Source: Mycobacteriales bacterium (GTDB lineage: Bacteria > Actinomycetota > Actinomycetes > Mycobacteriales > Mycobacteriaceae). Taken from it: 64,000 nt of DNA. This document shows positions 1-64,000 of this stretch, piece after piece; the stretch's first letter is position 1; each line of letters starts with the position of its first letter. The position numbers were made by a program, and so were the translations under genes. The notes under the pieces are model-generated. The model was given only the letters and a program-made list of their open reading frames with translations. It did no database searches and had not been told where the DNA came from. The stretch covers positions 1-64,000 of the forward strand of contig DUTM01000007.1 of NCBI GenBank assembly GCA_012842085.1, read 5' to 3'.

Positions 1-1
1 C

Positions 2-328
2 TACACCGCTAAGTCTGCTCACCACGGCAGCCGGTTCACCACTGAAGAGGCCTACTACGGCCGCAAGATGATGCAGGCCAACATTGTGGATCGCCAGCTC
101 AACCCCCGCTACGACTTCATCGACGTGCCCCTCATGCAAGTTATCGATCTGCGCTGGGATCCCATGCCCGCCTCCTTCGTTAACGCGGCGATGGAAAACT
201 ACACCCACCGTGTTATCTATCGGCAAATGCGTGCCGCGCGCACCAACATCACCACCTACCCGGTGACCCTCGCGGAGTGGACCAACCATGCTGTCCAGGC
301 AGTCGAGCGCGAAAACCCCACAGTGTAG
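2..328 (+). CDS. Secreted alpha/beta-hydrolase-like protein, type A, 3' fragment
   Basis: The reading frame is open from the first bases of the window to a TAG stop; the 5' part lies outside, so 108 C-terminal residues are visible. They align closely with the C-terminus of the gene at 1742-2764: both share the blocks PRYDF.DVPL.QVI, YTHR/YTNR.IYR and TTYP.TLA.WT..AVQA. It is therefore another copy of the type A paralogue. The segment covers the region after the nucleophile, including the late strand where an acid residue would sit (L-R-W-D-P). As in the other type A copy, no histidine is found in a typical catalytic setting near the end. The next gene starts 34 bases downstream. Whether it has a signal peptide or a serine nucleophile cannot be judged from this window. 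Confidence 0.85.
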   Translation, partial: YTAKSAHHGSRFTTEEAYYGRKMMQANIVDRQLNPRYDFIDVPLMQVIDLRWDPMPASFVNAAMENYTHRVIYRQMRAARTNITTYPVTLAEWTNHAVQAVERENPTV

Positions 329-362
329 CTCTTTTCAACCAACTGACCTTCAAGGAAAAACA

Positions 363-1424
363 ATGTCACTCAAACGACGCATAGTCACCGTTGCGGGAGC
401 ACTGGCCACAAGCATTGCCCTTGTTATGGCTCCCACCAACGCCTTCGCCGAGCCAGTAGAAGGCAGCGTTGACACCATCGAAACCGAGACCTCCCCTGAG
501 CTCTCGACCATCCAAAAACTGTATCCCGACCCGGTACACAAGTTCGTCCCCACCAAGGACGGCATGAAGGTGTCGGTCTTTGAATACGGTCCCTCCCCTG
601 CTAAGGCCGAAACCATCATCATGACCGGTGGCTGGCCTTGGACCTCCAGCGGTATGGATGCTTTCGCCCGTGTGCTGGCTACCAAGTACCACGTCGTTCG
701 CTACGACCAGCGCGGCTCCGGTGAATCCTCTCACCCCAAAGAGGAAAACATGTACACCTTCCAGGCATTGGCGAACGAAATGTTGGCCGTCATTCGCCAC
801 ACCACCCTGCCTGGACAGAAAGTGCACGTATTCGGTGAAGCCTGGTGCCCCTTCATTGCCAGCCAGCTGAACTTCATGTACCCCGGCATCATCGCCACCA
901 TTACCAGCCTGGGCGCACCCTCCCTTGACCTTGCAGTGGTTCGCCACCGTCAAGCTTTGGAGAGCAAAGATCCCTACACGCGGTTTCAAGCCAAAAAACA
1001 GGCTGCCGTCCTCGAGTACGCGTTCATTTTGGAACGCAGCCCCGAGAAGTTCATCAAATACGCGGTGGACACCAACATTTTGGCTGGGATCACGGACACT
1101 GGCGTGAAACTTTTGGGTGGAGACTTCCCCGGCCGCACCAACAACTACGACATCGTCCACGGTATGCAAAAGTACCGTGTTGCGTGGATGCAGTCCTGGA
1201 ACAATCCCCAGTACGACTACTTGGATGTCCCGGTAGTGCACGTGCTCCACATGGAGTACGACCTCATCGAGACGGATTACCTACTCGACAATTTGGAAGC
1301 CAGTACCCCGCACTACATTCGCCACGATATTAAATCGGACCACCTCACCTGGGTGACTTCCATTACTAGCGTGATCGAATACATCGAAGAAACCATCGAG
1401 ACCTACCACGAGATTTACGACTAG
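363..1424 (+). CDS. Secreted alpha/beta-hydrolase-fold protein, type B (nucleophile lost)
   Basis: 353 residues. I chose ATG 363 over an upstream in-frame start at 288 because it follows an AAGGA ribosome binding site and begins a clear signal peptide (basic SLKRR, hydrophobic core, cleavage after A-F-A near residue 29). The fold is shown by T-G-G-W-P-W (oxyanion region), R-Y-D-Q-R-G-S-G-E-S, and the nucleophile elbow V-H-V-F-G-E-A-W-C. At the elbow the GxSxG serine is Ala160 and the last glycine is Cys162. A C-terminal D-H-L-T-W block could supply a histidine. By family knowledge such folds are lipases, esterases or peptidases; without the serine this copy is probably not a classical hydrolase. 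It is about as close to the gene at 2813 as the type A copies are to each other, which points to duplication of a two-gene unit. A strong terminator follows. Substrate or partner unknown. Confidence 0.9.
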   Translation: MSLKRRIVTVAGALATSIALVMAPTNAFAEPVEGSVDTIETETSPELSTIQKLYPDPVHKFVPTKDGMKVSVFEYGPSPAKAETIIMTGGWPWTSSGMDAFARVLATKYHVVRYDQRGSGESSHPKEENMYTFQALANEMLAVIRHTTLPGQKVHVFGEAWCPFIASQLNFMYPGIIATITSLGAPSLDLAVVRHRQALESKDPYTRFQAKKQAAVLEYAFILERSPEKFIKYAVDTNILAGITDTGVKLLGGDFPGRTNNYDIVHGMQKYRVAWMQSWNNPQYDYLDVPVVHVLHMEYDLIETDYLLDNLEASTPHYIRHDIKSDHLTWVTSITSVIEYIEETIETYHEIYD

Positions 1425-1466
1425 TAGCATCTATCTATACAGTTGTAAATAAAAATTAAAATAAGG

Positions 1467-1506
1467 CCGGAGAGCAGTATTTTTCTACAATGCTCTCCGG
1501 TTTTAT
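1467..1506 (+). terminator. Rho-independent terminator
   Basis: A perfect 10-bp stem (CCGGAGAGCA at 1467-1476 with TGCTCTCCGG at 1491-1500) and a 14-nt loop, followed by a T tract. It ends the transcript of the gene at 363-1424 and separates the first A-B unit from the second. Confidence 0.9.
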
Positions 1507-1650
1507 TATTTCACAAAACCTTCATTTATTCACTTAAAGGCAGACCCCCTGGAGGCACTCACGTGCGCTTGTTACCTGTAGCTTCCTGCAGTTAGACAAA
1601 AATATTCTCAAATTTAAACAGAATTAAAAAATCCGCTGATAGAGTTCACT

Positions 1651-1710
1651 CGAGGCACGTTTCAATACGGCGCTAGTTGTCTAGTGCCACAAACACGAGG
1701 TAGTGCCTCG
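1651..1710 (+). promoter_or_regulatory. Nested hairpin leader upstream of type A gene
   Basis: Outer arms CGAGGCAC (1651-1658) and GTGCCTCG (1703-1710) are perfectly complementary. Inside them GGCGCTAG (1669-1676), loop TTGT, CTAGTGCC (1681-1688) pairs with a single G-T wobble. The structure ends 31 bases before the ATG at 1742 and has no T tract, so it is not a simple terminator. It could be an RNA leader or a protein-binding site. I do not recognise it as a known riboswitch class. Confidence 0.45.
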
Positions 1711-1741
1711 GGTACCCAATCATTCTTCAGGACTTATCTAT

Positions 1742-2764
1742 ATGAAAACGAATGCAACTAGTAAACCACGCCGGTTCGCTAGAGCTATAGTCTCCGGCCT
1801 CCTGTCACTAGCCCTGCTAACCGGATTGGCAGCAGCACCCCAAGCAGAAGCCAAACCCCTCACCCCGCGCGCCCGCAACACAGGTGTCGTCACCGCCCCC
1901 GACGGATACAAAGTCCGCTACTGGGAATACGGCAAGAACGTTCGCAAAGCGCCCACCATTTTCTTCACCGGTACATGGCCATGGCATTCCGGCGTGTTTG
2001 AACCCATCGTCCGCTTCCTCGGCAACAAGTACCACCTGGTGCGCTACGATGCCCGCGGCTTCGGCGAAAGCGACCACCCCTACATGTTCACCGAATACGG
2101 CCTCGACAAACTGGCCGCAGAATTCGGCGCAGTAGTGAATCGCGTACTCCCCAAGAAGAAGAAATTCCATGTCTTCGGTATGGAATGGGGAGCCTTCACC
2201 TTCTCCGAATACAACTTCCTCCACCCGGGTCGCATCGTCAGCTTCACCTCCATCGGATTCCCCTCCATTGACATTGCGGAAATCCAGTACCGCGACGCAT
2301 TGAAGAGCGGCACCTTGGAGGAAAAGGTCGATGGCACTGCCTTCAAAGTTCAAGCACTGGGCAGCACCATGGTCGCCAACGACCTGCTAATTGCAGACCT
2401 AGTCCTGGCCGGCATTATTCCGATTGCCAACGTAGGCAGCAGCCAAAGTATGGGTGACTTCCAAGCCGACATTGCTATGGAGGACGCCATCCTGGGACGC
2501 CGCACCATGATGGCCAATATGCTGCAGCGCCAGATCACCCCGCGCTACGACTTCCTGGATGTGCCACTACTGCAGGTTATTGAGCTGGAAAGTGACCCCT
2601 ACCCCACCGAATTCGCTTTGCAGGGAATGCACAAGTACACGAACCGTCTCATCTACCGCAAGCTGGACGCCATTCGCACCCTCCTCACCACCTACCCCAT
2701 GACGCTGGCCAACTGGACTCACGTCGCGGTGCAGGCAGGCGAACGCATCAAGAAAACCGTCTAA
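1742..2764 (+). CDS. Secreted alpha/beta-hydrolase-fold protein, type A (nucleophile lost)
   Basis: 340 residues, starting at ATG 1742 where the signal peptide begins (KPRRFARAIVSG, hydrophobic stretch, cleavage near A-E-A|K); an in-frame ATG at 1703 would put a hydrophilic stretch in front and lies within a hairpin. Core motifs are F-T-G-T-W-P-W, R-Y-D-A-R-G-F-G-E-S and F-H-V-F-G-M-E-W-G. At the elbow the nucleophile position is Glu148 instead of Ser. The D-H-L-T-W histidine block of type B is absent and replaced by L-A-N-W-T-H. The acid position may be the Asp in L-E-S-D-P. The gene is followed after 48 bases by the type B gene at 2813, so this A-B pair is probably one transcript. The function is unknown; a secreted binding or structural role is as likely as catalysis. 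Confidence 0.9.
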   Translation: MKTNATSKPRRFARAIVSGLLSLALLTGLAAAPQAEAKPLTPRARNTGVVTAPDGYKVRYWEYGKNVRKAPTIFFTGTWPWHSGVFEPIVRFLGNKYHLVRYDARGFGESDHPYMFTEYGLDKLAAEFGAVVNRVLPKKKKFHVFGMEWGAFTFSEYNFLHPGRIVSFTSIGFPSIDIAEIQYRDALKSGTLEEKVDGTAFKVQALGSTMVANDLLIADLVLAGIIPIANVGSSQSMGDFQADIAMEDAILGRRTMMANMLQRQITPRYDFLDVPLLQVIELESDPYPTEFALQGMHKYTNRLIYRKLDAIRTLLTTYPMTLANWTHVAVQAGERIKKTV

Positions 2765-2812
2765 CGCGTTCTGCGCTCCACCCCCATCTACGACCCAACA
2801 CCAAGGACAACT

Positions 2813-3913
2813 ATGCGAAACAGCAAGATTTTACGCAAAGGCGTGGCCCTTGCGGCGAGCGTCGCCATGGGCCTCAGCATCTTCAGCGCTACCCCCGCCT
2901 GGGCGGCGGAGGATGAACTGCCGGCCCCGGAACGAATCGAGACGGTACCCACCCCGACTCAACCAGAAATCGACAACATTGAGCACCTCTATCCGGGTGC
3001 CCGCAAAAAGTACAACTTTTACACCCGCGACAAAGTGCGCATCAAGGTGTGGGAGTACGGCAAGTCCCCCAAGAAGGCCGAAACTATCGTAATGACCGGC
3101 GGCTATCCATGGGCCTCCAATGGTCTGGACGTGTTCGCCCGCATCCTAGCCACCCAGTACCATGTGGTCCGCTACGACCACCGTGCCTCTGGCGAATCCT
3201 CCCACCCGAAGGACGCCAACATGTACAAGCTGGAGCGCCTGGCGGACGAAATGTATGACGTCATCCGCCACACCGCCGGCAAGAAACCCGTCCACGTTTT
3301 CGGTGAAGCGTGGGGTGCTTTCATTGCCAGCCAAGTGTCGCACCAGTACCGGGGCAGTATCCGCAGCCTCACCAGTCTGGGTGCCCCCAGCATCGACCTG
3401 GCCGGAAACATTTATGCCCGTGACCAGGAATCCGGCAACCTGAAGGACCGGATGGAGGCCGCCAAACAAATGTCTGGCCTCTGGTACATCTGGCTGATGC
3501 GCGGTAGCAGCAAAGACAACCCGAGTGCTGCCCAGCAGTTCCTGAAGAAGACCCTGCTGGAAAGTGGCCTGGTGGCCGACATTATGAACGGCCCCCTGAG
3601 CTACATGTCTGGCGACTTCAACACGACAACCAACTGGATGGACATGCGCTACGGTATCTACCTGTACCGTGAGGCGTTCATTGACCACTGGGAGAATCCC
3701 GCCTACGACTATCTCCACATTCCGGTTGTTCACTTCATCCACATGGAGAATGACTTCATCGAGACGGACTACCTGGTGAAGGGACTGAAGGAGCGGACTC
3801 CGCACTACATCCGCCACGACATCACGTCCGACCACCTCACCTGGGTGACCTACGTGAACACTCTCCTGGAGTACATTAACCAGTCCATCAACACTTGGAA
3901 GCGCCTCTACTAG
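2813..3913 (+). CDS. Secreted alpha/beta-hydrolase-fold protein, type B (nucleophile lost)
   Basis: 366 residues with a signal peptide (KILRKG, hydrophobic core, cleavage after A-W-A near residue 32) and an AAGGA ribosome binding site. It shows T-G-G-Y-P-W, R-Y-D-H-R-A-S-G-E-S and the elbow V-H-V-F-G-E-A-W-G, where Ala166 occupies the serine position but both glycines are kept. The late acid (H-M-E-N-D) and the C-terminal histidine block (S-D-H-L-T-W) are in place. Only the nucleophile of a plausible triad is thus missing, which argues for recent or selected loss of catalysis. It is the partner of the type A gene 48 bases upstream and ends in a strong terminator. The mature protein should be exported through Sec. 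Confidence 0.9.
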   Translation: MRNSKILRKGVALAASVAMGLSIFSATPAWAAEDELPAPERIETVPTPTQPEIDNIEHLYPGARKKYNFYTRDKVRIKVWEYGKSPKKAETIVMTGGYPWASNGLDVFARILATQYHVVRYDHRASGESSHPKDANMYKLERLADEMYDVIRHTAGKKPVHVFGEAWGAFIASQVSHQYRGSIRSLTSLGAPSIDLAGNIYARDQESGNLKDRMEAAKQMSGLWYIWLMRGSSKDNPSAAQQFLKKTLLESGLVADIMNGPLSYMSGDFNTTTNWMDMRYGIYLYREAFIDHWENPAYDYLHIPVVHFIHMENDFIETDYLVKGLKERTPHYIRHDITSDHLTWVTYVNTLLEYINQSINTWKRLY

Positions 3914-3934
3914 CAGCTGCTACTGGTTTTGATT

Positions 3935-3972
3935 GTCGTCCCGCCACATTCCCGTGGTGGGACGACTTTTTT
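3935..3972 (+). terminator. Rho-independent terminator
   Basis: A 13-bp stem (3935-3947 with 3954-3966, one G-T wobble), a short loop, and six T. It closes the alpha/beta-hydrolase array. Confidence 0.9.
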
Positions 3973-3998
3973 GGGCACTTGTGTGGAATGATGATGCC

Positions 3999-4514
3999 AT
4001 GACTATTACAGCAGCAGCAGATGGTTCTTCTCTCGGTAACCCGGGCCCGGCTGGTTGGGCTTGGTTTGTGAATGACGAGTGTTGGCACGCGGGGGGCTGG
4101 CCGCAGGGCACCAATAATATGGGCGAGTTGATGGCGGTGTTGGATTTGCTGCGCTCGACCGAGCACGTTGCTGACGAAAAGCTGCATGTGTTGTGCGACT
4201 CGCAGTATGTGATTAACTCAATCACCCAGTGGATGCCGGGGTGGAAGCGCCGCGGATGGAAGAAAGCTAACGGGAAGCCGGTTCTGAATGCAGATTTGAT
4301 GCGGGAGCTGGACGTGGCCATGGAGGGTCGCGATGTGGAGTTCACTTGGGTGAAGGGCCACGCTGGCCATGAGCTCAATGAGGCGGCCGATAATGCTGCC
4401 CGCGCTGTGGCGACCGCTTTCCAGCAGGGTGAGCCTATTCCGGAGGGGCCGGGTTTCCCGGGTGCCGGTAATTCGCACGCTCCTCGCACCCCCACCCAAG
4501 AGTCGCTGTTTTAG
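3999..4514 (+). CDS. rnhA: Ribonuclease HI
   Basis: 171 residues. RNase HI hydrolyses the RNA strand of RNA-DNA hybrids, removing primers and R-loops in the cytoplasm. The fold is recognisable from D-G-S-S-L-G-N-P-G (catalytic Asp8), N-N-M-G-E-L-M-A (Glu43), C-D-S-Q-Y (Asp67), the W-K-R-R-G-W-K-K basic handle region and V-K-G-H-A-G-H near the end. I chose ATG 3999 because an earlier in-frame start at 3933 lies inside the terminator of the previous gene. It is a single-domain protein, not one of the actinobacterial fusions with a phosphatase. It stands alone, with its own terminator convergent to the nitroreductase gene. Confidence 0.95.
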   Translation: MTITAAADGSSLGNPGPAGWAWFVNDECWHAGGWPQGTNNMGELMAVLDLLRSTEHVADEKLHVLCDSQYVINSITQWMPGWKRRGWKKANGKPVLNADLMRELDVAMEGRDVEFTWVKGHAGHELNEAADNAARAVATAFQQGEPIPEGPGFPGAGNSHAPRTPTQESLF

Positions 4515-4550
4515 CGAGGGTGCTGCCGGCTCGCCCGGCGCCTAGAGTTG

Positions 4551-4598
4551 AACATCCTCCGTTCCTGCGGTGTGCAGAATGCGGAGGATGTTGTTTTA
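4551..4598 (+). terminator. Terminator after rnhA
   Basis: Perfect 11-bp arms (4551-4561 and 4582-4592) followed by GTTTTA. It lies between the convergent rnhA and nitroreductase genes. Confidence 0.75.
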
Positions 4599-4632
4599 TG
4601 CAGTTATTGGGGTTGGAGTTGGGGTTCAGGTT

Positions 4633-5364
4633 TTACTCGAAGACGCTGAAGACTTCTTCCATGGGTTGGCGTGTTTTTTCGCGGTGTTCGCAGTCGGAGT
4701 GTCCGAAGCACACCATGACGGAGAGGTGGAATTTCTCCGGGTCGTAGACGCCGTGTTTGATGAGGATCTCTTCAATGGGTTTGCGTTCGTAGCCTTCCAG
4801 CGGGGTGGAATCCACACCGAGGGCTGCAGACATGGTGAGCATGTTGGAGAGCGCAATATAAACCTGCTTATCAACCCACAGGTTTTTCTCCCGTTCGGTC
4901 CGGTAGTCCTGATCCTCGTTGATGAATTTGGTGTATTTTTTCATCCGCTTGTCGAGGTTCTCGGCCGGATAGTGCTGCACGTCTTCGTGGATGTGGGTGA
5001 GGTAGTCCGAGTAGGGCTTCATTTCTTTCTGGTCTCGCCCAAGTAGCAGCACCAGGTGGCTGGAGCCTTCTACTTTTCCTTGGCCTCCCCACAGGTGCGG
5101 CATGATTTCGTCAATAACATCCTGGTTTTTGAGGTGAACAAAGTGCCAGGGTTCGAAGCCCATACTGCTGGGACTCATGCGGCCAGCTTCGATGATGGCC
5201 TGGAAGTCCTCCTCAGAGCAGGGCATGTCGGGGTTGTATTTTTTGGCGGTGTAGCGGTTGTGGAGGAGCTGGACGACATCGTCCGCTTTCATGACCGGTG
5301 TTAGGTTCGGTACCCCCGGCTGGAGCACATTGTGTTCGGTGGGGTTGGAGGCACTCTTGGTCAC
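4633..5364 (-). CDS. Nitroreductase family FMN oxidoreductase
   Basis: 243 residues. It resembles NfsB-type NAD(P)H-dependent nitroreductases: an N-terminal LL..R-Y-T-A-K-K-Y FMN phosphate-binding helix, the S-P-S-S-M-G-F-E-P-W-H-F motif, L..MLTM.AALG-V-D-S-T-P-L-E-G, and a C-terminal hydrophobic strand (LSVMVCFG). The expected reaction is two-electron reduction of quinones or nitro compounds; the real substrate cannot be read from the sequence. The start is GTG at 5364, placed directly after the TAA of the upstream transporter gene with no gap and no clear ribosome binding site, so translation is probably coupled. Co-transcription with a formate/nitrite-transporter-family gene is notable but does not prove a nitrite-related role. 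Confidence 0.85.
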   Translation of the reverse strand: MTKSASNPTEHNVLQPGVPNLTPVMKADDVVQLLHNRYTAKKYNPDMPCSEEDFQAIIEAGRMSPSSMGFEPWHFVHLKNQDVIDEIMPHLWGGQGKVEGSSHLVLLLGRDQKEMKPYSDYLTHIHEDVQHYPAENLDKRMKKYTKFINEDQDYRTEREKNLWVDKQVYIALSNMLTMSAALGVDSTPLEGYERKPIEEILIKHGVYDPEKFHLSVMVCFGHSDCEHREKTRQPMEEVFSVFE

Positions 5365-6855
5365 TTAGTAATCACTGCTTTCATTGTCGTTTGGGGCGTC
5401 GCTTTTCCCCTTTGTCGCTTTACCTTTGAGTATAGGTGTTTCTTGCGAGTGCTGGCTGCGGGGCTGTTGCTCGGCGCCGTTGTTCCCGTTCCCACTCTTT
5501 TGGCTGACGCGCTCTTTTATTATGTTGATGAGTTTGGCGCCACGCTCTTTGCGGGTGTTTTTGCCAGATGCCATGCGCTGTTGGGCGTCGTGGAGGACGG
5601 CGTCGGCGGCGTTTCCTTTTCCGCTGCGGGCACCACTGTGCACTAGCTGGCTGTTGTTTGCTTGGCTCGAGCTGTTGCTGTTGCCGGCACCATTGGGCCG
5701 TTTGGTGGTTTTGCTGACGGATCCTTTTTTGGCACCAGTGGGGGTACTTTCAGCGGGACCAGAGAAGCGGGGTCCCCCAATGCGACGGAAGGCACTGCTG
5801 ATGCGACCCAGGAAGTCGCGGTGTTTTTCTTCGTCCTCTTCTTGCTCTTCGAGGGCTTCTTCGACTTCTTGTTCCAGTTCGCGACGCACATCTGCACCGG
5901 TTTTGAGGGCTCCGCGGGCGTCCCCAGCGAGTTCGTTGCCGGCGAGGAGGTCGCGGGCAACACGGAGGCGCTCAATTTTGACGCGGTCTTTGGCTTGGAG
6001 GGTGCGCGGGATGGCGACGCCGACGATGCCACCAATCATGTTGAGGGGGATGATCCACCACAGGAATTGGATGATGGCAAGCGGGTTGGAGTCGGGCGCA
6101 CCTGCGAACCATCCACCGAACATGAGGAGTGTATCGAGGACGGAGTGGAGCATACCGACACCGAAGAGGAGCACACCACCGAAGAGGGAGGCGACGATTT
6201 TGCCGACCACATCTTTGGTCCCGATCTGCATGCGGGTCATGAGGGTTATGGAGGTGCCGGCGAGTATTGCGAGCACGACGTTTTCGAGGTTGGGGCTAAG
6301 TTCGGCGAAGTGTTGCCCGAATCCGGCGATTGTCGCATTGAGGTGGGGGTAGGCGGTGACGGTCATCCACATGACGAGGAATCCGCCTACCAGGTTTCCG
6401 AGGAAGGTGTAGAACCAGAATCGGATGAGCTGGATGAGTTTGGCGCGCCGCGCAATGTAGGCGGTGGTGGGGATGAGGAAGCCTTCGGTGAACAGCTCCG
6501 AGTGGGCTAGTAGGAGGATGATGAAGCCGAAGGAGAAGGCGACACCTCCGAGGAGTTGGCTACCACTGGCTTGGGTGACTGCAACACCGGCGAGAATACC
6601 GAGGCCAATTTCGACTCCGCCCATGAACCCGGTGATGAATTGTTGGGGTCGGGGCCGGGCGAGGCGTTGGCGCCCTTCGTTGATTTGGCTGGTGAAGGCG
6701 TCGTCTAGGGCGTCTTCGTGGTGGAAGGTTTCCTCGTCTTTGAGCTTTTCCATGCTCTTTTCGAGGGTTTTTTCACGCTTTTTGTCGACATCGTTTTCAA
6801 GTTTGGTGATGTCTTCAGCTAGTTTGCTGCTGCGCTGTCCGTCTTTTTTTGCCAT
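5365..6855 (-). CDS. Formate/nitrite transporter family protein with long tails
   Basis: 496 residues, starting at ATG 6855 after a GGAAGAG site. Residues 1-60 are charged and coiled-coil-like. Residues about 75-300 hold six hydrophobic segments of the FNT family, with the family-like block L-L-A-H-S-E-L-F-T-E-G-F; this resembles the YfdC branch rather than FocA/NirC. Residues 300-496 form a hydrophilic tail with an acidic stretch (EQEVEEALEEQEEDEE) followed by Ser/Asn/Lys-rich low-complexity sequence. FNT proteins are pentameric channels for small monovalent anions in the cytoplasmic membrane. The tail is longer than in family members I know and is probably cytoplasmic. It is the first gene of a two-gene unit with the nitroreductase. 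The transported anion is not known. Confidence 0.85.
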   Translation of the reverse strand: MAKKDGQRSSKLAEDITKLENDVDKKREKTLEKSMEKLKDEETFHHEDALDDAFTSQINEGRQRLARPRPQQFITGFMGGVEIGLGILAGVAVTQASGSQLLGGVAFSFGFIILLLAHSELFTEGFLIPTTAYIARRAKLIQLIRFWFYTFLGNLVGGFLVMWMTVTAYPHLNATIAGFGQHFAELSPNLENVVLAILAGTSITLMTRMQIGTKDVVGKIVASLFGGVLLFGVGMLHSVLDTLLMFGGWFAGAPDSNPLAIIQFLWWIIPLNMIGGIVGVAIPRTLQAKDRVKIERLRVARDLLAGNELAGDARGALKTGADVRRELEQEVEEALEEQEEDEEKHRDFLGRISSAFRRIGGPRFSGPAESTPTGAKKGSVSKTTKRPNGAGNSNSSSQANNSQLVHSGARSGKGNAADAVLHDAQQRMASGKNTRKERGAKLINIIKERVSQKSGNGNNGAEQQPRSQHSQETPILKGKATKGKSDAPNDNESSDY

Positions 6856-6958
6856 GGTGGGCTCTTCCGTCGGGCGGCCAGGGATATACCCAAATTACCG
6901 GCTGTTTCGGTTTTTCGCACTATTTAGACTAGCGCGTACATTTTTGTTCAGGGGAGTT

Positions 6959-8683
6959 TTACCGTCCAGTTCCGAAGAGGGGATCACTGGGGTGTCGGAT
7001 CACTCCACGGATGGCACCATTCTCATCGAACTGGAGAATTTTGTGGGTGTTTTTGGCGGATCTGCGGGCGCGGCGTCGCCGTCCGCCACTTTTGTTTTTC
7101 TCTTTGCCAGCTCCAGCCATACCACCGGGCATCATGGCTCCACGAGCACTGGCTCCAGTGTTGTTTTTGGCGGTGTTCCCGGTTCCTGGGGATGTACTGC
7201 GAGTGGCTCCGGAAATGTTCCCGTTTTCTGCCCGGAGTTTTCCTCCCACTTGCCCGTTGTTTCCTGGGTAGTGCGGGTGTTGGTGCCAGTAGTCGAGGTC
7301 GAAGCGGCGTCGCTGCTGCTCCTGGAAGAAAGACAGCGGAATGTTGGAGTTGGGTAGTTTGGTGCGCGGGTTGATGTATTCGCCGCGGCTGCCCCGCATT
7401 TGGTAGGGCTGTCCATACGCGTAGGGCACGTAGCCGGCAGTTCTGGTGGTTGCCGGTGGGGCTTTGGGGGTTCCTCCCCAGCTAGGTGCTTGGGGATTGC
7501 CGCCGCTCGGTGGGGTGGTGGTTGACGGTGTGGGAGCTATGCCAGCTTTCTTGGTTTCTGCTGGTTCTTCAGCTCCCTTGATTTCTGGTGCTTCAATGCT
7601 GCCGGGACCCTGCTGGGAACCTGCCGGAGGCTGTGGCATTTTCGCTTCCTGTGCCGCCGCCAGTCTGCTGGGGTCTGCTTGGATGGGCGTTTGGGGGCGC
7701 AGTGGCGCAACGGCCTCAGGAATCTCGATGACCGGTTCACGCACTTTCTCGGTAATCACAGCACGCATCGGAACTGCAATTTCAATTGAGCTAGTATCCG
7801 CAGCTGCAAGGCCCGGGTTGTATGTGGCGGTCAACACTTGGTCCGCACGGGCTGTGAACTGGCCTTCTGGGAAGGAGAATTCACTGAACGCAGGGTTGTC
7901 AGCTGCTGCGCTGCGTTTTGCAGCAACTTCTTCTAGCTGATTCTTTGTGTCGATCAGATTTTCTATGAAGTGATTCTGTTTTTGGACCGATGTACGAACA
8001 CCATGTCGTAAACCTGATATCGAATCAGCCCAACGGAATACACCCAGTCCCGCTTGGTATGTGAAAGTATCCGCAGTGCCTGCATTCTGAATTTGAAAGG
8101 CAATTTTTCTGATATCTTCAACGGTTCTAGCAAGTGTTTTTTCCAGTGACATCCAGCTATTAACCAACGAGTTGATAGTCACAACATCTAATTGCCCGAA
8201 TTGGTTCAGTAATTGCTCAACCTGTCTGCCCAATGGTTCTGGTACTAGAGGATTAGCGGAATTCGCGAACGATGGGAATACTCGTCCATCGCGAAACCGC
8301 ATTCCTTTTCCCGTGGCGATTTCTTTTTTGACGAGTGGACTTACATGTGAAGATTTTTCAGCGATTGAATCATAAGACCCCCGAAAAACAGACTCTAAAT
8401 TTTGCTCAACATAACAAACATCAGCGGCCGCTTTTTGAAGAGAATGAGCTATACACTTTGACTCGTCAATATGCCACGAAAGAGTTGTCAATATCCCATT
8501 CGATCCAGTTATCAGTTGTAATAACTGCTGATTAAAAGAATTTAAAGATACTAGTTCAGTATTGGTCGAATATATGTCTGTTAATTCAAATTTCCGAGCT
8601 TCGTTAAAGTTACTCGGTAGTTTTGCTATCTTTTTTGCTGCTAGATCAAGCTCATCAAGGTTAATTCCAAACCGTTGCGACAT
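6959..8683 (-). CDS. PPE-like helical protein with proline-rich C-terminus
   Basis: 574 residues from ATG 8683, chosen over an in-frame start at 8728 because an AGGGGGAG site lies just upstream and the longer form would overlap the preceding gene. Residues 1-270 are helical and rich in polar residues, in the manner of WXG100/PPE proteins. Residues 320-480 are rich in Pro, Ala and Gln. The C-terminus is basic (KNKSGGRRRRARRSAKNTHK). I found no enzyme motif. In Mycobacteriales, DUF3558 lipoproteins are often next to PPE-like proteins, and the upstream gene is of that type, so a role linked to type VII secretion or the cell surface is inferred. Base composition changes inside the gene: the first half is AT-rich, the second GC-rich. 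It could also be an unrelated surface antigen. Confidence 0.65.
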   Translation of the reverse strand: MSQRFGINLDELDLAAKKIAKLPSNFNEARKFELTDIYSTNTELVSLNSFNQQLLQLITGSNGILTTLSWHIDESKCIAHSLQKAAADVCYVEQNLESVFRGSYDSIAEKSSHVSPLVKKEIATGKGMRFRDGRVFPSFANSANPLVPEPLGRQVEQLLNQFGQLDVVTINSLVNSWMSLEKTLARTVEDIRKIAFQIQNAGTADTFTYQAGLGVFRWADSISGLRHGVRTSVQKQNHFIENLIDTKNQLEEVAAKRSAAADNPAFSEFSFPEGQFTARADQVLTATYNPGLAAADTSSIEIAVPMRAVITEKVREPVIEIPEAVAPLRPQTPIQADPSRLAAAQEAKMPQPPAGSQQGPGSIEAPEIKGAEEPAETKKAGIAPTPSTTTPPSGGNPQAPSWGGTPKAPPATTRTAGYVPYAYGQPYQMRGSRGEYINPRTKLPNSNIPLSFFQEQQRRRFDLDYWHQHPHYPGNNGQVGGKLRAENGNISGATRSTSPGTGNTAKNNTGASARGAMMPGGMAGAGKEKNKSGGRRRRARRSAKNTHKILQFDENGAIRGVIRHPSDPLFGTGR

Positions 8684-8691
8684 GACTCCCC

Positions 8692-9324
8692 CTAATTGTC
8701 CTTCGCCAACTGAACTACCCCATCGCACAACTCATCGATGTTTTGATCAGGCACACGGCTTATATAAGCAATCACGAAATTCGTATCGTTTTTGCTAAAG
8801 CTTCCACTACAAGAGATCGCACCCGTAACTTTGTGGTGCATACTCCCTAGAGAAACTTCTCGACCATCGACCTCGACTGTTCTCATATATGAGAAATTGG
8901 AACGCCGGTTAATTTCGTCCATTTCAGCGTCCATGGACCCAATAGTCACTCGGTATTCGCCACTGGCGTTACTCCAGGCACAAACATTTTTGAACTCACC
9001 ATCACGGTTTTCGAGATCATTTTGTGGATCAAAACCCAAGTTACGGAGAGCTTTCCGATTGATTGTGTTACAAATCTCTAGCCATTCTGGAGTTTGTTCG
9101 GCTCCCCACTTACGTGTTTGCTCACCAATCTTTCGAAACTCTTCAACCGAGTTCATATCCTCTAGCTCCCTGCCAAAAGCTGCACCTTTATCATGCTGTG
9201 CGTGAATTAATGGTTCTTCTGCATCCTGCTGGCAAGCTGTGGCACCAAAAGCTAAGCCTACTGCGCATACCCCCGCGATTATGCGCCGCACAGTCGAAAG
9301 TCTCGCGGTAGCCAATGCCGACAT
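8692..9324 (-). CDS. DUF3558-type lipoprotein
   Basis: 210 residues with a GGAGG site and ATG at 9324. The N-terminus is a lipoprotein signal (R-R-I-I-A-G-V-C-A-V-G-L-A-F-G-A-T-A-C, lipid-modified Cys about residue 31; the box is not perfect because position -3 is Ala). The mature part has the DUF3558 pattern: an LGFDP-like block, a conserved pair of cysteines around N-V-C-A-W and a later I-S-C-S-G. Such proteins sit on the outer face of the cytoplasmic membrane and have no established activity. It is transcribed with the PPE-like gene 8 bases downstream. The gene is more AT-rich than its surroundings, like the first half of its partner, which suggests joint acquisition. Confidence 0.75.
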   Translation of the reverse strand: MSALATARLSTVRRIIAGVCAVGLAFGATACQQDAEEPLIHAQHDKGAAFGRELEDMNSVEEFRKIGEQTRKWGAEQTPEWLEICNTINRKALRNLGFDPQNDLENRDGEFKNVCAWSNASGEYRVTIGSMDAEMDEINRRSNFSYMRTVEVDGREVSLGSMHHKVTGAISCSGSFSKNDTNFVIAYISRVPDQNIDELCDGVVQLAKDN

Positions 9325-9732
9325 TCTGCCTCCAGCGTCATGAAAAACATCCCACTTATATGAGGGAAGAAGATGTTCCCACTTTAATTGTTTTCCTCAT
9401 TTTTTGGGATCTCTACTTATTGGTTTAGTCCTTACTTCTATGACGTTTCAAAATGCGGAAAGGTTCTTTTCACTACGAATTCGTTGAACCAACGGCACAT
9501 TCCGTCACCCGCTCTTCGGTGAAGGTTTACCTAGTATGCGTTGTTTTGCAGTCTTTGACCGGCGAAAATTGCTCTGAGCGAACATTCATTTCCGCTCACA
9601 CAACTGGAAATAACGGCAACTAGGGATAGTTTTTGGAAAATCATCCAAGGTCACAAAGAAATGTGTCCAACTGCACTCTTCAGAAATCATGGAAGACCAG
9701 CTCATATGCACTATCCTTCTTAGGCTTAAATT
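9325..9732. other. Divergent intergenic region
   Basis: 408 bases between the divergent lipoprotein and SGNH hydrolase genes. It must hold both promoters. A TATAAG box reading leftwards lies at about 9355-9360, but no convincing -35 partner could be fixed. No RNA gene or ORF with a ribosome binding site was seen. Confidence 0.5.
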
Positions 9733-10767
9733 ATGGAAAAGAACAAAAACCTGCATGTAGATAGTCAGAAATACGCCGTCGAGAAGAAACGCTTCCGCGT
9801 CTCCAAACTTCTTTTCGGAGTGCTTACCGCACTCGCCATGGTGGCGTCCGTCTTCGCCCCCACAGCACGTGCTGATGCTCCCCCCGTACTGGGTCCACCT
9901 TTCGGCCCTGAACCCGACGACTCTGTCCTTCGCTATGTTGCGCTCGGCGATTCGTACGCCGCTTTGGGCGCGTCGGCCGAAAACAACTTCACTGGCGACC
10001 TGCCCCGCCCCTACCGCAACTACATGAACCCGGATCCCCTGTCCCGCTCGGTCTGCCTCAACACGTTCGGAAACTACCCTTCCTTTGTGGCAGAAGCACT
10101 GGGGGCCTATGTGATTGACGTGTCGTGCGCTTCGGCAGACACCGATCACTACTTTGGGGAACAGTTCCCCGGCATCACCAAAGCCCAAATGTTGGCGCTA
10201 ACGCCCGAGACGGATCTGGTGACGATTTCTTTCGGAGGTAACGACGCGCGCGTGGCGTGGCTCAGCTACGGCTGCATCGCGGGCAGTTTGATTGCTGACC
10301 TGAACAATAGCGCCTGCGCCTGGTTCTTGGAGGAACCCCACAACGAGCGGTTCGCCATGCTTCCCGAAAAGATGGACCGCATGCTGCAGGACGTGAAGCA
10401 CCGTGCCCCGAACGCCATCATTATCCTTACCGGCTACATGAACGTGCTGGATGAGGGCAATATGTGCGAGTATTTCGAGGGCCTTTACCCTGTTGATGTT
10501 GAGTATGTCGTCAATTGGCAAAAACGCATCAACCGAATTGTGGAGGAAGCCGCTCACCGGAACGGTGTGCTGGCGGTGGGTACCGATATGATTCCCGGCC
10601 ACGATGTGTGCGCCGCCCCTGCTGACCGGTGGGTTGGCGCGATTGGTTTCGACACCTCCTCACTGCCCGGACACCCGACTGTGGCTGGACAGAAACATAT
10701 GGCTTCCCGTGTGGTGGATGCTTACCACCAGGAGAAGCACCGTCGCGAAAATCCCTGGGGCTGGTGA
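9733..10767 (+). CDS. Secreted SGNH/GDSL hydrolase
   Basis: 344 residues. The first 50 residues contain a long basic lead and a signal sequence (KLLFGVLTALAMVASVFAP, cleavage near A-R-A-D-A). The catalytic block I is V-A-L-G-D-S-Y-A-A-L-G (Ser of GDSY), block III is S-F-G-G-N-D, and block V is probably the L-P-G-H-P-T segment with the catalytic His. Members act as esterases or lipases; secreted mycobacterial-type homologues process acyl lipids. Several cysteines in the mature part suggest disulfides. No strong ribosome binding site precedes ATG 9733, so the start is the least certain part. A good terminator follows at 10822. Confidence 0.85.
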   Translation: MEKNKNLHVDSQKYAVEKKRFRVSKLLFGVLTALAMVASVFAPTARADAPPVLGPPFGPEPDDSVLRYVALGDSYAALGASAENNFTGDLPRPYRNYMNPDPLSRSVCLNTFGNYPSFVAEALGAYVIDVSCASADTDHYFGEQFPGITKAQMLALTPETDLVTISFGGNDARVAWLSYGCIAGSLIADLNNSACAWFLEEPHNERFAMLPEKMDRMLQDVKHRAPNAIIILTGYMNVLDEGNMCEYFEGLYPVDVEYVVNWQKRINRIVEEAAHRNGVLAVGTDMIPGHDVCAAPADRWVGAIGFDTSSLPGHPTVAGQKHMASRVVDAYHQEKHRRENPWGW

Positions 10768-10821
10768 CGGCACTGAAAGCTACACAAAGCTAAAACTGCA
10801 TAGAAAAACTAAACAGCAAAG

Positions 10822-10857
10822 CGGGAAGTAGGAAAGTTCGCCCTACTTCCCGTTTTT
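10822..10857 (+). terminator. Rho-independent terminator
   Basis: An 11-bp perfect stem (CGGGAAGTAGG at 10822-10832, CCTACTTCCCG at 10842-10852) followed by five T. Its end touches the stop codon of the convergent AlbA_2 gene. Confidence 0.9.
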
Positions 10858-12427
10858 ACGCCGCGTCCTCGGGCAGATTGGCCTGCAAATATTCGGCGGC
10901 AGCGAAGGGGTAGAGCAGCGGGTCGCGAAAGCGCCGCTCATTGCCGACCTTGTTGTAGTCGAGCCGGGTTTGCTGCAACCCCAGCGCAATGTCAGCGTCC
11001 TGAACCCCAGGGAAAATCTGCCGACGCATATAGGACTGGCGGCACAGCACGTCCACAATTTCCTGCACCCGGCTGCTGGCGAATCCGGCCGAGCTGGGGA
11101 ACGCCCCCGCTTCCCCCTCCCCCGCAACGTTCACGATCAGGGCGTAGAGGAAATCGAAGTGGCAAATACTGTTCAGTAGCGTTTCGTGGGGTGAAATGTC
11201 GCCGCCGTTGCGCACCCCAACAGCACCAGTACCGTCACCGGCTCCCTGGCGCTCGTTAGTGTGGTCGGGAAAGTCTTCCAGCCCGGGTCGCAGCCCAGTT
11301 TCTTGGAGGGCGACGGCACGGGCGCGGGACACCAGGTATCCGCTGTGGCTAGTCTCGGTGTGCCCGGCGCGAGCGGCCTGCACTTGACCGCACCTTATCC
11401 AGGAGGAGTACACGTAATCCGGTACTTCGGGCGAAGGTTGGCGCCGGAGCACAATCCGAGGAAGGGCGGACCAGCGGCGGTAGCGAACCGCGGTTGCGCC
11501 CAGAATATAGAGCCGCACGATGATCTCGCGGACTAGGTCTGTTCTTTCGTCGATGGTTTTTTGGAACGTGAGGTGCAGTTCGTCGACGGCGGAGAGGGCC
11601 AGGTCGGTACGTCCGAAGCGGAGTGCCTGGCAGCCCACCATGGTGAGTTTGTTGAGCGCGTCGGTGGCGGCGTCACCCTCCAGGATGTGTTCCTTGATGG
11701 TGCTGAAGAATTCGGTGATGCTGTTGTCGTTTTTGTCGGTGAGGACGGCGCGCAGGATTTGGAGGAAAAGGTCGTTGTCGACGTTGGTGGTGAGGGGTAT
11801 TTGTTCGTAGGGGGAGTTTTGTTGGCTGCTTTCGTTGGCGAGGTAGCTGCGGAAGAGTTCCTGCGCGTTTTGGCGTTCGGTGCGGCGGATTTCTTTGTCA
11901 TGCCGGTCGAGGAGAAGGCGCCAGTGCTTGTAGGCGAAGGGTTCGTTGCGGGCGCTGATCCGGACGAAAAGGTCGCCTTTGCGGAAGGCGTAGTTGTTGC
12001 TGTCGGGCAGGCCGCCGTGTTTCCCCATGGGGATGGGGAGGGCGAGGCTGTCTTTCTGCAGGGAAATGATAATGACGGGGTGGTTGTCGACGTCGTGGAT
12101 TTTGGTGACGACCTGAATGTTGGCGTCCACGTATTTGTCGATTTTGTCGGCGATGCGGGCGGCGTCGAATTGGGTGGGGTCGTCTAGCCACGGTTCGGTG
12201 TTGATGGTGCCGTCGTCATTCACACCGATGAGGAAGTACCCGGCGCCGAGGGGGTTGTTCACCATGGCGATGGCGTCTTTAACGAAGTTGAGTTCGTCTT
12301 TTTTGTGGCTGAGGTCTAGTTCGCGTTTGAATTCGAGTTCTTGGCTTTCTGCGCACTGCAGCAGGAGGTTGAGTTTTTCTTTGTCGACCCGGTTGTCCCA
12401 GATTAGGGGCTTGGTGCCGTCGTCCAC
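10856..12427 (-). CDS. AlbA_2 (Schlafen-type) domain protein
   Basis: 523 residues starting with GTG at 12427, preceded by GAGGGAGC. Residues about 28-180 match the AlbA_2 pattern: E-S-Q-E-L-E-F-K, an N-F-V-K-D-A-I-A-M-V-N-N helix, G-Y-F-L-I-G-V-N-D-D-G, and a later A-F-R-K-G-D-L-F-V-R strand. In this family the domain binds nucleic acids or nucleotides and is found in transcription regulators and in defence proteins. Residues 200-523 are helical and show no known domain to me; there is no helicase motif. It lies beside an RloC-like ATPase in the same orientation, separated by 193 bases, so a phage-defence or stress role is an inference from context. Base composition is host-like, unlike the ATPase. 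Confidence 0.7.
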   Translation of the reverse strand: MDDGTKPLIWDNRVDKEKLNLLLQCAESQELEFKRELDLSHKKDELNFVKDAIAMVNNPLGAGYFLIGVNDDGTINTEPWLDDPTQFDAARIADKIDKYVDANIQVVTKIHDVDNHPVIIISLQKDSLALPIPMGKHGGLPDSNNYAFRKGDLFVRISARNEPFAYKHWRLLLDRHDKEIRRTERQNAQELFRSYLANESSQQNSPYEQIPLTTNVDNDLFLQILRAVLTDKNDNSITEFFSTIKEHILEGDAATDALNKLTMVGCQALRFGRTDLALSAVDELHLTFQKTIDERTDLVREIIVRLYILGATAVRYRRWSALPRIVLRRQPSPEVPDYVYSSWIRCGQVQAARAGHTETSHSGYLVSRARAVALQETGLRPGLEDFPDHTNERQGAGDGTGAVGVRNGGDISPHETLLNSICHFDFLYALIVNVAGEGEAGAFPSSAGFASSRVQEIVDVLCRQSYMRRQIFPGVQDADIALGLQQTRLDYNKVGNERRFRDPLLYPFAAAEYLQANLPEDAA

Positions 12428-12620
12428 TACGAGCTCCCTCGACTAGTTGCCGTCACCTTTGACGCTAGTGCCTCACAGGCCGTTCGGGAACGACCAACAG
12501 GGGCCTGCACACAGTGTTTCCAAAAGATTTAGCTAACTGTTAGTGGACTGTAACGGTGCGTGGGCGGGTGACGGCGGTGGGTGCGGCGTGGAGGTGGTGA
12601 CGGTGATAAAAAGATTAGTT

Positions 12621-14834
12621 TTAGGAAAAACTGGTTCGTGAATACATCTTTTTGAGAAGCTCATGTTTTTCAGCAGGCAACAACCTTTTCATCATCTGAT
12701 CAATATGTACCTCATCGACAGCATGAAAAAATTTCATTACCTCTTGTAATATGCGTGAGCTATCGATTTCTAAAAATTCTGCAGATTTTTCATTTTCAAG
12801 ATGACTTGATTCATTAAGTAATTTTTTAAAAATAGCGGACGAAAACTTCTTGGTGCCATCCCCCTGTCCATATTGTTTATCGATGTATTCAATCTGATCT
12901 AAAATATGCTCTTCGCCAGGTAACCGAAAGCTTAGATATCCCTCTACTACCTTTCGAGCTTGATTGCCTATGCCATAGTCGAGTGGTTTATTTTCGATTC
13001 TTCTCAATTCATTTGTTAATAAAAACCACATACTCAATAAGTATTCTGTTGGCTTAATGAGCAATTCTTTTGGTAATGGGTTTATAACGGTTAATCCATC
13101 GGCTGAATCGGCACAAGGAGTTCGTCTGAGCACATAAAAACCGGTGTGCTCATCATTTTTTTTGCTGGTTTTGGGAGACTTAGGTTTCTTTTTGCGGATA
13201 AGTTTTCGTAGCTGCTTTTCAGCCAAATAGCGAAAATGAAGGTTGCTGTGGGTGAGAAACAAAATTGTCGCGTTAGGCACGTACTCACTAAAAAATTGAG
13301 TAATAAAAATGTCGATCATTAAAGCACGCGTTGAATCAATTTCAGAGATGACATCGTCTAGCAAAATTAGACATTTTCCGGTGTTCTTTTTCTCACACCC
13401 ATCTAAAAGCTGAAAACAAAAGTAAAGAAATGCAATTAACTTTTTCTCACCATTCGACATATTTTCGGCTGGTTCATCTCGGCGCATTACTCGGTATGAT
13501 TTTCCGTCATCATAAAGTCTAATCTGTAGTCTCTCGCTGCCAGTAATTACAGCAAGTTGCTGATTAATTCGTTGAGAGATTTCAACAGTCGACGAAATCT
13601 CTCCCTCTTTTTCAAGCTTTTGTCGTTCTAAGCAAGATTTTTCTTTTTCAAAATTATTTTTATCTTTTTCTAGTTGTTCCCGCTGAGATCGAAGGAGTCT
13701 ATACCTCTCCTGGTAACGAGAACAGGCGGATTCTTTTAATGAACGGAGAGAGTCTTCACGAAGGTTGACTTCCTTATCTATTTTTTTCTTTACGGCATAG
13801 TAAATATCCGAAAAGTCATCATAATGTTGTTTAACTTCACCCCATTCATCGACACTAAGCGCAGGCATTTCAATTTTGTTAGAAGTCAAATCATCTGATC
13901 TTTTCCCTGCAGCTTCCCAACATTTCCAAAGCTTATTACGTAATTCTTCTGCACTAGCCACCACTCGATTTTGACTGGCTTCCCACTCTTCATCCATCAC
14001 TAGCGTTGGATTCTCTAGACCATTAAATTCACTCACCCAGTTATTTAAATGGTTATGCTGTTCTCTTAATTCATTGACTACCTTTTTGATCGCATTTTTT
14101 ATATTTTCACGTGGTAAAGCGAGTATGCCCTCTAACTCGAGAATCCTTGTTTCGGTCAAATTCCCAGTGCAGAATTTGCATTTTTTAGATTCAGCATGCA
14201 ATTCCACACCTTTTTCAAGCCATTCAATCAAGCTACTGGATTCAACTTCTCGCTGGTTTTGAGGTTTGAGAATTAGTTCGACTTGTTCTTCGGTCAATAG
14301 ATGCAGATCCGGAAGAGAAGGAAGTTTTTTAAGACGTATTTCTTTTGTTCTTAGCTGGCTTAATAATCGACGAATTTCCTCATTCTCAAGAGACTTAAGT
14401 TGTTCCTCCTTTTCTAAAAATTTAATTTTCTCCCTTCTATTAAATCGAGAAGGAGTTAGCTCGCTTATTTTTTTACTTTCTAAATCATTTGAAATCGCCT
14501 CGATAATTTTTTTGACATCTTGAGAATTATTTTTGAGTTTTGAATTTATTTCACTCAGTTCGGACTCACAGTCCTGAAGTTTTTTAGAGATTTTAACGAT
14601 TTCTCTTTTAGCAGCTGTATTTTCTTCACCAAGAATAAGCGTAATCCCATCGGCACCATTACCTTCTAAAAACTCTTGGGCATTATTTACATAATTTTGA
14701 TCAAAAATATAAAGGGGGAATTTTTCTTTTTTATCGGTTTTTGTATCAGTTTTTGTAAAATTTACTATTTCTGGATTTTTATCAAGCAATCGACAAATTG
14801 TCGTTTTCCCACTGCCATTAACGCCATAAATCAC
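12621..14834 (-). CDS. RloC-like AAA_13 ATPase, probably 5'-disrupted
   Basis: 737 residues if translation begins at GTG 14834. The frame starts almost at the P-loop (Y-G-V-N-G-S-G-K-T-T); the AAA_13 family has 20-30 residues in front of it. Long coiled coils (about 80-150 and 330-420) flank a C-K-F-C pair (Cys219, Cys222), the position of the zinc hook in RloC. A signature-like N-M-S-N-G-E-K-K and Walker B L-I-L-L-D-D-V follow at about 455-495. The C-terminal region contains R-K-V-V-E (RxxxE) and downstream histidines, which might be an anticodon-nuclease centre, but spacing was not checked against RloC or PrrC. The DNA is strikingly AT-rich. Two codons upstream of the GTG is an in-frame TGA, and the lost start of the protein can be read beyond it. 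It may be silent, weakly reinitiated, or phase-varying. Confidence 0.75.
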   Translation of the reverse strand: MIYGVNGSGKTTICRLLDKNPEIVNFTKTDTKTDKKEKFPLYIFDQNYVNNAQEFLEGNGADGITLILGEENTAAKREIVKISKKLQDCESELSEINSKLKNNSQDVKKIIEAISNDLESKKISELTPSRFNRREKIKFLEKEEQLKSLENEEIRRLLSQLRTKEIRLKKLPSLPDLHLLTEEQVELILKPQNQREVESSSLIEWLEKGVELHAESKKCKFCTGNLTETRILELEGILALPRENIKNAIKKVVNELREQHNHLNNWVSEFNGLENPTLVMDEEWEASQNRVVASAEELRNKLWKCWEAAGKRSDDLTSNKIEMPALSVDEWGEVKQHYDDFSDIYYAVKKKIDKEVNLREDSLRSLKESACSRYQERYRLLRSQREQLEKDKNNFEKEKSCLERQKLEKEGEISSTVEISQRINQQLAVITGSERLQIRLYDDGKSYRVMRRDEPAENMSNGEKKLIAFLYFCFQLLDGCEKKNTGKCLILLDDVISEIDSTRALMIDIFITQFFSEYVPNATILFLTHSNLHFRYLAEKQLRKLIRKKKPKSPKTSKKNDEHTGFYVLRRTPCADSADGLTVINPLPKELLIKPTEYLLSMWFLLTNELRRIENKPLDYGIGNQARKVVEGYLSFRLPGEEHILDQIEYIDKQYGQGDGTKKFSSAIFKKLLNESSHLENEKSAEFLEIDSSRILQEVMKFFHAVDEVHIDQMMKRLLPAEKHELLKKMYSRTSFS

Positions 14835-14837
14835 AGT

Positions 14838-14924
14838 TCATTTTTTGAGTTCTACGCTCGACAAAGCATTCTTACTCAAACATCCAAATTCTTTATGCTG
14901 TCCAAATTTAAAATCAACAGACAA
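14838..14924 (-). pseudogene. Detached N-terminus of the RloC-like ATPase
   Basis: Reading the ATPase frame upstream through the TGA at 14838-14840 gives 28 further codons (S-V-D-F-K-F-G-Q-H ... S-S-V-E-L-K-K) that resemble the expected N-terminal strand of AAA_13 proteins. They begin at a TTG (14922-14924) with GGAAAG nine bases ahead. Upstream of that the frame is again closed by TGA. The simplest reading is a point mutation to TGA at codon 29. Confidence 0.6.
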
Positions 14925-15273
14925 TTTGATTCACTTTCCAAGTTGATAGGAGACGTAAACGGCAGAAATTGATTTTGGAGACTAAGAAGTATGAAAATTA
15001 ATAATTACTACCTATAGTCAATCATCAAACTAAGCTTTGCTGACCTATAGGCTGGCGTCGATTGGAAATTAGTAATTTGCGAAATTAGCAAGATACTCCT
15101 TGGGCACTCTGCAAATTAACCAAATCGTGTCTCCAATCTCTTTTCAGCGAGAAAATTATCTGACTTTTTATAATTCAAACTAGCAGTGAATTTATTACAA
15201 TTTCTTAAAGCCTTACTTCTCGATACTTATAAGCTACTTTTAAAACTTGTCGTAGGCATTCCTCCCTTCCATA
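14925..15273. other. AT-rich intergenic region before panC
   Basis: 349 bases, very AT-rich. The motif CCTATAG occurs twice as a direct repeat (near 15012 and 15043) and GAAATTAG twice near 15065-15085. No coding frame, tRNA or terminator is evident. It belongs compositionally to the ATPase island and contains the panC promoter somewhere. Confidence 0.5.
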
Positions 15274-16164
15274 ATGGAACCTGTGAGTAGTTCTTCCAGC
15301 ACCCCTAAAGTTTTCTCATCACCCCAAGAGCTTTCCGAAGTTACGGCAGAAATCCGTAGCTCCGGAAAGAGAATCGCGCTTGTCCCTACTATGGGGGCCC
15401 TGCATGAGGGGCACCTCACCCTGGTTCGCGCCGCCAAGAAGATGGAGAACGCGGTTGTGGCGGTCAGTATTTTTGTGAACCCCCTCCAGTTCGGACCGGA
15501 CGAGGACCTCGACACCTATCCCCGCACCATGGAAGACGACATCGCAAAACTTGCGGAAGAAGGCGTGGATATGGTGTTCACCCCGACACCCGAAACCATG
15601 TACCCGAACGGTTTCCGCACCACCATCGACCCGGGCCCGCTCGCAAAAGAATTGGAGGGCGCCACTCGCCCGGGTCACTTCGCCGGTGCGCTCACTGTAT
15701 GCACAAAACTTTTCAGCCTCACCCACTGCACGGATGCGTTCTTCGGAGAGAAGGACTACCAGCAGCTCATCCTCATGCAGGAGATGGTGGAGGACCTTAA
15801 CCTTCCCCTCACCCTGCACCCCATCCCAATCGTGCGGGAGAACAGCGGACTGGCACTCAGCTCCCGCAACCGTTACCTATCGGTTGAAGAAAACGAACTC
15901 GCCACCAAGCTTTCCGAAGCTCTCTACGCAGGCAGAAAAGCAGCGGATGACGGTCTTACTGCTGGTGAGATTCGGGGAGCTGTTTTCAGCTACTTGGAGC
16001 AATTCCCCGAAATCGATATCGAATATGTTGAACTGCGGGATGCTCGACTCGGCAAAATTGAAGACCTTACAGACACCGGAGAGGTGGAGTGTCGCCTGCT
16101 GCTGGCCGCCCGTATCGGCAGCACCCGTTTAATCGACAATATGGGTGTCACACTGCAGCGCTAA
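15274..16164 (+). CDS. panC: Pantothenate synthetase
   Basis: 296 residues. PanC joins pantoate and beta-alanine with ATP to make pantothenate, the precursor of coenzyme A. The nucleotidyl-transferase fold is shown by P-T-M-G-A-L-H-E-G-H (HIGH-type motif), V-S-I-F-V-N-P-L-Q-F-G, F-F-G-E-K-D-Y-Q-Q and the K-M-S-K-S-like L-S-S-R-N-R-Y-L-S loop. Length is normal for the family. No good ribosome binding site precedes ATG 15274; GTG 15283 is an alternative. panD follows 123 bases downstream on the same strand and panB faces them, so three pantothenate genes are clustered. Confidence 0.96.
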   Translation: MEPVSSSSSTPKVFSSPQELSEVTAEIRSSGKRIALVPTMGALHEGHLTLVRAAKKMENAVVAVSIFVNPLQFGPDEDLDTYPRTMEDDIAKLAEEGVDMVFTPTPETMYPNGFRTTIDPGPLAKELEGATRPGHFAGALTVCTKLFSLTHCTDAFFGEKDYQQLILMQEMVEDLNLPLTLHPIPIVRENSGLALSSRNRYLSVEENELATKLSEALYAGRKAADDGLTAGEIRGAVFSYLEQFPEIDIEYVELRDARLGKIEDLTDTGEVECRLLLAARIGSTRLIDNMGVTLQR

Positions 16165-16287
16165 ACCCCACCCCTACTACCCCCTCACAACCAGCGAGAA
16201 TTGCCTAAGTTTTAGCTGGCTGCTTACACTATTTACGCAACTGTCCCCTCGCACACGTTCCTACTTCTTTAAAGAGGTTGATTTATT

Positions 16288-16692
16288 GTGCTTCGTACCA
16301 TGATGAAGTCGAAGATTCACCGCGCAACGGTGACTCAAGCAGACCTGCACTATGTGGGTTCTGTGACGATCGACTCTACCCTCATGGAGGCAGCTAACCT
16401 GTGGGAGGGCGAGAAGGTCGATATTGTCGACATTAATAATGGTGCGCGCCTTTCCACCTACTGCATTGCAGGCGAGGCGGGATCCGGCATTATCTCCATT
16501 AACGGAGCAGCTGCGCGGCTTATTGGTCCGGGGGATCTGGTCATCCTTATTGCCTACGGCATGATGGACGAGGACGAGGCTCGCAACTTCCAGCCGAATG
16601 TGGTTTTCGTTGATGAAAACAACAAGATCCTGGAGACCGGCAGTGATCCGGCTAATGTTCCGGAAGGCTCCGGCCTGAAAGACCCGCGCTAG
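16288..16692 (+). CDS. panD: Aspartate 1-decarboxylase
   Basis: 134 residues from a GTG start. PanD makes beta-alanine from aspartate and is a pyruvoyl enzyme that cleaves itself. The processing site Gly24-Ser25 is present in H-Y-V-G-S-V-T-I-D, and the surrounding sequence is almost identical to mycobacterial PanD, including N-G-A-R-L and I-N-G-A-A-A-R-L. Its product feeds PanC, encoded just upstream. The stop codon overlaps the stop of panB on the other strand: both are read from the same CTAG palindrome at 16689-16692. Confidence 0.97.
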
Positions 16693-17489
16693 CCCTTGAA
16701 GCAGTGTTCCTCTGCGGGGAATGATCCATCCGCAACAGCATCCTTATAGGCTTTCGCTGCTGCCGTAATTTCTTTACCCACCTCACCGAATACTCGGGCG
16801 AAGCTGGGGCGATATCCTTCCGCCGGCACCGCCATGGCATCCTGCCACACCAGCACCTGGCCATCACAGTTCGGCCCGGCACCAATACCCACGGTCGGGA
16901 TCTTCAGCTCTTTGGTTACCTCGGTGGCAGCATCGGCAGTCACCATTTCGAGAACTACCGCATCCGCACCGGCTGCTTCCACCGCTTTCGCATCTCGCAG
17001 CAATTGTTCTGCCGCCGCACCGCGACCCTGTACCTTGAATCCACCTAAGGCGTTGACGGATTGCGGGGTGAAACCAATGTGCGCCATGACGGGGATGCCG
17101 GCATCCACCAGCGCCCGGATGCGGGGTGCGATGCGTTCGCCGCCCTCGATTTTCACCATGTGGGCACCGGATTCCCGCATCATTTTGGCGGAGCTCATGA
17201 CGGCCTGCTCATCGGAGGCTTCGTAGGTGCCGAAGGGTAGATCCGCAACGACTAAAGCGTTGGGGGCGCCCCGCACGACTCCCCGAGCCAGCGGGATGAG
17301 TTCTTCTAAACTCACGCCGGTGGTGGTGTCGTAGCCGTAGATAACGTTGGCTGCCGAGTCCCCCACTAGCAGCACCGGAATTCCGGCGTCATTGAATGCG
17401 CGGGCAGTTGAGTAGTCGTAGGCGGTCAACATTGCCCAGTGCTGGCCTTCTTCTTTCCACTTTGCTAGATCCAGTACGCGAGTTTTCAT
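16689..17489 (-). CDS. panB: 3-methyl-2-oxobutanoate hydroxymethyltransferase
   Basis: 266 residues, normal length. PanB adds a hydroxymethyl group from methylene-tetrahydrofolate to ketoisovalerate to give ketopantoate, the first step of pantothenate synthesis. Family motifs are L-T-A-Y-D-Y-S-T-A near residue 22, L-V-G-D-S-A-A-N (metal-binding Asp), [26 protein letters not shown] and [14 protein letters not shown]. It is convergent with panD and shares its stop palindrome, so the two are not co-transcribed. In Mycobacteriales the three genes are commonly linked. Confidence 0.96.
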
Positions 17490-17633
17490 ACTGTCCAGTA
17501 TTCCACTGTCTGGGTGTTACTAATCAGTCACCCCATTGGAAGTTGCGAATCCACAGGTTAAACGGTCTCTATTCGCTGCTGCAATTGTTCCCATTTCGCT
17601 GTGCAGGGTTTTCCGCGTCTATAGACTGAAGGC

Positions 17634-18029
17634 ATGTACGAAAAAGCTACTGCTTACATTGAAAAGATCGAAAATCTTAGCGAAGACGAGATTATCCCCA
17701 TCGTCCACCATTTCCAGGAACGTCCCAGCAAACAGATCATGGGACGCAACCAAGGCACCATGTACGAATACAACCCCATGCTGTGGGAGTGCCTGAATAA
17801 GTGGTCTGAGGATCATTTTGTTAAGACAGTGTGGGACGAAACTAAAACCATGCGGAAGGAAGATTTTTCTTCCGACGAATGGCTAGACAACCTTACCGAA
17901 CATCAGGCGAATCTCACTCTTTCTTGGCTGGTCTCCAACGAGGATTACCACCGCGGCACTCTTGCCGACTGGGTGAAGAATGGGACTTTGGTGCGCGTGT
18001 TGAAGCGTTTGGAAGAGGCCGACGCCTAG
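17634..18029 (+). CDS. Small conserved-looking protein, possibly DUF6508-like
   Basis: 131 residues, GAAGG site before ATG 17634. It is rich in Glu, Trp and His, with no signal or membrane segment, so probably cytoplasmic. The C-terminal block (S-W-L-V-S-N-E-D-Y-H-R-G-T-L-A-D-W-V-K-N-G-T-L) resembles, from memory, the end of DUF6508 proteins (RxERFxxG...GxLxxLLxRL); this is weak. No function is claimed. It stands alone, followed by the terminator at 18097, just before the DISARM-like operon, and does not look like part of that operon. Confidence 0.7.
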   Translation: MYEKATAYIEKIENLSEDEIIPIVHHFQERPSKQIMGRNQGTMYEYNPMLWECLNKWSEDHFVKTVWDETKTMRKEDFSSDEWLDNLTEHQANLTLSWLVSNEDYHRGTLADWVKNGTLVRVLKRLEEADA

Positions 18030-18096
18030 CGTTTTAATTTCCGCTAACTTTTCATGACAGCTAGCTGAACTGTTGTCGGTTATCTGGCAACTTGTG

Positions 18097-18127
18097 ATGC
18101 CCTCAGGGTATTCCCCGAGGGCATTTC
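18097..18127 (+). terminator. Rho-independent terminator
   Basis: The arms ATGCCCTCAGGG and CCCCGAGGGCAT pair with few mismatches around a short loop, followed by TTTCTT. It isolates the downstream operon from the small gene at 17634. Confidence 0.85.
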
Positions 18128-18159
18128 TTATTGCTGCCGCGACTGTTACGCCGGCCGCA

Positions 18160-18165
18160 TATAAT
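18160..18165 (+). promoter_or_regulatory. Candidate -10 box of the DISARM-like operon
   Basis: A perfect TATAAT lies 51 bases before the ATG at 18217, just downstream of the terminator. No good -35 hexamer is found at 16-18 bases; TTGCTG at 18131 is 23 bases away. It may need an activator or alternative sigma factor. Confidence 0.5.
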
Positions 18166-18216
18166 GCGATGTACAACTAGAAGACTTTAGTTTTAGCTTT
18201 ATTTCCAAGGGATTCA

Positions 18217-21207
18217 ATGACTACGCCAAATTCTCCCGCGAGAACTTCCTCTGCCGTTTTCTCCCCCGAGGATCAGGATTCCTTGGATGCTTTAGCCCCC
18301 GGTAAAACCGTTGTTGTGCGTGACGAAACCTGGCTTGTTACCAATGTGGAACCCAGCGCGGATGGGTGGATGGTGACGGTGCGCGGCCAGTCGGAACTGG
18401 TCCAAGACACCACGGCTGTTTTCTACTCAGCACTGGACGATATTGAGCTGCTTGACCCTGCTACGGCCGAAGTGGTGGGTGACGATTCTTCCCACTACCG
18501 CATGTCGAAACTCTGGTTGGAGGCTCTACTCCGAAAGACGCCTCTCCCCTACGGCGACACCTCTCTTTCTGTCTCCCATGGCATGCTGCTGGATCCTCTG
18601 AACTACCAGGAGATGGCAGTCCGTAAGGCTCTGAGCGATGACCAATTGCGTCCCCGTATCCTGATCGCCGACACTGTTGGTTTGGGTAAGACCCTCGAGA
18701 TCGGCATGATCCTTTCCGAGCTGGTGCGCCGCGGCAGGGGTGAACGGATCCTGGTAGTCACTCCCCGCCACGTGTTGGAGCAAATGCAGCATGAACTCTG
18801 GTGCCGTTTTGCACTACCGTTTGTGCGCCTAGACTCGGCCGGTATTCAGCAGGTGCGCCGCCAACTCCCTGCCACCCGCAACCCTTTCACCTATTACAAA
18901 CGGGCCATTATTTCGCTGGATACGCTCAAGCAGCCCCGCTATAAGCACCATTTGAAGAAACAAAAATGGGACATTGTGGTTATTGACGAATGCCACAACG
19001 TAACTAACTCCAACACCCAAAACCATGAACTAGCAACGGTTCTCGCACCCAATACTGAATCTCTTATTCTCGCGTCCGCTACCCCCCACAACGGTAAAAA
19101 GGATTCTTTCGCCCGGCTTCTCCGCCTGCTGGATCCCTCCGCCGTATCTGCTGATGGGGACTTCACTAAAGAGGACGTGGAGCCTTTAGTTATTCGCCGG
19201 CACCGCCACAGCCCCGAAGTAGCCAATGAGGTGGGCGACCGCTGGGCCGAACGCGCTGAGCCAGTCAATATGATGGTCGAACCCTCCCCTGCAGAAAACG
19301 CGGTCGCGGCGGAACTCTCCACCAGGTGGTTGCATCCCGAAAGTGGCCGCTCCCCATACTCCGGCCAAACCGAGCAGCTTTTTCCCTGGACCCTTGCTAA
19401 AGCTTTCCTTTCCTCCCCTGCTGCTTTGCAGGAATCTATTGAAAACCGGCAGAAAAATATTAGCCCCATTCTCAGCAATCCGGCTGACCATCCTGTTGAG
19501 CAAGTCGCTGCCGTGCGCCACGAGATGGAGGCTCTGCGCAATCTTCACGAACTCAATGCCAAAGCCTTCTCCCCCAAAGCCGGCAAGTTCGCAGCACTAG
19601 TCAACTACTTGAAAGAAATCGGAGTCGGCAAGGACTCCCCCACTCGCGCTGTTGTCTTCGCAGAACGTGTCGCCACCCTCAACTGGCTGCAAGAGCAACT
19701 ACCGAAAGCTCTCGGGCTGCCCAAGAAGGCCGTGGAAATTATGCACGGCGGTATGCAGGACACCAGCCAGATGGAGATTATTGAACAGTTCAAACTCTCC
19801 GAATCCCCCATCCGGGTGCTGGTCACCGGCGATGTCGCCTCCGAAGGTGTCAACCTGCACGCGCAGTGCCACCACCTTATCCACTACGACATTCCTTGGT
19901 CGCTCATCCGTATTGAGCAGCGCAATGGCCGCATCGATCGCTACGGACAAGAACATCCCCCAGTGATCGCCTCCCTCATCCTGACCCCGGAAGATGAGTC
20001 CTTCTCCGGTGACATCCGGGTCCTCTCGGCACTCCTTACTAAAGAAGGCGAAGCCCACCGAACACTAGGTGACGCTTCCTCCATCATGGGCAAATATTCA
20101 GTTGCCGCGGAGGAGAAAGAAATCCGCAACGCGCTCATGGATCAGCGTGACCCGGATGAACTCTTCGCGGAGGCCGAGAAAGAGCAAGCACAAGATGATG
20201 TACTAGCTGCCCTCGGCATCTTTGACGACTACTCAGAAAACCCCGAGGAAGACACCACCCCCACCCAACAAAAAACCACTGAAGAAGGTGTCTGGTCCCT
20301 TTTCAACAGCGACCTCGACTTCCTTCAGCTTGCCCTGCAGCAAGCCTTCGATGATGTGCCGGAGCGTCCCCTCAAAAACGGTGGTGTGAACTGGGAGGTA
20401 AGTACCCGCCACAGCTACGCCAGCCTGGAACCACCCATCGATCTACAACAGCGGCTCCTCAAACTCCCGCAAGACTACCTGCGGGAAGGCCGAGTTCTGG
20501 ACACCTTCAAATTTGCTACCTCCAAGCAGGTAGGTAAAGACCAACTTGATAAAGCGCGCGAAGGACTAGGCGTCAACAACACCACCTGGCCGCAAACCCA
20601 CTTCTTGGGTCCCCTCCATCCCGTTATCGACTGGGCGGCCGACCGCGCACTAGCCAACCTGGGTCGCAACCAAATCTTCGCCATCCGGGGAGATGTAGAG
20701 AGAACCACTATTCTGCTCATGGGCACAATCTCCAACAAACGTGGACAAACTATTTCCCGCGTCTTCTACCGTGCCGAACAGCTCGACCCCAACTTACCCA
20801 ACCTATTCACCACCGAAGTCCTCAAAGATCTTCGCTTCCTTACCGAATCCACTGGTTTCAAGGAAGGCTTCCCCAACCCTGGAGCAATCGAGAACGCATC
20901 GCAGTACCAAAAATTACTTCCGCATGCGATGAAAGCTGCTAAAGGAAGTCTGCAACAGGTATTCAAAACCCAAAAAGAGCTTGCGGATGAGCGCCTCAAG
21001 ATGTGGGGCGATCGCTTCGATGAGTGGCAGCAAAATGCTGATGATCTTGAACTATATGGCGCTTCCCGCACCCAAGTTCGAGGACTTGAACAGCGCATTA
21101 AAGAGGAACGCAACTTGGCGGACTCTCTCAGCCCAGACAAATACGACCTTCGCCCACTACTAGTTATTGTTCCTGCCGACACTCCAGCTGAACCGAAGGT
21201 GATGTAA
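18217..21207 (+). CDS. DISARM DrmD-like SNF2-type helicase
   Basis: 996 residues, AAGGG site before ATG 18217. Superfamily 2 motifs are clear: Walker A region A-D-T-V-G-L-G-K-T at about 150-158, V-V-I-D-E-C-H (DECH) at about 252-258, S-A-T motif III, and in the C-terminal lobe V-T-G-D-V-A-S-E-G-V-N-L and Q-R-N-G-R-I-D-R-Y-G-Q at about 567-577, which is typical of SNF2/RapA-like translocases. The remaining 400 residues are helical without a known motif. By size and position (first gene, followed two bases later by a giant adenine methylase) it matches DrmD, the class 1 DISARM SNF2 helicase. It is expected to move on DNA with ATP. The operon is 16.4 kb with overlaps or 2-base gaps between all genes. 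Confidence 0.85.
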   Translation: MTTPNSPARTSSAVFSPEDQDSLDALAPGKTVVVRDETWLVTNVEPSADGWMVTVRGQSELVQDTTAVFYSALDDIELLDPATAEVVGDDSSHYRMSKLWLEALLRKTPLPYGDTSLSVSHGMLLDPLNYQEMAVRKALSDDQLRPRILIADTVGLGKTLEIGMILSELVRRGRGERILVVTPRHVLEQMQHELWCRFALPFVRLDSAGIQQVRRQLPATRNPFTYYKRAIISLDTLKQPRYKHHLKKQKWDIVVIDECHNVTNSNTQNHELATVLAPNTESLILASATPHNGKKDSFARLLRLLDPSAVSADGDFTKEDVEPLVIRRHRHSPEVANEVGDRWAERAEPVNMMVEPSPAENAVAAELSTRWLHPESGRSPYSGQTEQLFPWTLAKAFLSSPAALQESIENRQKNISPILSNPADHPVEQVAAVRHEMEALRNLHELNAKAFSPKAGKFAALVNYLKEIGVGKDSPTRAVVFAERVATLNWLQEQLPKALGLPKKAVEIMHGGMQDTSQMEIIEQFKLSESPIRVLVTGDVASEGVNLHAQCHHLIHYDIPWSLIRIEQRNGRIDRYGQEHPPVIASLILTPEDESFSGDIRVLSALLTKEGEAHRTLGDASSIMGKYSVAAEEKEIRNALMDQRDPDELFAEAEKEQAQDDVLAALGIFDDYSENPEEDTTPTQQKTTEEGVWSLFNSDLDFLQLALQQAFDDVPERPLKNGGVNWEVSTRHSYASLEPPIDLQQRLLKLPQDYLREGRVLDTFKFATSKQVGKDQLDKAREGLGVNNTTWPQTHFLGPLHPVIDWAADRALANLGRNQIFAIRGDVERTTILLMGTISNKRGQTISRVFYRAEQLDPNLPNLFTTEVLKDLRFLTESTGFKEGFPNPGAIENASQYQKLLPHAMKAAKGSLQQVFKTQKELADERLKMWGDRFDEWQQNADDLELYGASRTQVRGLEQRIKEERNLADSLSPDKYDLRPLLVIVPADTPAEPKVM

Positions 21208-21209
21208 CC

Positions 21210-24200
21210 ATGGCCTCATTCGACTCAATCATCATTGGTGAAGACTGGATCAGTGAACACTTCTTCACCACCGACTCCCGCAAAGAATCCTTCAACAAGG
21301 AAGTCCGCATCGCCCGCAAAGAATGGAAAGACGACTCATTCGAAGTTCCACCCTTCAGCAATTTTGAAACCGGACTCAGTGAACTCCTGGACACAGTTTC
21401 CACCACAGATCGCACCGACATAACTGCCGCCCGCGAACTCAATGCAATCGTCCGCAAAGCCCTCGGCTACCCACAGGAACTACCCGAAACAGTCGGACAC
21501 CGTGCTGACATTCCTGTCAGCGCACCAAACTCCAAATTTGCTCCCGATGGTGAAGTACTTCTCCTGGAGGCCTATCCACTCAACACCATCGAAGACCTCT
21601 TCGATGAGGAAACTGGACTGCTGCTAGACCCTATAGAGGTTGACGGGGAAGAAGTCGCCCGCACCACCAAAGCCCTTTCTGAGCTTTACCGCATGAACGA
21701 ACCACCACAATTTATCGTGCTGTTCGCAGGTAGTTGGGTTGTCATTACCGAAGCGGAACGCTGGGCAGAAGGTCGCTACCTCGCTATAAACCTGCAGCTA
21801 GTTGCAGAACGTAAAGATTCCAAGGTGGCAGGCGAAATGGAAACCGCCTACGCCTGCCTTCGCCAAGAAGCTTTCTTTCCCTCCTACGCCGACGGTGAAA
21901 TCTGGTGGAACCGAGTTCTGGAAGAATCCCGCAAACACACAGTTGGTGTGTCCGAGGATCTCCGCCGGGGCATTCGCGAGTCAGTAGAAATTATCGCCAA
22001 CGACGTAGTGAAACGTCGCTCAGCTGCCGGACTAGATAACACCACCCTGGATGCGAACGAACTAGCTAAACAAGCACTTCGTTTCCTCTATCGAATTCTT
22101 TTCATTCTTTTCGCCGAAGCATCACCCGAGCTGGAAGTGCTCCCCACGGGCGCTCCTGAATATGACGAAGGCTATGGTCTGGATCGGCTGCGGGAACTCA
22201 CTCTTGTCGAGCTCACCTCACCTAACTCCAAGAATGGCACGCATATCTATGAGTCGCTAGCTCTCCTTTTCAAACTTGTGGACCAAGGACACACCCCACA
22301 ACATGATGCAGAGGAACTAAATAACCCTGGATTGGAATTCAATAGCCTCCGAGCAGATCTCTTCTCTCCACAGGCCACAGCACTTATTGATGAGGTGAAG
22401 CTTGGAAACCACGCCGCACAGCGCGTACTCCAAAATCTTCTTCTCACGGATCCCAACTCCAAGAACCAAGACCGCGGGTTCATTAGCTATGCCGAACTAG
22501 GTATTAACCAGCTGGGATCCGTGTATGAGGGTCTTATGTCCTATTCCGGATTCTTGGCTAATGAAGACCTCTACGAAGTCGCACCCAAAGGAGACGCGAC
22601 ACACGGAAGTTGGGTTGTCCCGGTTACACAAGCAGATTCCATAGACGAAAAAGACTTCGTTAAAAAGACTGACCCAAATACTGGGGAAACCAAACCTGTC
22701 CTCCACCCCAAAGGCGCATTTGTTTATCGTTTATCTAACCGGGAACGCCAGCGCTCTGCCTCCTACTACTCACCCGAAGTGCTTACACGATTTGTGGTGA
22801 GCCAGACCTTGGCAGAACTGTTGGATCAAGACGACAAACAAACGACTGCCGATGAGATTCTCAACTTCACTGTGTGTGAGCCTGCACTGGGCTCGGGCGC
22901 GTTCGCGATTGAAGCCGTTCGGCAGCTTGCTACCGAGTATCTGAAGCGCAAACAGGAAGAACTAGGCGAGATCATTCCTGCCGAAGACTATCCGGTTGAG
23001 CTGCAAAAAGTGAAAGCGCATATTGCTTTGCACCAAGTTTATGGCGTCGACCTCAACTCGACTGCTGTGGAGCTAGCAGAAATTTCGCTCTGGTTGGACA
23101 CCATGTTTTCCGGACTGCGCGCCCCTTGGTTTGGTCTCCATCTACGTCGCGGCAATTCGCTACTAGGTGCGCGTCATGAGGTTTACAACAAGAAATCTCT
23201 CAAGAGCAAAAACTGGACCAAGTATCCAGGAATTTCGACATCGATTACTGAACCTGTACAAGAGGGTCAGGTTTACCACTTTTTGCTGCCCCGTGCTGAT
23301 TGGGCTGCAGTTGCTAATCATAAAGAAGCGAAAACCTTAGCGAAAGATGATTGCAAGACACTTCGCGACTGGCGCAATTCCATGCTTCGCAACCCAAGTG
23401 CAAAGAATCTTAAGCGGTTACATAATCTTTCAAAACGTGTAGATGTCCTCTGGCATCACACACTTCTACGCCTGCAAATTGCAGAGCGGGAAATTCATCG
23501 CGAGATTGATATTTGGGGGCACCCGAAACAAAATCACGAAACAAGCATCAGTCGTGAACAGGTAGAAACAACACTTGGGAACCCTGATAGCGCTTATCAA
23601 CGTCTACGCCTGGTAATGGATTCTTGGATGGCCTTCTCCTTCTGGCCCACCACAGTCGATAGCAAAATCCTTCCCACGTTTGAGGAGTGGGTTGACTTTC
23701 TAGAAGACACGCTGGGCAAGTCTAGCTCCAAGAAAAACAAAGATGACAACCAGATTGATCTTTTTACTGCAACCGACTGGAATGCGCTCAATGAGTTTGA
23801 AGAACTCGACCATGCATTTAGTGGCGCACTTTCTCGAGACCAACTAAACGAGAAATATCCTTGGCTCCGGATCACCCAAAAGCTGACACAGAGGGAAGGA
23901 TTCTTCCATTGGGAGCTTGACTTTGCTCCCGTGTTCGACAAGGGTGGTTTCGATTTTCAGATCGGTAATCCACCGTGGGTTCGACCAGATTGGGACGAAC
24001 AAGGCACTCTTGCGGAGCTCGATGCTTGGTGGCAGCTCAATAAAAAAGCTTCAGCACCTTTAAAGAGTCAGAATAAGAAAAAACTGTTACAGATACCCTC
24101 AAATAGGACATTTTATTTAGAGGAACTCGCCAGCAACACTGGTCTTATCACGACAGTTAAAGCGACAGCAGATTTTCCTTTACTGGCGAATTTAAGACCT

Positions 24201-25787
24201 GATCTTTATCGCTGTTTTATGACTATGACATCGCATAATGCAGCCTCTACGGGAGCGATCGGACTTATCCACCCTGAGAGTCATTTCAGTGAAAAAAGAG
24301 CTAAGGGATTACGCAGTAATACGTACAAGCGATTACGCCGCCATTTTCATTTCCACAATGAACTTTTACTTTTTGACGTCGACCACCGAACTGACTTCGG
24401 AGTACATATTTATGGTGCACCCCAGACTCCAAAATTCATTCAACTAACCCATCTTTATCATCCCGACACAGCTGAAAGATCCTTCAAACATGACGGGACT
24501 GGTGACCTTCCCGGAATTAAAGATCCTGACGGTAACTGGGATCTACGACCCCATAAGAAACGCATTACACACGTTGACCTGAACACACTACAAGTTTGGG
24601 CGTCTTTAACCGAGGATGAAAATACTGCTCCAAACCAAACCAGGATGCTTTACCTTGTCACAGATGAAGTTGAACATGTGGCTGAAAAGCTCTCCCAGAA
24701 TCCGCGTCTTTGGGAAATCTCTTATCAGTGGACAAGTGGGTGGAATGAAACAACGGATCGAAGAAAAGGATACTTCCATCGAGAAAGCATCATCCCTAAT
24801 TCGCTAGATGAGCTAATTATCTTAGGGCCTCATTTCACGATTAACCAGCCCTTCTTCAGAACATCAAATCCGACGATGAAGCATAACCAGGATTACACAG
24901 AGCTAAATCTTGAGGAACTTCCTGAAGACTTTATTCCTAGAACAAACTATGCACTATCGATAAGTAAAGACGAAGCTGCTGAGCTGTACCCAAAGTGGAT
25001 TGATCCTGAAACTAATAAAAAAGTACCAAGCACTAACTTCTATACAATTGCTTGGCGTTCAATGGTGGGCCCTGCCGCATTTAGGACATTTCAGCCCGCG
25101 TTACTAGCACCCGGAATTCGTCATCCGCACGGTGTAGTAACCGCAATTTTTTCCTCGCAAGAAATACTTGCATTAACAGCAGGCATTTGGTCATCAATCT
25201 GCATAGATTTTATCTTTAAGATTGCTTCAGCTTCACACGCAAATGATGCTTTTATGAAACTACTTCCCGTAGTAAACAAACATCCCCTCAAAGCTGAAAT
25301 GATTCTCAGAGTTCTCCGATTAAATAGCTTAACCACTGCATACAAAGACCTTTGGGATAATCTATTCGAGCCAATATGGCTTAAAGATGACTGGGTGCCA
25401 CAAATAACTACCACTCGCAGAAACCGCAGCTCCGTAGGAAAAGTAGAACGAAACTGGAATATGGCTACCCCCTTACGCATAGCTCAAGATCGTAGGCAGG
25501 CTCAGGTGGAGATTGATGCAATTGCTGCCATCATGCTTGGTCTAGATGCCGACGATCTCGAAGCAATCTATCTAACTTTCTTCCCAGTGCTCAAACAAAA
25601 TTACGAAGACAGAACTGTTTTTGATCCACATGGTCGGCAACTGGATTGGGAAGATGCCAAACCCTACATCAACGATGGTGAACCCCTTCCGGAAGATCAC
25701 GTAACTGTCGACCGCGTGCGCGATATGCGACTCGCCTACAACCACTTCACGAAGATTCTCAAAGAACGCGAGGCTGGTGAGAACTAA
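21210..25787 (+). CDS. Giant N6-adenine DNA methyltransferase, DrmMI-like
   Basis: 1525 residues. Motif I (SAM binding) is E-P-A-L-G-S-G-A-F at about 556-564, followed by G-V-D-L-N-S-T-A-V-E-L-A; the catalytic motif IV I-G-N-P-P-W is at about 916-921. The 350-residue distance between them and the large flanking regions resemble DrmMI/PglX and Eco57I-type enzymes. There is no obvious nuclease motif. Residues about 940-1420 (24.0-25.5 kb) lie where target recognition would be expected, and this stretch is visibly more AT-rich than the rest of the gene. The expected role is to mark host DNA so that the helicase complex spares it. The stop TAA overlaps the next start (TAATG), giving strict translational coupling. 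Confidence 0.85.
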   Translation: MASFDSIIIGEDWISEHFFTTDSRKESFNKEVRIARKEWKDDSFEVPPFSNFETGLSELLDTVSTTDRTDITAARELNAIVRKALGYPQELPETVGHRADIPVSAPNSKFAPDGEVLLLEAYPLNTIEDLFDEETGLLLDPIEVDGEEVARTTKALSELYRMNEPPQFIVLFAGSWVVITEAERWAEGRYLAINLQLVAERKDSKVAGEMETAYACLRQEAFFPSYADGEIWWNRVLEESRKHTVGVSEDLRRGIRESVEIIANDVVKRRSAAGLDNTTLDANELAKQALRFLYRILFILFAEASPELEVLPTGAPEYDEGYGLDRLRELTLVELTSPNSKNGTHIYESLALLFKLVDQGHTPQHDAEELNNPGLEFNSLRADLFSPQATALIDEVKLGNHAAQRVLQNLLLTDPNSKNQDRGFISYAELGINQLGSVYEGLMSYSGFLANEDLYEVAPKGDATHGSWVVPVTQADSIDEKDFVKKTDPNTGETKPVLHPKGAFVYRLSNRERQRSASYYSPEVLTRFVVSQTLAELLDQDDKQTTADEILNFTVCEPALGSGAFAIEAVRQLATEYLKRKQEELGEIIPAEDYPVELQKVKAHIALHQVYGVDLNSTAVELAEISLWLDTMFSGLRAPWFGLHLRRGNSLLGARHEVYNKKSLKSKNWTKYPGISTSITEPVQEGQVYHFLLPRADWAAVANHKEAKTLAKDDCKTLRDWRNSMLRNPSAKNLKRLHNLSKRVDVLWHHTLLRLQIAEREIHREIDIWGHPKQNHETSISREQVETTLGNPDSAYQRLRLVMDSWMAFSFWPTTVDSKILPTFEEWVDFLEDTLGKSSSKKNKDDNQIDLFTATDWNALNEFEELDHAFSGALSRDQLNEKYPWLRITQKLTQREGFFHWELDFAPVFDKGGFDFQIGNPPWVRPDWDEQGTLAELDAWWQLNKKASAPLKSQNKKKLLQIPSNRTFYLEELASNTGLITTVKATADFPLLANLRPDLYRCFMTMTSHNAASTGAIGLIHPESHFSEKRAKGLRSNTYKRLRRHFHFHNELLLFDVDHRTDFGVHIYGAPQTPKFIQLTHLYHPDTAERSFKHDGTGDLPGIKDPDGNWDLRPHKKRITHVDLNTLQVWASLTEDENTAPNQTRMLYLVTDEVEHVAEKLSQNPRLWEISYQWTSGWNETTDRRKGYFHRESIIPNSLDELIILGPHFTINQPFFRTSNPTMKHNQDYTELNLEELPEDFIPRTNYALSISKDEAAELYPKWIDPETNKKVPSTNFYTIAWRSMVGPAAFRTFQPALLAPGIRHPHGVVTAIFSSQEILALTAGIWSSICIDFIFKIASASHANDAFMKLLPVVNKHPLKAEMILRVLRLNSLTTAYKDLWDNLFEPIWLKDDWVPQITTTRRNRSSVGKVERNWNMATPLRIAQDRRQAQVEIDAIAAIMLGLDADDLEAIYLTFFPVLKQNYEDRTVFDPHGRQLDWEDAKPYINDGEPLPEDHVTVDRVRDMRLAYNHFTKILKEREAGEN

Positions 25788-28700
25788 TGAGTGGTCTGCT
25801 ACCTAGCCTCCAGGTTGAGCGTCTCCAAGAGGCACTCACCGACTACCTCACCACCACCTTTGCTCTCACCGACAAAGAAACACGGGAAGCCGCCACCAGC
25901 TTCATCACCCACCCAACCGACGGGATCTATGTTGGCCCCTACCTCAACATAAGCATCCCGTTCGCCCAAACCGAAGACAACACCAGCGAGGTATTCGACT
26001 GGTACGAAGGGTACCCACCCTACGGGCACCAAGCGGCCGCCTACAGCCGACTTAGCAGCAAAACAAACAATCGTCCCCAACCAACCCTCGTGACCACCGG
26101 TACTGGTAGTGGTAAAACCGAGGCCTTCCTCTACCCCATCCTCGACCACGTACTCCGCGCCAAAAAAGAAGGCATCACCGGCACCAAAGCGCTCATCATC
26201 TACCCCATGAACGCGCTTGCAGCAGACCAAGCAGACCGACTCACCGAACTACTCACTACTCAGGACCAACTCCGGCAAATCACCGCCGCCATCTACACCG
26301 GAGACCAAGACAACAGCCGTACTGCCGTCAGCCGCCGCGGACTCATCAACAACAAAGACGTCATCCGGGACAAAGCACCAGACATCCTCCTCACCAACTA
26401 CAAAATGCTGGACCAACTCCTCCTCCGCCCAGCAGACGCACGCCTCTGGAAACAAAGCGCAGACAGCCTCCAATACCTAGTACTCGACGAATTCCACACC
26501 TACGATGGTGCCCAAGGCACAGACGTCGCCATGCTACTGCGGCGCCTCGGCCACACCCTCAATCAACACCGCACCAAACCCAGCCCCAGCAGCAACCCTC
26601 TTTACCCCGTCACCCCCGTAGCCACCAGTGCCACTTTGGGTGAAGACGATCCAGACACTATGCTGCACTTCGCCGAAACGGTCTTCGGCCAACAGTTCCC
26701 AGCAGACAGCGTCATTCGGGAAACCCGCCAAAACCAACAAGAATGGTCCAGCAAAGCACCCCTCGACTTTGCCCAACAACATGACGTCGACCCCATCACC
26801 ACCCGTGCCGACGACGCCAACATTCTTATCAAAGAACACCTCCAATCAACCGACCACACTCGCGAAAACTATGGGGAAGCAGTCACCCGAGCCGTCCTCC
26901 ACACCCTCTACACCCCCAGCAGAATAGGTGACAACAGCGACGAGTGGACCACCAACCTACTCCACCCGGAAAACCTGCTCAACACGGCACGCACCCATCC
27001 CCTCATCAACAGTCTGCTGCAAATTGTACAACGCGCCGGCGGCACCATCCACATGGATGAACTCGCCCAGAAACTCTTCCCGCTCCCTCCCAGTCGCCGC
27101 GACCAAACCACGTGGGATCAAGAAGCCCGCAGCTACCTCAACTACCTACTTGCTTTCCTCTCCTACACTCGCCAACAAGCCGGCCGCGACGCCCCCAGCA
27201 TCAACATTCACCTTTGGCTCCGTGAACTCAGCCGCATAGACCGCAGCGTCACCCCCACCACCCACTTCCGGTGGAAAGACGACGGCACCACCAGCGACAA
27301 CGAACTGTGGCTACCAGCCCTCTACTGCCGCAGCTGTGGCCGCTCCGGATGGGGGGCCGTGCTCACACCGGGGGAAAACTCCCTCGACCTCACCTACTCC
27401 AATCCGCGTCGCGCCAGCGTCACCAAAGATGGACGCTTCCGGGCCCTCATGAACGCACCACTGGAAGGCGAAAAACAACAAAACAACCCGGAAGAACACA
27501 TCCCTGGGCTCATGTGGTTTAACAACAGTGTTGGCAGCCTCAACTTCACACCACCCAAAACCACCGACCCGGAACTAGAGGAAGGCAACATTCTGCCGGT
27601 CATCTGCGACATGAGCGCAGACGCCGAAAAACATGCCCAAGACCAAACCTGCCCCTGCTGCGGCACCAAAGACAGCATCCGCTTCCTAGGCTCCGCCATC
27701 GCCACCCAACTCTCCGTCAACCTCAGCACCCTCTTTGGAGACGAAAACCTCGACCACAACGAGAAGAAAGCACTCGTTTTCACCGACAGTGTGCAAGACG
27801 CCGCTCACCGCGCCAGCTTTGTACAAAGCCGTAGCCACACCCTCGGGTTCCGCACCAAACTCCGCAGCAGCATCCCCGAAACCCCCACTCCACTGCCGGA
27901 CATCATCCACAACATTATTAGCGGCGCCACCACCAACTACGCCCGCTACCAGCTACTCCCACCCGACCTTGCGGCACGTAAAAACTTCAACAACTACTGG
28001 GATCCTGCCGAACAGAAAAACGGGAAAGTACCCAAAGGTACTGAACGGCTCATCGAAGACCGCATCCTCTTCGACGCGGAACTAGAATTCGGGCTCTTCG
28101 GCCGCTACGGACGCACCCTCGAAATCACCGGCAGCGCCACAGCCGAAGTCGACGTCGACAAATACGGAGACCCTGCCGAATTCGGACAGCTAGCACTCAC
28201 TCACTGCCAAGAAAACAACCCCACGCAACAAAGCCTCCACAACTACGAACCCAACACACAGCACCTAGCAGCGTGGGTGCGGGGAACCGTCTACCGCATA
28301 CGCATCCAAGGCGGCATCAACCACCCCTACCTGAAAGCTTTCATCAATGAAGAAGGCAACCGCTGGCGCCTATGGGGAGGACGCAACTTGAGCCGCGGAG
28401 TACCCGCATTCCCAGCCGGACGACCCACCCCCAGCTTCCCCTACACCAGCGGAAACAGACGCAAAAAGAGCGAATTCGACAATGCGCTCTCCTACCAAAG
28501 CTGGTACAGCAACTGGACCAGCACCTGCCTGGGCATCAACCGGCACGACGCCCCCGCCTACACTCGCAGCCTGCTCCACATTCTGAGTGAAAAAGGTGTC
28601 CTCAACACCCACACCACAAAAAGCGGCGCTACCGTCTACAGCCTCAAACCAGCAGACATACTTGTTGCCAGCACCCCCAGTGGGCAACCTGCAGAAGTCC

Positions 28701-31700
28701 TGGAATGTGACACCTGTGGCAGCATCTATCCAGCTGGAGACTGCAGCCTTAGCCAACTAGACGGTGCACCCTGCCACGCGCCCGACTGCATCGGCACCCT
28801 TCACCGCGCCATCACCGAACCCAACTTCTACCAAGACTTCTACAACAGCAAACACAGCCAACGCGTCATCGCCCACGAACACACCTCACTCCTCGACAAT
28901 GACGAACGCAAAGAAATAGAAGACCACTTCAAAAACGAAACCAGCGCCGCCAACGCCCCCAACGTGCTGGTCGCCACCCCCACCCTAGAGATGGGCATCG
29001 ATATTGGGGACCTCTCCACCGTCATGCTTTCCAGTCTTCCCAAAGGGGTCGCCAACTATCTCCAGCGCATAGGTCGCGCCGGCCGCCGCGACGGCAGCAG
29101 CCTCGCCATCACCCACGTTGCAGGCTATGGAGAAAACCTCACCAAACTGCATGAACCGCTCAACACCATTGCGGGGGAAGTCCGCCCACCAGCAACATTT
29201 CTGGATGCACAAGAAATCCTGCAACGGCAGTTCATCGCCTACCTACTAGACAACCTGGCAGCCAACGAAGTCAACAACATCCCCAAACGTGCCAAACACA
29301 TTTTCACACTCGGGGAAGGCAGCTGGCTTTACAAACTACTCGACGACCTCAAAGCCAATACCGAGAAACGAGTCGAGGTCTTCCTTGACAGCTTTGGCGA
29401 CCTTTTGAGTGAAGGGGCGAAAACACACCTTCGGGAATGGACAACATTTCCCGACGATGGGAGCCTCAGCCCACTTGAGAACTATTTGCAGGACGCCATC
29501 AACCGCCACACGCTGCACATAGAACGCATCAACGATGAGCTGCGACTCGTCGACCAGAAACTCAAAGAACTCCACAAAGAAGTAAACAACACCCCCGACA
29601 AGTCCAAAAAAGACCAGTACGCGAGTGCCCTCGCCACCCGCAAACTACTGCGCGCCCAACTCAACCGCGAAAACGTTGGGGACACCTGGATACAAGCACT
29701 CGAACGCTACGGGCTGCTGCCCAACTACACCCTGCTCGATGATGACGTCACCCTAAACGTCAGCATCAGCTGGATAGATGACAACGACGGCGACCAAACC
29801 GGCATCTTCAAATCCGACCAATTCGACTACAGCCGCAACAAGGCCACCGCCCTCTACGAACTCGCACCCGGCAGTACCTTCTATGCGAAAGGTCTCAGCA
29901 TCAGCATCAACGCTGTGGACATGGGCAAAAACGGCAACGCCGTCGAACACTGGCAGATTTGTCCCGACTGCGGACATGTTGAGATCTTCCGCTCCGGTGA
30001 CCACCGCGAAATGCCGGACACCTGCCCCACCTGCAACAGTCCCGCCTTCGCCGACCAAGGCCAGTCCCTCCAGGTCGTCGAAATGAAGAGCGTCTCCGCC
30101 GACATCTCGCGCGACCGCAGCTACATTGGCGACAAAGAAGAACAACGACGCCGCAGCCACTACAGCGTGGCCGCCCTTCCCGATCTCGCACCCCAAAACG
30201 TCACCCACACCTGGCACACCAACTATGGGGACCTAGAAGTCGACTTCTTCCGCGACACCACCGTCCGGTGGCTCAACCTCGGCCGCGCCACCACCGGCAG
30301 CCAACAACGCACGTATGGTAGCAACACCTACACCAGCGATCTATTCCGGGTCTGTCCCATCTGCGGCCAACTCGACACCTATGCTGGCGAAAACAGATTC
30401 AATGAACACCGCAGCTGGTGCCCCAACCGTGACACCCACGAAGAACCCACCAAAACCATCGCCATTAGCCGCACTCTCAAAACCCAGGCGGTCCTCCTCC
30501 ATCTGCCCAAACAACTGCTGTGGGACACTTACGCCTATCCCTCGCTAGCTGCCGCTATCAAACTGGGATTGCGTGAAACTATTGGTGGCAGCCCAGAGCA
30601 CTTGGATGTCATCACCGTGGGGGACGCGCTCAACAATCCTGGTCACCAGGGGCTCATGATCATTGATACTGTCCCCGGGGGAACCGGCTACCTGGCAGAG
30701 TTTTCCAACCCGGAGAAAATCCATGCTGTTCTGGCGAACGCCAGGCGCATCCTGCAAGAATGCGAATGCCAAAACGATGCCCGCAACGCCTGCCACAAGT
30801 GCCTTCTTCCCTTCGCCATGGGGCTCGACGCCCAGCACGTAAGTCGCGTAACTGGGCTGAAAGCAATCAACACGCTTTTGGGCTGCGAAGCTGAAGAAGA
30901 AACACCTACCCTTGCAGACTGGGATGTCGAAGAAGGCCGCCGCAACCCGGAAGAAGTGGCAGAAGCGGAACCTGCCAGTGCCCTCGAGCAGCAATTCCAC
31001 TTCGCATTTCTAAAAGAACTGCAATCCGCCAACTGCACTGTTGACCAGGATCCTGGCCCCTACATGCCTACCGCCCGGATCATCACCGCCGGTCAGCATG
31101 AATGGATGCTGACACCCCAAGTAGATAAGGGCTACACCAAGCCCGACTTCCAGCTGAAGCTACGCACTGGGCAGTTCCCGGCAATCAATATTTATCTAGA
31201 CGGCAAAGCCTTCCATGCCAGTGTTGGCTGCAACAACATTGACGACGACGCCATGAAACGTCAACGCATCCGGCTGGAAGACGACGAATTAGTATGGAAC
31301 ATCACCTACGACGATCTTAAACACTTCACCGCGGATCGAGAAGAGCTCAACCTTCCCTGGCTTACCAATATTGACCAAGCACTGCACAACCTAGATGCTC
31401 CCAGCAAGCTGCGAGGAATCCTCAAAAAAGACGCCATCAGCCAGCTCATTGAACTCATAAATCTGCCGGACATTAGCGAATGGCAGAACTATGCCAGCCG
31501 CGTCTTAGTGCACCTTCTCAACCGTGCGAAACGTGCCGGAGGAACACTGGCTGGGCATGTACAAAATGAGAGAACACCCCACCCCATCCATCTCAACCAG
31601 TTCACCAAGGATTTTCTGCTCACCCACAAAACCCCACCCCACGACAGGAGCGAAGGGGAACAATACGCCAGCTGGTACGACAACACTGGCTTTCCCGGTC

Positions 31701-32230
31701 TTGCCATCGGATGTGCCCTGAACGCAATTGATTTACGTGACCAAAACAAGCTGGCACCCACCCACATTGCTTGCACTCTCCTGCTAGATGGTTCCGATGA
31801 TCAGCTTCGCGAGGATGAGGGTGCAGCGTGGCAACAGTGGCTGCGGCTGGCCAATATTGTGGGATTCCTCGACAACACGGTTATCAGCACCCTCGCAAAT
31901 GTGGACAGTGAAACCGAGCCCCTCATCTACCGTCGCGGTGAAAAACCACGCCCCATGTTCGATGTCGCGTACCAGCCGCTCATCGACGACGCCCTCGACG
32001 ACGTCGAAGAAAACATGCTCAAAGAACTTGCTCGGCAGGGCCTCCCGGTACCAAAAGTTGGTGCCGAACTTTCCAACGGGGACGTCGCCGACCTGGTTTG
32101 GCCAGACCTACACATTATTAGTTTCCGGGACGAAGAATTCTGTGACCCGGAAGCCCACAAAGAGGCATGGACCATTGTTCCTTTCGACAGTGAAACCATT
32201 GCCGCCACCATCAAGGAGAAGACGCAGTAA
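25787..32230 (+). CDS. Giant DUF1998 helicase, DrmA-DrmB/DruE-like, with nuclease-like C-terminus
   Basis: 2147 residues. Residues 1-300: DEAD-like lobe with T-G-T-G-S-G-K-T at about 105-112, V-L-D-E-F-H at about 230-235 and T-S-A-T. Residues about 1055-1105: second lobe with T-L-E-M-G-I-D-I-G and Q-R-I-G-R-A-G-R-R. Several paired-cysteine clusters (C-R-S-C, C-P-C-C, C-D-T-C, C-P-D-C, C-P-I-C) lie between and after. Residues about 1565-1675: a DUF1998/MZB-like domain ending C-H-K-C-L-L-P-F. Residues about 1730-1845: P-D-F ... Y-L-D-G-K-A-F-H ... K-R-Q-R-I-R-L followed by a tryptophan strand, resembling Vsr/DUF559-type PD-(D/E)XK nucleases. In DISARM the helicase (DrmA) and DUF1998 (DrmB) parts are separate proteins; here they are one, more like Druantia DruE. 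The start overlaps the methylase stop. Confidence 0.85.
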   Translation: MSGLLPSLQVERLQEALTDYLTTTFALTDKETREAATSFITHPTDGIYVGPYLNISIPFAQTEDNTSEVFDWYEGYPPYGHQAAAYSRLSSKTNNRPQPTLVTTGTGSGKTEAFLYPILDHVLRAKKEGITGTKALIIYPMNALAADQADRLTELLTTQDQLRQITAAIYTGDQDNSRTAVSRRGLINNKDVIRDKAPDILLTNYKMLDQLLLRPADARLWKQSADSLQYLVLDEFHTYDGAQGTDVAMLLRRLGHTLNQHRTKPSPSSNPLYPVTPVATSATLGEDDPDTMLHFAETVFGQQFPADSVIRETRQNQQEWSSKAPLDFAQQHDVDPITTRADDANILIKEHLQSTDHTRENYGEAVTRAVLHTLYTPSRIGDNSDEWTTNLLHPENLLNTARTHPLINSLLQIVQRAGGTIHMDELAQKLFPLPPSRRDQTTWDQEARSYLNYLLAFLSYTRQQAGRDAPSINIHLWLRELSRIDRSVTPTTHFRWKDDGTTSDNELWLPALYCRSCGRSGWGAVLTPGENSLDLTYSNPRRASVTKDGRFRALMNAPLEGEKQQNNPEEHIPGLMWFNNSVGSLNFTPPKTTDPELEEGNILPVICDMSADAEKHAQDQTCPCCGTKDSIRFLGSAIATQLSVNLSTLFGDENLDHNEKKALVFTDSVQDAAHRASFVQSRSHTLGFRTKLRSSIPETPTPLPDIIHNIISGATTNYARYQLLPPDLAARKNFNNYWDPAEQKNGKVPKGTERLIEDRILFDAELEFGLFGRYGRTLEITGSATAEVDVDKYGDPAEFGQLALTHCQENNPTQQSLHNYEPNTQHLAAWVRGTVYRIRIQGGINHPYLKAFINEEGNRWRLWGGRNLSRGVPAFPAGRPTPSFPYTSGNRRKKSEFDNALSYQSWYSNWTSTCLGINRHDAPAYTRSLLHILSEKGVLNTHTTKSGATVYSLKPADILVASTPSGQPAEVLECDTCGSIYPAGDCSLSQLDGAPCHAPDCIGTLHRAITEPNFYQDFYNSKHSQRVIAHEHTSLLDNDERKEIEDHFKNETSAANAPNVLVATPTLEMGIDIGDLSTVMLSSLPKGVANYLQRIGRAGRRDGSSLAITHVAGYGENLTKLHEPLNTIAGEVRPPATFLDAQEILQRQFIAYLLDNLAANEVNNIPKRAKHIFTLGEGSWLYKLLDDLKANTEKRVEVFLDSFGDLLSEGAKTHLREWTTFPDDGSLSPLENYLQDAINRHTLHIERINDELRLVDQKLKELHKEVNNTPDKSKKDQYASALATRKLLRAQLNRENVGDTWIQALERYGLLPNYTLLDDDVTLNVSISWIDDNDGDQTGIFKSDQFDYSRNKATALYELAPGSTFYAKGLSISINAVDMGKNGNAVEHWQICPDCGHVEIFRSGDHREMPDTCPTCNSPAFADQGQSLQVVEMKSVSADISRDRSYIGDKEEQRRRSHYSVAALPDLAPQNVTHTWHTNYGDLEVDFFRDTTVRWLNLGRATTGSQQRTYGSNTYTSDLFRVCPICGQLDTYAGENRFNEHRSWCPNRDTHEEPTKTIAISRTLKTQAVLLHLPKQLLWDTYAYPSLAAAIKLGLRETIGGSPEHLDVITVGDALNNPGHQGLMIIDTVPGGTGYLAEFSNPEKIHAVLANARRILQECECQNDARNACHKCLLPFAMGLDAQHVSRVTGLKAINTLLGCEAEEETPTLADWDVEEGRRNPEEVAEAEPASALEQQFHFAFLKELQSANCTVDQDPGPYMPTARIITAGQHEWMLTPQVDKGYTKPDFQLKLRTGQFPAINIYLDGKAFHASVGCNNIDDDAMKRQRIRLEDDELVWNITYDDLKHFTADREELNLPWLTNIDQALHNLDAPSKLRGILKKDAISQLIELINLPDISEWQNYASRVLVHLLNRAKRAGGTLAGHVQNERTPHPIHLNQFTKDFLLTHKTPPHDRSEGEQYASWYDNTGFPGLAIGCALNAIDLRDQNKLAPTHIACTLLLDGSDDQLREDEGAAWQQWLRLANIVGFLDNTVISTLANVDSETEPLIYRRGEKPRPMFDVAYQPLIDDALDDVEENMLKELARQGLPVPKVGAELSNGDVADLVWPDLHIISFRDEEFCDPEAHKEAWTIVPFDSETIAATIKEKTQ

Positions 32231-32232
32231 AC

Positions 32233-34572
32233 ATGGCAAACATTGTTATCGCCTCCCAAAACAACAACATGTCGGAGACCGACGGGTCGCTGCGCACTGC
32301 TGTCTTCAACTTCATGACCAAGCTGGCCGAAGACCACACCACCAACGGACTCCATGTGGAGCCCATCCACCACAGTGTTGATCCCCGTGCGCGCACCGCC
32401 CGCGTCAACCAGCAATTCCGCGCAGTCCTCTTCCAGCTTGAAGACCAAGACGACGACACCCCCACCTTCGTCTACTACGGCACCTGGAACCATGATGACG
32501 CCATCGATATTGCCCGGCGCACCAGCATCAAAGTGAACCCCGTCAACGGCACTGTCGAAACCCTGGATGAGGTGACGGAGAGACGGGCGGAAGAAGACCA
32601 CGAAGAATACCTTTACGCCATCCAAAAACAGACCGAAGCCATTGAAAAGGGCATGCGGGCAGCGGATACAGCAGCACAGGAGGAGGCGAAACGCCAAAAG
32701 GAACTTGCGGAGAAGCGCAAGTACTTCGCTCTCCCCTACGACAAGGAGCAACTTACCGACAAGCTGGGACTCCCCGAGAAGCTTGCCACCCGCATTCTGG
32801 ATGCGCAGTCGGAGGAAGAAGTTCTCCACATTGCCGAAAAGGATCCGATCCCGTGGCGGCAGAGTGTCATTCTTGATCTGGCGGTCAAAACCAGCATCGA
32901 TGAGATCTGGCAGAAGATGCAGTTCGAGGATGTGAAACTGAGCGAAGAGGAAGCGTCCTCCGATAAGGCGATCCTGGAAGCCACCAAACGTCCCGCCAGT
33001 AAAATGCAGTTCACCTACGCCAAAAACCAGGAAGAACTGCAGCGCGTCATTGAAGGTGGAGACATGGGTGCGTGGCGTGTCTTTCTGCACCCAGAGCAGC
33101 GCCGCTACGCTGAGCGGGATTACAATGGCCCCTTCCGTTTAGTTGGTGGCGCTGGTACAGGCAAGACGGTCATACTTTTACACCGAACACAACGTTTAGC
33201 GGAAGAAGACCCACACTCACGTATTGTTCTCACAACTTTCAATACCGCGTTAGCAGACAATCTTGGCCGAGATCTCAACACTCTTGATCCAGACCTAACT
33301 CAATCCTCGCAGCTGGGAGAAGAGGGTATCTACACCAAAGGTCCGGACTCCATAGCAAAATCGGTATTAACCAGCGAACACCTGAGCAACTATGTTGAGC
33401 AAGCCGGTATGAAAATACTGGGAAGCAGTAATGTTGCTAGTTTCCGAGGACGCATCTCCAACCACACCATTGGAAATGTCTGGGAAGAAGCTATCTCCCA
33501 AGCCAACGTAGAACTTGAACCACACCTCACCAATACGACATTTCTGGAGTCGGAGTACGTGCATGTTGTGTTGGGCAACCAGATCACTAAGCTCGTGCAA
33601 TATGCTCGTGTCTCTCGTGCTGGACGAGGCAGCCGGCTTGGCCGTCAACAACGCATAGATCTATGGAAAGTTTTCGAAAAATATCGGGAAAACAATATTT
33701 TTAACTACCGGTTGAGCTATCCCGAAGTGCTAGCTATAGCTGCAGAAGCACTCAAACTCTATGCTGAGGCCGAAAACGCTTACCTAGCAGACTATGTTCT
33801 GATCGACGAAGGGCAAGACCTAAGCCCTGCACACTGGCTATTCATTCGAGCGCTGGCTGCGCCCGGAGAAAACGATATTTTCATCTGCGAAGACAACCAC
33901 CAGCGCATATATAGCCATCCGATTGTGCTCAGCCGCTACGGTATTGAAACTAAAGGACGTTCCCGCACCCTCAAACTCAATTACCGAACCACTGCCGAGA
34001 ACCTGCACTTCGCCCAACAAATCCTCAAAGGCGGGAACTACGTGGACATGGAGGACATTGCGGAAAGCACGGAAGGCTATGTCTCGGCCCGCTCCGGCCC
34101 CAAACCCACCATCATCCACGCCGAGGATTTGGGTGACGAGCTCGACAAGATTACCGCCGCGGTCCAGACGTGGATCGACGACCGGAAAGTCAACCCTGAC
34201 ACCATCGCAGTGCTCACCCGCACCACCAAACAGCAGTCGCTGTATGCGGATGGCCTTATCGATCGTGGACTCCCAGCCACCACCTCCGTCAGCCACCCCA
34301 CCCCTGGCACTATTCGAGTAATGACCATGCACCGCTCCAAAGGCATGGAGTTTACGCATGTTGTGCTGCCCGGGCTTACCAAAGCCTATCTCCCCATGGG
34401 ATCCATGCTGGAAGACCTTGATGAAGAGGAACAACTCGACGCGATCCTGCGCGAACGCAGCCTCTTCTATGTGGCTGCCACCCGTGCCCGCGATAAGCTA
34501 CTGCTCAGCCACTCTGGCGATCCGACAGAATTCCTGAGTGCGATAACAGCTGAAGTGGAACTGGAGAACTAA
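32233..34572 (+). CDS. UvrD-like superfamily 1 helicase with RelE-like N-terminus
   Basis: 779 residues, last gene of the operon, two bases after the DUF1998 helicase. Superfamily 1 motifs: G-G-A-G-T-G-K-T at about 306-313, L-I-D-E-G-Q-D at about 521-527, N-Y-R-T motif IV, M-T-M-H-R-S-K-G-M-E-F at about 697-707 and Y-V-A-A-T-R-A-R near 746. Residues about 45-105 (R-T-A-R-V-N-Q-Q-F-R-A-V-L-F ... W-N-H-D-D-A-I-D-I-A) have the strand-HDxA pattern of RelE/ParE-like domains seen at the start of some actinobacterial UvrD helicases. A coiled region links the two. No PLD nuclease (DrmC) follows; this gene occupies its place. The segment 33.1-34.0 kb is more AT-rich than the rest, as if exchanged by recombination. 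Confidence 0.85.
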   Translation: MANIVIASQNNNMSETDGSLRTAVFNFMTKLAEDHTTNGLHVEPIHHSVDPRARTARVNQQFRAVLFQLEDQDDDTPTFVYYGTWNHDDAIDIARRTSIKVNPVNGTVETLDEVTERRAEEDHEEYLYAIQKQTEAIEKGMRAADTAAQEEAKRQKELAEKRKYFALPYDKEQLTDKLGLPEKLATRILDAQSEEEVLHIAEKDPIPWRQSVILDLAVKTSIDEIWQKMQFEDVKLSEEEASSDKAILEATKRPASKMQFTYAKNQEELQRVIEGGDMGAWRVFLHPEQRRYAERDYNGPFRLVGGAGTGKTVILLHRTQRLAEEDPHSRIVLTTFNTALADNLGRDLNTLDPDLTQSSQLGEEGIYTKGPDSIAKSVLTSEHLSNYVEQAGMKILGSSNVASFRGRISNHTIGNVWEEAISQANVELEPHLTNTTFLESEYVHVVLGNQITKLVQYARVSRAGRGSRLGRQQRIDLWKVFEKYRENNIFNYRLSYPEVLAIAAEALKLYAEAENAYLADYVLIDEGQDLSPAHWLFIRALAAPGENDIFICEDNHQRIYSHPIVLSRYGIETKGRSRTLKLNYRTTAENLHFAQQILKGGNYVDMEDIAESTEGYVSARSGPKPTIIHAEDLGDELDKITAAVQTWIDDRKVNPDTIAVLTRTTKQQSLYADGLIDRGLPATTSVSHPTPGTIRVMTMHRSKGMEFTHVVLPGLTKAYLPMGSMLEDLDEEEQLDAILRERSLFYVAATRARDKLLLSHSGDPTEFLSAITAEVELEN

Positions 34573-34593
34573 GCGAAAGAAGCATAAAAGAAA

Positions 34594-34632
34594 CCTCCCC
34601 GGAATGGCCCTAACACTCGGGGAGGCTTCTTG
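34594..34632 (+). terminator. Terminator of the DISARM-like operon
   Basis: Stem CCTCCCCG (34594-34601) with CGGGGAGG (34618-34625), followed by CTTCTT. It lies 21 bases after the UvrD-like gene. Confidence 0.8.
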
Positions 34633-34698
34633 CGGTCGCGCTAATGCGCGAGTCTTTTCGTTACATCACACGCTTCGTGCGATTATTGCTGATGGCGG

Positions 34699-35499
34699 TT
34701 AGCGCTGCTTGTTGTGGCGCTTGGCCATCAGGCGGGTGAGAGCGCGGGGAAGCGCATTCGGCAGCAGATGCTGGTGGCTGAGGATACGTGCCTGCCAGCC
34801 CACCGGCCAGTGCACCTTGGGGCGCTTGCGAGCGCGGTCGCGAGTGGCCTTGTACACCACGTCAGCCACATCCTCCGGCACCAGGGTGAGGCCGAGAGTC
34901 TTAAAAATCGGGACGTCGACGCCGGCTTTCACGCCGTCCATCACCATGTCGGTCTTCACAAACATGGGGTTCACGTCGATGACGCGGATGCCGTACTTCA
35001 TCAGCTCAATGTCGAGAGCCTCCGTCAATCCCTTAATAGCGAACTTGGCGGCGGAGTACACAGCCAGGTCGGGGGTGCCGGTGAAGGAGGCACCAGAGGA
35101 AATGTTGACGATCTGGGAATCCTTGGTGTCCTTCAGGTACGGGAGCGCAACGTGGACGCCGTTGATGCAGCCCATGACGTTCACGTCGAAGAGGGCCTTC
35201 TCATCCTCGTACTTCTGGTTTTCGAACTCGCCCATGACGGCGACGCCCGCGTTGTTCACCAGAATGTCCAGCTGTCCGCCGGTGTGGGACATGAAGTCCT
35301 CCATGGCGGCCTTGTAGCTTTCCGGATCAGCCACATCGACCTGACCCTGGTAGAGGTTATCCTCCACATCCTTACCCCACTCGAAGTGGCCGGAGCGGGT
35401 GTAGGCACCAACTATGTAGCCTTCCTCGAGGAACCGTTCAGCAATTGCACGTCCAATGCCGCGGCCGGCACCGGAGATAAAAACACTTTTTCTTCTCAT
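34699..35499 (-). CDS. Short-chain dehydrogenase/reductase
   Basis: 266 residues from ATG 35499; an in-frame ATG at 35520 would add seven residues but lacks a ribosome binding site, and neither start has a strong one. Classical SDR motifs: S-G-A-G-R-G-I-G at about 10-17 (NAD(P) binding), N-N-A-G, the catalytic Ser in V-N-I-S-S-G-A, and Y-S-A-A-K. The C-terminus is basic (ARILSHQHLLPNALPRAL). The substrate cannot be predicted; related mycobacterial proteins act on lipids or steroids. Both starts lie in a perfect inverted repeat (35498-35520), which may be a control site. It is on the same strand as tenA, 150 bases downstream. Confidence 0.9.
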   Translation of the reverse strand: MRRKSVFISGAGRGIGRAIAERFLEEGYIVGAYTRSGHFEWGKDVEDNLYQGQVDVADPESYKAAMEDFMSHTGGQLDILVNNAGVAVMGEFENQKYEDEKALFDVNVMGCINGVHVALPYLKDTKDSQIVNISSGASFTGTPDLAVYSAAKFAIKGLTEALDIELMKYGIRVIDVNPMFVKTDMVMDGVKAGVDVPIFKTLGLTLVPEDVADVVYKATRDRARKRPKVHWPVGWQARILSHQHLLPNALPRALTRLMAKRHNKQR

Positions 35500-35520
35500 G
35501 CCTATGACATCTATAGGCAT
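35498..35520. promoter_or_regulatory. Inverted repeat across the SDR start
   Basis: ATGCCTAT and ATAGGCAT flank a 7-base spacer, giving a perfect 8-bp dyad over the translation start. It could be a repressor operator or an RNA hairpin hiding the start codon. No known regulator is assigned. Confidence 0.45.
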
Positions 35521-35650
35521 TTGGACAATGTTACAGTTCCCAGGTGGGAGGGGTGTTGACGGCGTTTCGGTGCTGCAAGCGCCCTACGGCATGTCCCCTC
35601 TGGCAGATGCTCCGCAAAGCACCCAACCAGCGGAAACCCCACCTTGCCCG

Positions 35651-36376
35651 CTACTTGTAGCAGACTTCAAAGAAGTCGCGCTCATAACCCACGACTTCCT
35701 GCCACACTTCCGTCAAATGCTGGGCGGCCTCCGCATCATCTGCGGGGAAGACGCGCTCCAGTTCATCCACCAGGTATTGCACCCATCCACGGAAGTCGTC
35801 ACCCTTGTGCAGATCCACCCAGCCGTAGTGGACGAAGCGCTCCGGCTGGCCAAGATCCAGTTCGCCCCAATCCAGGTATATCCACTCGGCGATAACCAGC
35901 ACCACCAAAAGGTGGGCATAGTCTTGGCTGTCGGTGGCCTTATTCATGGCGGCGTTGAAAGCGGCGGTGGTGTCCGTCAACTCCGGGTTCTCCTGCTCCG
36001 ACTGTGGCACACCCAGTTCCTTGAAGGAGTCCTGGAAGTAGCCGTCTTCGTCGTCGGCTAGCATGCCGAGTTGGGCGGAGTAGCGGAGCTTGGGTCCAAT
36101 CTGGTCGGCGTAGGCGACGGAGGCGCCGATCATGGAGATGAAAGCATCGAAGAACTGGTAGTCCTGCACCAGGTAGCGGGCAAGAACATCATCATCGAGG
36201 GTACCGGCGAAGAGTTCCTTCACGAAGCGGCTCTGGACGGCGTGCTCCCAGTCTTCCTGGGCGCTTTGCAGCAGTTTATGGACGTGGCCATTGCGCACAA
36301 TTTCGACACCGCTGCGGGTGACGAGCTTTTCGGTGACGCCAGAATTAGTGGTGTTTGCATTGGTGATGTCAGACAT
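35651..36376 (-). CDS. tenA: TenA family thiamine-salvage protein (Glu type)
   Basis: 241 residues from ATG 36376, which has an AAGGAG site; a longer frame to 36445 runs into the riboswitch and is rejected. TenA proteins hydrolyse aminopyrimidine breakdown products of thiamine. The Y-L-V-Q-D-Y-Q-F-F-D block supplies the conserved Asp and Tyr of the pocket. Where TenA_C enzymes have the catalytic cysteine, this protein has Glu in A-E-W-I-Y-L-D-W, which places it in the TenA_E class; the only cysteine is four residues from the end. An upstream TPP riboswitch shows that the gene responds to thiamine status. No other thiamine gene is next to it, so it probably acts in salvage rather than synthesis. 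Confidence 0.93.
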   Translation of the reverse strand: MSDITNANTTNSGVTEKLVTRSGVEIVRNGHVHKLLQSAQEDWEHAVQSRFVKELFAGTLDDDVLARYLVQDYQFFDAFISMIGASVAYADQIGPKLRYSAQLGMLADDEDGYFQDSFKELGVPQSEQENPELTDTTAAFNAAMNKATDSQDYAHLLVVLVIAEWIYLDWGELDLGQPERFVHYGWVDLHKGDDFRGWVQYLVDELERVFPADDAEAAQHLTEVWQEVVGYERDFFEVCYK

Positions 36377-36431
36377 AATGCAACTCCTTGTCAGCCTGGA
36401 GGGTGGAAGGAGATTGCGAAAACTTTCGACT

Positions 36432-36508
36432 TCCTCCGGCGGCATTATCCGCGTCAGGTTCGAGGGTCTGCTTCCGCACTCTCAGCACCGCGTGGGTGCT
36501 CCCCTGTC
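36432..36508 (-). promoter_or_regulatory. TPP riboswitch
   Basis: Read on the minus strand, the region gives GGGGAGC, then GCTGAGAGTG, then GACCC ... ACCTGA, then GCGGATAATGCCG. These are the conserved elements of the thiamine-pyrophosphate (THI-box) aptamer in the right order. It ends about 55 bases before the tenA start, which suggests control at the level of translation or termination. High TPP should switch tenA off. Confidence 0.92.
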
Positions 36509-37100
36509 TGTTGTTTGTGTTGTGTCTTCGAGGGTACCCCGCATTGGGGGCTGGTGGTCGCTCTGGCATTTTATTGCAGGGAGTTTTCGCGACGGTGCTA
36601 ATAGTTGGTTTGCATTCTGGTCTTTATGCAGGTGTGGATAGGTTGCTCATTAATTACTAATATTTTTAAGCTAAATAGGTTGAGATTTGCAGTGCTTAGT
36701 GGAAATTAGTGGCAAATACACGACACATCTAGCTAATTAAACACAGTTATTAAGCCAATTTTCTAGCTGACTTAATCGTAAAAGTTAGCTACACAATTCA
36801 GCATTTGCACTGCTAGAACATGTTTTTTAGAAATTAATTATTTAAAAAGCCATTCGGCTGGCACGGCCCCTGCAGAGTAGGACTTTGGAATTATTTGTCC
36901 TATGCTTTCATCTATAACTTTTACAACCAGAAAACTTAATTAACCTAATAGTCTCTAATATAAGGCTCGATAGGGAACATGGCCGCACTCGAAAGTTTCT
37001 CCCCACTACGCAGTTTTCGGGTGCTTTAGATTTTGCGACACCTTAATGAAGCTTTGTTTCCTTTTGCCAAAGTTGTGACACCCCGTCAGGAGCTCCCCTC
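36509..37100. other. AT-rich intergenic region tenA-hemC
   Basis: 592 bases, AT-rich, between divergent transcripts. It should contain the promoters of the riboswitch transcript and of hemC. TAGCTAA- and TAGCTGA-like words recur between 36720 and 36800 without clear order. I see no ORF with a ribosome binding site and no RNA gene. Confidence 0.5.
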
Positions 37101-38165
37101 ATGGCACAACAACTAGTGGTCGGAACGCGCGGCTCTGCCCTGGCCGTCACCCGCACCCGTGTCGTGGTTGAAGCACTCAACCAAATACTTGCCGACGACG
37201 ATTTTTCTCCGCTGGAAATCCAGACGCTCTCCGTCAACGGCGCCTTACCCAACAAACTCTCGAACACTGTCAACAACAATTCCGCCACTGGCGATAACTC
37301 CGGCGCGATAGTCACAACATCACTGCGGTCTGCTTTGGCCAGCCGCCACATTGACCTAGCAGTGCATAGCGCCACTGATTTGCCGAACACGAAGTGCAAC
37401 GGCTCCCACATTATTTCCATGCCGTGGCGCGCCAGCACCCACGACACACTGTGCAGCATTCACGAGTGGACTTTGGACACTCTGCCGAAGGGAGCAACCA
37501 TTGGTACCAACTCGCCGCGCCGTGCTGCTCAAGTGCGCGCATATCGAAACGACCTGCAGATTAAGCCGATCTATGGTGATGTTGAGCGCCGGTTGAGCTT
37601 CCTCACCACACCACCTAAGGGCGAGAAACCTGTGGATGCGATTATTGTGGCGGAAGCGGAGCTGCAAAGCTTGGGTACTGTTCAAAAAGAGATCCTGGAC
37701 TATGTGAGCCAGGTGATCCCCTACTGCATTATGTTGCCTGACCCCGGGCAGGGTGCCTTGGCGCTGGAGGTGCGAAACCCCGAAACGGAAGATGACGCCA
37801 ATCCGCAGTATCAGGCACTTATCGGGGCGTTGGAGAAGATCAACGATCCGGGAACATTGTTGGCGGTGACGGCGGAGCGCGCCATGGTGGAAGCGCTGGA
37901 GGCCAATAGCAGCACTCCAGTCGCGGGATATGCATGGCATCAACCGAGCAGTGCGGGTGTCCTATTGATGCACGCGGAAGTGTTCACCCCAGAGGGGCGA
38001 CGAATAGACACCTTGGGGGACATTCGGTTGCCGGCACCAGAATGGAATGGCCGTTCGCGGTGCGGATGGGGGATAACACAAGAAATGTCGGATGCGGCGA
38101 AGTCGTTGGGAACTGCGCTTGCCGATGATTTGTATTCGCAGGGGTATGAAGCCCCACGTAGTTAA
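37101..38165 (+). CDS. hemC: Divergent hydroxymethylbilane synthase (cofactor Cys absent)
   Basis: 354 residues, AGGAG site before ATG 37101. The family is clear from V-V-G-T-R-G-S-A-L-A, A-V-H-S-A-T-D-L-P (catalytic Asp kept), I-G-T-N-S-P-R-R-A-A-Q (paired Arg), P-D-P-G-Q-G-A-L-A and T-A-E-R-A-M. HemC polymerises four porphobilinogens to hydroxymethylbilane on a dipyrromethane cofactor bound to a cysteine. In the loop that carries it (G-G-C-Q-V-P in E. coli) this protein reads A-N-S-S-T-P, so Ser270 replaces Cys. The Lys residues around K55, K59 and K83 are also missing. It cannot bind the cofactor in the usual way. It may be decaying, use another chemistry, or have a new role. No other haem gene is adjacent. 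A strong terminator follows. Confidence 0.85.
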   Translation: MAQQLVVGTRGSALAVTRTRVVVEALNQILADDDFSPLEIQTLSVNGALPNKLSNTVNNNSATGDNSGAIVTTSLRSALASRHIDLAVHSATDLPNTKCNGSHIISMPWRASTHDTLCSIHEWTLDTLPKGATIGTNSPRRAAQVRAYRNDLQIKPIYGDVERRLSFLTTPPKGEKPVDAIIVAEAELQSLGTVQKEILDYVSQVIPYCIMLPDPGQGALALEVRNPETEDDANPQYQALIGALEKINDPGTLLAVTAERAMVEALEANSSTPVAGYAWHQPSSAGVLLMHAEVFTPEGRRIDTLGDIRLPAPEWNGRSRCGWGITQEMSDAAKSLGTALADDLYSQGYEAPRS

Positions 38166-38193
38166 GCCACGTAACTTTCGGGATTGTGAAAAG

Positions 38194-38231
38194 AAACTGG
38201 CTCTGCACCTTCGTGGTGCAGAGCCAGTTTT
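38194..38231 (+). terminator. Terminator after hemC
   Basis: A perfect 13-bp stem (38197-38209 with 38215-38227), a 5-base loop TTCGT, and a T tract. Confidence 0.93.
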
Positions 38232-38286
38232 GAAATGTTTTATCGTTACGTCAGGTAGTAACTACTACTCCCTAGGTTGTTGAACC

Positions 38287-38445
38287 TTAGGCTGCTTGTG
38301 CAGTTTCTTCGTCCACCTGACCTAAAACGGCGAGGGGAAGGACGGTGTCACGGGGGAAACACAGCGCTGCAGGAACGGCAAGCAGGCTGCGAATCGGTGA
38401 CCGACGCTCTTCCTTATTCCGTTTCTGTTGGTTCGTGCTCATCAT
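38287..38445 (-). CDS. Small 52-residue protein with strong ribosome binding site
   Basis: Starts at ATG 38445 (a second ATG follows directly), preceded by AGAAGGAGGTG, the strongest ribosome binding site in the window, with 4-7 bases spacing. The protein begins with a charged stretch (M-M-S-T-N-Q-Q-K-R-N-K-E-E-R-R), then a hydrophobic middle (S-L-L-A-V-P-A-A-L-C-F) and a second hydrophobic stretch (T-V-L-P-L-A-V-L-G), ending Q-V-D-E-E-T-A-Q-A-A. It could be a small membrane-associated protein or a peptide precursor; I do not recognise it. A possible promoter (TTGTTT, 16 bases, TAGAGT) lies 65-90 bases upstream on the minus strand. No modification enzyme or transporter is nearby, so a secreted modified peptide is less likely. 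It stops 56 bases before the hemC terminator region. Confidence 0.6.
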   Translation of the reverse strand: MMSTNQQKRNKEERRSPIRSLLAVPAALCFPRDTVLPLAVLGQVDEETAQAA

Positions 38446-39099
38446 GGCACACCTCCTTCTAATTACGAGTTGGGAAACATTAGGTTAACTCCAACTCTTT
38501 CTTCGGATGGCTATCACTCTACACACTTAAAAAATAAAAACAACAATACGCAGGCATTTTGCAGATTTTGTTACCAATGTGACGACTTATCTGAGTTTTA
38601 ACTAAGTGAGAAAGTTCACTAAATTACGTGTATAAATAGGTTCTTCTCAGGTTTTAGTAACTACAAGTTTGCTTAGGGCGGCATTTTTACAACTTTTTAA
38701 TCCTGGAAGGGGTTACTCGCCAGAAACCCACTTCTACTTGCGGAATCTTCACCTTTAAAATTGTTACAAAAATATGCTCTGAACTGCACAAATACTATTT
38801 AACATTTGCAAAGATGTTGTGCTGCGATGCATTAGAAGATTATCTGTGTTTTATTCTTGTAGCGGTTGTTATATCTTCCACTATATTTTTGATAAATGTT
38901 GTGCAACAGGCGTTTTAGCGATTATCTAGACTCTATGTGTGATGGCAATAAACCCATGATTGAACTGTGGTGGCCGTTACCAACTGCCGAAAAAGTGGCT
39001 GGAACTGACGCCAAATCTGAGAATCTCGGCTCTCGCAAGGATTCGTGTCCCAGTCGCTACGTAACCTTCTGTTTACTTTGCAGTAAATTGTGGCGGGTT
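38446..39099. other. AT-rich intergenic region
   Basis: 654 bases upstream of the small ORF and downstream of coaBC. It is AT-rich up to about 38960 and more balanced after that. No tRNA fold, conserved ORF or clear terminator was found. A putative minus-strand promoter for the small ORF lies at about 38510-38540. The remainder may be decayed sequence. Confidence 0.45.
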
Positions 39100-40368
39100 T
39101 TAGCGCGAGGAGTCCTCTGCCAAGAGCTCCACGGTGGCATCCAAAATGTGCTGCGCTACCGTCCGCTTGGAACTTTCCGGGACTTGCTGTTCGGAGCCAT
39201 CCCGCCCCAGCAGCCATCCCCCATTGATGGGCTGGCCGAAGGTCTTATCGAAACCCACTTCGTTCACCATCAAAAGATCGCAGCCCTTGCGCTGCAGCTT
39301 GGCTCGCCCCAACTCCAGCACAGAGGTGTCGGCGTCCCCTGTCTCCGCTGCAAACCCCACCGTCACGCGCGGTTTGTGGTCGCTTGCCACAACGCCCGCC
39401 AAAATATCGGGGTTGCGGGTGAGGTCAATGCGGTCCGGTTCGGAGGCAGCGCCTTTCTTCAGTTTCACGTCGGCTACTGCGTCGGGGCGAAAATCCGCCA
39501 CCGCGGCAGCCATAATCAACACGTCTGCAGGTTGGGCGTTCTGACTGGGTTGGGCGTCCTCAGCGTCGGTATTACCAACAAGCTCATCCTCAATGTCCCG
39601 CTGCATGTCGCGCGCACTCATCACCTCGCGCACCGTCACCCCCGCCGGTTTATAGGGCAAAGAATTCGCACCCAACACTAAAGTAACGTCGGCACCACGC
39701 TGCGCCGCACAGGCCGCCAGCGCCGCACCCTGCAACCCGGAAGACCGGTTACCCAGGTAGCGCACCGGGTCGATGGCCTCCTGTGTTCCGCCGCCCGACA
39801 CCACAATCCGGCGCCCCGCCAAATCCTGCGGGTAAGTAGCCTTCTCCTCCACCAGCGACAAAGCCATCTCGGCGATCTCGGCAGGCTCCGGCAGCCGCCC
39901 GGCGCCAGAATCCGGACCCGTCAACCGCCCCACATCGGGCTGCATAACAGTAATGCCGTTTTCTCGCAGGCGGGCCACATTGTGCTGGACGTGGGGGTTC
40001 TCCCACATTTGGGTGTGCATGGCGGGCGCCAACAGCACCGGGCAGGTGGCCATCAGCAGGGTGGTGGTGAGCATGTCGTTGGCCGCCCCGTTGGCGATGC
40101 GGCGGAGCAGGTTGGCCGTGGTGGGTACGACGACAACCAGGTCGGCCTGGGCGCCGACGTGGACGTGGCGCACCTCGGGCACACCGTCGAACACGGTGGC
40201 AGAGACGGGGTTGCCGGTAAGGGCTTCGAGGGTGGCGTCGCCAATGAACTTGCGGGCAGCGTCGGTGGGGATGGCGACCACATCGTGGCCCGCTTTCGTG
40301 AATTCGCGGATCACCATGCATGCCTTGTAGGCGGCAATACCGCCGCCGATTCCGACCACTATGCGCAT
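39100..40368 (-). CDS. coaBC: Bifunctional phosphopantothenoylcysteine decarboxylase/synthetase
   Basis: 422 residues from ATG 40368, chosen over a GTG at 40392 because GAAAGAG precedes it and the flavoprotein strand starts there (R-I-V-V-G-I-G-G-G-I-A-A-Y-K). The N-terminal CoaC half (about 1-185) binds FMN and decarboxylates 4'-phosphopantothenoylcysteine; it shows A-N-G-A-A-N-D-M-L and P-A-M-H-T-Q-M-W. The CoaB half (190-422) couples cysteine to phosphopantothenate; it shows V-S-G-G-G-T-Q-E-A-I-D-P-V-R and N-R-S-S-G. A low-complexity insert (around D-A-E-D-A-Q-P-S-Q-N-A) lies in the CoaB part. Together with panB, panC and panD, it gives this window four of the genes of CoA synthesis. It is probably transcribed with the secreted-protein gene just upstream. 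Confidence 0.95.
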   Translation of the reverse strand: MRIVVGIGGGIAAYKACMVIREFTKAGHDVVAIPTDAARKFIGDATLEALTGNPVSATVFDGVPEVRHVHVGAQADLVVVVPTTANLLRRIANGAANDMLTTTLLMATCPVLLAPAMHTQMWENPHVQHNVARLRENGITVMQPDVGRLTGPDSGAGRLPEPAEIAEMALSLVEEKATYPQDLAGRRIVVSGGGTQEAIDPVRYLGNRSSGLQGAALAACAAQRGADVTLVLGANSLPYKPAGVTVREVMSARDMQRDIEDELVGNTDAEDAQPSQNAQPADVLIMAAAVADFRPDAVADVKLKKGAASEPDRIDLTRNPDILAGVVASDHKPRVTVGFAAETGDADTSVLELGRAKLQRKGCDLLMVNEVGFDKTFGQPINGGWLLGRDGSEQQVPESSKRTVAQHILDATVELLAEDSSR

Positions 40369-40408
40369 TGGGTTCACTCTTTCTCGGTGCACATCCAGCT
40401 ACGTGCTG

Positions 40409-41311
40409 TTACTTCGGGGGCAGTAGCCGCAGCTCCGCTTCCCCGGCAGAGGCACCCAACAGTCCCTTGGGCACAATATTCACAGACAGCTTCTTCAGAA
40501 TAATTTCGCCACCACCCGCAATGTAGAGGTTGTCTTTCGGGTAGAGGGCGACACTCATGCCGGCGTAGCATTTGCCGTTCTCGGCCATCACGCTCAAGAA
40601 AAGCGGCGAGCCGGGTTGGACACCGCCGGCCAGCTTCAAGCTCTTGCCCTTGCCGGCCACACTAATGGGACTGGGTGGGAAGGGCCCCAAGGGAAGCGTC
40701 ATATTGAACTTTTTGGGGATTTTTACCTGCGGATGGCAGGGTTTCTGGCTGGTGTCCTGGGCGATCCGCACATGGGCGTACGTGCTTCCGCGGTCTTTGG
40801 TGGTGCCCTGCCACACCATCACCAGTCCAGGCTGAATGGAGACGGGGAAGAAGCGGTTATTCTTTTCCGGCGTTTTGTCGGACTTGTAGATGGGGAACTC
40901 GTAGGTGATGAGTTCCCGCTGCGGATTCTTGGGGTTCAGCCACGCGAGTCGCACCCAGGCACGATCCGGGCGGTTCTTGTTGATGTCCCACGGGGAGATA
41001 CCAGTCTCCGGGTCGGGTGAGGAAGCGTTGTAGAGCGGTGGGGTTTTGCCGTCGTAGCGATCCACCGGGATCGGGAGTCGGGAGGCTCGGCTACTGCTGC
41101 GCCGTGCCTTGAAGCCACGCGCAGAGGGCTTGTCGATAAGGATGGAGAACACGGGCCCGTTTTTGCCACCTCGGAAAATACTGGTCTTTCCCATGAGGAT
41201 TTTTTGCACAACGGGCTTCTTTGCTGGGGCAGCCATAGCAGGGGTCGGTGCGACTGCAGACACCGTGCCCGCGACCAGTGCCGCAGACAGGATAAATGGT
41301 GATAACCGCAT
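40409..41311 (-). CDS. Secreted protein of unknown function
   Basis: 300 residues with a classical signal peptide (R-L-S-P-F-I-L-S-A-A-L-V-A-G, cleavage after A-M-A near residue 28) and a GGGGG site ahead of ATG 41311. The mature protein is basic, rich in Pro, Lys and Ser, and predicted from its alternating pattern to be mainly beta-structured. It has two cysteines (C-H-P-Q-V and G-K-C-Y-A-G) about 75 residues apart that could form a disulfide. I recognise no family. It ends 40 bases before coaBC on the same strand, but nothing links the two functions. Confidence 0.8.
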   Translation of the reverse strand: MRLSPFILSAALVAGTVSAVAPTPAMAAPAKKPVVQKILMGKTSIFRGGKNGPVFSILIDKPSARGFKARRSSSRASRLPIPVDRYDGKTPPLYNASSPDPETGISPWDINKNRPDRAWVRLAWLNPKNPQRELITYEFPIYKSDKTPEKNNRFFPVSIQPGLVMVWQGTTKDRGSTYAHVRIAQDTSQKPCHPQVKIPKKFNMTLPLGPFPPSPISVAGKGKSLKLAGGVQPGSPLFLSVMAENGKCYAGMSVALYPKDNLYIAGGGEIILKKLSVNIVPKGLLGASAGEAELRLLPPK

Positions 41312-41485
41312 GCCCCCATTTTAAACATATTGGCAAGCTAACAGAAGATCTTAAGGTGTCATGTTCGTGTCCAGCGAGCAATCACCCAATGACAAGGCGT
41401 TGCATCGCCGTGAATTTTGCTATAACTCCTGTAAGAACCGCATAAAGGGGTATTGATTTAGAAACAGTAAGGCTACACTAAGTTC

Positions 41486-42118
41486 ATGTCGCTTGTTAAG
41501 GACGTATTCTCTAACACCCGGAAACCCACCGACACTAAAGCCGGCTGGAAGATGCTGCGCAGCATGAACCGCGGCCACCGCTCCGGAAACAACTGGTCCC
41601 TGGATCAACTCCCTCCCCACAAGTTCCAGTCCATCCTCGACGTCGGCTGCGGCGGCGGACAGATCCTCTCCGACCTGCACTACCGCTACCCTTCCGCCCA
41701 GCTGGCAGGCATCGACTACTCCCCCACCTCCGTCGCCGGCACTACCGCCCTCAACCACGAGCTGGTGGATGACGGCATCCTCATGGTGGAGGAAGCTGAC
41801 GTCGCTGCCCTCCCCTTCCCCGACTCCACCTTCGACCTCGTCACTGCCTGCGAAACCATCTACTTCTGGCCGGACCTTGTCGACAATATGCGGGAAGTGC
41901 GCCGCACCCTGAAACGCAACGGCGTCTTCATGGTGTCCTGCGAACTCGACACCAAATGGATGGCGTTCCCGTGGACGAAACTCATCGACATGAACGTCTA
42001 CAACCGGGACGAAATCGCCCACGCCATGGAAGCCGCCGGGTTCACTGGAGTCCAGGTGGTGCGCCGGCCGGGCCTCAAAGGCTGGATCTGCGTAATGGGC
42101 ACCAACCCCCGCCGCTAG
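41486..42118 (+). CDS. Class I SAM-dependent methyltransferase
   Basis: 210 residues. The SAM-binding motif I is I-L-D-V-G-C-G-G-G at about 48-56, the acidic end of strand 2 is A-G-I-D-Y-S, motif II is A-D-V-A-A-L-P-F-P-D and motif III F-D-L-V-T-A-C-E-T-I. It belongs to the Methyltransf_11/25 group, which methylates small molecules. The substrate is unknown. The ribosome binding site is weak. The transporter gene begins 40 bases after the stop, so the two may be one transcript. Confidence 0.9.
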   Translation: MSLVKDVFSNTRKPTDTKAGWKMLRSMNRGHRSGNNWSLDQLPPHKFQSILDVGCGGGQILSDLHYRYPSAQLAGIDYSPTSVAGTTALNHELVDDGILMVEEADVAALPFPDSTFDLVTACETIYFWPDLVDNMREVRRTLKRNGVFMVSCELDTKWMAFPWTKLIDMNVYNRDEIAHAMEAAGFTGVQVVRRPGLKGWICVMGTNPRR

Positions 42119-42157
42119 CACTAGCGCAACCACCGCCACGCCATTTAGGCTGAGTAC

Positions 42158-43165
42158 GTGAAGAAAAACCTGCTGCAGCGCGTGACGCAGCGCATCGACT
42201 GGCTAATTGTTGGCCTCCTGGTCGCCATCCTGCTGGCGTCCCTGCTGCCCGCCCGCGGTGATTTCGCCACTGCTGTCGGCTGGATTTCGAAGGTGTTCCT
42301 TTTCCTGCTTTTCTTCGTCTACGGTGCGAAACTAGCCCCCAGCGAAACACTCACTGGCTTGCGGAACTGGAAACTCCACGTCACCATCACCACCTTCACT
42401 TTCGTGGTATTTCCCCTCTTTGGTGTAGCTCTCCGCTATGCCACTGAACCGCTTTTCGGGCAGGGGCTGGCGCTGGGGATCCTCTACCTCACGCTGGTGC
42501 CCTCCACGGTGCAATCCTCTATTGCGTTCACGTCGGTGGCACACGGCAATGTGGCGGGCGCTATCGTGTCCGCCAGTTTCTCCAACATTCTGGGGGTTTT
42601 CCTGACCCCACTGCTGGTGGCGCTCACCATGGCCACCACCGGTGACGTGCACATTAGCGGCAGCATGGTCCTCAATATTGTGGTGCAGATTCTGCTGCCG
42701 TTCATCCTGGGCCAGCTGCTGCACAAGTACATTGGCGGCTGGATTGTGCGCCACCCACTCATCAACAAAACCATTGACCGCGGCACCATTTGGCTCATCG
42801 TGTACAGCAGTTTTTCGGATGCTGTGGTGGGCGGCGTGTGGAAGCAGGTGACGGGTATTCATCTGCTGGAGGTGGTGCTCATTTCGGTGGCGCTGGTGTC
42901 GCTTGTTTTGGTGTTGACGTGGCTGGTGTCGGGTTGGCTGAACTTCCCCCGTCGCGACCGGATTGCAATCCAGTTCTGCGGCTCCAAAAAATCCCTATCC
43001 ACCGGGGTGGCGATGGGTAGCGTGCTGTTCGCTGGAGTGGCGTCCCTCAATATTGGCATGCTGCTGCTGCCGCTCATGATTTTCCACCTGTTCCAGCTGC
43101 TGCTGTGTGCGGTGTTGGCGTCGCGCTATGGGCGAAAATGGGAGGCTGCGCACGCTTCTGCCTAG
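42158..43165 (+). CDS. Bile acid:sodium symporter family (SBF-like) transporter
   Basis: 335 residues from GTG 42158. About ten hydrophobic segments cover the whole length. The pattern fits the SBF-like branch of the BASS family (YfeH-like): V-P-S-T-V-Q-S-S-I-A-F-T in the first half and F-C-G-S-K-K-S-L-S-T-G-V-A in the second, the two crossover helices of the fold. Related proteins move organic anions or metabolites with sodium; the substrate here cannot be inferred. It follows the methyltransferase by 40 bases, and the YccF gene follows by 24 bases. Confidence 0.9.
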   Translation: MKKNLLQRVTQRIDWLIVGLLVAILLASLLPARGDFATAVGWISKVFLFLLFFVYGAKLAPSETLTGLRNWKLHVTITTFTFVVFPLFGVALRYATEPLFGQGLALGILYLTLVPSTVQSSIAFTSVAHGNVAGAIVSASFSNILGVFLTPLLVALTMATTGDVHISGSMVLNIVVQILLPFILGQLLHKYIGGWIVRHPLINKTIDRGTIWLIVYSSFSDAVVGGVWKQVTGIHLLEVVLISVALVSLVLVLTWLVSGWLNFPRRDRIAIQFCGSKKSLSTGVAMGSVLFAGVASLNIGMLLLPLMIFHLFQLLLCAVLASRYGRKWEAAHASA

Positions 43166-43188
43166 CCAAAAATCGGTACGCTGAAGAT

Positions 43189-43602
43189 ATGCGCACCCTT
43201 TTGAATATTATTTGGCTACTGCTGGGCGGCATCTGGCTGGCTGCCGGCTATGTTCTTTTCGGCATTGTGGCCTGCCTGCTTGTTGTGACGTTCCCCGCCG
43301 GTGTGGCCTCCTTCCGGATGGCCCGCTACGCACTGTGGCCTTTCGGCCGCGACGTGGTGGAGAAGCCGAGCGCTGGTGCCGGCTCCACCTTCATGAACGT
43401 GGTGTGGTTCCTGGTGGCTGGCCTGTGGCTCGCCCTGGAGCACATTTCCACTGCTGCCCTGCAAGCAATCACCATTGTGGGTATCCCGATGGCGATCGCA
43501 AACGTCAAAATGATCCCCGTCACCTGCTTCCCCTTCGGAAAGAAGATTGTGAAGAGCGGCCAGGTTCCCGCCGGCTACCGAGTGGTGTACAGCCAGCGCT
43601 AA
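43189..43602 (+). CDS. YccF domain membrane protein
   Basis: 137 residues. I chose ATG 43189 over an upstream frame start at 43105, which lies inside the transporter gene. The protein has two repeats of a YccF-type segment (L-L-N-I-I-W-L-L-L-G-G-I-W-L and F-M-N-V-V-W-F-L-V-A-G-L-W-L), each followed by a hydrophobic helix and a P-F-G motif. Family members are small inner-membrane proteins without a known function. It is probably the third gene of the methyltransferase-transporter unit. Confidence 0.9.
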   Translation: MRTLLNIIWLLLGGIWLAAGYVLFGIVACLLVVTFPAGVASFRMARYALWPFGRDVVEKPSAGAGSTFMNVVWFLVAGLWLALEHISTAALQAITIVGIPMAIANVKMIPVTCFPFGKKIVKSGQVPAGYRVVYSQR

Positions 43603-43678
43603 TCGTCCCCCTCCCCCCGGGGAAAGCTGCCCAACCATAGCTACAGGCTAAACAACCAGCAGGCTATTAACCTGCAGC

Positions 43679-44119
43679 CTATTTCAGCGGAATTCCGTTG
43701 ACATCCCGATCCATGGGCGGCTTCTTCGCCAGGATGCGAATGAAGTCCACGAGGGCCCATACACCTATCGCCGACACTAAAAGTAAGCCCCAAAAGGCCA
43801 GGATCAATCCGAGCGCGCCATGAACATTTAACGACACCAGTCGGCCGATAAACATCAAAACAAAACCGCCGATCCCCATCCCCAACTGGGTGAAAGCGCG
43901 CGGCTTGTAACCCAGATAGAAGTTGGCGGCACCACACCCGGTTAGGAAGAACGCCAGAATTGCCGCTACCGCCCGGGATTTCTGATTGCCCGGATCGTAG
44001 TACTGGTACTGTTGCTGGATCCCAAAATCTTGCCCCGGAACTCCACCTGGATAGGGGAAGTAGGGCTGTTCTTGGGATTGATGGTTGGGTTGGCTGTTGA
44101 AACCGTTCGGCGTGGTCAC
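43679..44119 (-). CDS. TM2 domain membrane protein
   Basis: 146 residues from a GTG with AGGATAG ahead. The first 45 residues are hydrophilic and rich in Gln, Pro and Tyr (Y-F-P-Y-P-G-G-V-P). The TM2 domain follows: K-S-R-A-V-A-A-I-L-A-F-F-L-T-G-C-G-A-A-N-F-Y-L-G-Y first helix region, a second helix with L-G-M-G-I-G-G-F-V, and a third with G-V-W-A-L-V-D-F-I-R, including the typical W..D-F/I. Function of the family is unknown. It is convergent with the YccF gene and on the same strand as the lipoprotein upstream. Confidence 0.88.
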   Translation of the reverse strand: MTTPNGFNSQPNHQSQEQPYFPYPGGVPGQDFGIQQQYQYYDPGNQKSRAVAAILAFFLTGCGAANFYLGYKPRAFTQLGMGIGGFVLMFIGRLVSLNVHGALGLILAFWGLLLVSAIGVWALVDFIRILAKKPPMDRDVNGIPLK

Positions 44120-44272
44120 TGCTATCCTTCACAAACCTTCACAAATTAGCGTGCACAAGTGCACGTGTTTTTTGTCGAGGCAATAGTATCGAGCCACGCT
44201 GGTTTTAGGTAACGCTACATGTACCAACGTTCCCTGCGTCCACGCCGCCCGGCGCAGTTTTAGTTCACAGAA

Positions 44273-44665
44273 TTACTTTTCGGGGCGAACGGTGTGGGTG
44301 ACGGTTTCGGTGGGGACGACGGCGTCTTTAGCTTTCCCGGCGCCTTCTTTCACTTTGACGGTGGCTTTGCCTGCCCCGTCTTTAACGCTGTCCCAAGCGT
44401 CCCCAGCACCCTTCTTGGCTTTGTTTCCAGCCTTTTTAGTGCCGTCTTTTACCTTGTTGGCGCCCTTGTTGGCGCCGCGACGTACCTCGTCACCAGCTTT
44501 ATTGGCTTGGCTGCGGGCAACGTCGCCAGGTTTTATGGTGGTGGTGACGGTGCCGGTTGTGGTGGTGCTGTTGTCGGTGTTGTCGTCGCTGCAGGCCACC
44601 AGTCCAGAGGCGGCTATTCCTACTACGGCGGCAGCGGCAATGATTCGTGTGGCGTGACGTTTCAT
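44273..44665 (-). CDS. Small Lys/Ala-rich lipoprotein, LEA-like repeats
   Basis: 130 residues from ATG 44665, which has an AAGGAG site; a longer frame to 44833 would overlap the AlgH gene and is rejected. The lipobox is S-G-L-V-A-C, lipidated Cys about residue 25. After a Thr-rich linker (N-S-T-T-T-T-G-T-V-T-T-T) the protein is made of repeats of about 11 residues in the style K-D-G-x-x-K-A-G-x-K-A-K-K-G-A, as in LEA-type or amphipathic stress proteins. It should be anchored on the outer face of the membrane. Its role is unknown; a protective or envelope-spacing function is conjecture. Confidence 0.8.
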   Translation of the reverse strand: MKRHATRIIAAAAVVGIAASGLVACSDDNTDNSTTTTGTVTTTIKPGDVARSQANKAGDEVRRGANKGANKVKDGTKKAGNKAKKGAGDAWDSVKDGAGKATVKVKEGAGKAKDAVVPTETVTHTVRPEK

Positions 44666-44781
44666 GATGACTCCTTGCAGTTGGGGCTTGGATATGTCAT
44701 TTCTTTTTGTTGTCAGCCCGCTACCTTTGACGATACCGACTGCAAGGCTTGAGGTTAAGGAGTTGCCGCTGTTTTTGCTCG

Positions 44782-45594
44782 TTAATTCAACTTGGGATCT
44801 ATGGGGCGCGACGCATACAAGTTGATGGGCCATTCCTGCCGGTGCAGCACCTGCGCATACAGGTCGGTCTTATTGTCCGTGCCGAAGTCTTGCGGCAGGG
44901 AGTTGGTGACGAACCAGTCCCCGCGTTCCAGTTCGTTGTCCAGCTGCCCGGGAACCCACGCGCTATAGCCCACATAGATGCGGAAGGACTCCAGCGTATA
45001 GAGGGTTTCTTTCAAATTGGCGTCCAGGTTCACCAGGTAGGTGCGCCCCTCAATGTGTTGGCCTTTTTTGGGGTCGCCCCAGTTGGTGCCAGGTTTGATG
45101 CGCGCCAACCCGACTGCGGCTTGCGGCTCCACTGGTCCCCCAATGAAGAAGGTAGCGGGCTTGCTGCAGAACAGTTCCCAATCCGGCAGCACATTATGCA
45201 CAGCAATATTGGACTGCTGGTTGAGGATGACGCCGGTGGTGCCGCGGCTGTCGTGCTGCACCAGGTAGATGACGCTGCGGCTGAATGTTTCGTCCCGCAT
45301 GTCGGGGCTGGAAACGAGCAGGCTGCCCACCTTGGGTTCGTTTTTTTCGACGGCGTTGAAGATCCGGTCGCCGAAGAGCCCCAGCTTGCCGGCCGGGTTG
45401 ATGAACGGTTCCTCGTCGGAGATACCCGGGAAGTGGGAGCTGGGGGTGGTGCTCTGGGCGTTGCCCGCGGCGGCGCCGCTCAGTTCGTCTTCACTGGGGG
45501 CGGCATGCTCCGGTTTGTCGTCATCGTGGAAGAAGTAGTCGGGCGGGAAGTCGTCCGAGTCTGGGTTTTCGATGGGTTTGTCCATATCAGTCAT
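44782..45594 (-). CDS. YqgE/AlgH family protein
   Basis: 270 residues. The first 75 residues are acidic and disordered. The AlgH (DUF179) domain follows: V-G-S-L-L-V-S-S-P-D-M-R-D-E-T-F-S-R-S-V-I-Y-L, G-T-T-G-V-I-L-N, F-F-I-G-G-P-V, and R-I-Y-V-G-Y-S-A-W-V-P-G-Q-L near the end. The family is widespread without a settled function; the name AlgH comes from an effect on alginate regulation in Pseudomonas. Its start overlaps the end of cca by eight bases (ATGACTGA), so translation is coupled. Confidence 0.92.
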   Translation of the reverse strand: MTDMDKPIENPDSDDFPPDYFFHDDDKPEHAAPSEDELSGAAAGNAQSTTPSSHFPGISDEEPFINPAGKLGLFGDRIFNAVEKNEPKVGSLLVSSPDMRDETFSRSVIYLVQHDSRGTTGVILNQQSNIAVHNVLPDWELFCSKPATFFIGGPVEPQAAVGLARIKPGTNWGDPKKGQHIEGRTYLVNLDANLKETLYTLESFRIYVGYSAWVPGQLDNELERGDWFVTNSLPQDFGTDNKTDLYAQVLHRQEWPINLYASRPIDPKLN

Positions 45595-47116
45595 CGGTAA
45601 CCTCCTTTTCCCACCAGTCTTTCAGGGCGGCGATGGCGTCGTCTCGCTCCATCGGCCCTTCCTCCATGCGGAGCTGCTTCATGTAGTCCCAGGCTTTGCC
45701 GACCGCCGGGCCCGGCTTAATGTCCAGGATCTGCATGATCTCGTTGCCGTCCAGGTCGGGGCGGATGGCATCCAGGTCTTCCTGTTGGCGCAGTTCTGCT
45801 ATCCGGTCTTCTAGGTTATCGACCATGGCGTGCAGATGGCGGCGCTTCTTCGGGTTGCCGGTGGTGCAGTCTGCTCGCACCAGCATGTTGAGCCGCTCCA
45901 GTAACGGTCCGGCGTCGGTGACGTAGCGTCGCACCGCCGAGTCGGTCCATTCACCCCCACCATAACCGTGTATCCGCAGGTGCAGATACACCAGTTGGGA
46001 GACGTCCCGAGTAAAACTGTTGGAGTATTTGAGGGCCCGGAAGCGTTTCCGCACCATCCGCGCACCCACCAGATCATGCTGGTAGAAGGTGACGCCACCG
46101 CCAGGCTTGGGGGCACGTGTGGGTGGTTTACCCACGTCGTGGAGTAGTGCCGCCCAGCGCAGCACCAGATCCGGCTCCCCGGGTTCTTCCTGCTCAATGG
46201 CTTGCCGCAGCACCTGCAGCGAGTGGGTGTAGATGTTTTTGTGGCGCAGCTGCCGGGTGGGCGGGATTTTCATGGCCGGAATTTCGGGGAATATATGGTC
46301 CGCGAGTCCCGTATCGCACAGCAGATCGATACCCTGTTCCGGGTTGGGCCCCAGCATGAGTTTGTCGAGTTCCACCTGGATGCGTTCGGGCGTTATGCGG
46401 TTGATCTGCTCGGCCATGTCTTTGATGGCGTCCAGCACGCGCGGCGCCACCTGGAAACCCAGCTTGGAGACGAACCGGCAGGCCCGCAGCATACGGAGGG
46501 GGTCATCGTGGAAGCTCACTTCCGGAGCCTGCGGAGTGTCCAAAACCCTTTCCACCAGTGCAGATAGACCATCTAGGGGGTCTACGAATTCTTGGCTGCC
46601 GTCGGGCATGAGCCGTACTGCAATCGCATTGGTGGTGAAGTCCCGCCGGATGAGGTCCTCTTCAATGGTGTCGCCGAATTGGACCTCCGGGTTGCGGCTC
46701 ACGCCGTCATACGAGTCGCTGCGGAAGGTGGTGATTTCGATCTGCCAGTGGTCTATTTGCGCGGAGACGGTACCGAATTCGATGCCGGTGTCCCACACAT
46801 TTTTGGTGGCGTTTTGAAGGATGCGGGTGACGGTGTCAGGGCGGGCATCGGTGGTGAAATCCAAATCGGTACCGAGTTGGCCCAGGAGGGCGTCGCGCAC
46901 ACTGCCGCCCACAAGATAGAGTTCGTGGCCGGCATCCGCGAAGGCCTTCGCGAGGGGTTGCAGAACCCCGTCGAGTTGGTGGAGTTGACGTTGCGCACCC
47001 ACCAGCAGCGGCAGCCGATCCACTTCCCGGGGGAAGCCTAAATGCGCAGCACGCGGCATGGCCGTGGGGGTGGTGTCGGCGGGGCGCTGGGGGTCTTTAT
47101 TGTGAACGTCTGTCAT
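45587..47116 (-). CDS. cca: CCA tRNA nucleotidyltransferase
   Basis: 509 residues from ATG 47116 (a TTG at 47125 is possible). It adds or repairs the 3' CCA end of tRNAs. The nucleotidyltransferase head has L-V-G-G-S-V-R-D-A-L-L-G and D-L-D-F-T-T-D (metal-binding aspartates), then E-E-D-L-I-R-R-D-F-T-T-N-A and the D-D-P-L-R-M-L-R-A-C-R-F segment that selects nucleotides. The C-terminal part contains an HD domain (L-L-H-D-V-G-K), as in the actinobacterial PcnA-like branch. It is divergent from the Nudix gene, exactly as Rv3907c is from Rv3908 in M. tuberculosis. Confidence 0.95.
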   Translation of the reverse strand: MTDVHNKDPQRPADTTPTAMPRAAHLGFPREVDRLPLLVGAQRQLHQLDGVLQPLAKAFADAGHELYLVGGSVRDALLGQLGTDLDFTTDARPDTVTRILQNATKNVWDTGIEFGTVSAQIDHWQIEITTFRSDSYDGVSRNPEVQFGDTIEEDLIRRDFTTNAIAVRLMPDGSQEFVDPLDGLSALVERVLDTPQAPEVSFHDDPLRMLRACRFVSKLGFQVAPRVLDAIKDMAEQINRITPERIQVELDKLMLGPNPEQGIDLLCDTGLADHIFPEIPAMKIPPTRQLRHKNIYTHSLQVLRQAIEQEEPGEPDLVLRWAALLHDVGKPPTRAPKPGGGVTFYQHDLVGARMVRKRFRALKYSNSFTRDVSQLVYLHLRIHGYGGGEWTDSAVRRYVTDAGPLLERLNMLVRADCTTGNPKKRRHLHAMVDNLEDRIAELRQQEDLDAIRPDLDGNEIMQILDIKPGPAVGKAWDYMKQLRMEEGPMERDDAIAALKDWWEKEVTDD

Positions 47117-47199
47117 CGACTGCAAGTTTACCTAACTTTGGCTTTCTTCCGGCCCTGATCTTAGACCTTATAACTGCTGGCAAGTAGTATCGACTAGTA

Positions 47200-48333
47200 G
47201 TGGAAAATCAACGCGAGTCCCAAACCGGCGGATCGCGCCGGCCCGCTCGCCGGCGTAGCTCCCGCCCAGCCGGAGCACCAAAACCTAAAGACAGGGGTGC
47301 CTCGGCTACTTTTGCTGCCCAAAAGTCGCAGCCAAATAGTGGCAGCAACTCTGCACGGTCCTCGTCATCGCCCCAGAATAGTACCAACCAGGGCTCGGAG
47401 GCCACGTCCACACCGCACCGTCCCCGTCGCCCCCATCGCAAAAAGCGCGACACACACAACAAGCAGCGGAATGTGAAAACTAAGCAGAACCCGCCGCGCA
47501 AAAAATCCAAAGCTGCGGTTGACGGCAAAGTAGTGTTTGAGCGTGACGGCAAGGCCGGTAAAGCCCCCAAACGCTATACCCGCAGCTCGAACGATAGTGG
47601 CCCCCGCCCCGTCACCCGCCACCTGACCCGCAAGCAGGCGAAACGCACCCGCGGGCGCGCCTACCCGGAGACATCGGCTGGCGGTGTTTTACTGCGCCAC
47701 ACGAAGCGCGCCTACAACGCCAAGAACGATCGCGTGTATCTATCCACGGTGAAGGTGCCGATTATTGGGCGGGCGGATCGGCGCGGCCGGATTTTGTGGT
47801 CGCTGCCGAAGGGCCACATTGAGGACTACGAGACTGTCCCCATGACCGCTGAGCGGGAAGTGCTGGAGGAGACCGGCATCCAGGGTCGGGCTTTCAAGAA
47901 GCTTGGCACCGTGGACTATTGGTTCCTGTCGGATGGAAAACGCATCCACAAAACGGTGCACCACTACTTGTTGAAATATGAGAGCGGCAAACTATCTGAC
48001 GCGGATCCGGAAGTGTCGGAGGTTGCTTGGGTGAGCCTGCCGGAGCTGCCCCGCCGCCTGTCCTACGCCGATGAACGAAAACTCGCCCGGCGCGCCACCG
48101 GTGTGGTGTCCACCTGGATTCGGGATGAATACGCCCCACCCAAGGACGACAAAAAGTCCGCTAATAAGTCTGCCAACAATTCGGACAGCACTTCGGACAG
48201 CAAGAACTCTGACCGGAACAACGAACAACAGCAGCCCCGGAAGAAGCGTCGCCGTCGCCGCCGAGGTTCCCGCGGCCGGGGTCGGAGCCGCAGCAACAAA
48301 TCGTCCTCTCAGCAGGGGAAGGACGGTGAGTAA
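47200..48333 (+). CDS. Nudix hydrolase (MutT4-like) with basic tails
   Basis: 377 residues from GTG 47200. The first 140 residues are basic and disordered (repeated R-R, K-K and S-S). The Nudix box fits GX5EX7REUXEEXGU: it starts at G-H-I-E-D-Y-E and ends R-E-V-L-E-E-T-G-I, around residue 210-232. The last 65 residues are again low-complexity (K-S-A-N-K-S-A-N-N-S, then K-K-R-R-R-R-R-R). The Nudix domain hydrolyses nucleoside diphosphate derivatives; the mycobacterial homologue at this locus is MutT4. The long basic tails might bind nucleic acid. It is the first gene of the run towards murJ; the next gene starts at its stop codon. Confidence 0.9.
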   Translation: MENQRESQTGGSRRPARRRSSRPAGAPKPKDRGASATFAAQKSQPNSGSNSARSSSSPQNSTNQGSEATSTPHRPRRPHRKKRDTHNKQRNVKTKQNPPRKKSKAAVDGKVVFERDGKAGKAPKRYTRSSNDSGPRPVTRHLTRKQAKRTRGRAYPETSAGGVLLRHTKRAYNAKNDRVYLSTVKVPIIGRADRRGRILWSLPKGHIEDYETVPMTAEREVLEETGIQGRAFKKLGTVDYWFLSDGKRIHKTVHHYLLKYESGKLSDADPEVSEVAWVSLPELPRRLSYADERKLARRATGVVSTWIRDEYAPPKDDKKSANKSANNSDSTSDSKNSDRNNEQQQPRKKRRRRRRGSRGRGRSRSNKSSSQQGKDGE

Positions 48334-48334
48334 C

Positions 48335-50962
48335 ATGTTTTCCCGCACTCGCGCTAGTTCGGTACTGACGCGCCTGGCTGCCCTCAGCATGGCCGCCCTC
48401 CTGGCCGCCACCCCCGGTGCCCTGCTGCATGTCCCCACCGCAGGAGCCAACCCCACCACCACCGTCACCGTCACCGGCTCCAACTCCGGGGTAACCAATG
48501 ACCGGGAATCTGCCCTCCTGGCGGGCTTGAGTGAGGTTCCCGATCCGCTGCCGGACGCCATCCAGATCACCATTGATGAACTGACCCCGCAGATCGTCAA
48601 CGGCGACTCCGACAACCAGATAACCATCCAGGGAACCCTGCGGAATGTGGGCAAACTGCCAGTCAACGATATTCAGCTACGGATCCAGCGGGGCGACGCG
48701 GTGCGCTTCGGCAACCAGCTGCGGCATGTGCTGGTGGAAGACGAAATCAACTACGACACCCCACTCCCCTTCCACAGCGTCGACAAGACTCTCAAACCGG
48801 GGGAAGAAACCGAATACACGCTGACCGCAAAAATCTCCGGCAAGGGCAGCAACTCGCTCAACATTAATGCCCCCGGCGCCTACCCCATCCTGGTGAACGT
48901 GAACGGCCGAGTGAACGACTCCGACCCGGCACGGCTGCACGACGCCCGCACCCTTCTGGCCATTCACCAAATGCCGCGCGCCGCCGGCAAAGGCAACCCC
49001 GGCCGGGACGACGCCACCAAAGCACCCCGCCCCTTCACCCTGCTGTGGCCCATTGCAGACATTCCCCGCGAAGCCGCCTACTACAGTTTCTCCTCCAGCC
49101 TGGTGCTGCGCGACCGGGAGCTGGAGGAATCCCTCGGCAAAGGGGGTCGCCTGCGGGTGTTGCTGAATTCGGCCGCCACCCTTATGGCGGATCCCACCCT
49201 CCGCAAAAGCATGTGCCTGGCGGTCGATCCGGACCTTATCCGCACCATCAACCGCATGAGCTACGGCTACCGGGTGCTGGCGGATCCCACCAAACCCACC
49301 GGCGACAGCACGCCCGGCAAAAACTCTAACCGCGCCTCCAGTTGGCTGGAAGAGCTGCGGGAAGTGGCTGACGGCAAGTGTCTGATTGCCCTGCCGTGGA
49401 GTGGCGCCAGCTTGGGCTCCGCCGCGGCCGCCAAACACCCCCAACCCATTGCCACCCTGATGGAGGACTCCCGCCGCTTTGTGAGCACCGTCCTGGGAAC
49501 CCCCGTCACCAACAACATTATTTGGCCCACCACCGGCATGGTTACCCGCGCCGACCTGAAGGCCGCCGACCACAACCAGTTCATCCTGGCCGGCAATGCT
49601 TTCCTCACCAAGGGGGTGGCGTCCAACGGCAACCGCACCGTTAAAGATCCTCTCCGTAACAGGAAACCCCGGCACGGCATCCGCATCGTTATGGACGGCA
49701 AGGACTACACCGGCCTGCCCTTCGACACCACGCTGGCGACCGCCCTGGCCAGCACCGGCGACTATCCCGAAAACACGGTGTTTTCCATGCCGGATAGCCG
49801 ATACGTGATGGCCGCCGACAGTACCGAAGCTCGCATGCAGGACGCCGTCACCACCCTCCTGTGGAAACTCTCCACCTCCATGCGCCGCGAATCCGCTCGC
49901 ACCAACAGCTACGGGAACATGCCGCTGCTGGTGGCTCCCCCGCAGCGCTGGACCGCCACCGCCGAAAACATGGAGGAGTTTGTGGCGGCACTGAAATATG
50001 TGGCGGAGCAGAAACTTATTGTGCCCACCACGCTGGACGACGCTATCAAAGCCGCCAATAATCAGCCGTTTGTGGGTCGCATCAACACTAAACAACTGGC
50101 CACGCTGCCCACCCCCAAGCCTGCTCTCGACACCATCAAGGAGGGCATTAAAGGCATCCTGTCCCATGAGGACCTTTATGCCCCGGCTGAGACCGAAGCC
50201 CCCGACAACTTCCTGTTCAAGCGCGGCCGCTACAACATTTATCGCGCCAGCTCCACCGGCCCCACGGGTGCTAGCCCGCAGCTTGCTCTCACCACGGAGG
50301 GGCTGCTGACGTTGGTTGATCCGGCCTCCAACAAATACCCCGATAGCTATGCTCGCAGTATTGTGGCGGCAGCAGAATCCATTACGGAGGCGGTGTCGTT
50401 AGTGACACCAGGCAATATTTATACCCTGGCCTCCACCGACTCGGCGCTTGTGCTGGTGGCTCGCAACCAGCTTCCGCTGCCGGTCAACGCGGTTATTTCG
50501 GCCACTGACGAGCAGGGCCAGCCGGTGTCCAGTCCGCAAAAAGTGGTTATCCCTGCGCACTCCTCCATTAACGTGCACCTCCCGGTGCAGCTGCCCGGCG
50601 GCGAACCGGTGCCCATTAAGTTGTCTATGCGCAGCCCAGACGGCCAATTACTGGGTGAGGATATTTCGATGGAGGTGCGCGCCAGCAAGGTCACCCCTGC
50701 CATTGGTGCCATCTTCTTTGCGGCGGCCTTGTTGCTGCTTCTGGCGATTGGTAAGCAGGTGCTGCCACTTATTCGAAAACGCCCGCGGAACCGGAAAAAG
50801 TATCTTGCCCCCGCACAGCGCCAACAGCAGCAGCGCGCACAACAACAGCAGCGTCCCCAGCAGCAGCGTCCCCAGCAGCAACGCCGCAAGGATCCGCACC
50901 GGCGCGCCCGGCGCATCAACTTGCCAAAAAATAGCGAACTAGGTGGTGATCATGACGCCTAG
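48335..50962 (+). CDS. DUF6049-like exported membrane-anchored protein (Rv3909-type)
   Basis: 875 residues from ATG 48335; a GTG at 48326 overlapping the Nudix stop is an alternative. It has an N-terminal signal sequence (L-A-A-L-S-M-A-A-L-L-A-A, cleavage near A-G-A-N), a long extracytoplasmic part, one membrane helix near residue 790-808 (A-I-F-F-A-A-A-L-L-L-L-L-A-I-G) and a cytoplasmic tail that is basic and then almost pure Gln, Arg and Pro. In Mycobacteriales a protein of this layout always precedes murJ, and an envelope role is assumed there. No catalytic motif is seen. The gene overlaps murJ by 11 bases. Large frames on the opposite strand are shadows caused by high GC. Confidence 0.88.
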   Translation: MFSRTRASSVLTRLAALSMAALLAATPGALLHVPTAGANPTTTVTVTGSNSGVTNDRESALLAGLSEVPDPLPDAIQITIDELTPQIVNGDSDNQITIQGTLRNVGKLPVNDIQLRIQRGDAVRFGNQLRHVLVEDEINYDTPLPFHSVDKTLKPGEETEYTLTAKISGKGSNSLNINAPGAYPILVNVNGRVNDSDPARLHDARTLLAIHQMPRAAGKGNPGRDDATKAPRPFTLLWPIADIPREAAYYSFSSSLVLRDRELEESLGKGGRLRVLLNSAATLMADPTLRKSMCLAVDPDLIRTINRMSYGYRVLADPTKPTGDSTPGKNSNRASSWLEELREVADGKCLIALPWSGASLGSAAAAKHPQPIATLMEDSRRFVSTVLGTPVTNNIIWPTTGMVTRADLKAADHNQFILAGNAFLTKGVASNGNRTVKDPLRNRKPRHGIRIVMDGKDYTGLPFDTTLATALASTGDYPENTVFSMPDSRYVMAADSTEARMQDAVTTLLWKLSTSMRRESARTNSYGNMPLLVAPPQRWTATAENMEEFVAALKYVAEQKLIVPTTLDDAIKAANNQPFVGRINTKQLATLPTPKPALDTIKEGIKGILSHEDLYAPAETEAPDNFLFKRGRYNIYRASSTGPTGASPQLALTTEGLLTLVDPASNKYPDSYARSIVAAAESITEAVSLVTPGNIYTLASTDSALVLVARNQLPLPVNAVISATDEQGQPVSSPQKVVIPAHSSINVHLPVQLPGGEPVPIKLSMRSPDGQLLGEDISMEVRASKVTPAIGAIFFAAALLLLLAIGKQVLPLIRKRPRNRKKYLAPAQRQQQQRAQQQQRPQQQRPQQQRRKDPHRRARRINLPKNSELGGDHDA

Positions 50963-53417
50963 TACTCCTGCCCCACAGGACAGCCCACGCAGCAGCTCAG
51001 AAAACAGCTCGCACGACAAGACGCCATCATCCCGCCTGTCGGACACAATCGCAACGCTCCGCAACCGCCGCCGTAAGCGCAAAAACAGCAACGGCCGCCT
51101 GAGCGAAACCGAGCGGGCGATTCAGCGTGCCCGCCAACTGGAAACCACCGGCACCCAAGACCAAGCCACCGACACCGATGTGCTGCGTTCCAGCGGCAGC
51201 ATGGCTATCGCCACCCTCATGAGCCGCATCACCGGCTTCATCAAGAATGTGCTGCTGGGTGCCAGCCTGGGTTCTGCGGTGTTCTCCTCCTTCAACTCCG
51301 CCAACCAGCTCCCCAACCTCATTACCGAGATTGTGTTGGGCGCTGTCCTTACCAGCCTGGTGGTTCCGGTGCTGGTGCGCGCCGAGAAGGAGGATGCGGA
51401 CCACGGTGCTGGGTTTATTCGCCGGCTCATCACCGTTGCTGGTGTGTTGCTGCTGGTGGTGACTATCATTTGTGTGTTCGCCGCCCCGCTTCTTACCCGC
51501 CTCAGCTTGAACGATGCCGGCCAGGTGAACGTCGCCCAAGCCACCAACTTCGCCTATCTGGTTCTTCCCCAAATCTTCTTCTACGGCTTCAGCGCCCTCC
51601 TCATGGCGATCCTCAACACGAAGGGTGTGTTCAAACCTGGCGCTTGGGCACCCGTGTGGAACAACCTGGTGGTGCTGGCTGTCGTCACCACCTACTGGCT
51701 GGTTCCGGGTGGTTTGGCACCGGGTGATGACGGTGGCCTAACCAACTTCCACATGCTGCTGTTGGGCCTCGGTACCACCTTTGGTGTGGTGGTGCAGGCG
51801 GCGGTGCTGGTGCCGCCACTTCGCAAGATCGGTATTGATCTGCGCCCCGAGTGGGGTATCGATAACCGCCTGAAGGAACTGGGCGGAATGGGTATCGCCA
51901 TTATTGTGTATGTGGCGATCAGCCAGGCCGGCTACTTCGTCACCAACAACTTGGCATCCTTGGCGGACTCCGCTGCACCCGGCGTCTACAGCCAGGCGTG
52001 GCTGCTGCTGCAAATGCCTTACGGCATTATTGGGGTGACGCTGCTGACGGCGATTATGCCGCGGCTTTCCCGCAATGCGGCCGACAATAACACTGCCGGC
52101 GTGGTGCGCGACCTTACTGTTGGTACCAAACTCACCATGATTGGCATTCTGCCCATTGTGGTGTTCTTCATTATTTTTGGTCCCCAGATCGGTGTGGCGC
52201 TCTTCAACTGGGGTGACTACGGCTACCGGGCCGCCTTCTCCATTGGCCTCACCCTCTCCCTGTCTGCCTTCACGCTCATCCCCTACAGTTTGGTGCTGCT
52301 GCACCTGCGGGTGTTTTATGCCCGGGAAGAGGCCTGGACGCCGACCTTCATTATTATTGCGATCACCGCCACCAAAATTGCTCTCAGCTATATTTCGTTA
52401 CAGCTGGCACCCACCCCGGAAGCGGTAGTGGTGCTGTTGGGTATGTCCAACGGGTTTGGTTTCCTGGCGGGTGCTTTCATTGGGGCTTTCTTGCTGAAGC
52501 GCTCCATCAAGAATCTAAATGGCCGTGAGATCGTGCGCACCTGCCTGTGGGTGGGTGGCGCCGCCATTATTGCGGTGATTGTTGCGTCCCTGGTGGACTA
52601 CATTCCGCCGATACACAACCTGTACGACACGCTGGGCACCCCTGGCATGGTGATTCGGGTGGCCATCGCCGGCATTATTTTGGTGGTGCTGACGTTGCTG
52701 TTGCTCAGCCGCAGTCCACTTCCCGAGCTTGCCAGTTTAGAGCGTCTTTTGGGACGTATGCCGGGTCCGGCTGGCCGCTACTTTATGAGCCGCGCCGAAC
52801 AGCGCCCCACCAGCGACGCCACCGCCACTGATGAGGCAACCATCCGCCCGGATGATCTGCCCAGCTCGGCCAGCTCCGAGCAGCGTGATGTTGCCGACCA
52901 GGTGGCCGATGCACTCTCCGACGGTGCCTCCAGTAGTGCCACCATGCTCAACCCGGTGGGCTCCACCGTGAAGGTGTCCTACTTGGTGCCCGATGCGGGC
53001 CGCCTGCTGCCGGGTGCGTATGTGGGTGACGGCCGCTACCGCCTGATTTCTTTCGAGGGCAAGGACGACCGCGGCAATGTTAAATGGTTGGCGTTCGATA
53101 CCTATAGCCCAGATGGCCAAAAGCAGGTGACGTTGCTGGCTGCCGCCGACAAGGTCTCTGTGGAGGCCTCCCCCGACGATCCAGCGGTGTCTGCGGAGCT
53201 TGTGGAACCGTCACCTGCCCCAGTCCCCGCGCCCACAGTCGATGCTGCAGCTAAGCCGCGCCGTGCTACCGCTTTGGCGTTCCTGGGAGTGTCCATCGCC
53301 AGCGTTATTTTGACGACCTTCCTGGGCACGGCAATCTTCCGCGGCATGCAGGAACCGCTCTACAACCTGGAGGATCTGCGCCCTGCCGCCACCCAGGTTG
53401 TGGAGACTGTGCAGTAG
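50952..53417 (+). CDS. murJ: Lipid II flippase MurJ with truncated pseudokinase tail
   Basis: 821 residues from ATG 50952 (GTG 50943 is possible). After a basic cytoplasmic lead of about 75 residues come about 14 membrane segments of the MviN/MurJ fold, which moves lipid II across the membrane; G-S-M-A-I-A-T-L-M-S-R-I-T-G-F and F-Y-A-R-E-E-A-W-T-P are typical. In M. tuberculosis the cytoplasmic tail holds a full pseudokinase that binds FhaA. Here, residues about 685-730 still resemble the first strands of that domain (G-R-Y-R-L-I-S-F-E-G ... W-L-A-F-D), but the rest is gone; a Pro/Ala-rich linker leads directly to a membrane helix (about 772-798) and a short tail. Confidence 0.93.
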   Translation: MTPSTPAPQDSPRSSSENSSHDKTPSSRLSDTIATLRNRRRKRKNSNGRLSETERAIQRARQLETTGTQDQATDTDVLRSSGSMAIATLMSRITGFIKNVLLGASLGSAVFSSFNSANQLPNLITEIVLGAVLTSLVVPVLVRAEKEDADHGAGFIRRLITVAGVLLLVVTIICVFAAPLLTRLSLNDAGQVNVAQATNFAYLVLPQIFFYGFSALLMAILNTKGVFKPGAWAPVWNNLVVLAVVTTYWLVPGGLAPGDDGGLTNFHMLLLGLGTTFGVVVQAAVLVPPLRKIGIDLRPEWGIDNRLKELGGMGIAIIVYVAISQAGYFVTNNLASLADSAAPGVYSQAWLLLQMPYGIIGVTLLTAIMPRLSRNAADNNTAGVVRDLTVGTKLTMIGILPIVVFFIIFGPQIGVALFNWGDYGYRAAFSIGLTLSLSAFTLIPYSLVLLHLRVFYAREEAWTPTFIIIAITATKIALSYISLQLAPTPEAVVVLLGMSNGFGFLAGAFIGAFLLKRSIKNLNGREIVRTCLWVGGAAIIAVIVASLVDYIPPIHNLYDTLGTPGMVIRVAIAGIILVVLTLLLLSRSPLPELASLERLLGRMPGPAGRYFMSRAEQRPTSDATATDEATIRPDDLPSSASSEQRDVADQVADALSDGASSSATMLNPVGSTVKVSYLVPDAGRLLPGAYVGDGRYRLISFEGKDDRGNVKWLAFDTYSPDGQKQVTLLAAADKVSVEASPDDPAVSAELVEPSPAPVPAPTVDAAAKPRRATALAFLGVSIASVILTTFLGTAIFRGMQEPLYNLEDLRPAATQVVETVQ

Positions 53418-53515
53418 CATTCCCGAAATGTAGCGCCCCACAGACTATTTGGTTTTCTCTACACTAAACGCGTCCACACCCCTGTTTACTTTTGTTCTGG
53501 CGCGAAGGAAAACCG

Positions 53516-54031
53516 TTGACCACCACCCCCAAGCCATCAGTTTCTTCGATTCATATTGAGCGACAAACCCTTATTGATGTGTTTGAGGATAATCACTCCC
53601 TGTACCAGCACATTGCTTTCAACATCTGCAAAAACACTCAAGATGCGGAAGACGCTTTGCAGGATGCGGCCGTTAACCTGCTTACCCGCAAACTACCCAC
53701 CGGCAAAGTGAACATTGTGCAATGGGTGGCCCGGGTTGTCACAAACGCTGCCTTGGACTTGCTACGCCACAAAGGACGCCGCCCCACTGCGGAACTTACG
53801 GAACCGCACGAGAGCACACCCGCATTCGATTCTTTCTCCACAGAGCTGCGGGACGCTTTGCAACAGCTCGACAGTGAACATCGGACGGCAATTGAGTTGA
53901 TGGATATTTTAGGGCTCTCCGTGGTGGAAACCGCGTGGCTGCTTAATCTACCTGTGGGAACGGTTAAAAGTCGGCGGAAGCGCGGAAAAGATTATTTGCA
54001 AAAACTATTGAATACAAATAAAAACTTATAA
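53516..54031 (+). CDS. sigM: ECF sigma factor SigM
   Basis: 171 residues from TTG 53516, supported by GAAGGA seven bases upstream; another TTG at 53492 has no such site. Region 2 is D-V-F-E-D-N-H-S-L-Y ... D-A-E-D-A-L-Q-D-A-A and region 4 is L-D-S-E-H-R-T-A-I-E-L ... V-G-T-V-K-S-R-R-K-R-G. It directs RNA polymerase to its own promoters; the mycobacterial and corynebacterial SigM at this locus respond to redox or envelope stress. It lies between murJ and trxB as in those genomes, but the anti-sigma gene that follows sigM in M. tuberculosis (Rv3912) is absent: only 78 bases separate it from trxB. Confidence 0.9.
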   Translation: MTTTPKPSVSSIHIERQTLIDVFEDNHSLYQHIAFNICKNTQDAEDALQDAAVNLLTRKLPTGKVNIVQWVARVVTNAALDLLRHKGRRPTAELTEPHESTPAFDSFSTELRDALQQLDSEHRTAIELMDILGLSVVETAWLLNLPVGTVKSRRKRGKDYLQKLLNTNKNL

Positions 54032-54041
54032 ATCTTTGTTG

Positions 54042-54094
54042 GGAATAGAAGTTTTAGTTATAGTGTTGCTATTGATGAATCAAGTTTCTATTCC
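54042..54094 (+). promoter_or_regulatory. Inverted repeat ahead of trxB
   Basis: GGAATAGAA (54042-54050) and TTCTATTCC (54086-54094) are perfectly complementary and flank 35 bases. The right arm ends five bases before the GGAGG of trxB. It could be an operator pair, a SigM-linked promoter element, or an RNA stem affecting trxB translation. Confidence 0.5.
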
Positions 54095-54109
54095 TAACGG
54101 AGGACCAAG

Positions 54110-55057
54110 GTGGCAGATAACAGCCAGCAGAAAGAGATAGCCGACGTCATTGTTATTGGCTCCGGCCCCGCCGGCTACACCGCGGCGATCTATGCTGCCC
54201 GAGCGGGATTGAAGCCCCTCGTATTTGAAGGATTCGAAGCCGGTGGCCTACTCACCCAGACCACCATGGTGGAGAACTTCCCCGGATTCCGGGAAGGCAT
54301 CATGGGTCCCGAGCTCATGGACGAGATGCGCGCCCAATCCGAAACCTTCGGCGCCGACCTACGCCCCCAGAATGTGGACGAGGTTGACCTCACCGGAGAC
54401 GTCAAGAAAGTGTGGAGCGAAGGCGAAGAATACCACGCCAAGACAGTCATTTTGGCTATGGGATCCAAGCCCCGCTACCTAGATATTCCCGGCGAAGAAG
54501 AATTCAAAGCCCGCGGCGTTTCTGCCTGCGCCACATGCGACGGATTCTTCTTTAGGGACAAGGACATTGCCGTGGTCGGTGGTGGCGACTCCGCCATGGA
54601 GGAAGCCAACTTCCTGACCCGCTTCGCCAAATCTGTCACCATTATTCACCGCCGCGACGAATGGCGCGCCAGCCCCATCATGGCTAAGCGTGCCGCCGAA
54701 AACGAGAAGATCAAGTTCCTCATGAACTCGATCGTGACGGAGATCCAAGGCGACAACAGCGTCAACAATCTCCGCATCAAAAACACCGTCACCGGCGAAA
54801 TGAGCGACCTACCCGTAGAGGGTGTCTTCATGTCCATTGGCCACGACCCACAGTCCGAAATGCTTAAGGGACAGCTGGAAACCGATGAGAAGGGATACGT
54901 GAAGGTAGCTAACCGCACCTCCGTCACCAGCCTCGACGGCGTGTTCGCAGCAGGCGACCTGATTGACCCCAAGTACCAGCAGGCCGTCACCGCCGCTGGC
55001 AGTGGCTGTGTAGCCGCCCTGGACGCCCAAGACTGGCTCATGCAGCACGAAGACTAA
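54110..55057 (+). CDS. trxB: Thioredoxin-disulfide reductase
   Basis: 315 residues from GTG 54110 with GGAGG ahead. TrxB is a FAD enzyme that passes electrons from NADPH to thioredoxin. It has [11 protein letters not shown] (FAD binding), the redox pair C-A-T-C (Cys140, Cys143), [11 protein letters not shown] (NADPH binding) and the C-terminal F-A-A-G-D. Its substrate gene trxA follows 53 bases downstream, so both are probably expressed together, possibly under SigM. Confidence 0.97.
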
Positions 55058-55110
55058 CCAAGAACACCACAACACTCAGATAAAACGTAAGAAAGAAAAA
55101 GGAGGACCCC

Positions 55111-55434
55111 ATGTCCAAGCCCGTAACCGTTACTTCCGATAACTTCCGCGAAGCCGTCGTCGAATCCGACAAGCCGGTACTCGTAGACTTCTGGGCCGCC
55201 TGGTGCGGACCCTGCCAGATGGTTGGCCCCGTTCTCGACGAGATCGCCAAGGAGCAGGCCGACAAGCTCACCGTTGCGAAGGTGAACGTCGACGAGCAGC
55301 AGGCACTAGCCCAATTGTTTGGCGTCATGTCCATCCCGACCATGATGCTCTTCAAGGACGGCAAAGTCGCTAAGACTATGACCGGCGCCCGCCCGAAGGC
55401 TGCCATCATGAAGGCCATCGAGGACTCCATCTAA
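55111..55434 (+). CDS. trxA: Thioredoxin
   Basis: 107 residues, strong AAAGGAGG site. The active site W-C-G-P-C has Cys32 and Cys35; the cis-proline loop is S-I-P-T and the end G-A-R-P-K-A. It reduces protein disulfides in the cytoplasm and is itself reduced by TrxB. A strong hairpin follows. Confidence 0.97.
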   Translation: MSKPVTVTSDNFREAVVESDKPVLVDFWAAWCGPCQMVGPVLDEIAKEQADKLTVAKVNVDEQQALAQLFGVMSIPTMMLFKDGKVAKTMTGARPKAAIMKAIEDSI

Positions 55435-55448
55435 GAAACAAAACAGTT

Positions 55449-55490
55449 AAACTGACGGCACGTTGGGTAACCACGTGCCGTCAGTTTATC
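55449..55490 (+). terminator. Terminator after trxA
   Basis: A perfect 14-bp stem (AAACTGACGGCACG at 55449-55462 with its complement at 55474-55487), with the T tract partly inside the stem. Confidence 0.85.
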
Positions 55491-55596
55491 TCTGCCGGTG
55501 TTTGGGTTATGTAAGGTTGCTCGGAAACCTCTAGAATGGTTAATACCCCAGTGACTACTGATTTTGTTCCGCATTCGCTCAAGGAGTCCACAGCAG

Positions 55597-56724
55597 ATGA
55601 CGAAGCCACACGATCACGCACCCAGTGCGGAGGTTCGTAAGCAACTCGTCGATCTCGGCTTTGTGCTCAACCCCGACGACGACCTCGGAACCGCGATCCG
55701 TGCTTTCCAACAGCAACGCGGTCTTGTGGTGGACGGCTGGGTTGGCCCCATGACCAAACGGGCCCTCAAAGAAGCCGGGCACCAGCTGGGCAGCCGCGTT
55801 CTTAATTTCATTCCCACCAATGTGATGTTCGGGGATGACGTCGCTGCCCTCCAAGAAAGCCTTCAAGAACTAGGCTTCTACACTTCCCGCATTGATGGGG
55901 TTTTCGGTTCCTCCACCCATATTGCACTTCTTAACTACCAGCGGGATTTCGGTTTGGCCTCCGACGGTATTTGTGGGCCCGCCACCCTGCAGTCGTTGAG
56001 TCGCTTGGGTCGCCGCATTACCGGTGGTTCCCCCTCCGCCATTATGGAGCAGGAAGTTGTGCGCCGCTCCGGCCCGCGGCTTTCCGGCAAACGCATTATC
56101 CTGAACCCGAATTTCACCAACACCACCAATTCGGAATACAGTGCCCTGTTGGGGGAGGATCTGCGCGAACCACACGATGAGATTGTGTGGGATATTGCGA
56201 ACCGCATTGAGGGGCGCATGACGGCGCTTGGTGTGGAATCGTTTATTACTCACCCGCGCGGCAGCGATATTGATGCTGACAAAGCAGCCGAGATGGCGAA
56301 CCGGGTGGATGGCGATATTGTCATTACTTTAGAGTGCGACGTTTACCCGAATGACAAGGCAAACGGTTGTGCCACTTTCTTTTTCGGCAACGGTGAAGGA
56401 AAAGTTTCGGCTGTTGGCCAGCTGCTAGCCGAGTTTATTAACCGCGAAATTGTGGCGCGTACTGGTTTGACGGACTGCCGCAGCCACGGCCGCACCTGGG
56501 ACGTTTTGCGACTCACCCGCATGCCGTCAGTATCTGTGTCGATGGGATACATCACCAACCCTGATGATCGGGCACTGCTGCTCGATCCGGAAGCACGCGA
56601 CCGGATTGCGGAAGCAATTGTGGTGGCGGTGAAGCGTCTCTACTTAATGAATGAGGACACTCTCTCCACGGGCTCCTTTACTTTTGCGGAGCTTCTGGAG
56701 GTTGAGAAGAACGGCACCGCGTAG
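55597..56724 (+). CDS. cwlM: CwlM, amidase-like regulator of peptidoglycan synthesis
   Basis: 375 residues from ATG 55597, chosen for its AAGGAG site; no signal peptide. Two peptidoglycan-binding repeats (about 10-70 and 85-145; each with G-x-F/V-G-x-x-T) precede an amidase_3 domain (about 175-355). The usual zinc ligands are not seen: the D-P-G-H-G-G position reads N-P-N-F-T-N and the S-L-H position reads T-L-E-C. This fits what is known of mycobacterial CwlM, a cytoplasmic protein that stimulates MurA when phosphorylated. The C-terminal Thr-rich segment (D-T-L-S-T-G-S-F-T-F) resembles the region phosphorylated there. Its end overlaps the end of the GNAT gene by 47 bases. Confidence 0.9.
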   Translation: MTKPHDHAPSAEVRKQLVDLGFVLNPDDDLGTAIRAFQQQRGLVVDGWVGPMTKRALKEAGHQLGSRVLNFIPTNVMFGDDVAALQESLQELGFYTSRIDGVFGSSTHIALLNYQRDFGLASDGICGPATLQSLSRLGRRITGGSPSAIMEQEVVRRSGPRLSGKRIILNPNFTNTTNSEYSALLGEDLREPHDEIVWDIANRIEGRMTALGVESFITHPRGSDIDADKAAEMANRVDGDIVITLECDVYPNDKANGCATFFFGNGEGKVSAVGQLLAEFINREIVARTGLTDCRSHGRTWDVLRLTRMPSVSVSMGYITNPDDRALLLDPEARDRIAEAIVVAVKRLYLMNEDTLSTGSFTFAELLEVEKNGTA

Positions 56725-57379
56725 CCTTCACGCGCCGCTGATACGTCAGCAACTCTATCTTCTGGTCGTGGCGTCGCTCCAAGGCCGCTTTCACTGACAC
56801 TGCCCACAGGTTGTGGCGATCTATATCCATGCGCCAACGCGACACCCGCGGGTCACGAATAATTTCCTTAAAACCGCAGACGGACAACACATCTTGGGTA
56901 GGAATGCACTTGTGGTTACTCCAGTGATGGGGGTCTGCATCCTCCGCATATGCCCCCACATCCCCTAGTCGTCCATAGGCTTCTATGGCACGCACACCAC
57001 GCGATTTCAGATCCTGTATGGCGGCGTTGATAAGCGACACATAGGACATCATGCTGCGGCTATCGTCTTCGATATAGACGTGGCTGAGCAGCATCGCATC
57101 TGCCGATGTGGGACCGGCAGGAATCAGTTTGTCGCGGGGAATGTAATTGGGGGGTGCGTAGAGGCAGGTGCCAACCGGCCGCCCGTCTCGAATGAGGATC
57201 TGCCCACAGACTCCCCACTCAAGTAGCACGCTAGAAGTCCACGCTTCTTTTTCGAACGAGTCGTGGCAGTTTTTGTCACCATCCGCTACCGATCGTTCGG
57301 TTTCCCAAAAAACGCAGCTTCGAGAATGGTCGGAAAGACCATCAAACTCGCTGAGGCCAAGCGGAATGATCCGATCCAT
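56678..57379 (-). CDS. GNAT-family acetyltransferase (Rv3916c-type)
   Basis: 233 residues, AAGGAGG site before ATG 57379. It has the GNAT core: V-C-G-Q-I-L-I-R-D-G-R-P-V-G-T, then L-L-S-H-V-Y-I-E-D-D-S-R-S-M-M-S-Y-V-S-L followed by a helix and A-I-E-A-Y-G-R-L-G. The canonical Q/RxxGxG/A acetyl-CoA loop is not clear (D-D-S-R-S-M-M-S). The corresponding mycobacterial gene lies between cwlM and parB too. The substrate is unknown. The last 30 residues are basic and overlap cwlM on the other strand. Confidence 0.8.
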   Translation of the reverse strand: MDRIIPLGLSEFDGLSDHSRSCVFWETERSVADGDKNCHDSFEKEAWTSSVLLEWGVCGQILIRDGRPVGTCLYAPPNYIPRDKLIPAGPTSADAMLLSHVYIEDDSRSMMSYVSLINAAIQDLKSRGVRAIEAYGRLGDVGAYAEDADPHHWSNHKCIPTQDVLSVCGFKEIIRDPRVSRWRMDIDRHNLWAVSVKAALERRHDQKIELLTYQRRVKATRCRSSQPPEAPQK

Positions 57380-57428
57380 AAGTTGGCCTCCTTTCCGAAT
57401 TTGATGAAAATCTGGCCAAAAATGGCAC

Positions 57429-57441
57429 TGTCACAGTGACA
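57429..57441. promoter_or_regulatory. Short palindrome ahead of the GNAT gene
   Basis: TGTCACAGTGACA is a perfect dyad (6-1-6) 50 bases before the GNAT start, in the promoter area. It may be an operator; it does not match the GlxR/CRP consensus well. Confidence 0.35.
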
Positions 57442-57492
57442 AAACTACCGTGACTAATTACACGTATGTATTTTTGCTTTAAAAAAGTATTT

Positions 57493-58494
57493 TTAGTCAG
57501 TGAGCAGTCCGATGATCCGTTGGGCGTCCGCAGCATCACCGAAGTCGATTGTGATGCGTCCGCGCTTCCTTCCCATCGTAACTTTCACTGAAGTTTCAAG
57601 ATGATCGGCGAGTTCGTCTGCTCCCGCTTTGATCTCGGCGGGGACTTCAACCTTCCGAGTCTTGCGGGACGCCTTTGGCTTCTTGCCATCATTGTTGATG
57701 AGGGTGACGGCTTCTTCAGTTTGTCGAACGGAGAGTCCCTCCGCAACAATCCGCGCAGCCAATGACTCTTGATCCGCTTGTCCGGTTTTTATGCCGAGCA
57801 GTGCGCGAGCATGTCCAGCAGAAAGAACACCCGCAGCCACGCGGCGCTGCACCGCTACCGGAAGTTTCAGAAGCCGAATCATATTGGTAACGACTGGACG
57901 AGAGCGTCCCAGGCGATCTGCCAGCTCTTCATGAGTAACTTCAAATTCTTCGAGCAACTGTTGATAGGCAGCAGCTTCTTCCAGTGGGTTCAGCTGTACT
58001 CGGTGAATATTCTCAAGAAGCGCGTCGCGCAGCATTGCAGAGTCGTCGGTTTGCCGCACAATAGCAGGAATAGTTTCCAGGTCTGCTCGTTGTGCTGCCC
58101 GCCACCGACGTTCACCCATAATGATTTCGTAGGCCTTGGGTGCAATCTCCCGCACCACAATAGGCTGCAGTAGCCCAAATTCACGAATGGAGTGGACTAA
58201 CTCATTGAGGACTTCTTCATCGAAGTTTTGGCGCGGTTGTTGTTCGTTTGGGCGAATAGCATCTAACGCGATTTCACGGTAAACAGCGCCTACCGGGCGG
58301 GTTTTCTTTTTCTTGGCAGCGGTGGCAGCAGCAGTTTTCGGAGCTTTCTTCTGCTTCGATTGGTCGCCCCGCTCCCCTGCTCCCAAAATAATGTCGGCAG
58401 CGGCGTCACCTAACCGAGGTGTTCCTTTACGTTCGTCTGTAGGAATGAGAGCTGCTAAACCGCGACCCAAACCACCTTGTCGTTTATTAGCCAT
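57493..58494 (-). CDS. parB: Chromosome partitioning protein ParB
   Basis: 333 residues. ParB binds parS sites, spreads as a CTP-dependent clamp and loads condensin. The N-terminal domain has I-R-P-N-E-Q-Q-P-R and the [11 protein letters not shown]-binding motif; the helix-turn-helix is around [18 protein letters not shown]; the C-terminal dimerisation domain is short. An Ala/Lys-rich linker ([16 protein letters not shown]) lies at about residue 48-65. The start overlaps parA by eight bases (ATGGCTAA). The four parS sites nearby are its targets. Confidence 0.97.
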
Positions 58495-59383
58495 TATTCG
58501 CTTCCTCCATTTCGCCGCTACGTATAATTATTTCTTTTGCTGCTTCTAAGTATGTTTTTGAGCCTGCCGATCCGGGATCAAACTGGATTACCGTCTGGCT
58601 GAATCCGGGAGCTTCGGACACCTTGACAGATCGCGGGATGACCGTATCTAGGACAATGTCACCAAAGTGGTTACGAACTTCATCTTCTACTTGGTCAGCT
58701 AGACGTGTTCGCCCATCGAACATGGTGAGAATAATGGTGGAAAGGTGCAGGTTTTTATTGAGGTGGGACTTAATGAGTTTGATGTTGTTGAGTAGCTGCC
58801 CGACACCTTCCAGCGCATAATATTCGCACTGAATAGGGAGTAGAATCTCTTGAGCAGCCACCATCGCGTTAATGGTGAGCAGCCCTAAAGAGGGTGGGCA
58901 GTCAATAAAAATAAAGTCAACATCGAGCTCGTCGATGTAGTCATCTCGCAGAGCTTCAAGAAGCCGATGTTCGCGGGCCACCATCGATACCAGCTCAATT
59001 TCTGATCCAGCTAGATCGATTGTTGCGGGAATAACGAATACGTTTTCTCCAGCAGTTGATTGCTGTACGCATTCGCTCGCCGTATTTATCCCCATCATGA
59101 GCTCGTAGCTAGACGGCGTTCCTGCGCGGTGTTCCGCACCTAAAGCAGTAGAGGCATTCCCCTGGGGATCGAGGTCGATAACCAAGACCCTCATGCCGTA
59201 CAAACCTAACGCAGCTGCTAGGTTCACTGCTGTAGTGGTTTTACCCACTCCCCCTTTTTGGTTGGCGACAGCAATCGTACGGCGAAAACCTGGTCGCTCG
59301 AATTGTTCTAAACCATATCGATGGATAATTCGTGACGCTTGATCAGCGGCTTCAGCGATTGGTGTATCAGAGTAATTAGTCAT
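58487..59383 (-). CDS. parA: Chromosome partitioning ATPase ParA
   Basis: 298 residues. ParA is a Walker-type ATPase that segregates ParB-parS complexes. The deviant Walker A is K-G-G-V-G-K-T-T-T at about 44-52; Walker A' is V-I-D-L-D-P-Q-G-N; Walker B is F-I-F-I-D-C-P-P-S. About 35 extra residues precede the first strand, as in mycobacterial ParA. It heads the parAB operon; the intergenic region before it carries two parS sites, which suggests feedback by ParB. Confidence 0.97.
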
Positions 59384-59404
59384 TCATCTTCCCGTTTAAT
59401 GTTT

Positions 59405-59420
59405 TGTTTCACGTGAAACA
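59405..59420. promoter_or_regulatory. parS site 1
   Basis: TGTTTCACGTGAAACA, the perfect bacterial parS palindrome bound by ParB, 22 bases upstream of the parA start. Confidence 0.95.
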
Positions 59421-59556
59421 GAAGACGTGCTTTCTTATTGTTTCATGAACTGAATACTGATGGGAGATAAGTTCCGTAAATCCTTTTTCAGATTTCAGTT
59501 CACTGTGGTGGTTAATGTGGCCTTGTTGCTTAACTACTAATTGTTCATGGTGACCT

Positions 59557-59572
59557 TGTTTCACGTGAAACA
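59557..59572. promoter_or_regulatory. parS site 2
   Basis: A second perfect TGTTTCACGTGAAACA, next to the end of rsmG. Confidence 0.95.
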
Positions 59573-59588
59573 AGAGCCATAGAGCGAA

Positions 59589-60212
59589 CTAAACGCGTAC
59601 CGCAGTAACTACGAAAGTATCGTCTACTTCTTCTTTGCTGAGTTGCACAACCTTCTCGTTGCGCCAACCCGCACGACCGACTTCTTGCTTATCGCGGTCA
59701 ATCTCTGATTGCGCAGACTCCCCTTTTAATGCGACAAGGTAGCTACCCTTGGCGGCATAGGGAGCAGACCACTTAGCTAACTTCCCAAGTGGTGCTACAG
59801 CTCGAGATGTCACGTAATCGGCAGTACCAACCTCTCGTTGGATGTGCCCCTCTTCGGCTCTCCCTCGAACCACTGTCACATTGTCTAACTTCAACTCCGC
59901 TACAACTTCATCTAAAAATTTTGTGCGGCGAAGTAACGGTTCAATGAGAACGACTTTTACATCGGGTCGTGCAATAGCTAGCGGGATCCCGGGTAAGCCT
60001 GCCCCGGATCCGATATCCACAACGCTTTTACCTTCGTCAATGATTTCTGCGAGCAGAGCACAATTAAGAACGTGTCTATTCCAAATTCGATCTGCTTCAC
60101 GTGGACCAATGAGACCGCGTTTAATGCCATCGGTACACAAAAGTTGAGCGTACTTTTCAGCGAGGTTGAGTCGGTCTCCAAACATGTCCTTAGCGACAGT
60201 AGGAATAGTCAT
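59589..60212 (-). CDS. rsmG: 16S rRNA (guanine527-N7)-methyltransferase
   Basis: 207 residues from ATG 60212, which has AAAGGA ahead; a TTG at 60227 is less likely. RsmG methylates G527 of 16S rRNA with SAM. Motifs: V-V-D-I-G-S-G-A-G-L-P-G-I-P (SAM), V-L-I-E-P-L-L-R-R-T-K-F-L and T-S-R-A-V-A-P-L. Its place next to parA is usual near bacterial origins. Confidence 0.95.
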   Translation of the reverse strand: MTIPTVAKDMFGDRLNLAEKYAQLLCTDGIKRGLIGPREADRIWNRHVLNCALLAEIIDEGKSVVDIGSGAGLPGIPLAIARPDVKVVLIEPLLRRTKFLDEVVAELKLDNVTVVRGRAEEGHIQREVGTADYVTSRAVAPLGKLAKWSAPYAAKGSYLVALKGESAQSEIDRDKQEVGRAGWRNEKVVQLSKEEVDDTFVVTAVRV

Positions 60213-60247
60213 GAAGTTCCTTTTCAAGAAAATAGAAACTAAGAAAA

Positions 60248-60263
60248 TGTTTCATGTGAAACA
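60248..60263. promoter_or_regulatory. parS site 3 (variant)
   Basis: TGTTTCATGTGAAACA: one central base differs from the consensus (CATG for CACG), which is tolerated in known sites. Confidence 0.85.
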
Positions 60264-60361
60264 TCGACAAAAAGAGTGGTGAAGCGAATTGCTTATATTC
60301 AGTCTAGTGGAGTCAGCACTATTCGCACACTCGGTCGCAACGATCTGTTGACAACTAAAAG

Positions 60362-60370
60362 TTATCCACA
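60362..60370 (+). promoter_or_regulatory. DnaA box
   Basis: Perfect TTATCCACA, nine bases before parS site 4. Confidence 0.8.
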
Positions 60371-60379
60371 AAATCACTC

Positions 60380-60395
60380 TGTTTCACGTGAAACA
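60380..60395. promoter_or_regulatory. parS site 4
   Basis: Perfect TGTTTCACGTGAAACA between DnaA boxes. Confidence 0.95.
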
Positions 60396-60464
60396 AATCG
60401 CCAACGACCCAACTAAACAGTGTCCAACATGGTGTTTTAGGAATTACACACATGTTATTAACAC

Positions 60465-60485
60465 TGTGGATAACTATGTGGATAA
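60465..60485 (-). promoter_or_regulatory. Two DnaA boxes
   Basis: TGTGGATAA at 60465-60473 and at 60477-60485, the reverse complement of the perfect box, 12 bases apart in the same orientation. Such close boxes can bind DnaA cooperatively. Confidence 0.8.
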
Positions 60486-60500
60486 CTTTAAAAGTGCACG

Positions 60501-60533
60501 AAAAAGCCGGCTAGACAAACGTTCTAGCCGGCT
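60501..60533 (-). terminator. Terminator of the rpmH-jag operon
   Basis: On the minus strand a perfect 11-bp stem (AGCCGGCTAGA and its complement) with a 7-base loop is followed by TTTTT. It ends the transcript that runs from rpmH through jag. Confidence 0.92.
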
Positions 60534-60566
60534 TCCGTAGTTAAGGATTACGTCATTACGACAGGA

Positions 60567-61136
60567 TTAATCCTCGTCGTAATTATCGTCATCGTCGTAG
60601 TCATCTCCGTCTACGTCGTCATCGTCGTAGTCGTCTTCATAGTCGTCATCGTCGTCGTACTCATCATCCGGAAAAATAACGACGTGGCGATTTTTACCTT
60701 CTCCGGAAGATTCAGTCACAACGCCTTCAATTTCAGCAATAGCGTCATGAACGACTTTCCGTTCAAACGGAGTCATTGGTTCCAGTTCAACGGGTGTGCC
60801 GAGATCGAAAACCCGACGGGCCCCTTCTTCCGCGAGTCCCCGCAAAGTCTCTTTGCGGCCGGCACGCCAGCCATCAATGTCAAGCATCAAGCGACTCCGC
60901 TCCCCCGTGTTCTGTTGAACAGCAAGGCGAGTCAAGGTCTGCACAGCTTCCAAAACGTTTCCGTCTTTACCGGAAAGCTTGTAGAGCTGATCGCCACCGT
61001 CAATAGCGACTGAGGCGCGGTCGCCTTCAACATCGAGGTCAATGTCGCCATCAAAGTCGAGAATGTCGAGGAAGGCCTCTAGGTAATCGGCTGCGATTTC
61101 GCCTTCGTCGATTAGTTTTTGTTGTCTACTGGTCAT
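60567..61136 (-). CDS. jag: Jag/KhpB RNA-binding protein with polyacidic tail
   Basis: 189 residues. It has a KH-like segment (about 30-80), and an R3H domain with P-M-T-P-F-E-R-K-V-V-H at about 118-130; the Jag_N domain of firmicutes is missing, as in other actinobacteria. KhpB-type proteins bind RNA and affect cell division and envelope growth. The last 37 residues are almost only Asp, Glu and Tyr. This tail is far more acidic than I would expect. It follows yidC by 14 bases in the same operon. Confidence 0.92.
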   Translation of the reverse strand: MTSRQQKLIDEGEIAADYLEAFLDILDFDGDIDLDVEGDRASVAIDGGDQLYKLSGKDGNVLEAVQTLTRLAVQQNTGERSRLMLDIDGWRAGRKETLRGLAEEGARRVFDLGTPVELEPMTPFERKVVHDAIAEIEGVVTESSGEGKNRHVVIFPDDEYDDDDDYEDDYDDDDVDGDDYDDDDNYDED

Positions 61137-61150
61137 CGAAAATCCTTAAC

Positions 61151-62305
61151 CTATTTTTTCTTCTTTTTGTTTTTGCGCTTCTTGTTGGCTTTGCGCCGAG
61201 CTTTTTCAGCTTCTAACCGAATGTCTTTTTCGCTTTGCGCAGCACCATCGCTTTTTTCTTCGGAGACTGTCACCGATTTGTTCTTGCCGGTCTTCACACC
61301 ATCAGTGTTATTTCCGTTTTGATTGACGGTGATGAGACGGCCCCGCTTATCCCGCTTGGGCTTCACACCAGGCTTCGGAGCGGTTTGTTTATGGGACTCT
61401 TGAATGGCCTCTTCTTTTTCTTTCTTCTCTTTATCCATCTTGCCGAAGATGATCTTCTGCTGGAAGAAAGTCCATATATTGTTGGTCACCATGTAGGTCA
61501 AGAGACCGACGTGCCACATAACACCAGTGCCGAGAATCATGATGGGGAAAAACCACAGCATCATCTTATTCATGATGTTTGCTTGGTTATTGGCCATCGC
61601 ACTAGGAGTCTGGCGAGCAATGGAAGCGCGGGCGTTCATGTGGGTTGCGAATGCGGAAAGCAGCAGTAGCGGAATCGTCACTGCCAGAATCGCAATAAAC
61701 AGGCTGCGTGCATCGCCTGCGTTGTATTCTCCCACGGGGAAGAAAGCGGCGTAGGCTTCCTTCTTCTGTGCAATGAAGCCAGAAAGCGGTGCTCCGAAAA
61801 GTCGAGCATCCAAGAAGGAGCGGACTTCTTCCGCGGAGAAGTAGTAGTTACCAGAGGTACGTGTCTTTTCTACTGTCCAGTTCAGGCCACCGGGTCCGCC
61901 AGACATTTTGTTGAAGCTACGAAGTACGTGGAAAAGACCAATGAAGACCGGGATCTGCACCAACATAGGGAGACAGCCCATCATCATGTTGACGCCGTTT
62001 TCTTTTTGCAGCTTCGACATCTCAATAGACATGCGCTGCTTATCGTTGGCGTACTTCTTTTGAAGTGCTTTAATCTCTGGCTGCAGTTCTTGCATCTTGG
62101 TGGTGGTACGTATTTGCTTCACCATCGGATAGAGCAAGATCAGACGAACCGTCACCGTCAAGAAAACAATAGCCAAAGCCCAGGCCGCACCCGACCAGTT
62201 CGGGCTCGCATTCATGTCAATACCGAAGAGGCCAAAAAGCTTCTCGAATGCGGTATGCCATACCCAGAGGATCCAGGATATGGGGTAGTAAATGATATTT
62301 AGCAC
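61151..62305 (-). CDS. yidC: Membrane protein insertase YidC
   Basis: 384 residues from GTG 62305. YidC inserts proteins into the cytoplasmic membrane, alone or with Sec. It has about five membrane segments; the conserved Arg of the groove is in V-T-V-R-L-I-L-L-Y-P, and C-L-P-M-L-V-Q-I-P-V-F-I-G-L-F marks the third segment. The C-terminal 110 residues are cytoplasmic and very basic, ending K-K-R-K-N-K-K-K-K-K, a feature used elsewhere for ribosome contact. The start overlaps the end of yidD by seven bases. Confidence 0.96.
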   Translation of the reverse strand: MLNIIYYPISWILWVWHTAFEKLFGLFGIDMNASPNWSGAAWALAIVFLTVTVRLILLYPMVKQIRTTTKMQELQPEIKALQKKYANDKQRMSIEMSKLQKENGVNMMMGCLPMLVQIPVFIGLFHVLRSFNKMSGGPGGLNWTVEKTRTSGNYYFSAEEVRSFLDARLFGAPLSGFIAQKKEAYAAFFPVGEYNAGDARSLFIAILAVTIPLLLLSAFATHMNARASIARQTPSAMANNQANIMNKMMLWFFPIMILGTGVMWHVGLLTYMVTNNIWTFFQQKIIFGKMDKEKKEKEEAIQESHKQTAPKPGVKPKRDKRGRLITVNQNGNNTDGVKTGKNKSVTVSEEKSDGAAQSEKDIRLEAEKARRKANKKRKNKKKKK

Positions 62306-62688
62306 TGGCGATTGTTCTCCTCTTTCTTAGGGCTCTCGGCATCTGCCTCACCGTGTAGGTGTTTAAGCTTTTTACGCTGGCGCGGTGGTGGTACTGGGTC
62401 GTAGCCACCCGGATGCCAAGGTGCACACTTAAGGATACGGACTGTTGATAGCCAAAGTCCACGGAAGAGACCATGTACTTGCAAAGCCTCAAGCGCGTAG
62501 GCGGAGCAGGTGGGGTAAAACCGACATGTGGAAACTGGCTTTAATTGGCTCATACCAACGCGGTAAAAATACACCGCTTCGATAAGAACCAAGCTGGGCC
62601 AATCCTTCGGATTCTTCCAACTCCGTTTCCGAAACTCGTGTTCGGAGTCGACCGAGCCAGGACGGTTTTCTGGATTCTGATCCTCCAC
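62299..62688 (-). CDS. yidD: Membrane protein insertion efficiency factor YidD
   Basis: 129 residues from GTG 62688, chosen because AGGAAAGGAAGG lies just ahead; the frame can be extended to 62757 but that overlaps rnpA. YidD is a small amphipathic inner-membrane protein that assists YidC. The family block is C-R-F-Y-P-T-C-S-A-Y-A ... L-K-C-A-P-W-H-P-G-G-Y-D-P-V-P. Both ends carry extra charged residues compared with the usual 70-90 residue form. Confidence 0.93.
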   Translation of the reverse strand: MEDQNPENRPGSVDSEHEFRKRSWKNPKDWPSLVLIEAVYFYRVGMSQLKPVSTCRFYPTCSAYALEALQVHGLFRGLWLSTVRILKCAPWHPGGYDPVPPPRQRKKLKHLHGEADAESPKKEENNRQC

Positions 62689-62701
62689 AAACCTTCCTTT
62701 C

Positions 62702-63094
62702 CTAGTGCTCGTTCTTTGTGGAACGGCGTTTTTTACGTCGTTCGAATCCGCTGGCATTCACCTCAATTAAGCAATGCTCGATCCATTTTTCGAGCATCGC
62801 GCTGTTGACAAGTTCACAACCTGGCAAGGCACGGATAACAACGTCAACACCGCCCGGAATACCTGCCAATAATCTTCTAGAAGTATGCCGGAGCCGCCGG
62901 GAAAGTTGGTGTCTCACAACGGAATTCCCGACGGCTTTGCTAACAATCAACCCTATCCGAGGAGGGTTGTTGGGCGCGTAATATTCTTGTTTTTTGGCAT
63001 AAACCACGACGCGGCCACTGGAGGCTTTTGCTCCTTGACGTACCGTCGTGGCGAAGTCGGCACTGCGGCGGAGACGATTCTCCTTTGAAAGCAT
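62702..63094 (-). CDS. rnpA: Ribonuclease P protein component
   Basis: 130 residues. RnpA helps the RNase P RNA to cut the 5' leader of tRNAs. The start R-L-R-R-S-A-D-F is typical, as is G-L-I-V-S-K-A-V-G-N-S-V-V-R-H-Q-L-S-R-R-L-R-H, a form of the conserved RNR motif. The next gene (yidD) begins 14 bases after the stop. Confidence 0.95.
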   Translation of the reverse strand: MLSKENRLRRSADFATTVRQGAKASSGRVVVYAKKQEYYAPNNPPRIGLIVSKAVGNSVVRHQLSRRLRHTSRRLLAGIPGGVDVVIRALPGCELVNSAMLEKWIEHCLIEVNASGFERRKKRRSTKNEH

Positions 63095-63111
63095 TCTTGC
63101 CGACCCGCTAA

Positions 63112-63249
63112 CTATGCAGAAAGTGAGGCGCGACCCTTGCTACGGCGACGTGCAATCACATTGCGTCCGGAACGGCTGCGCATGCGGGCACGGAAACCAT
63201 GTTTCTTGGCGCGACGACGGTTATTAGGTTGGAAGGTCCGCTTCGACAC
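63112..63249 (-). CDS. rpmH: 50S ribosomal protein L34
   Basis: 45 residues, beginning with GTG 63249 after AAGGAG. The sequence [19 protein letters not shown] ... K-G-R-A-S-L-S-A is a complete bL34. It is the first gene of the rpmH-rnpA-yidD-yidC-jag operon and divergent from dnaA. Confidence 0.97.
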
Positions 63250-63339
63250 GGTCACCACTCCTTAATAGGTTTCGTTGCACTCGAAAGAATGCAATTTGGC
63301 TTAACTTTGCAACACATGATGTCCGGTGAGTACTTGCCA

Positions 63340-63348
63340 TTATCCACA
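63340..63348 (+). promoter_or_regulatory. DnaA box
   Basis: Perfect TTATCCACA in the rpmH-dnaA region. Confidence 0.8.
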
Positions 63349-63748
63349 GCTCAATGGAGTACGAATCTGGCCGCGAAGGTGCGCGCATATGTTGCAGAAC
63401 AGACTAGTAAAGAGTACTAGTTTGCTGGCTATAAATCAAAAATTCGCAAGTGTCCTCAAGCGGCTTAAAAATTTTTGAGACCCGTTTTTATTCGTTTGTT
63501 TCCTCAACCTGTTGTTGAAGCTTCCGTTCTCCAAACCTGCAGCTTACAAGCATGTAATTCAAAAACCCTGCAATTATTTCCAGTTCTCTCAGTCGATTTT
63601 TTTCACTTACCTGCATGGACAAGTGACCGATTGAAATCACACTAAATTCGAATTGCCAGTCCCCTGGTTCCCCTCTACAGTTACAAAACATCTGAGAATA
63701 AAAATTTTCTCTCGCCACTTGAAGAGAATAAAACACTCTTTCTACACC

Positions 63749-63757
63749 TGTGGATAA
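63749..63757 (-). promoter_or_regulatory. DnaA box ahead of dnaA
   Basis: TGTGGATAA (reverse complement of the perfect box), 45 bases before the dnaA start, placed to allow autorepression. Confidence 0.8.
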
Positions 63758-63801
63758 CTTTAGTATGCTTTAGTTACTGACGACCACCAAGGAGGATCTA
63801 G

Positions 63802-64000
63802 ATGACGCAAACTAGATCCCTCACCGAAATTTGGGAAAAAGTCCTGAATGATCTGGAGGAAGCGTCAGCTAACCAATACTCTTCAAGTCCTTCTCTTACT
63901 CACCAGCAACGTGCCTGGTTAAAGCTGGTAAAACCGTTGCAAGTGACAAACGGTTTTGCTCTTTTGGCGGCGCCAAATCTCTTCGCCAAAGAAGCTATCG
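63802..64000 (+). CDS. dnaA: Chromosomal replication initiator DnaA, 5' part
   Basis: The frame opens at ATG 63802 after AAGGAGG and runs off the window; 66 residues are visible. They form domain I: S-L-T-E-I-W-E-K-V-L, then Q-Q-R-A-W-L-K-L-V-K-P-L and F-A-L-L-A-A-P-N-L-F-A-K-E, the standard helix and strand pattern that mediates self-association. The neighbouring rpmH and the DnaA boxes confirm the call. Confidence 0.96.
   Translation, partial: MTQTRSLTEIWEKVLNDLEEASANQYSSSPSLTHQQRAWLKLVKPLQVTNGFALLAAPNLFAKEAI

Follow-up and report, generated by a model that had tools for sequence, protein, structure and literature searches.

ARMADA was defined in a 2025 preprint by Bell et al. (PMC12458937), in which Type II consists of genes for RapA-like, PglX-like, YprA and UvrD proteins that are co-directional and stand in a strict order. 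The Type II system of E. coli guards against a range of phages, and its action is non-abortive, with infected cells remaining viable. Each of the four genes is required for protection, and mutations of motif residues affect defence (PMC12458937). Here we describe an operon in a 64,000-nt stretch of DNA (hereafter the window) from a draft genome in 151 contigs that is 85% complete. Its best overall explanation is an ARMADA Type II anti-phage system that is complete, appears intact and works by a restriction-like mechanism, a reading to which we assign a probability of roughly 0.85. The host is a member of the Mycobacterium/Corynebacterium family with a small genome, and its ARMADA II would be both complete and divergent.

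Gene layout and identity of the operon

Four open reading frames, all on the forward strand, span positions 18217-34572 of the window and encode proteins of 996, 1525, 2147 and 779 aa. The first gene, armA (18217..21207), encodes a SNF2/RapA helicase of the BrxHII/DrmD-like kind with Pfam SNF2 and Helicase_C domains, and the second, armB (21210..25787), a PglX/DrmMI-like adenine methyltransferase with an Eco57I-type adenine methyltransferase match. These are followed by armC (25787..32230), which encodes a YprA-family helicase with DEAD, Helicase_C and MZB (DUF1998) domains, the last a zinc-binding domain (PF09369) at residues 1587-1673 (30545..30805), and by armD (32233..34572), which encodes a UvrD/GajB-like helicase with a Pfam UvrD match. 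A 2-nt gap separates armA from armB, armB and armC overlap by 1 nt, and a further 2-nt gap precedes armD. The coordinates, lengths, junctions and domain readings of an earlier note on this DNA, including the GSGAF and NPPW motifs of ArmB, were all confirmed, as was its placing of a UvrD-like helicase last, although it missed the RelE-like N-terminus of that protein and the nuclease-like domain at the C-terminal end of ArmC. GC content within the operon ranges over 45-58%; at third codon positions armB is the poorest in GC, with a GC3 of 0.46 versus 0.61-0.68 for the other three genes.

The same note had placed terminators on both flanks, and hairpins are indeed present at both ends on the forward strand. 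The upstream hairpin (18094..18132), which has a T-rich tail and probably terminates the DUF6508 gene before it, folds with -21.6 kcal/mol (z -4.3; region 18090-18140), and the downstream one (34590..34632), also with a T-rich tail and 3' of armD, is the probable operon terminator (-31.2 kcal/mol, z -4.0; region 34580-34650). A consensus scan gave no excess of terminators over shuffled sequences. A few kilobases from the operon, a low-GC AAA_13 ATPase gene on the minus strand (12621-14834; PADLOC candidate PDC-S06) adjoins a Schlafen/AlbA_2 gene of the same strand (10856-12427), and the pair (10856-14834) is possibly a second defence patch.

We compared the operon with the tested ARMADA II locus of E. 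coli ATCC 8739, which has the same gene order, with armA and armB 2 nt apart and armB and armC overlapping by 1 nt. Homology extends over long alignments in all four proteins, with identities of 36% for ArmA (815 alignment columns), 34% for ArmB (1371), 28% for ArmC (2251) and 31% for ArmD (764). All eight residues mutated in PMC12458937 are identical in the window (ArmA K158 and D257; ArmB G561 and N920; ArmC K110 and D234; ArmD K311 and D525); among them, ArmA K158 is the Walker residue, ArmB G561 belongs to motif I and ArmB N920 to the NPPW motif. We also reconstructed an ArmC tree by a quick method from 22 Type II sequences, three Type I loci and four DruE-like sequences, in which the DruE branch is long and DISARM DrmA is not represented; the window sequence falls inside the Type II clade with 100% SH-aLRT support, and the Type I and DruE sequences fall outside. 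The Type I loci were those of Mesorhizobium, with YprA first, and of Natrinema and Planktothrix, with YprA third, and none has an adjacent ArmD. Given the gene order, the long homology and the ArmC tree, together with the RelE fold of ArmD and the nuclease signature of the ArmC C-terminus described below, sequence comparison identifies the operon almost certainly as ARMADA Type II (armA-armB-armC-armD).

The operon is a further copy of an already named system and not a new one. The earlier note had described it as DISARM-related and possibly a new subtype; the relationship to DISARM stands, as that of a distinct type, but the operon is not a DISARM subtype, and the suggested novelty falls away, as ARMADA Type II already comprises these four genes in this order (PMC12458937). 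The further suggestion that DrmA and DrmB functions reside in a single DruE-like chain is borne out by the 2147-aa ArmC, which carries DEAD, Helicase_C and MZB domains together.

Nuclease-like and RelE-like domains

The C-terminal part of ArmC contains a putative Vsr/MTES_1575-like nuclease domain (about residues 1731-1845; 30977..31321), in which E1734, Q1778, D1787, G1806, H1810 and R1825 are invariant across 36 sequences. Of these homologues, 13 match Pfam MTES_1575 and one matches Vsr; the window copy on its own matches no Pfam nuclease, and a fold search with its C-terminus gave nothing significant. We consider this Vsr-like domain likely to be an active nuclease. No PLD nuclease match was found among the four operon proteins or the flanking genes tested, in agreement with the absence of DrmC reported previously; a nuclease function is probably retained in the nuclease-like domain that forms part of the fused ArmC chain.

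The predicted model of ArmD residues 1-215 has a pLDDT of 91.6, and its best matches in the PDB are YoeB, YafQ, RelE and ParE. According to this model, the N-terminus (residues 1-113; 32233..32571) is a RelE-superfamily fold, and among homologues of this domain R63 is invariant and H87 nearly so. When the RelE-like part of ArmD and the ArmC C-terminus were compared by sequence with solved structures, no useful match emerged.

Distribution, linkage and insertion site

We surveyed 401 genomes of the same family and counted ArmC when it was long. Besides the window's own genome, a long ArmC is encoded in 63, all of which also encode ArmA, and only three genomes in this count have ArmA and no long ArmC. 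A generic RapA protein was ruled out as the identity of the first gene, 63 of the 66 family genomes with ArmA also carrying ArmC. The ARMADA II loci collected belong to Actinomycetota, Bacillota, Pseudomonadota and Cyanobacteriota, among others. In the neighbour survey suggested by the earlier note, linkage of the four genes proved strict, with ArmD directly after ArmC in 106 of 106 loci and ArmA adjoining ArmB in 68 of 70; these loci were gathered by similarity to ArmC in an alignment-based contig scan, so they do not gauge how often distant ArmC relatives stand alone. A single-protein scan gave no matches.

In the nearest genome (G001), the one other member of the same genus compared, about 150 nt separate the homologues of the DUF6508 and TenA genes, and this interval contains no ARMADA. 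In the window, the ARMADA operon and an SDR gene occupy this interval. The left side differs as well, panB being located elsewhere in G001, and we therefore regard this site as an ARMADA-free counterpart and not as a clean scar. Mobile-element borders were sought in and near the operon; inverted repeats were absent, and the one direct repeat, of 19 nt, is at chance level.

Two further patterns were seen in relatives. A DruE-like helicase, next to a protein of about 1140-1160 aa that is matched by no PADLOC model, was noted at L070 4196-12519, at L072 3464-11874 and in 17 genomes of the family, where its distance from ARMADA II is 9-20 kb; these ARMADA-near helicases recall the Druantia-ARMADA islands of E. 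coli. In some relatives, two or three ArmD paralogues are present, either in tandem 3' of ArmC or inside the seam described below (L073 3655-5814, 16372-18582 and 18661-20898; L180 8752-10911; genomes G120, G250, G310 and G388).

The ArmB-ArmC seam in relatives

The junctions of the operon differ in how often they are interrupted. Of 80 loci, 27 have more than 300 nt of extra DNA between ArmB and ArmC, a few of these cases reflecting split open reading frames; the corresponding counts are 2 of 70 between ArmA and ArmB and 0 of 106 between ArmC and ArmD. Inserts at the ArmB-ArmC seam reach about 40 kb, and ArmA and ArmC, both on one contig and strand, are more than 10 kb and up to 45 kb apart in 11 of 59 family genomes; two such loci were inspected, and in both ArmA and ArmB are kept together. 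Proteins encoded in the inserts include an Avs3a-like protein, an AriA-like ATPase, AbiU, HEC-06/Orf5-type proteins and PDC-S15. The ArmB-ArmC seam (L044-L069 and L073-L152; genomes G388, G282 and others) is an insertion hot spot, often with other defence genes. In the window itself it is bare, with no insert, no recombinase and no inverted ArmB cassette.

A tyrosine recombinase (PF00589) is present at this seam in several lineages. Relatives sharing 62-70% identity lie just 5' of ArmC in G026, G018, G269, G263 (where the ArmC match is short), Kribbia (L078) and Galbitalea (L085), and another such relative lies about 2 kb upstream of ArmC in G129; the next matches to this ARMADA-linked recombinase have 46% identity or less. 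Where the contig allows, the recombinase is accompanied by an ArmB cassette in opposite orientation that corresponds to residues ~1003 onward. Such silent C-terminal cassettes, on the opposite strand and together with the recombinase, were located between ArmB and ArmC at L044 6905-9129, L057 3686-9038, L085 182-3217 and L178 8502-10894, and at the seams of L177, L078 and L179. Long inverted repeats accompany the cassette in L044, L057 and L178; none was found in L085, probably due to the contig starting inside ArmB.

From this arrangement, the opposite-strand cassette and recombinase likely form an invertible, phase-variable specificity switch. In relatives, comparison of the active with the silent cassettes shows conserved and variable blocks alternating along the C-terminal half of ArmB, which fits a role in specificity for this half of the protein. 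We consider it fairly probable that in ARMADA II A+B and C+D each form a rigid half and meet at an open seam that may hold, depending on lineage, either a recombinase with an inverted silent ArmB cassette that switches DNA specificity or further defence genes, the window representing the bare form. The main text of the ARMADA paper (PMC12458937) contains no occurrence of "phase", "invert" or "inversion" and mentions neither seam nor switch. The seam and the recombinase-linked ArmB cassettes of relatives are the parts worth following: if cassette switching takes place, self/non-self discrimination by ARMADA becomes directly testable, because the two cassette orientations should yield different methylomes.

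Proposed mechanism and alternative explanations

By analogy with the E. coli system, the window operon would be expected to defend its own host. ArmB would recognise a short DNA sequence and methylate adenine in host DNA as a mark of self. Phage DNA entering the cell would lack this mark, and ArmA, the SNF2 motor, and ArmC, the YprA helicase, would assemble and translocate on it with help from the UvrD helicase ArmD, after which the putative Vsr-like nuclease of ArmC would destroy or block the phage genome and the cell would survive. The RelE-like domain of ArmD may also contribute, possibly by acting on RNA. We lean narrowly towards this restriction-like scheme as a whole, with ArmB in self-marking, ArmA, ArmC and ArmD as motors and ArmC as nuclease; the E. 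coli mutants and non-abortive behaviour support a direct mechanism of this kind (PMC12458937).

One may postulate that the same ARMADA II operon acts by abortive infection, with the RelE-like domain of ArmD as a toxin freed on infection. The RelE-superfamily fold and its invariant R63 and near-invariant H87 are consistent with such a role, but E. coli cells carrying ARMADA II remain viable and the action is non-abortive (PMC12458937), and we regard a toxin-based mechanism as unlikely. It is far less probable that the window operon is a remnant that has lost its activity, or that it serves housekeeping DNA repair and has no part in defence. YprA helicases act in repair too, as in the case of MrfA (PMC12458937), and no mobile-element genes were seen directly beside the operon; the four long frames are nevertheless intact with all tested motifs present, the distribution is patchy (63 of 401 family genomes), the nearest genome has no operon at the matching site, and an MZB-containing helicase of 828 aa is encoded separately in the window's genome.

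The remaining alternative is that the operon belongs to class 1 DISARM as a variant that has fused DrmA with DrmB, dispensed with DrmC and gained a UvrD helicase. ArmA does score best on DrmD models and ArmB matches DrmMI models, but the ArmA score of 346.5 bits is well short of the NCBIfam DrmD cut-off of 610, ArmB reaches 1347 bits on a "type IIG" model versus 179 on DrmMI, and ArmC reaches 310 bits on DruE models versus 65 on DrmA. With neither a separate DrmB nor a PLD nuclease, and with the identical four-gene set already a named class, a DISARM variant is extremely improbable, and ARMADA Type II remains our preferred reading.

Comparison with known systems

DISARM class 1 shares with the window a DrmD-like protein, a DrmMI-like protein and a YprA helicase, but it has separate DrmA and DrmB genes and the PLD nuclease DrmC, and the window operon has neither. 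Membership in this class was ruled out by the sub-cut-off DrmD score, the one-chain ArmC and the missing PLD nuclease. Druantia III has in common with the window a DruE-like YprA helicase, although only the helicase motors of E. coli DruE align with ArmC (35% over 230 aa). It was likewise ruled out, as ArmC lies outside the DruE sequences of the tree and no DruH-like match was found among the four operon proteins. The match of ArmB to the PADLOC model PDLC03611 (type IIG RM), at 1347 bits, spans almost the whole protein, and ArmB proteins of ARMADA are probably among those that carry this label. ARMADA may lie concealed behind DISARM- or Druantia-like calls, since a 2023 defence library labels ArmB as type IIG and assigns the remaining three proteins to other systems as fragments.

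ARMADA Type I shares homologues of ArmA, ArmB and YprA with the window, in the order A-B-YprA in some archaea and cyanobacteria, but it is without ArmD and its YprA falls in a separate, fully supported clade; it was ruled out for the window operon by the position of ArmC in the tree and the presence of ArmD. ARMADA Type II of E. coli differs from the window operon in its protein sequences (28-36% identity), in a shorter ArmD linker between the RelE-like and helicase parts, and in its islands, which have Druantia or Zorya neighbours of which none was identified in the window. The systems of E. coli NCTC 12900 and ATCC 8739 nevertheless have the same four genes as the window operon, in the same order and with the same tight junctions, domains and tested motif residues.
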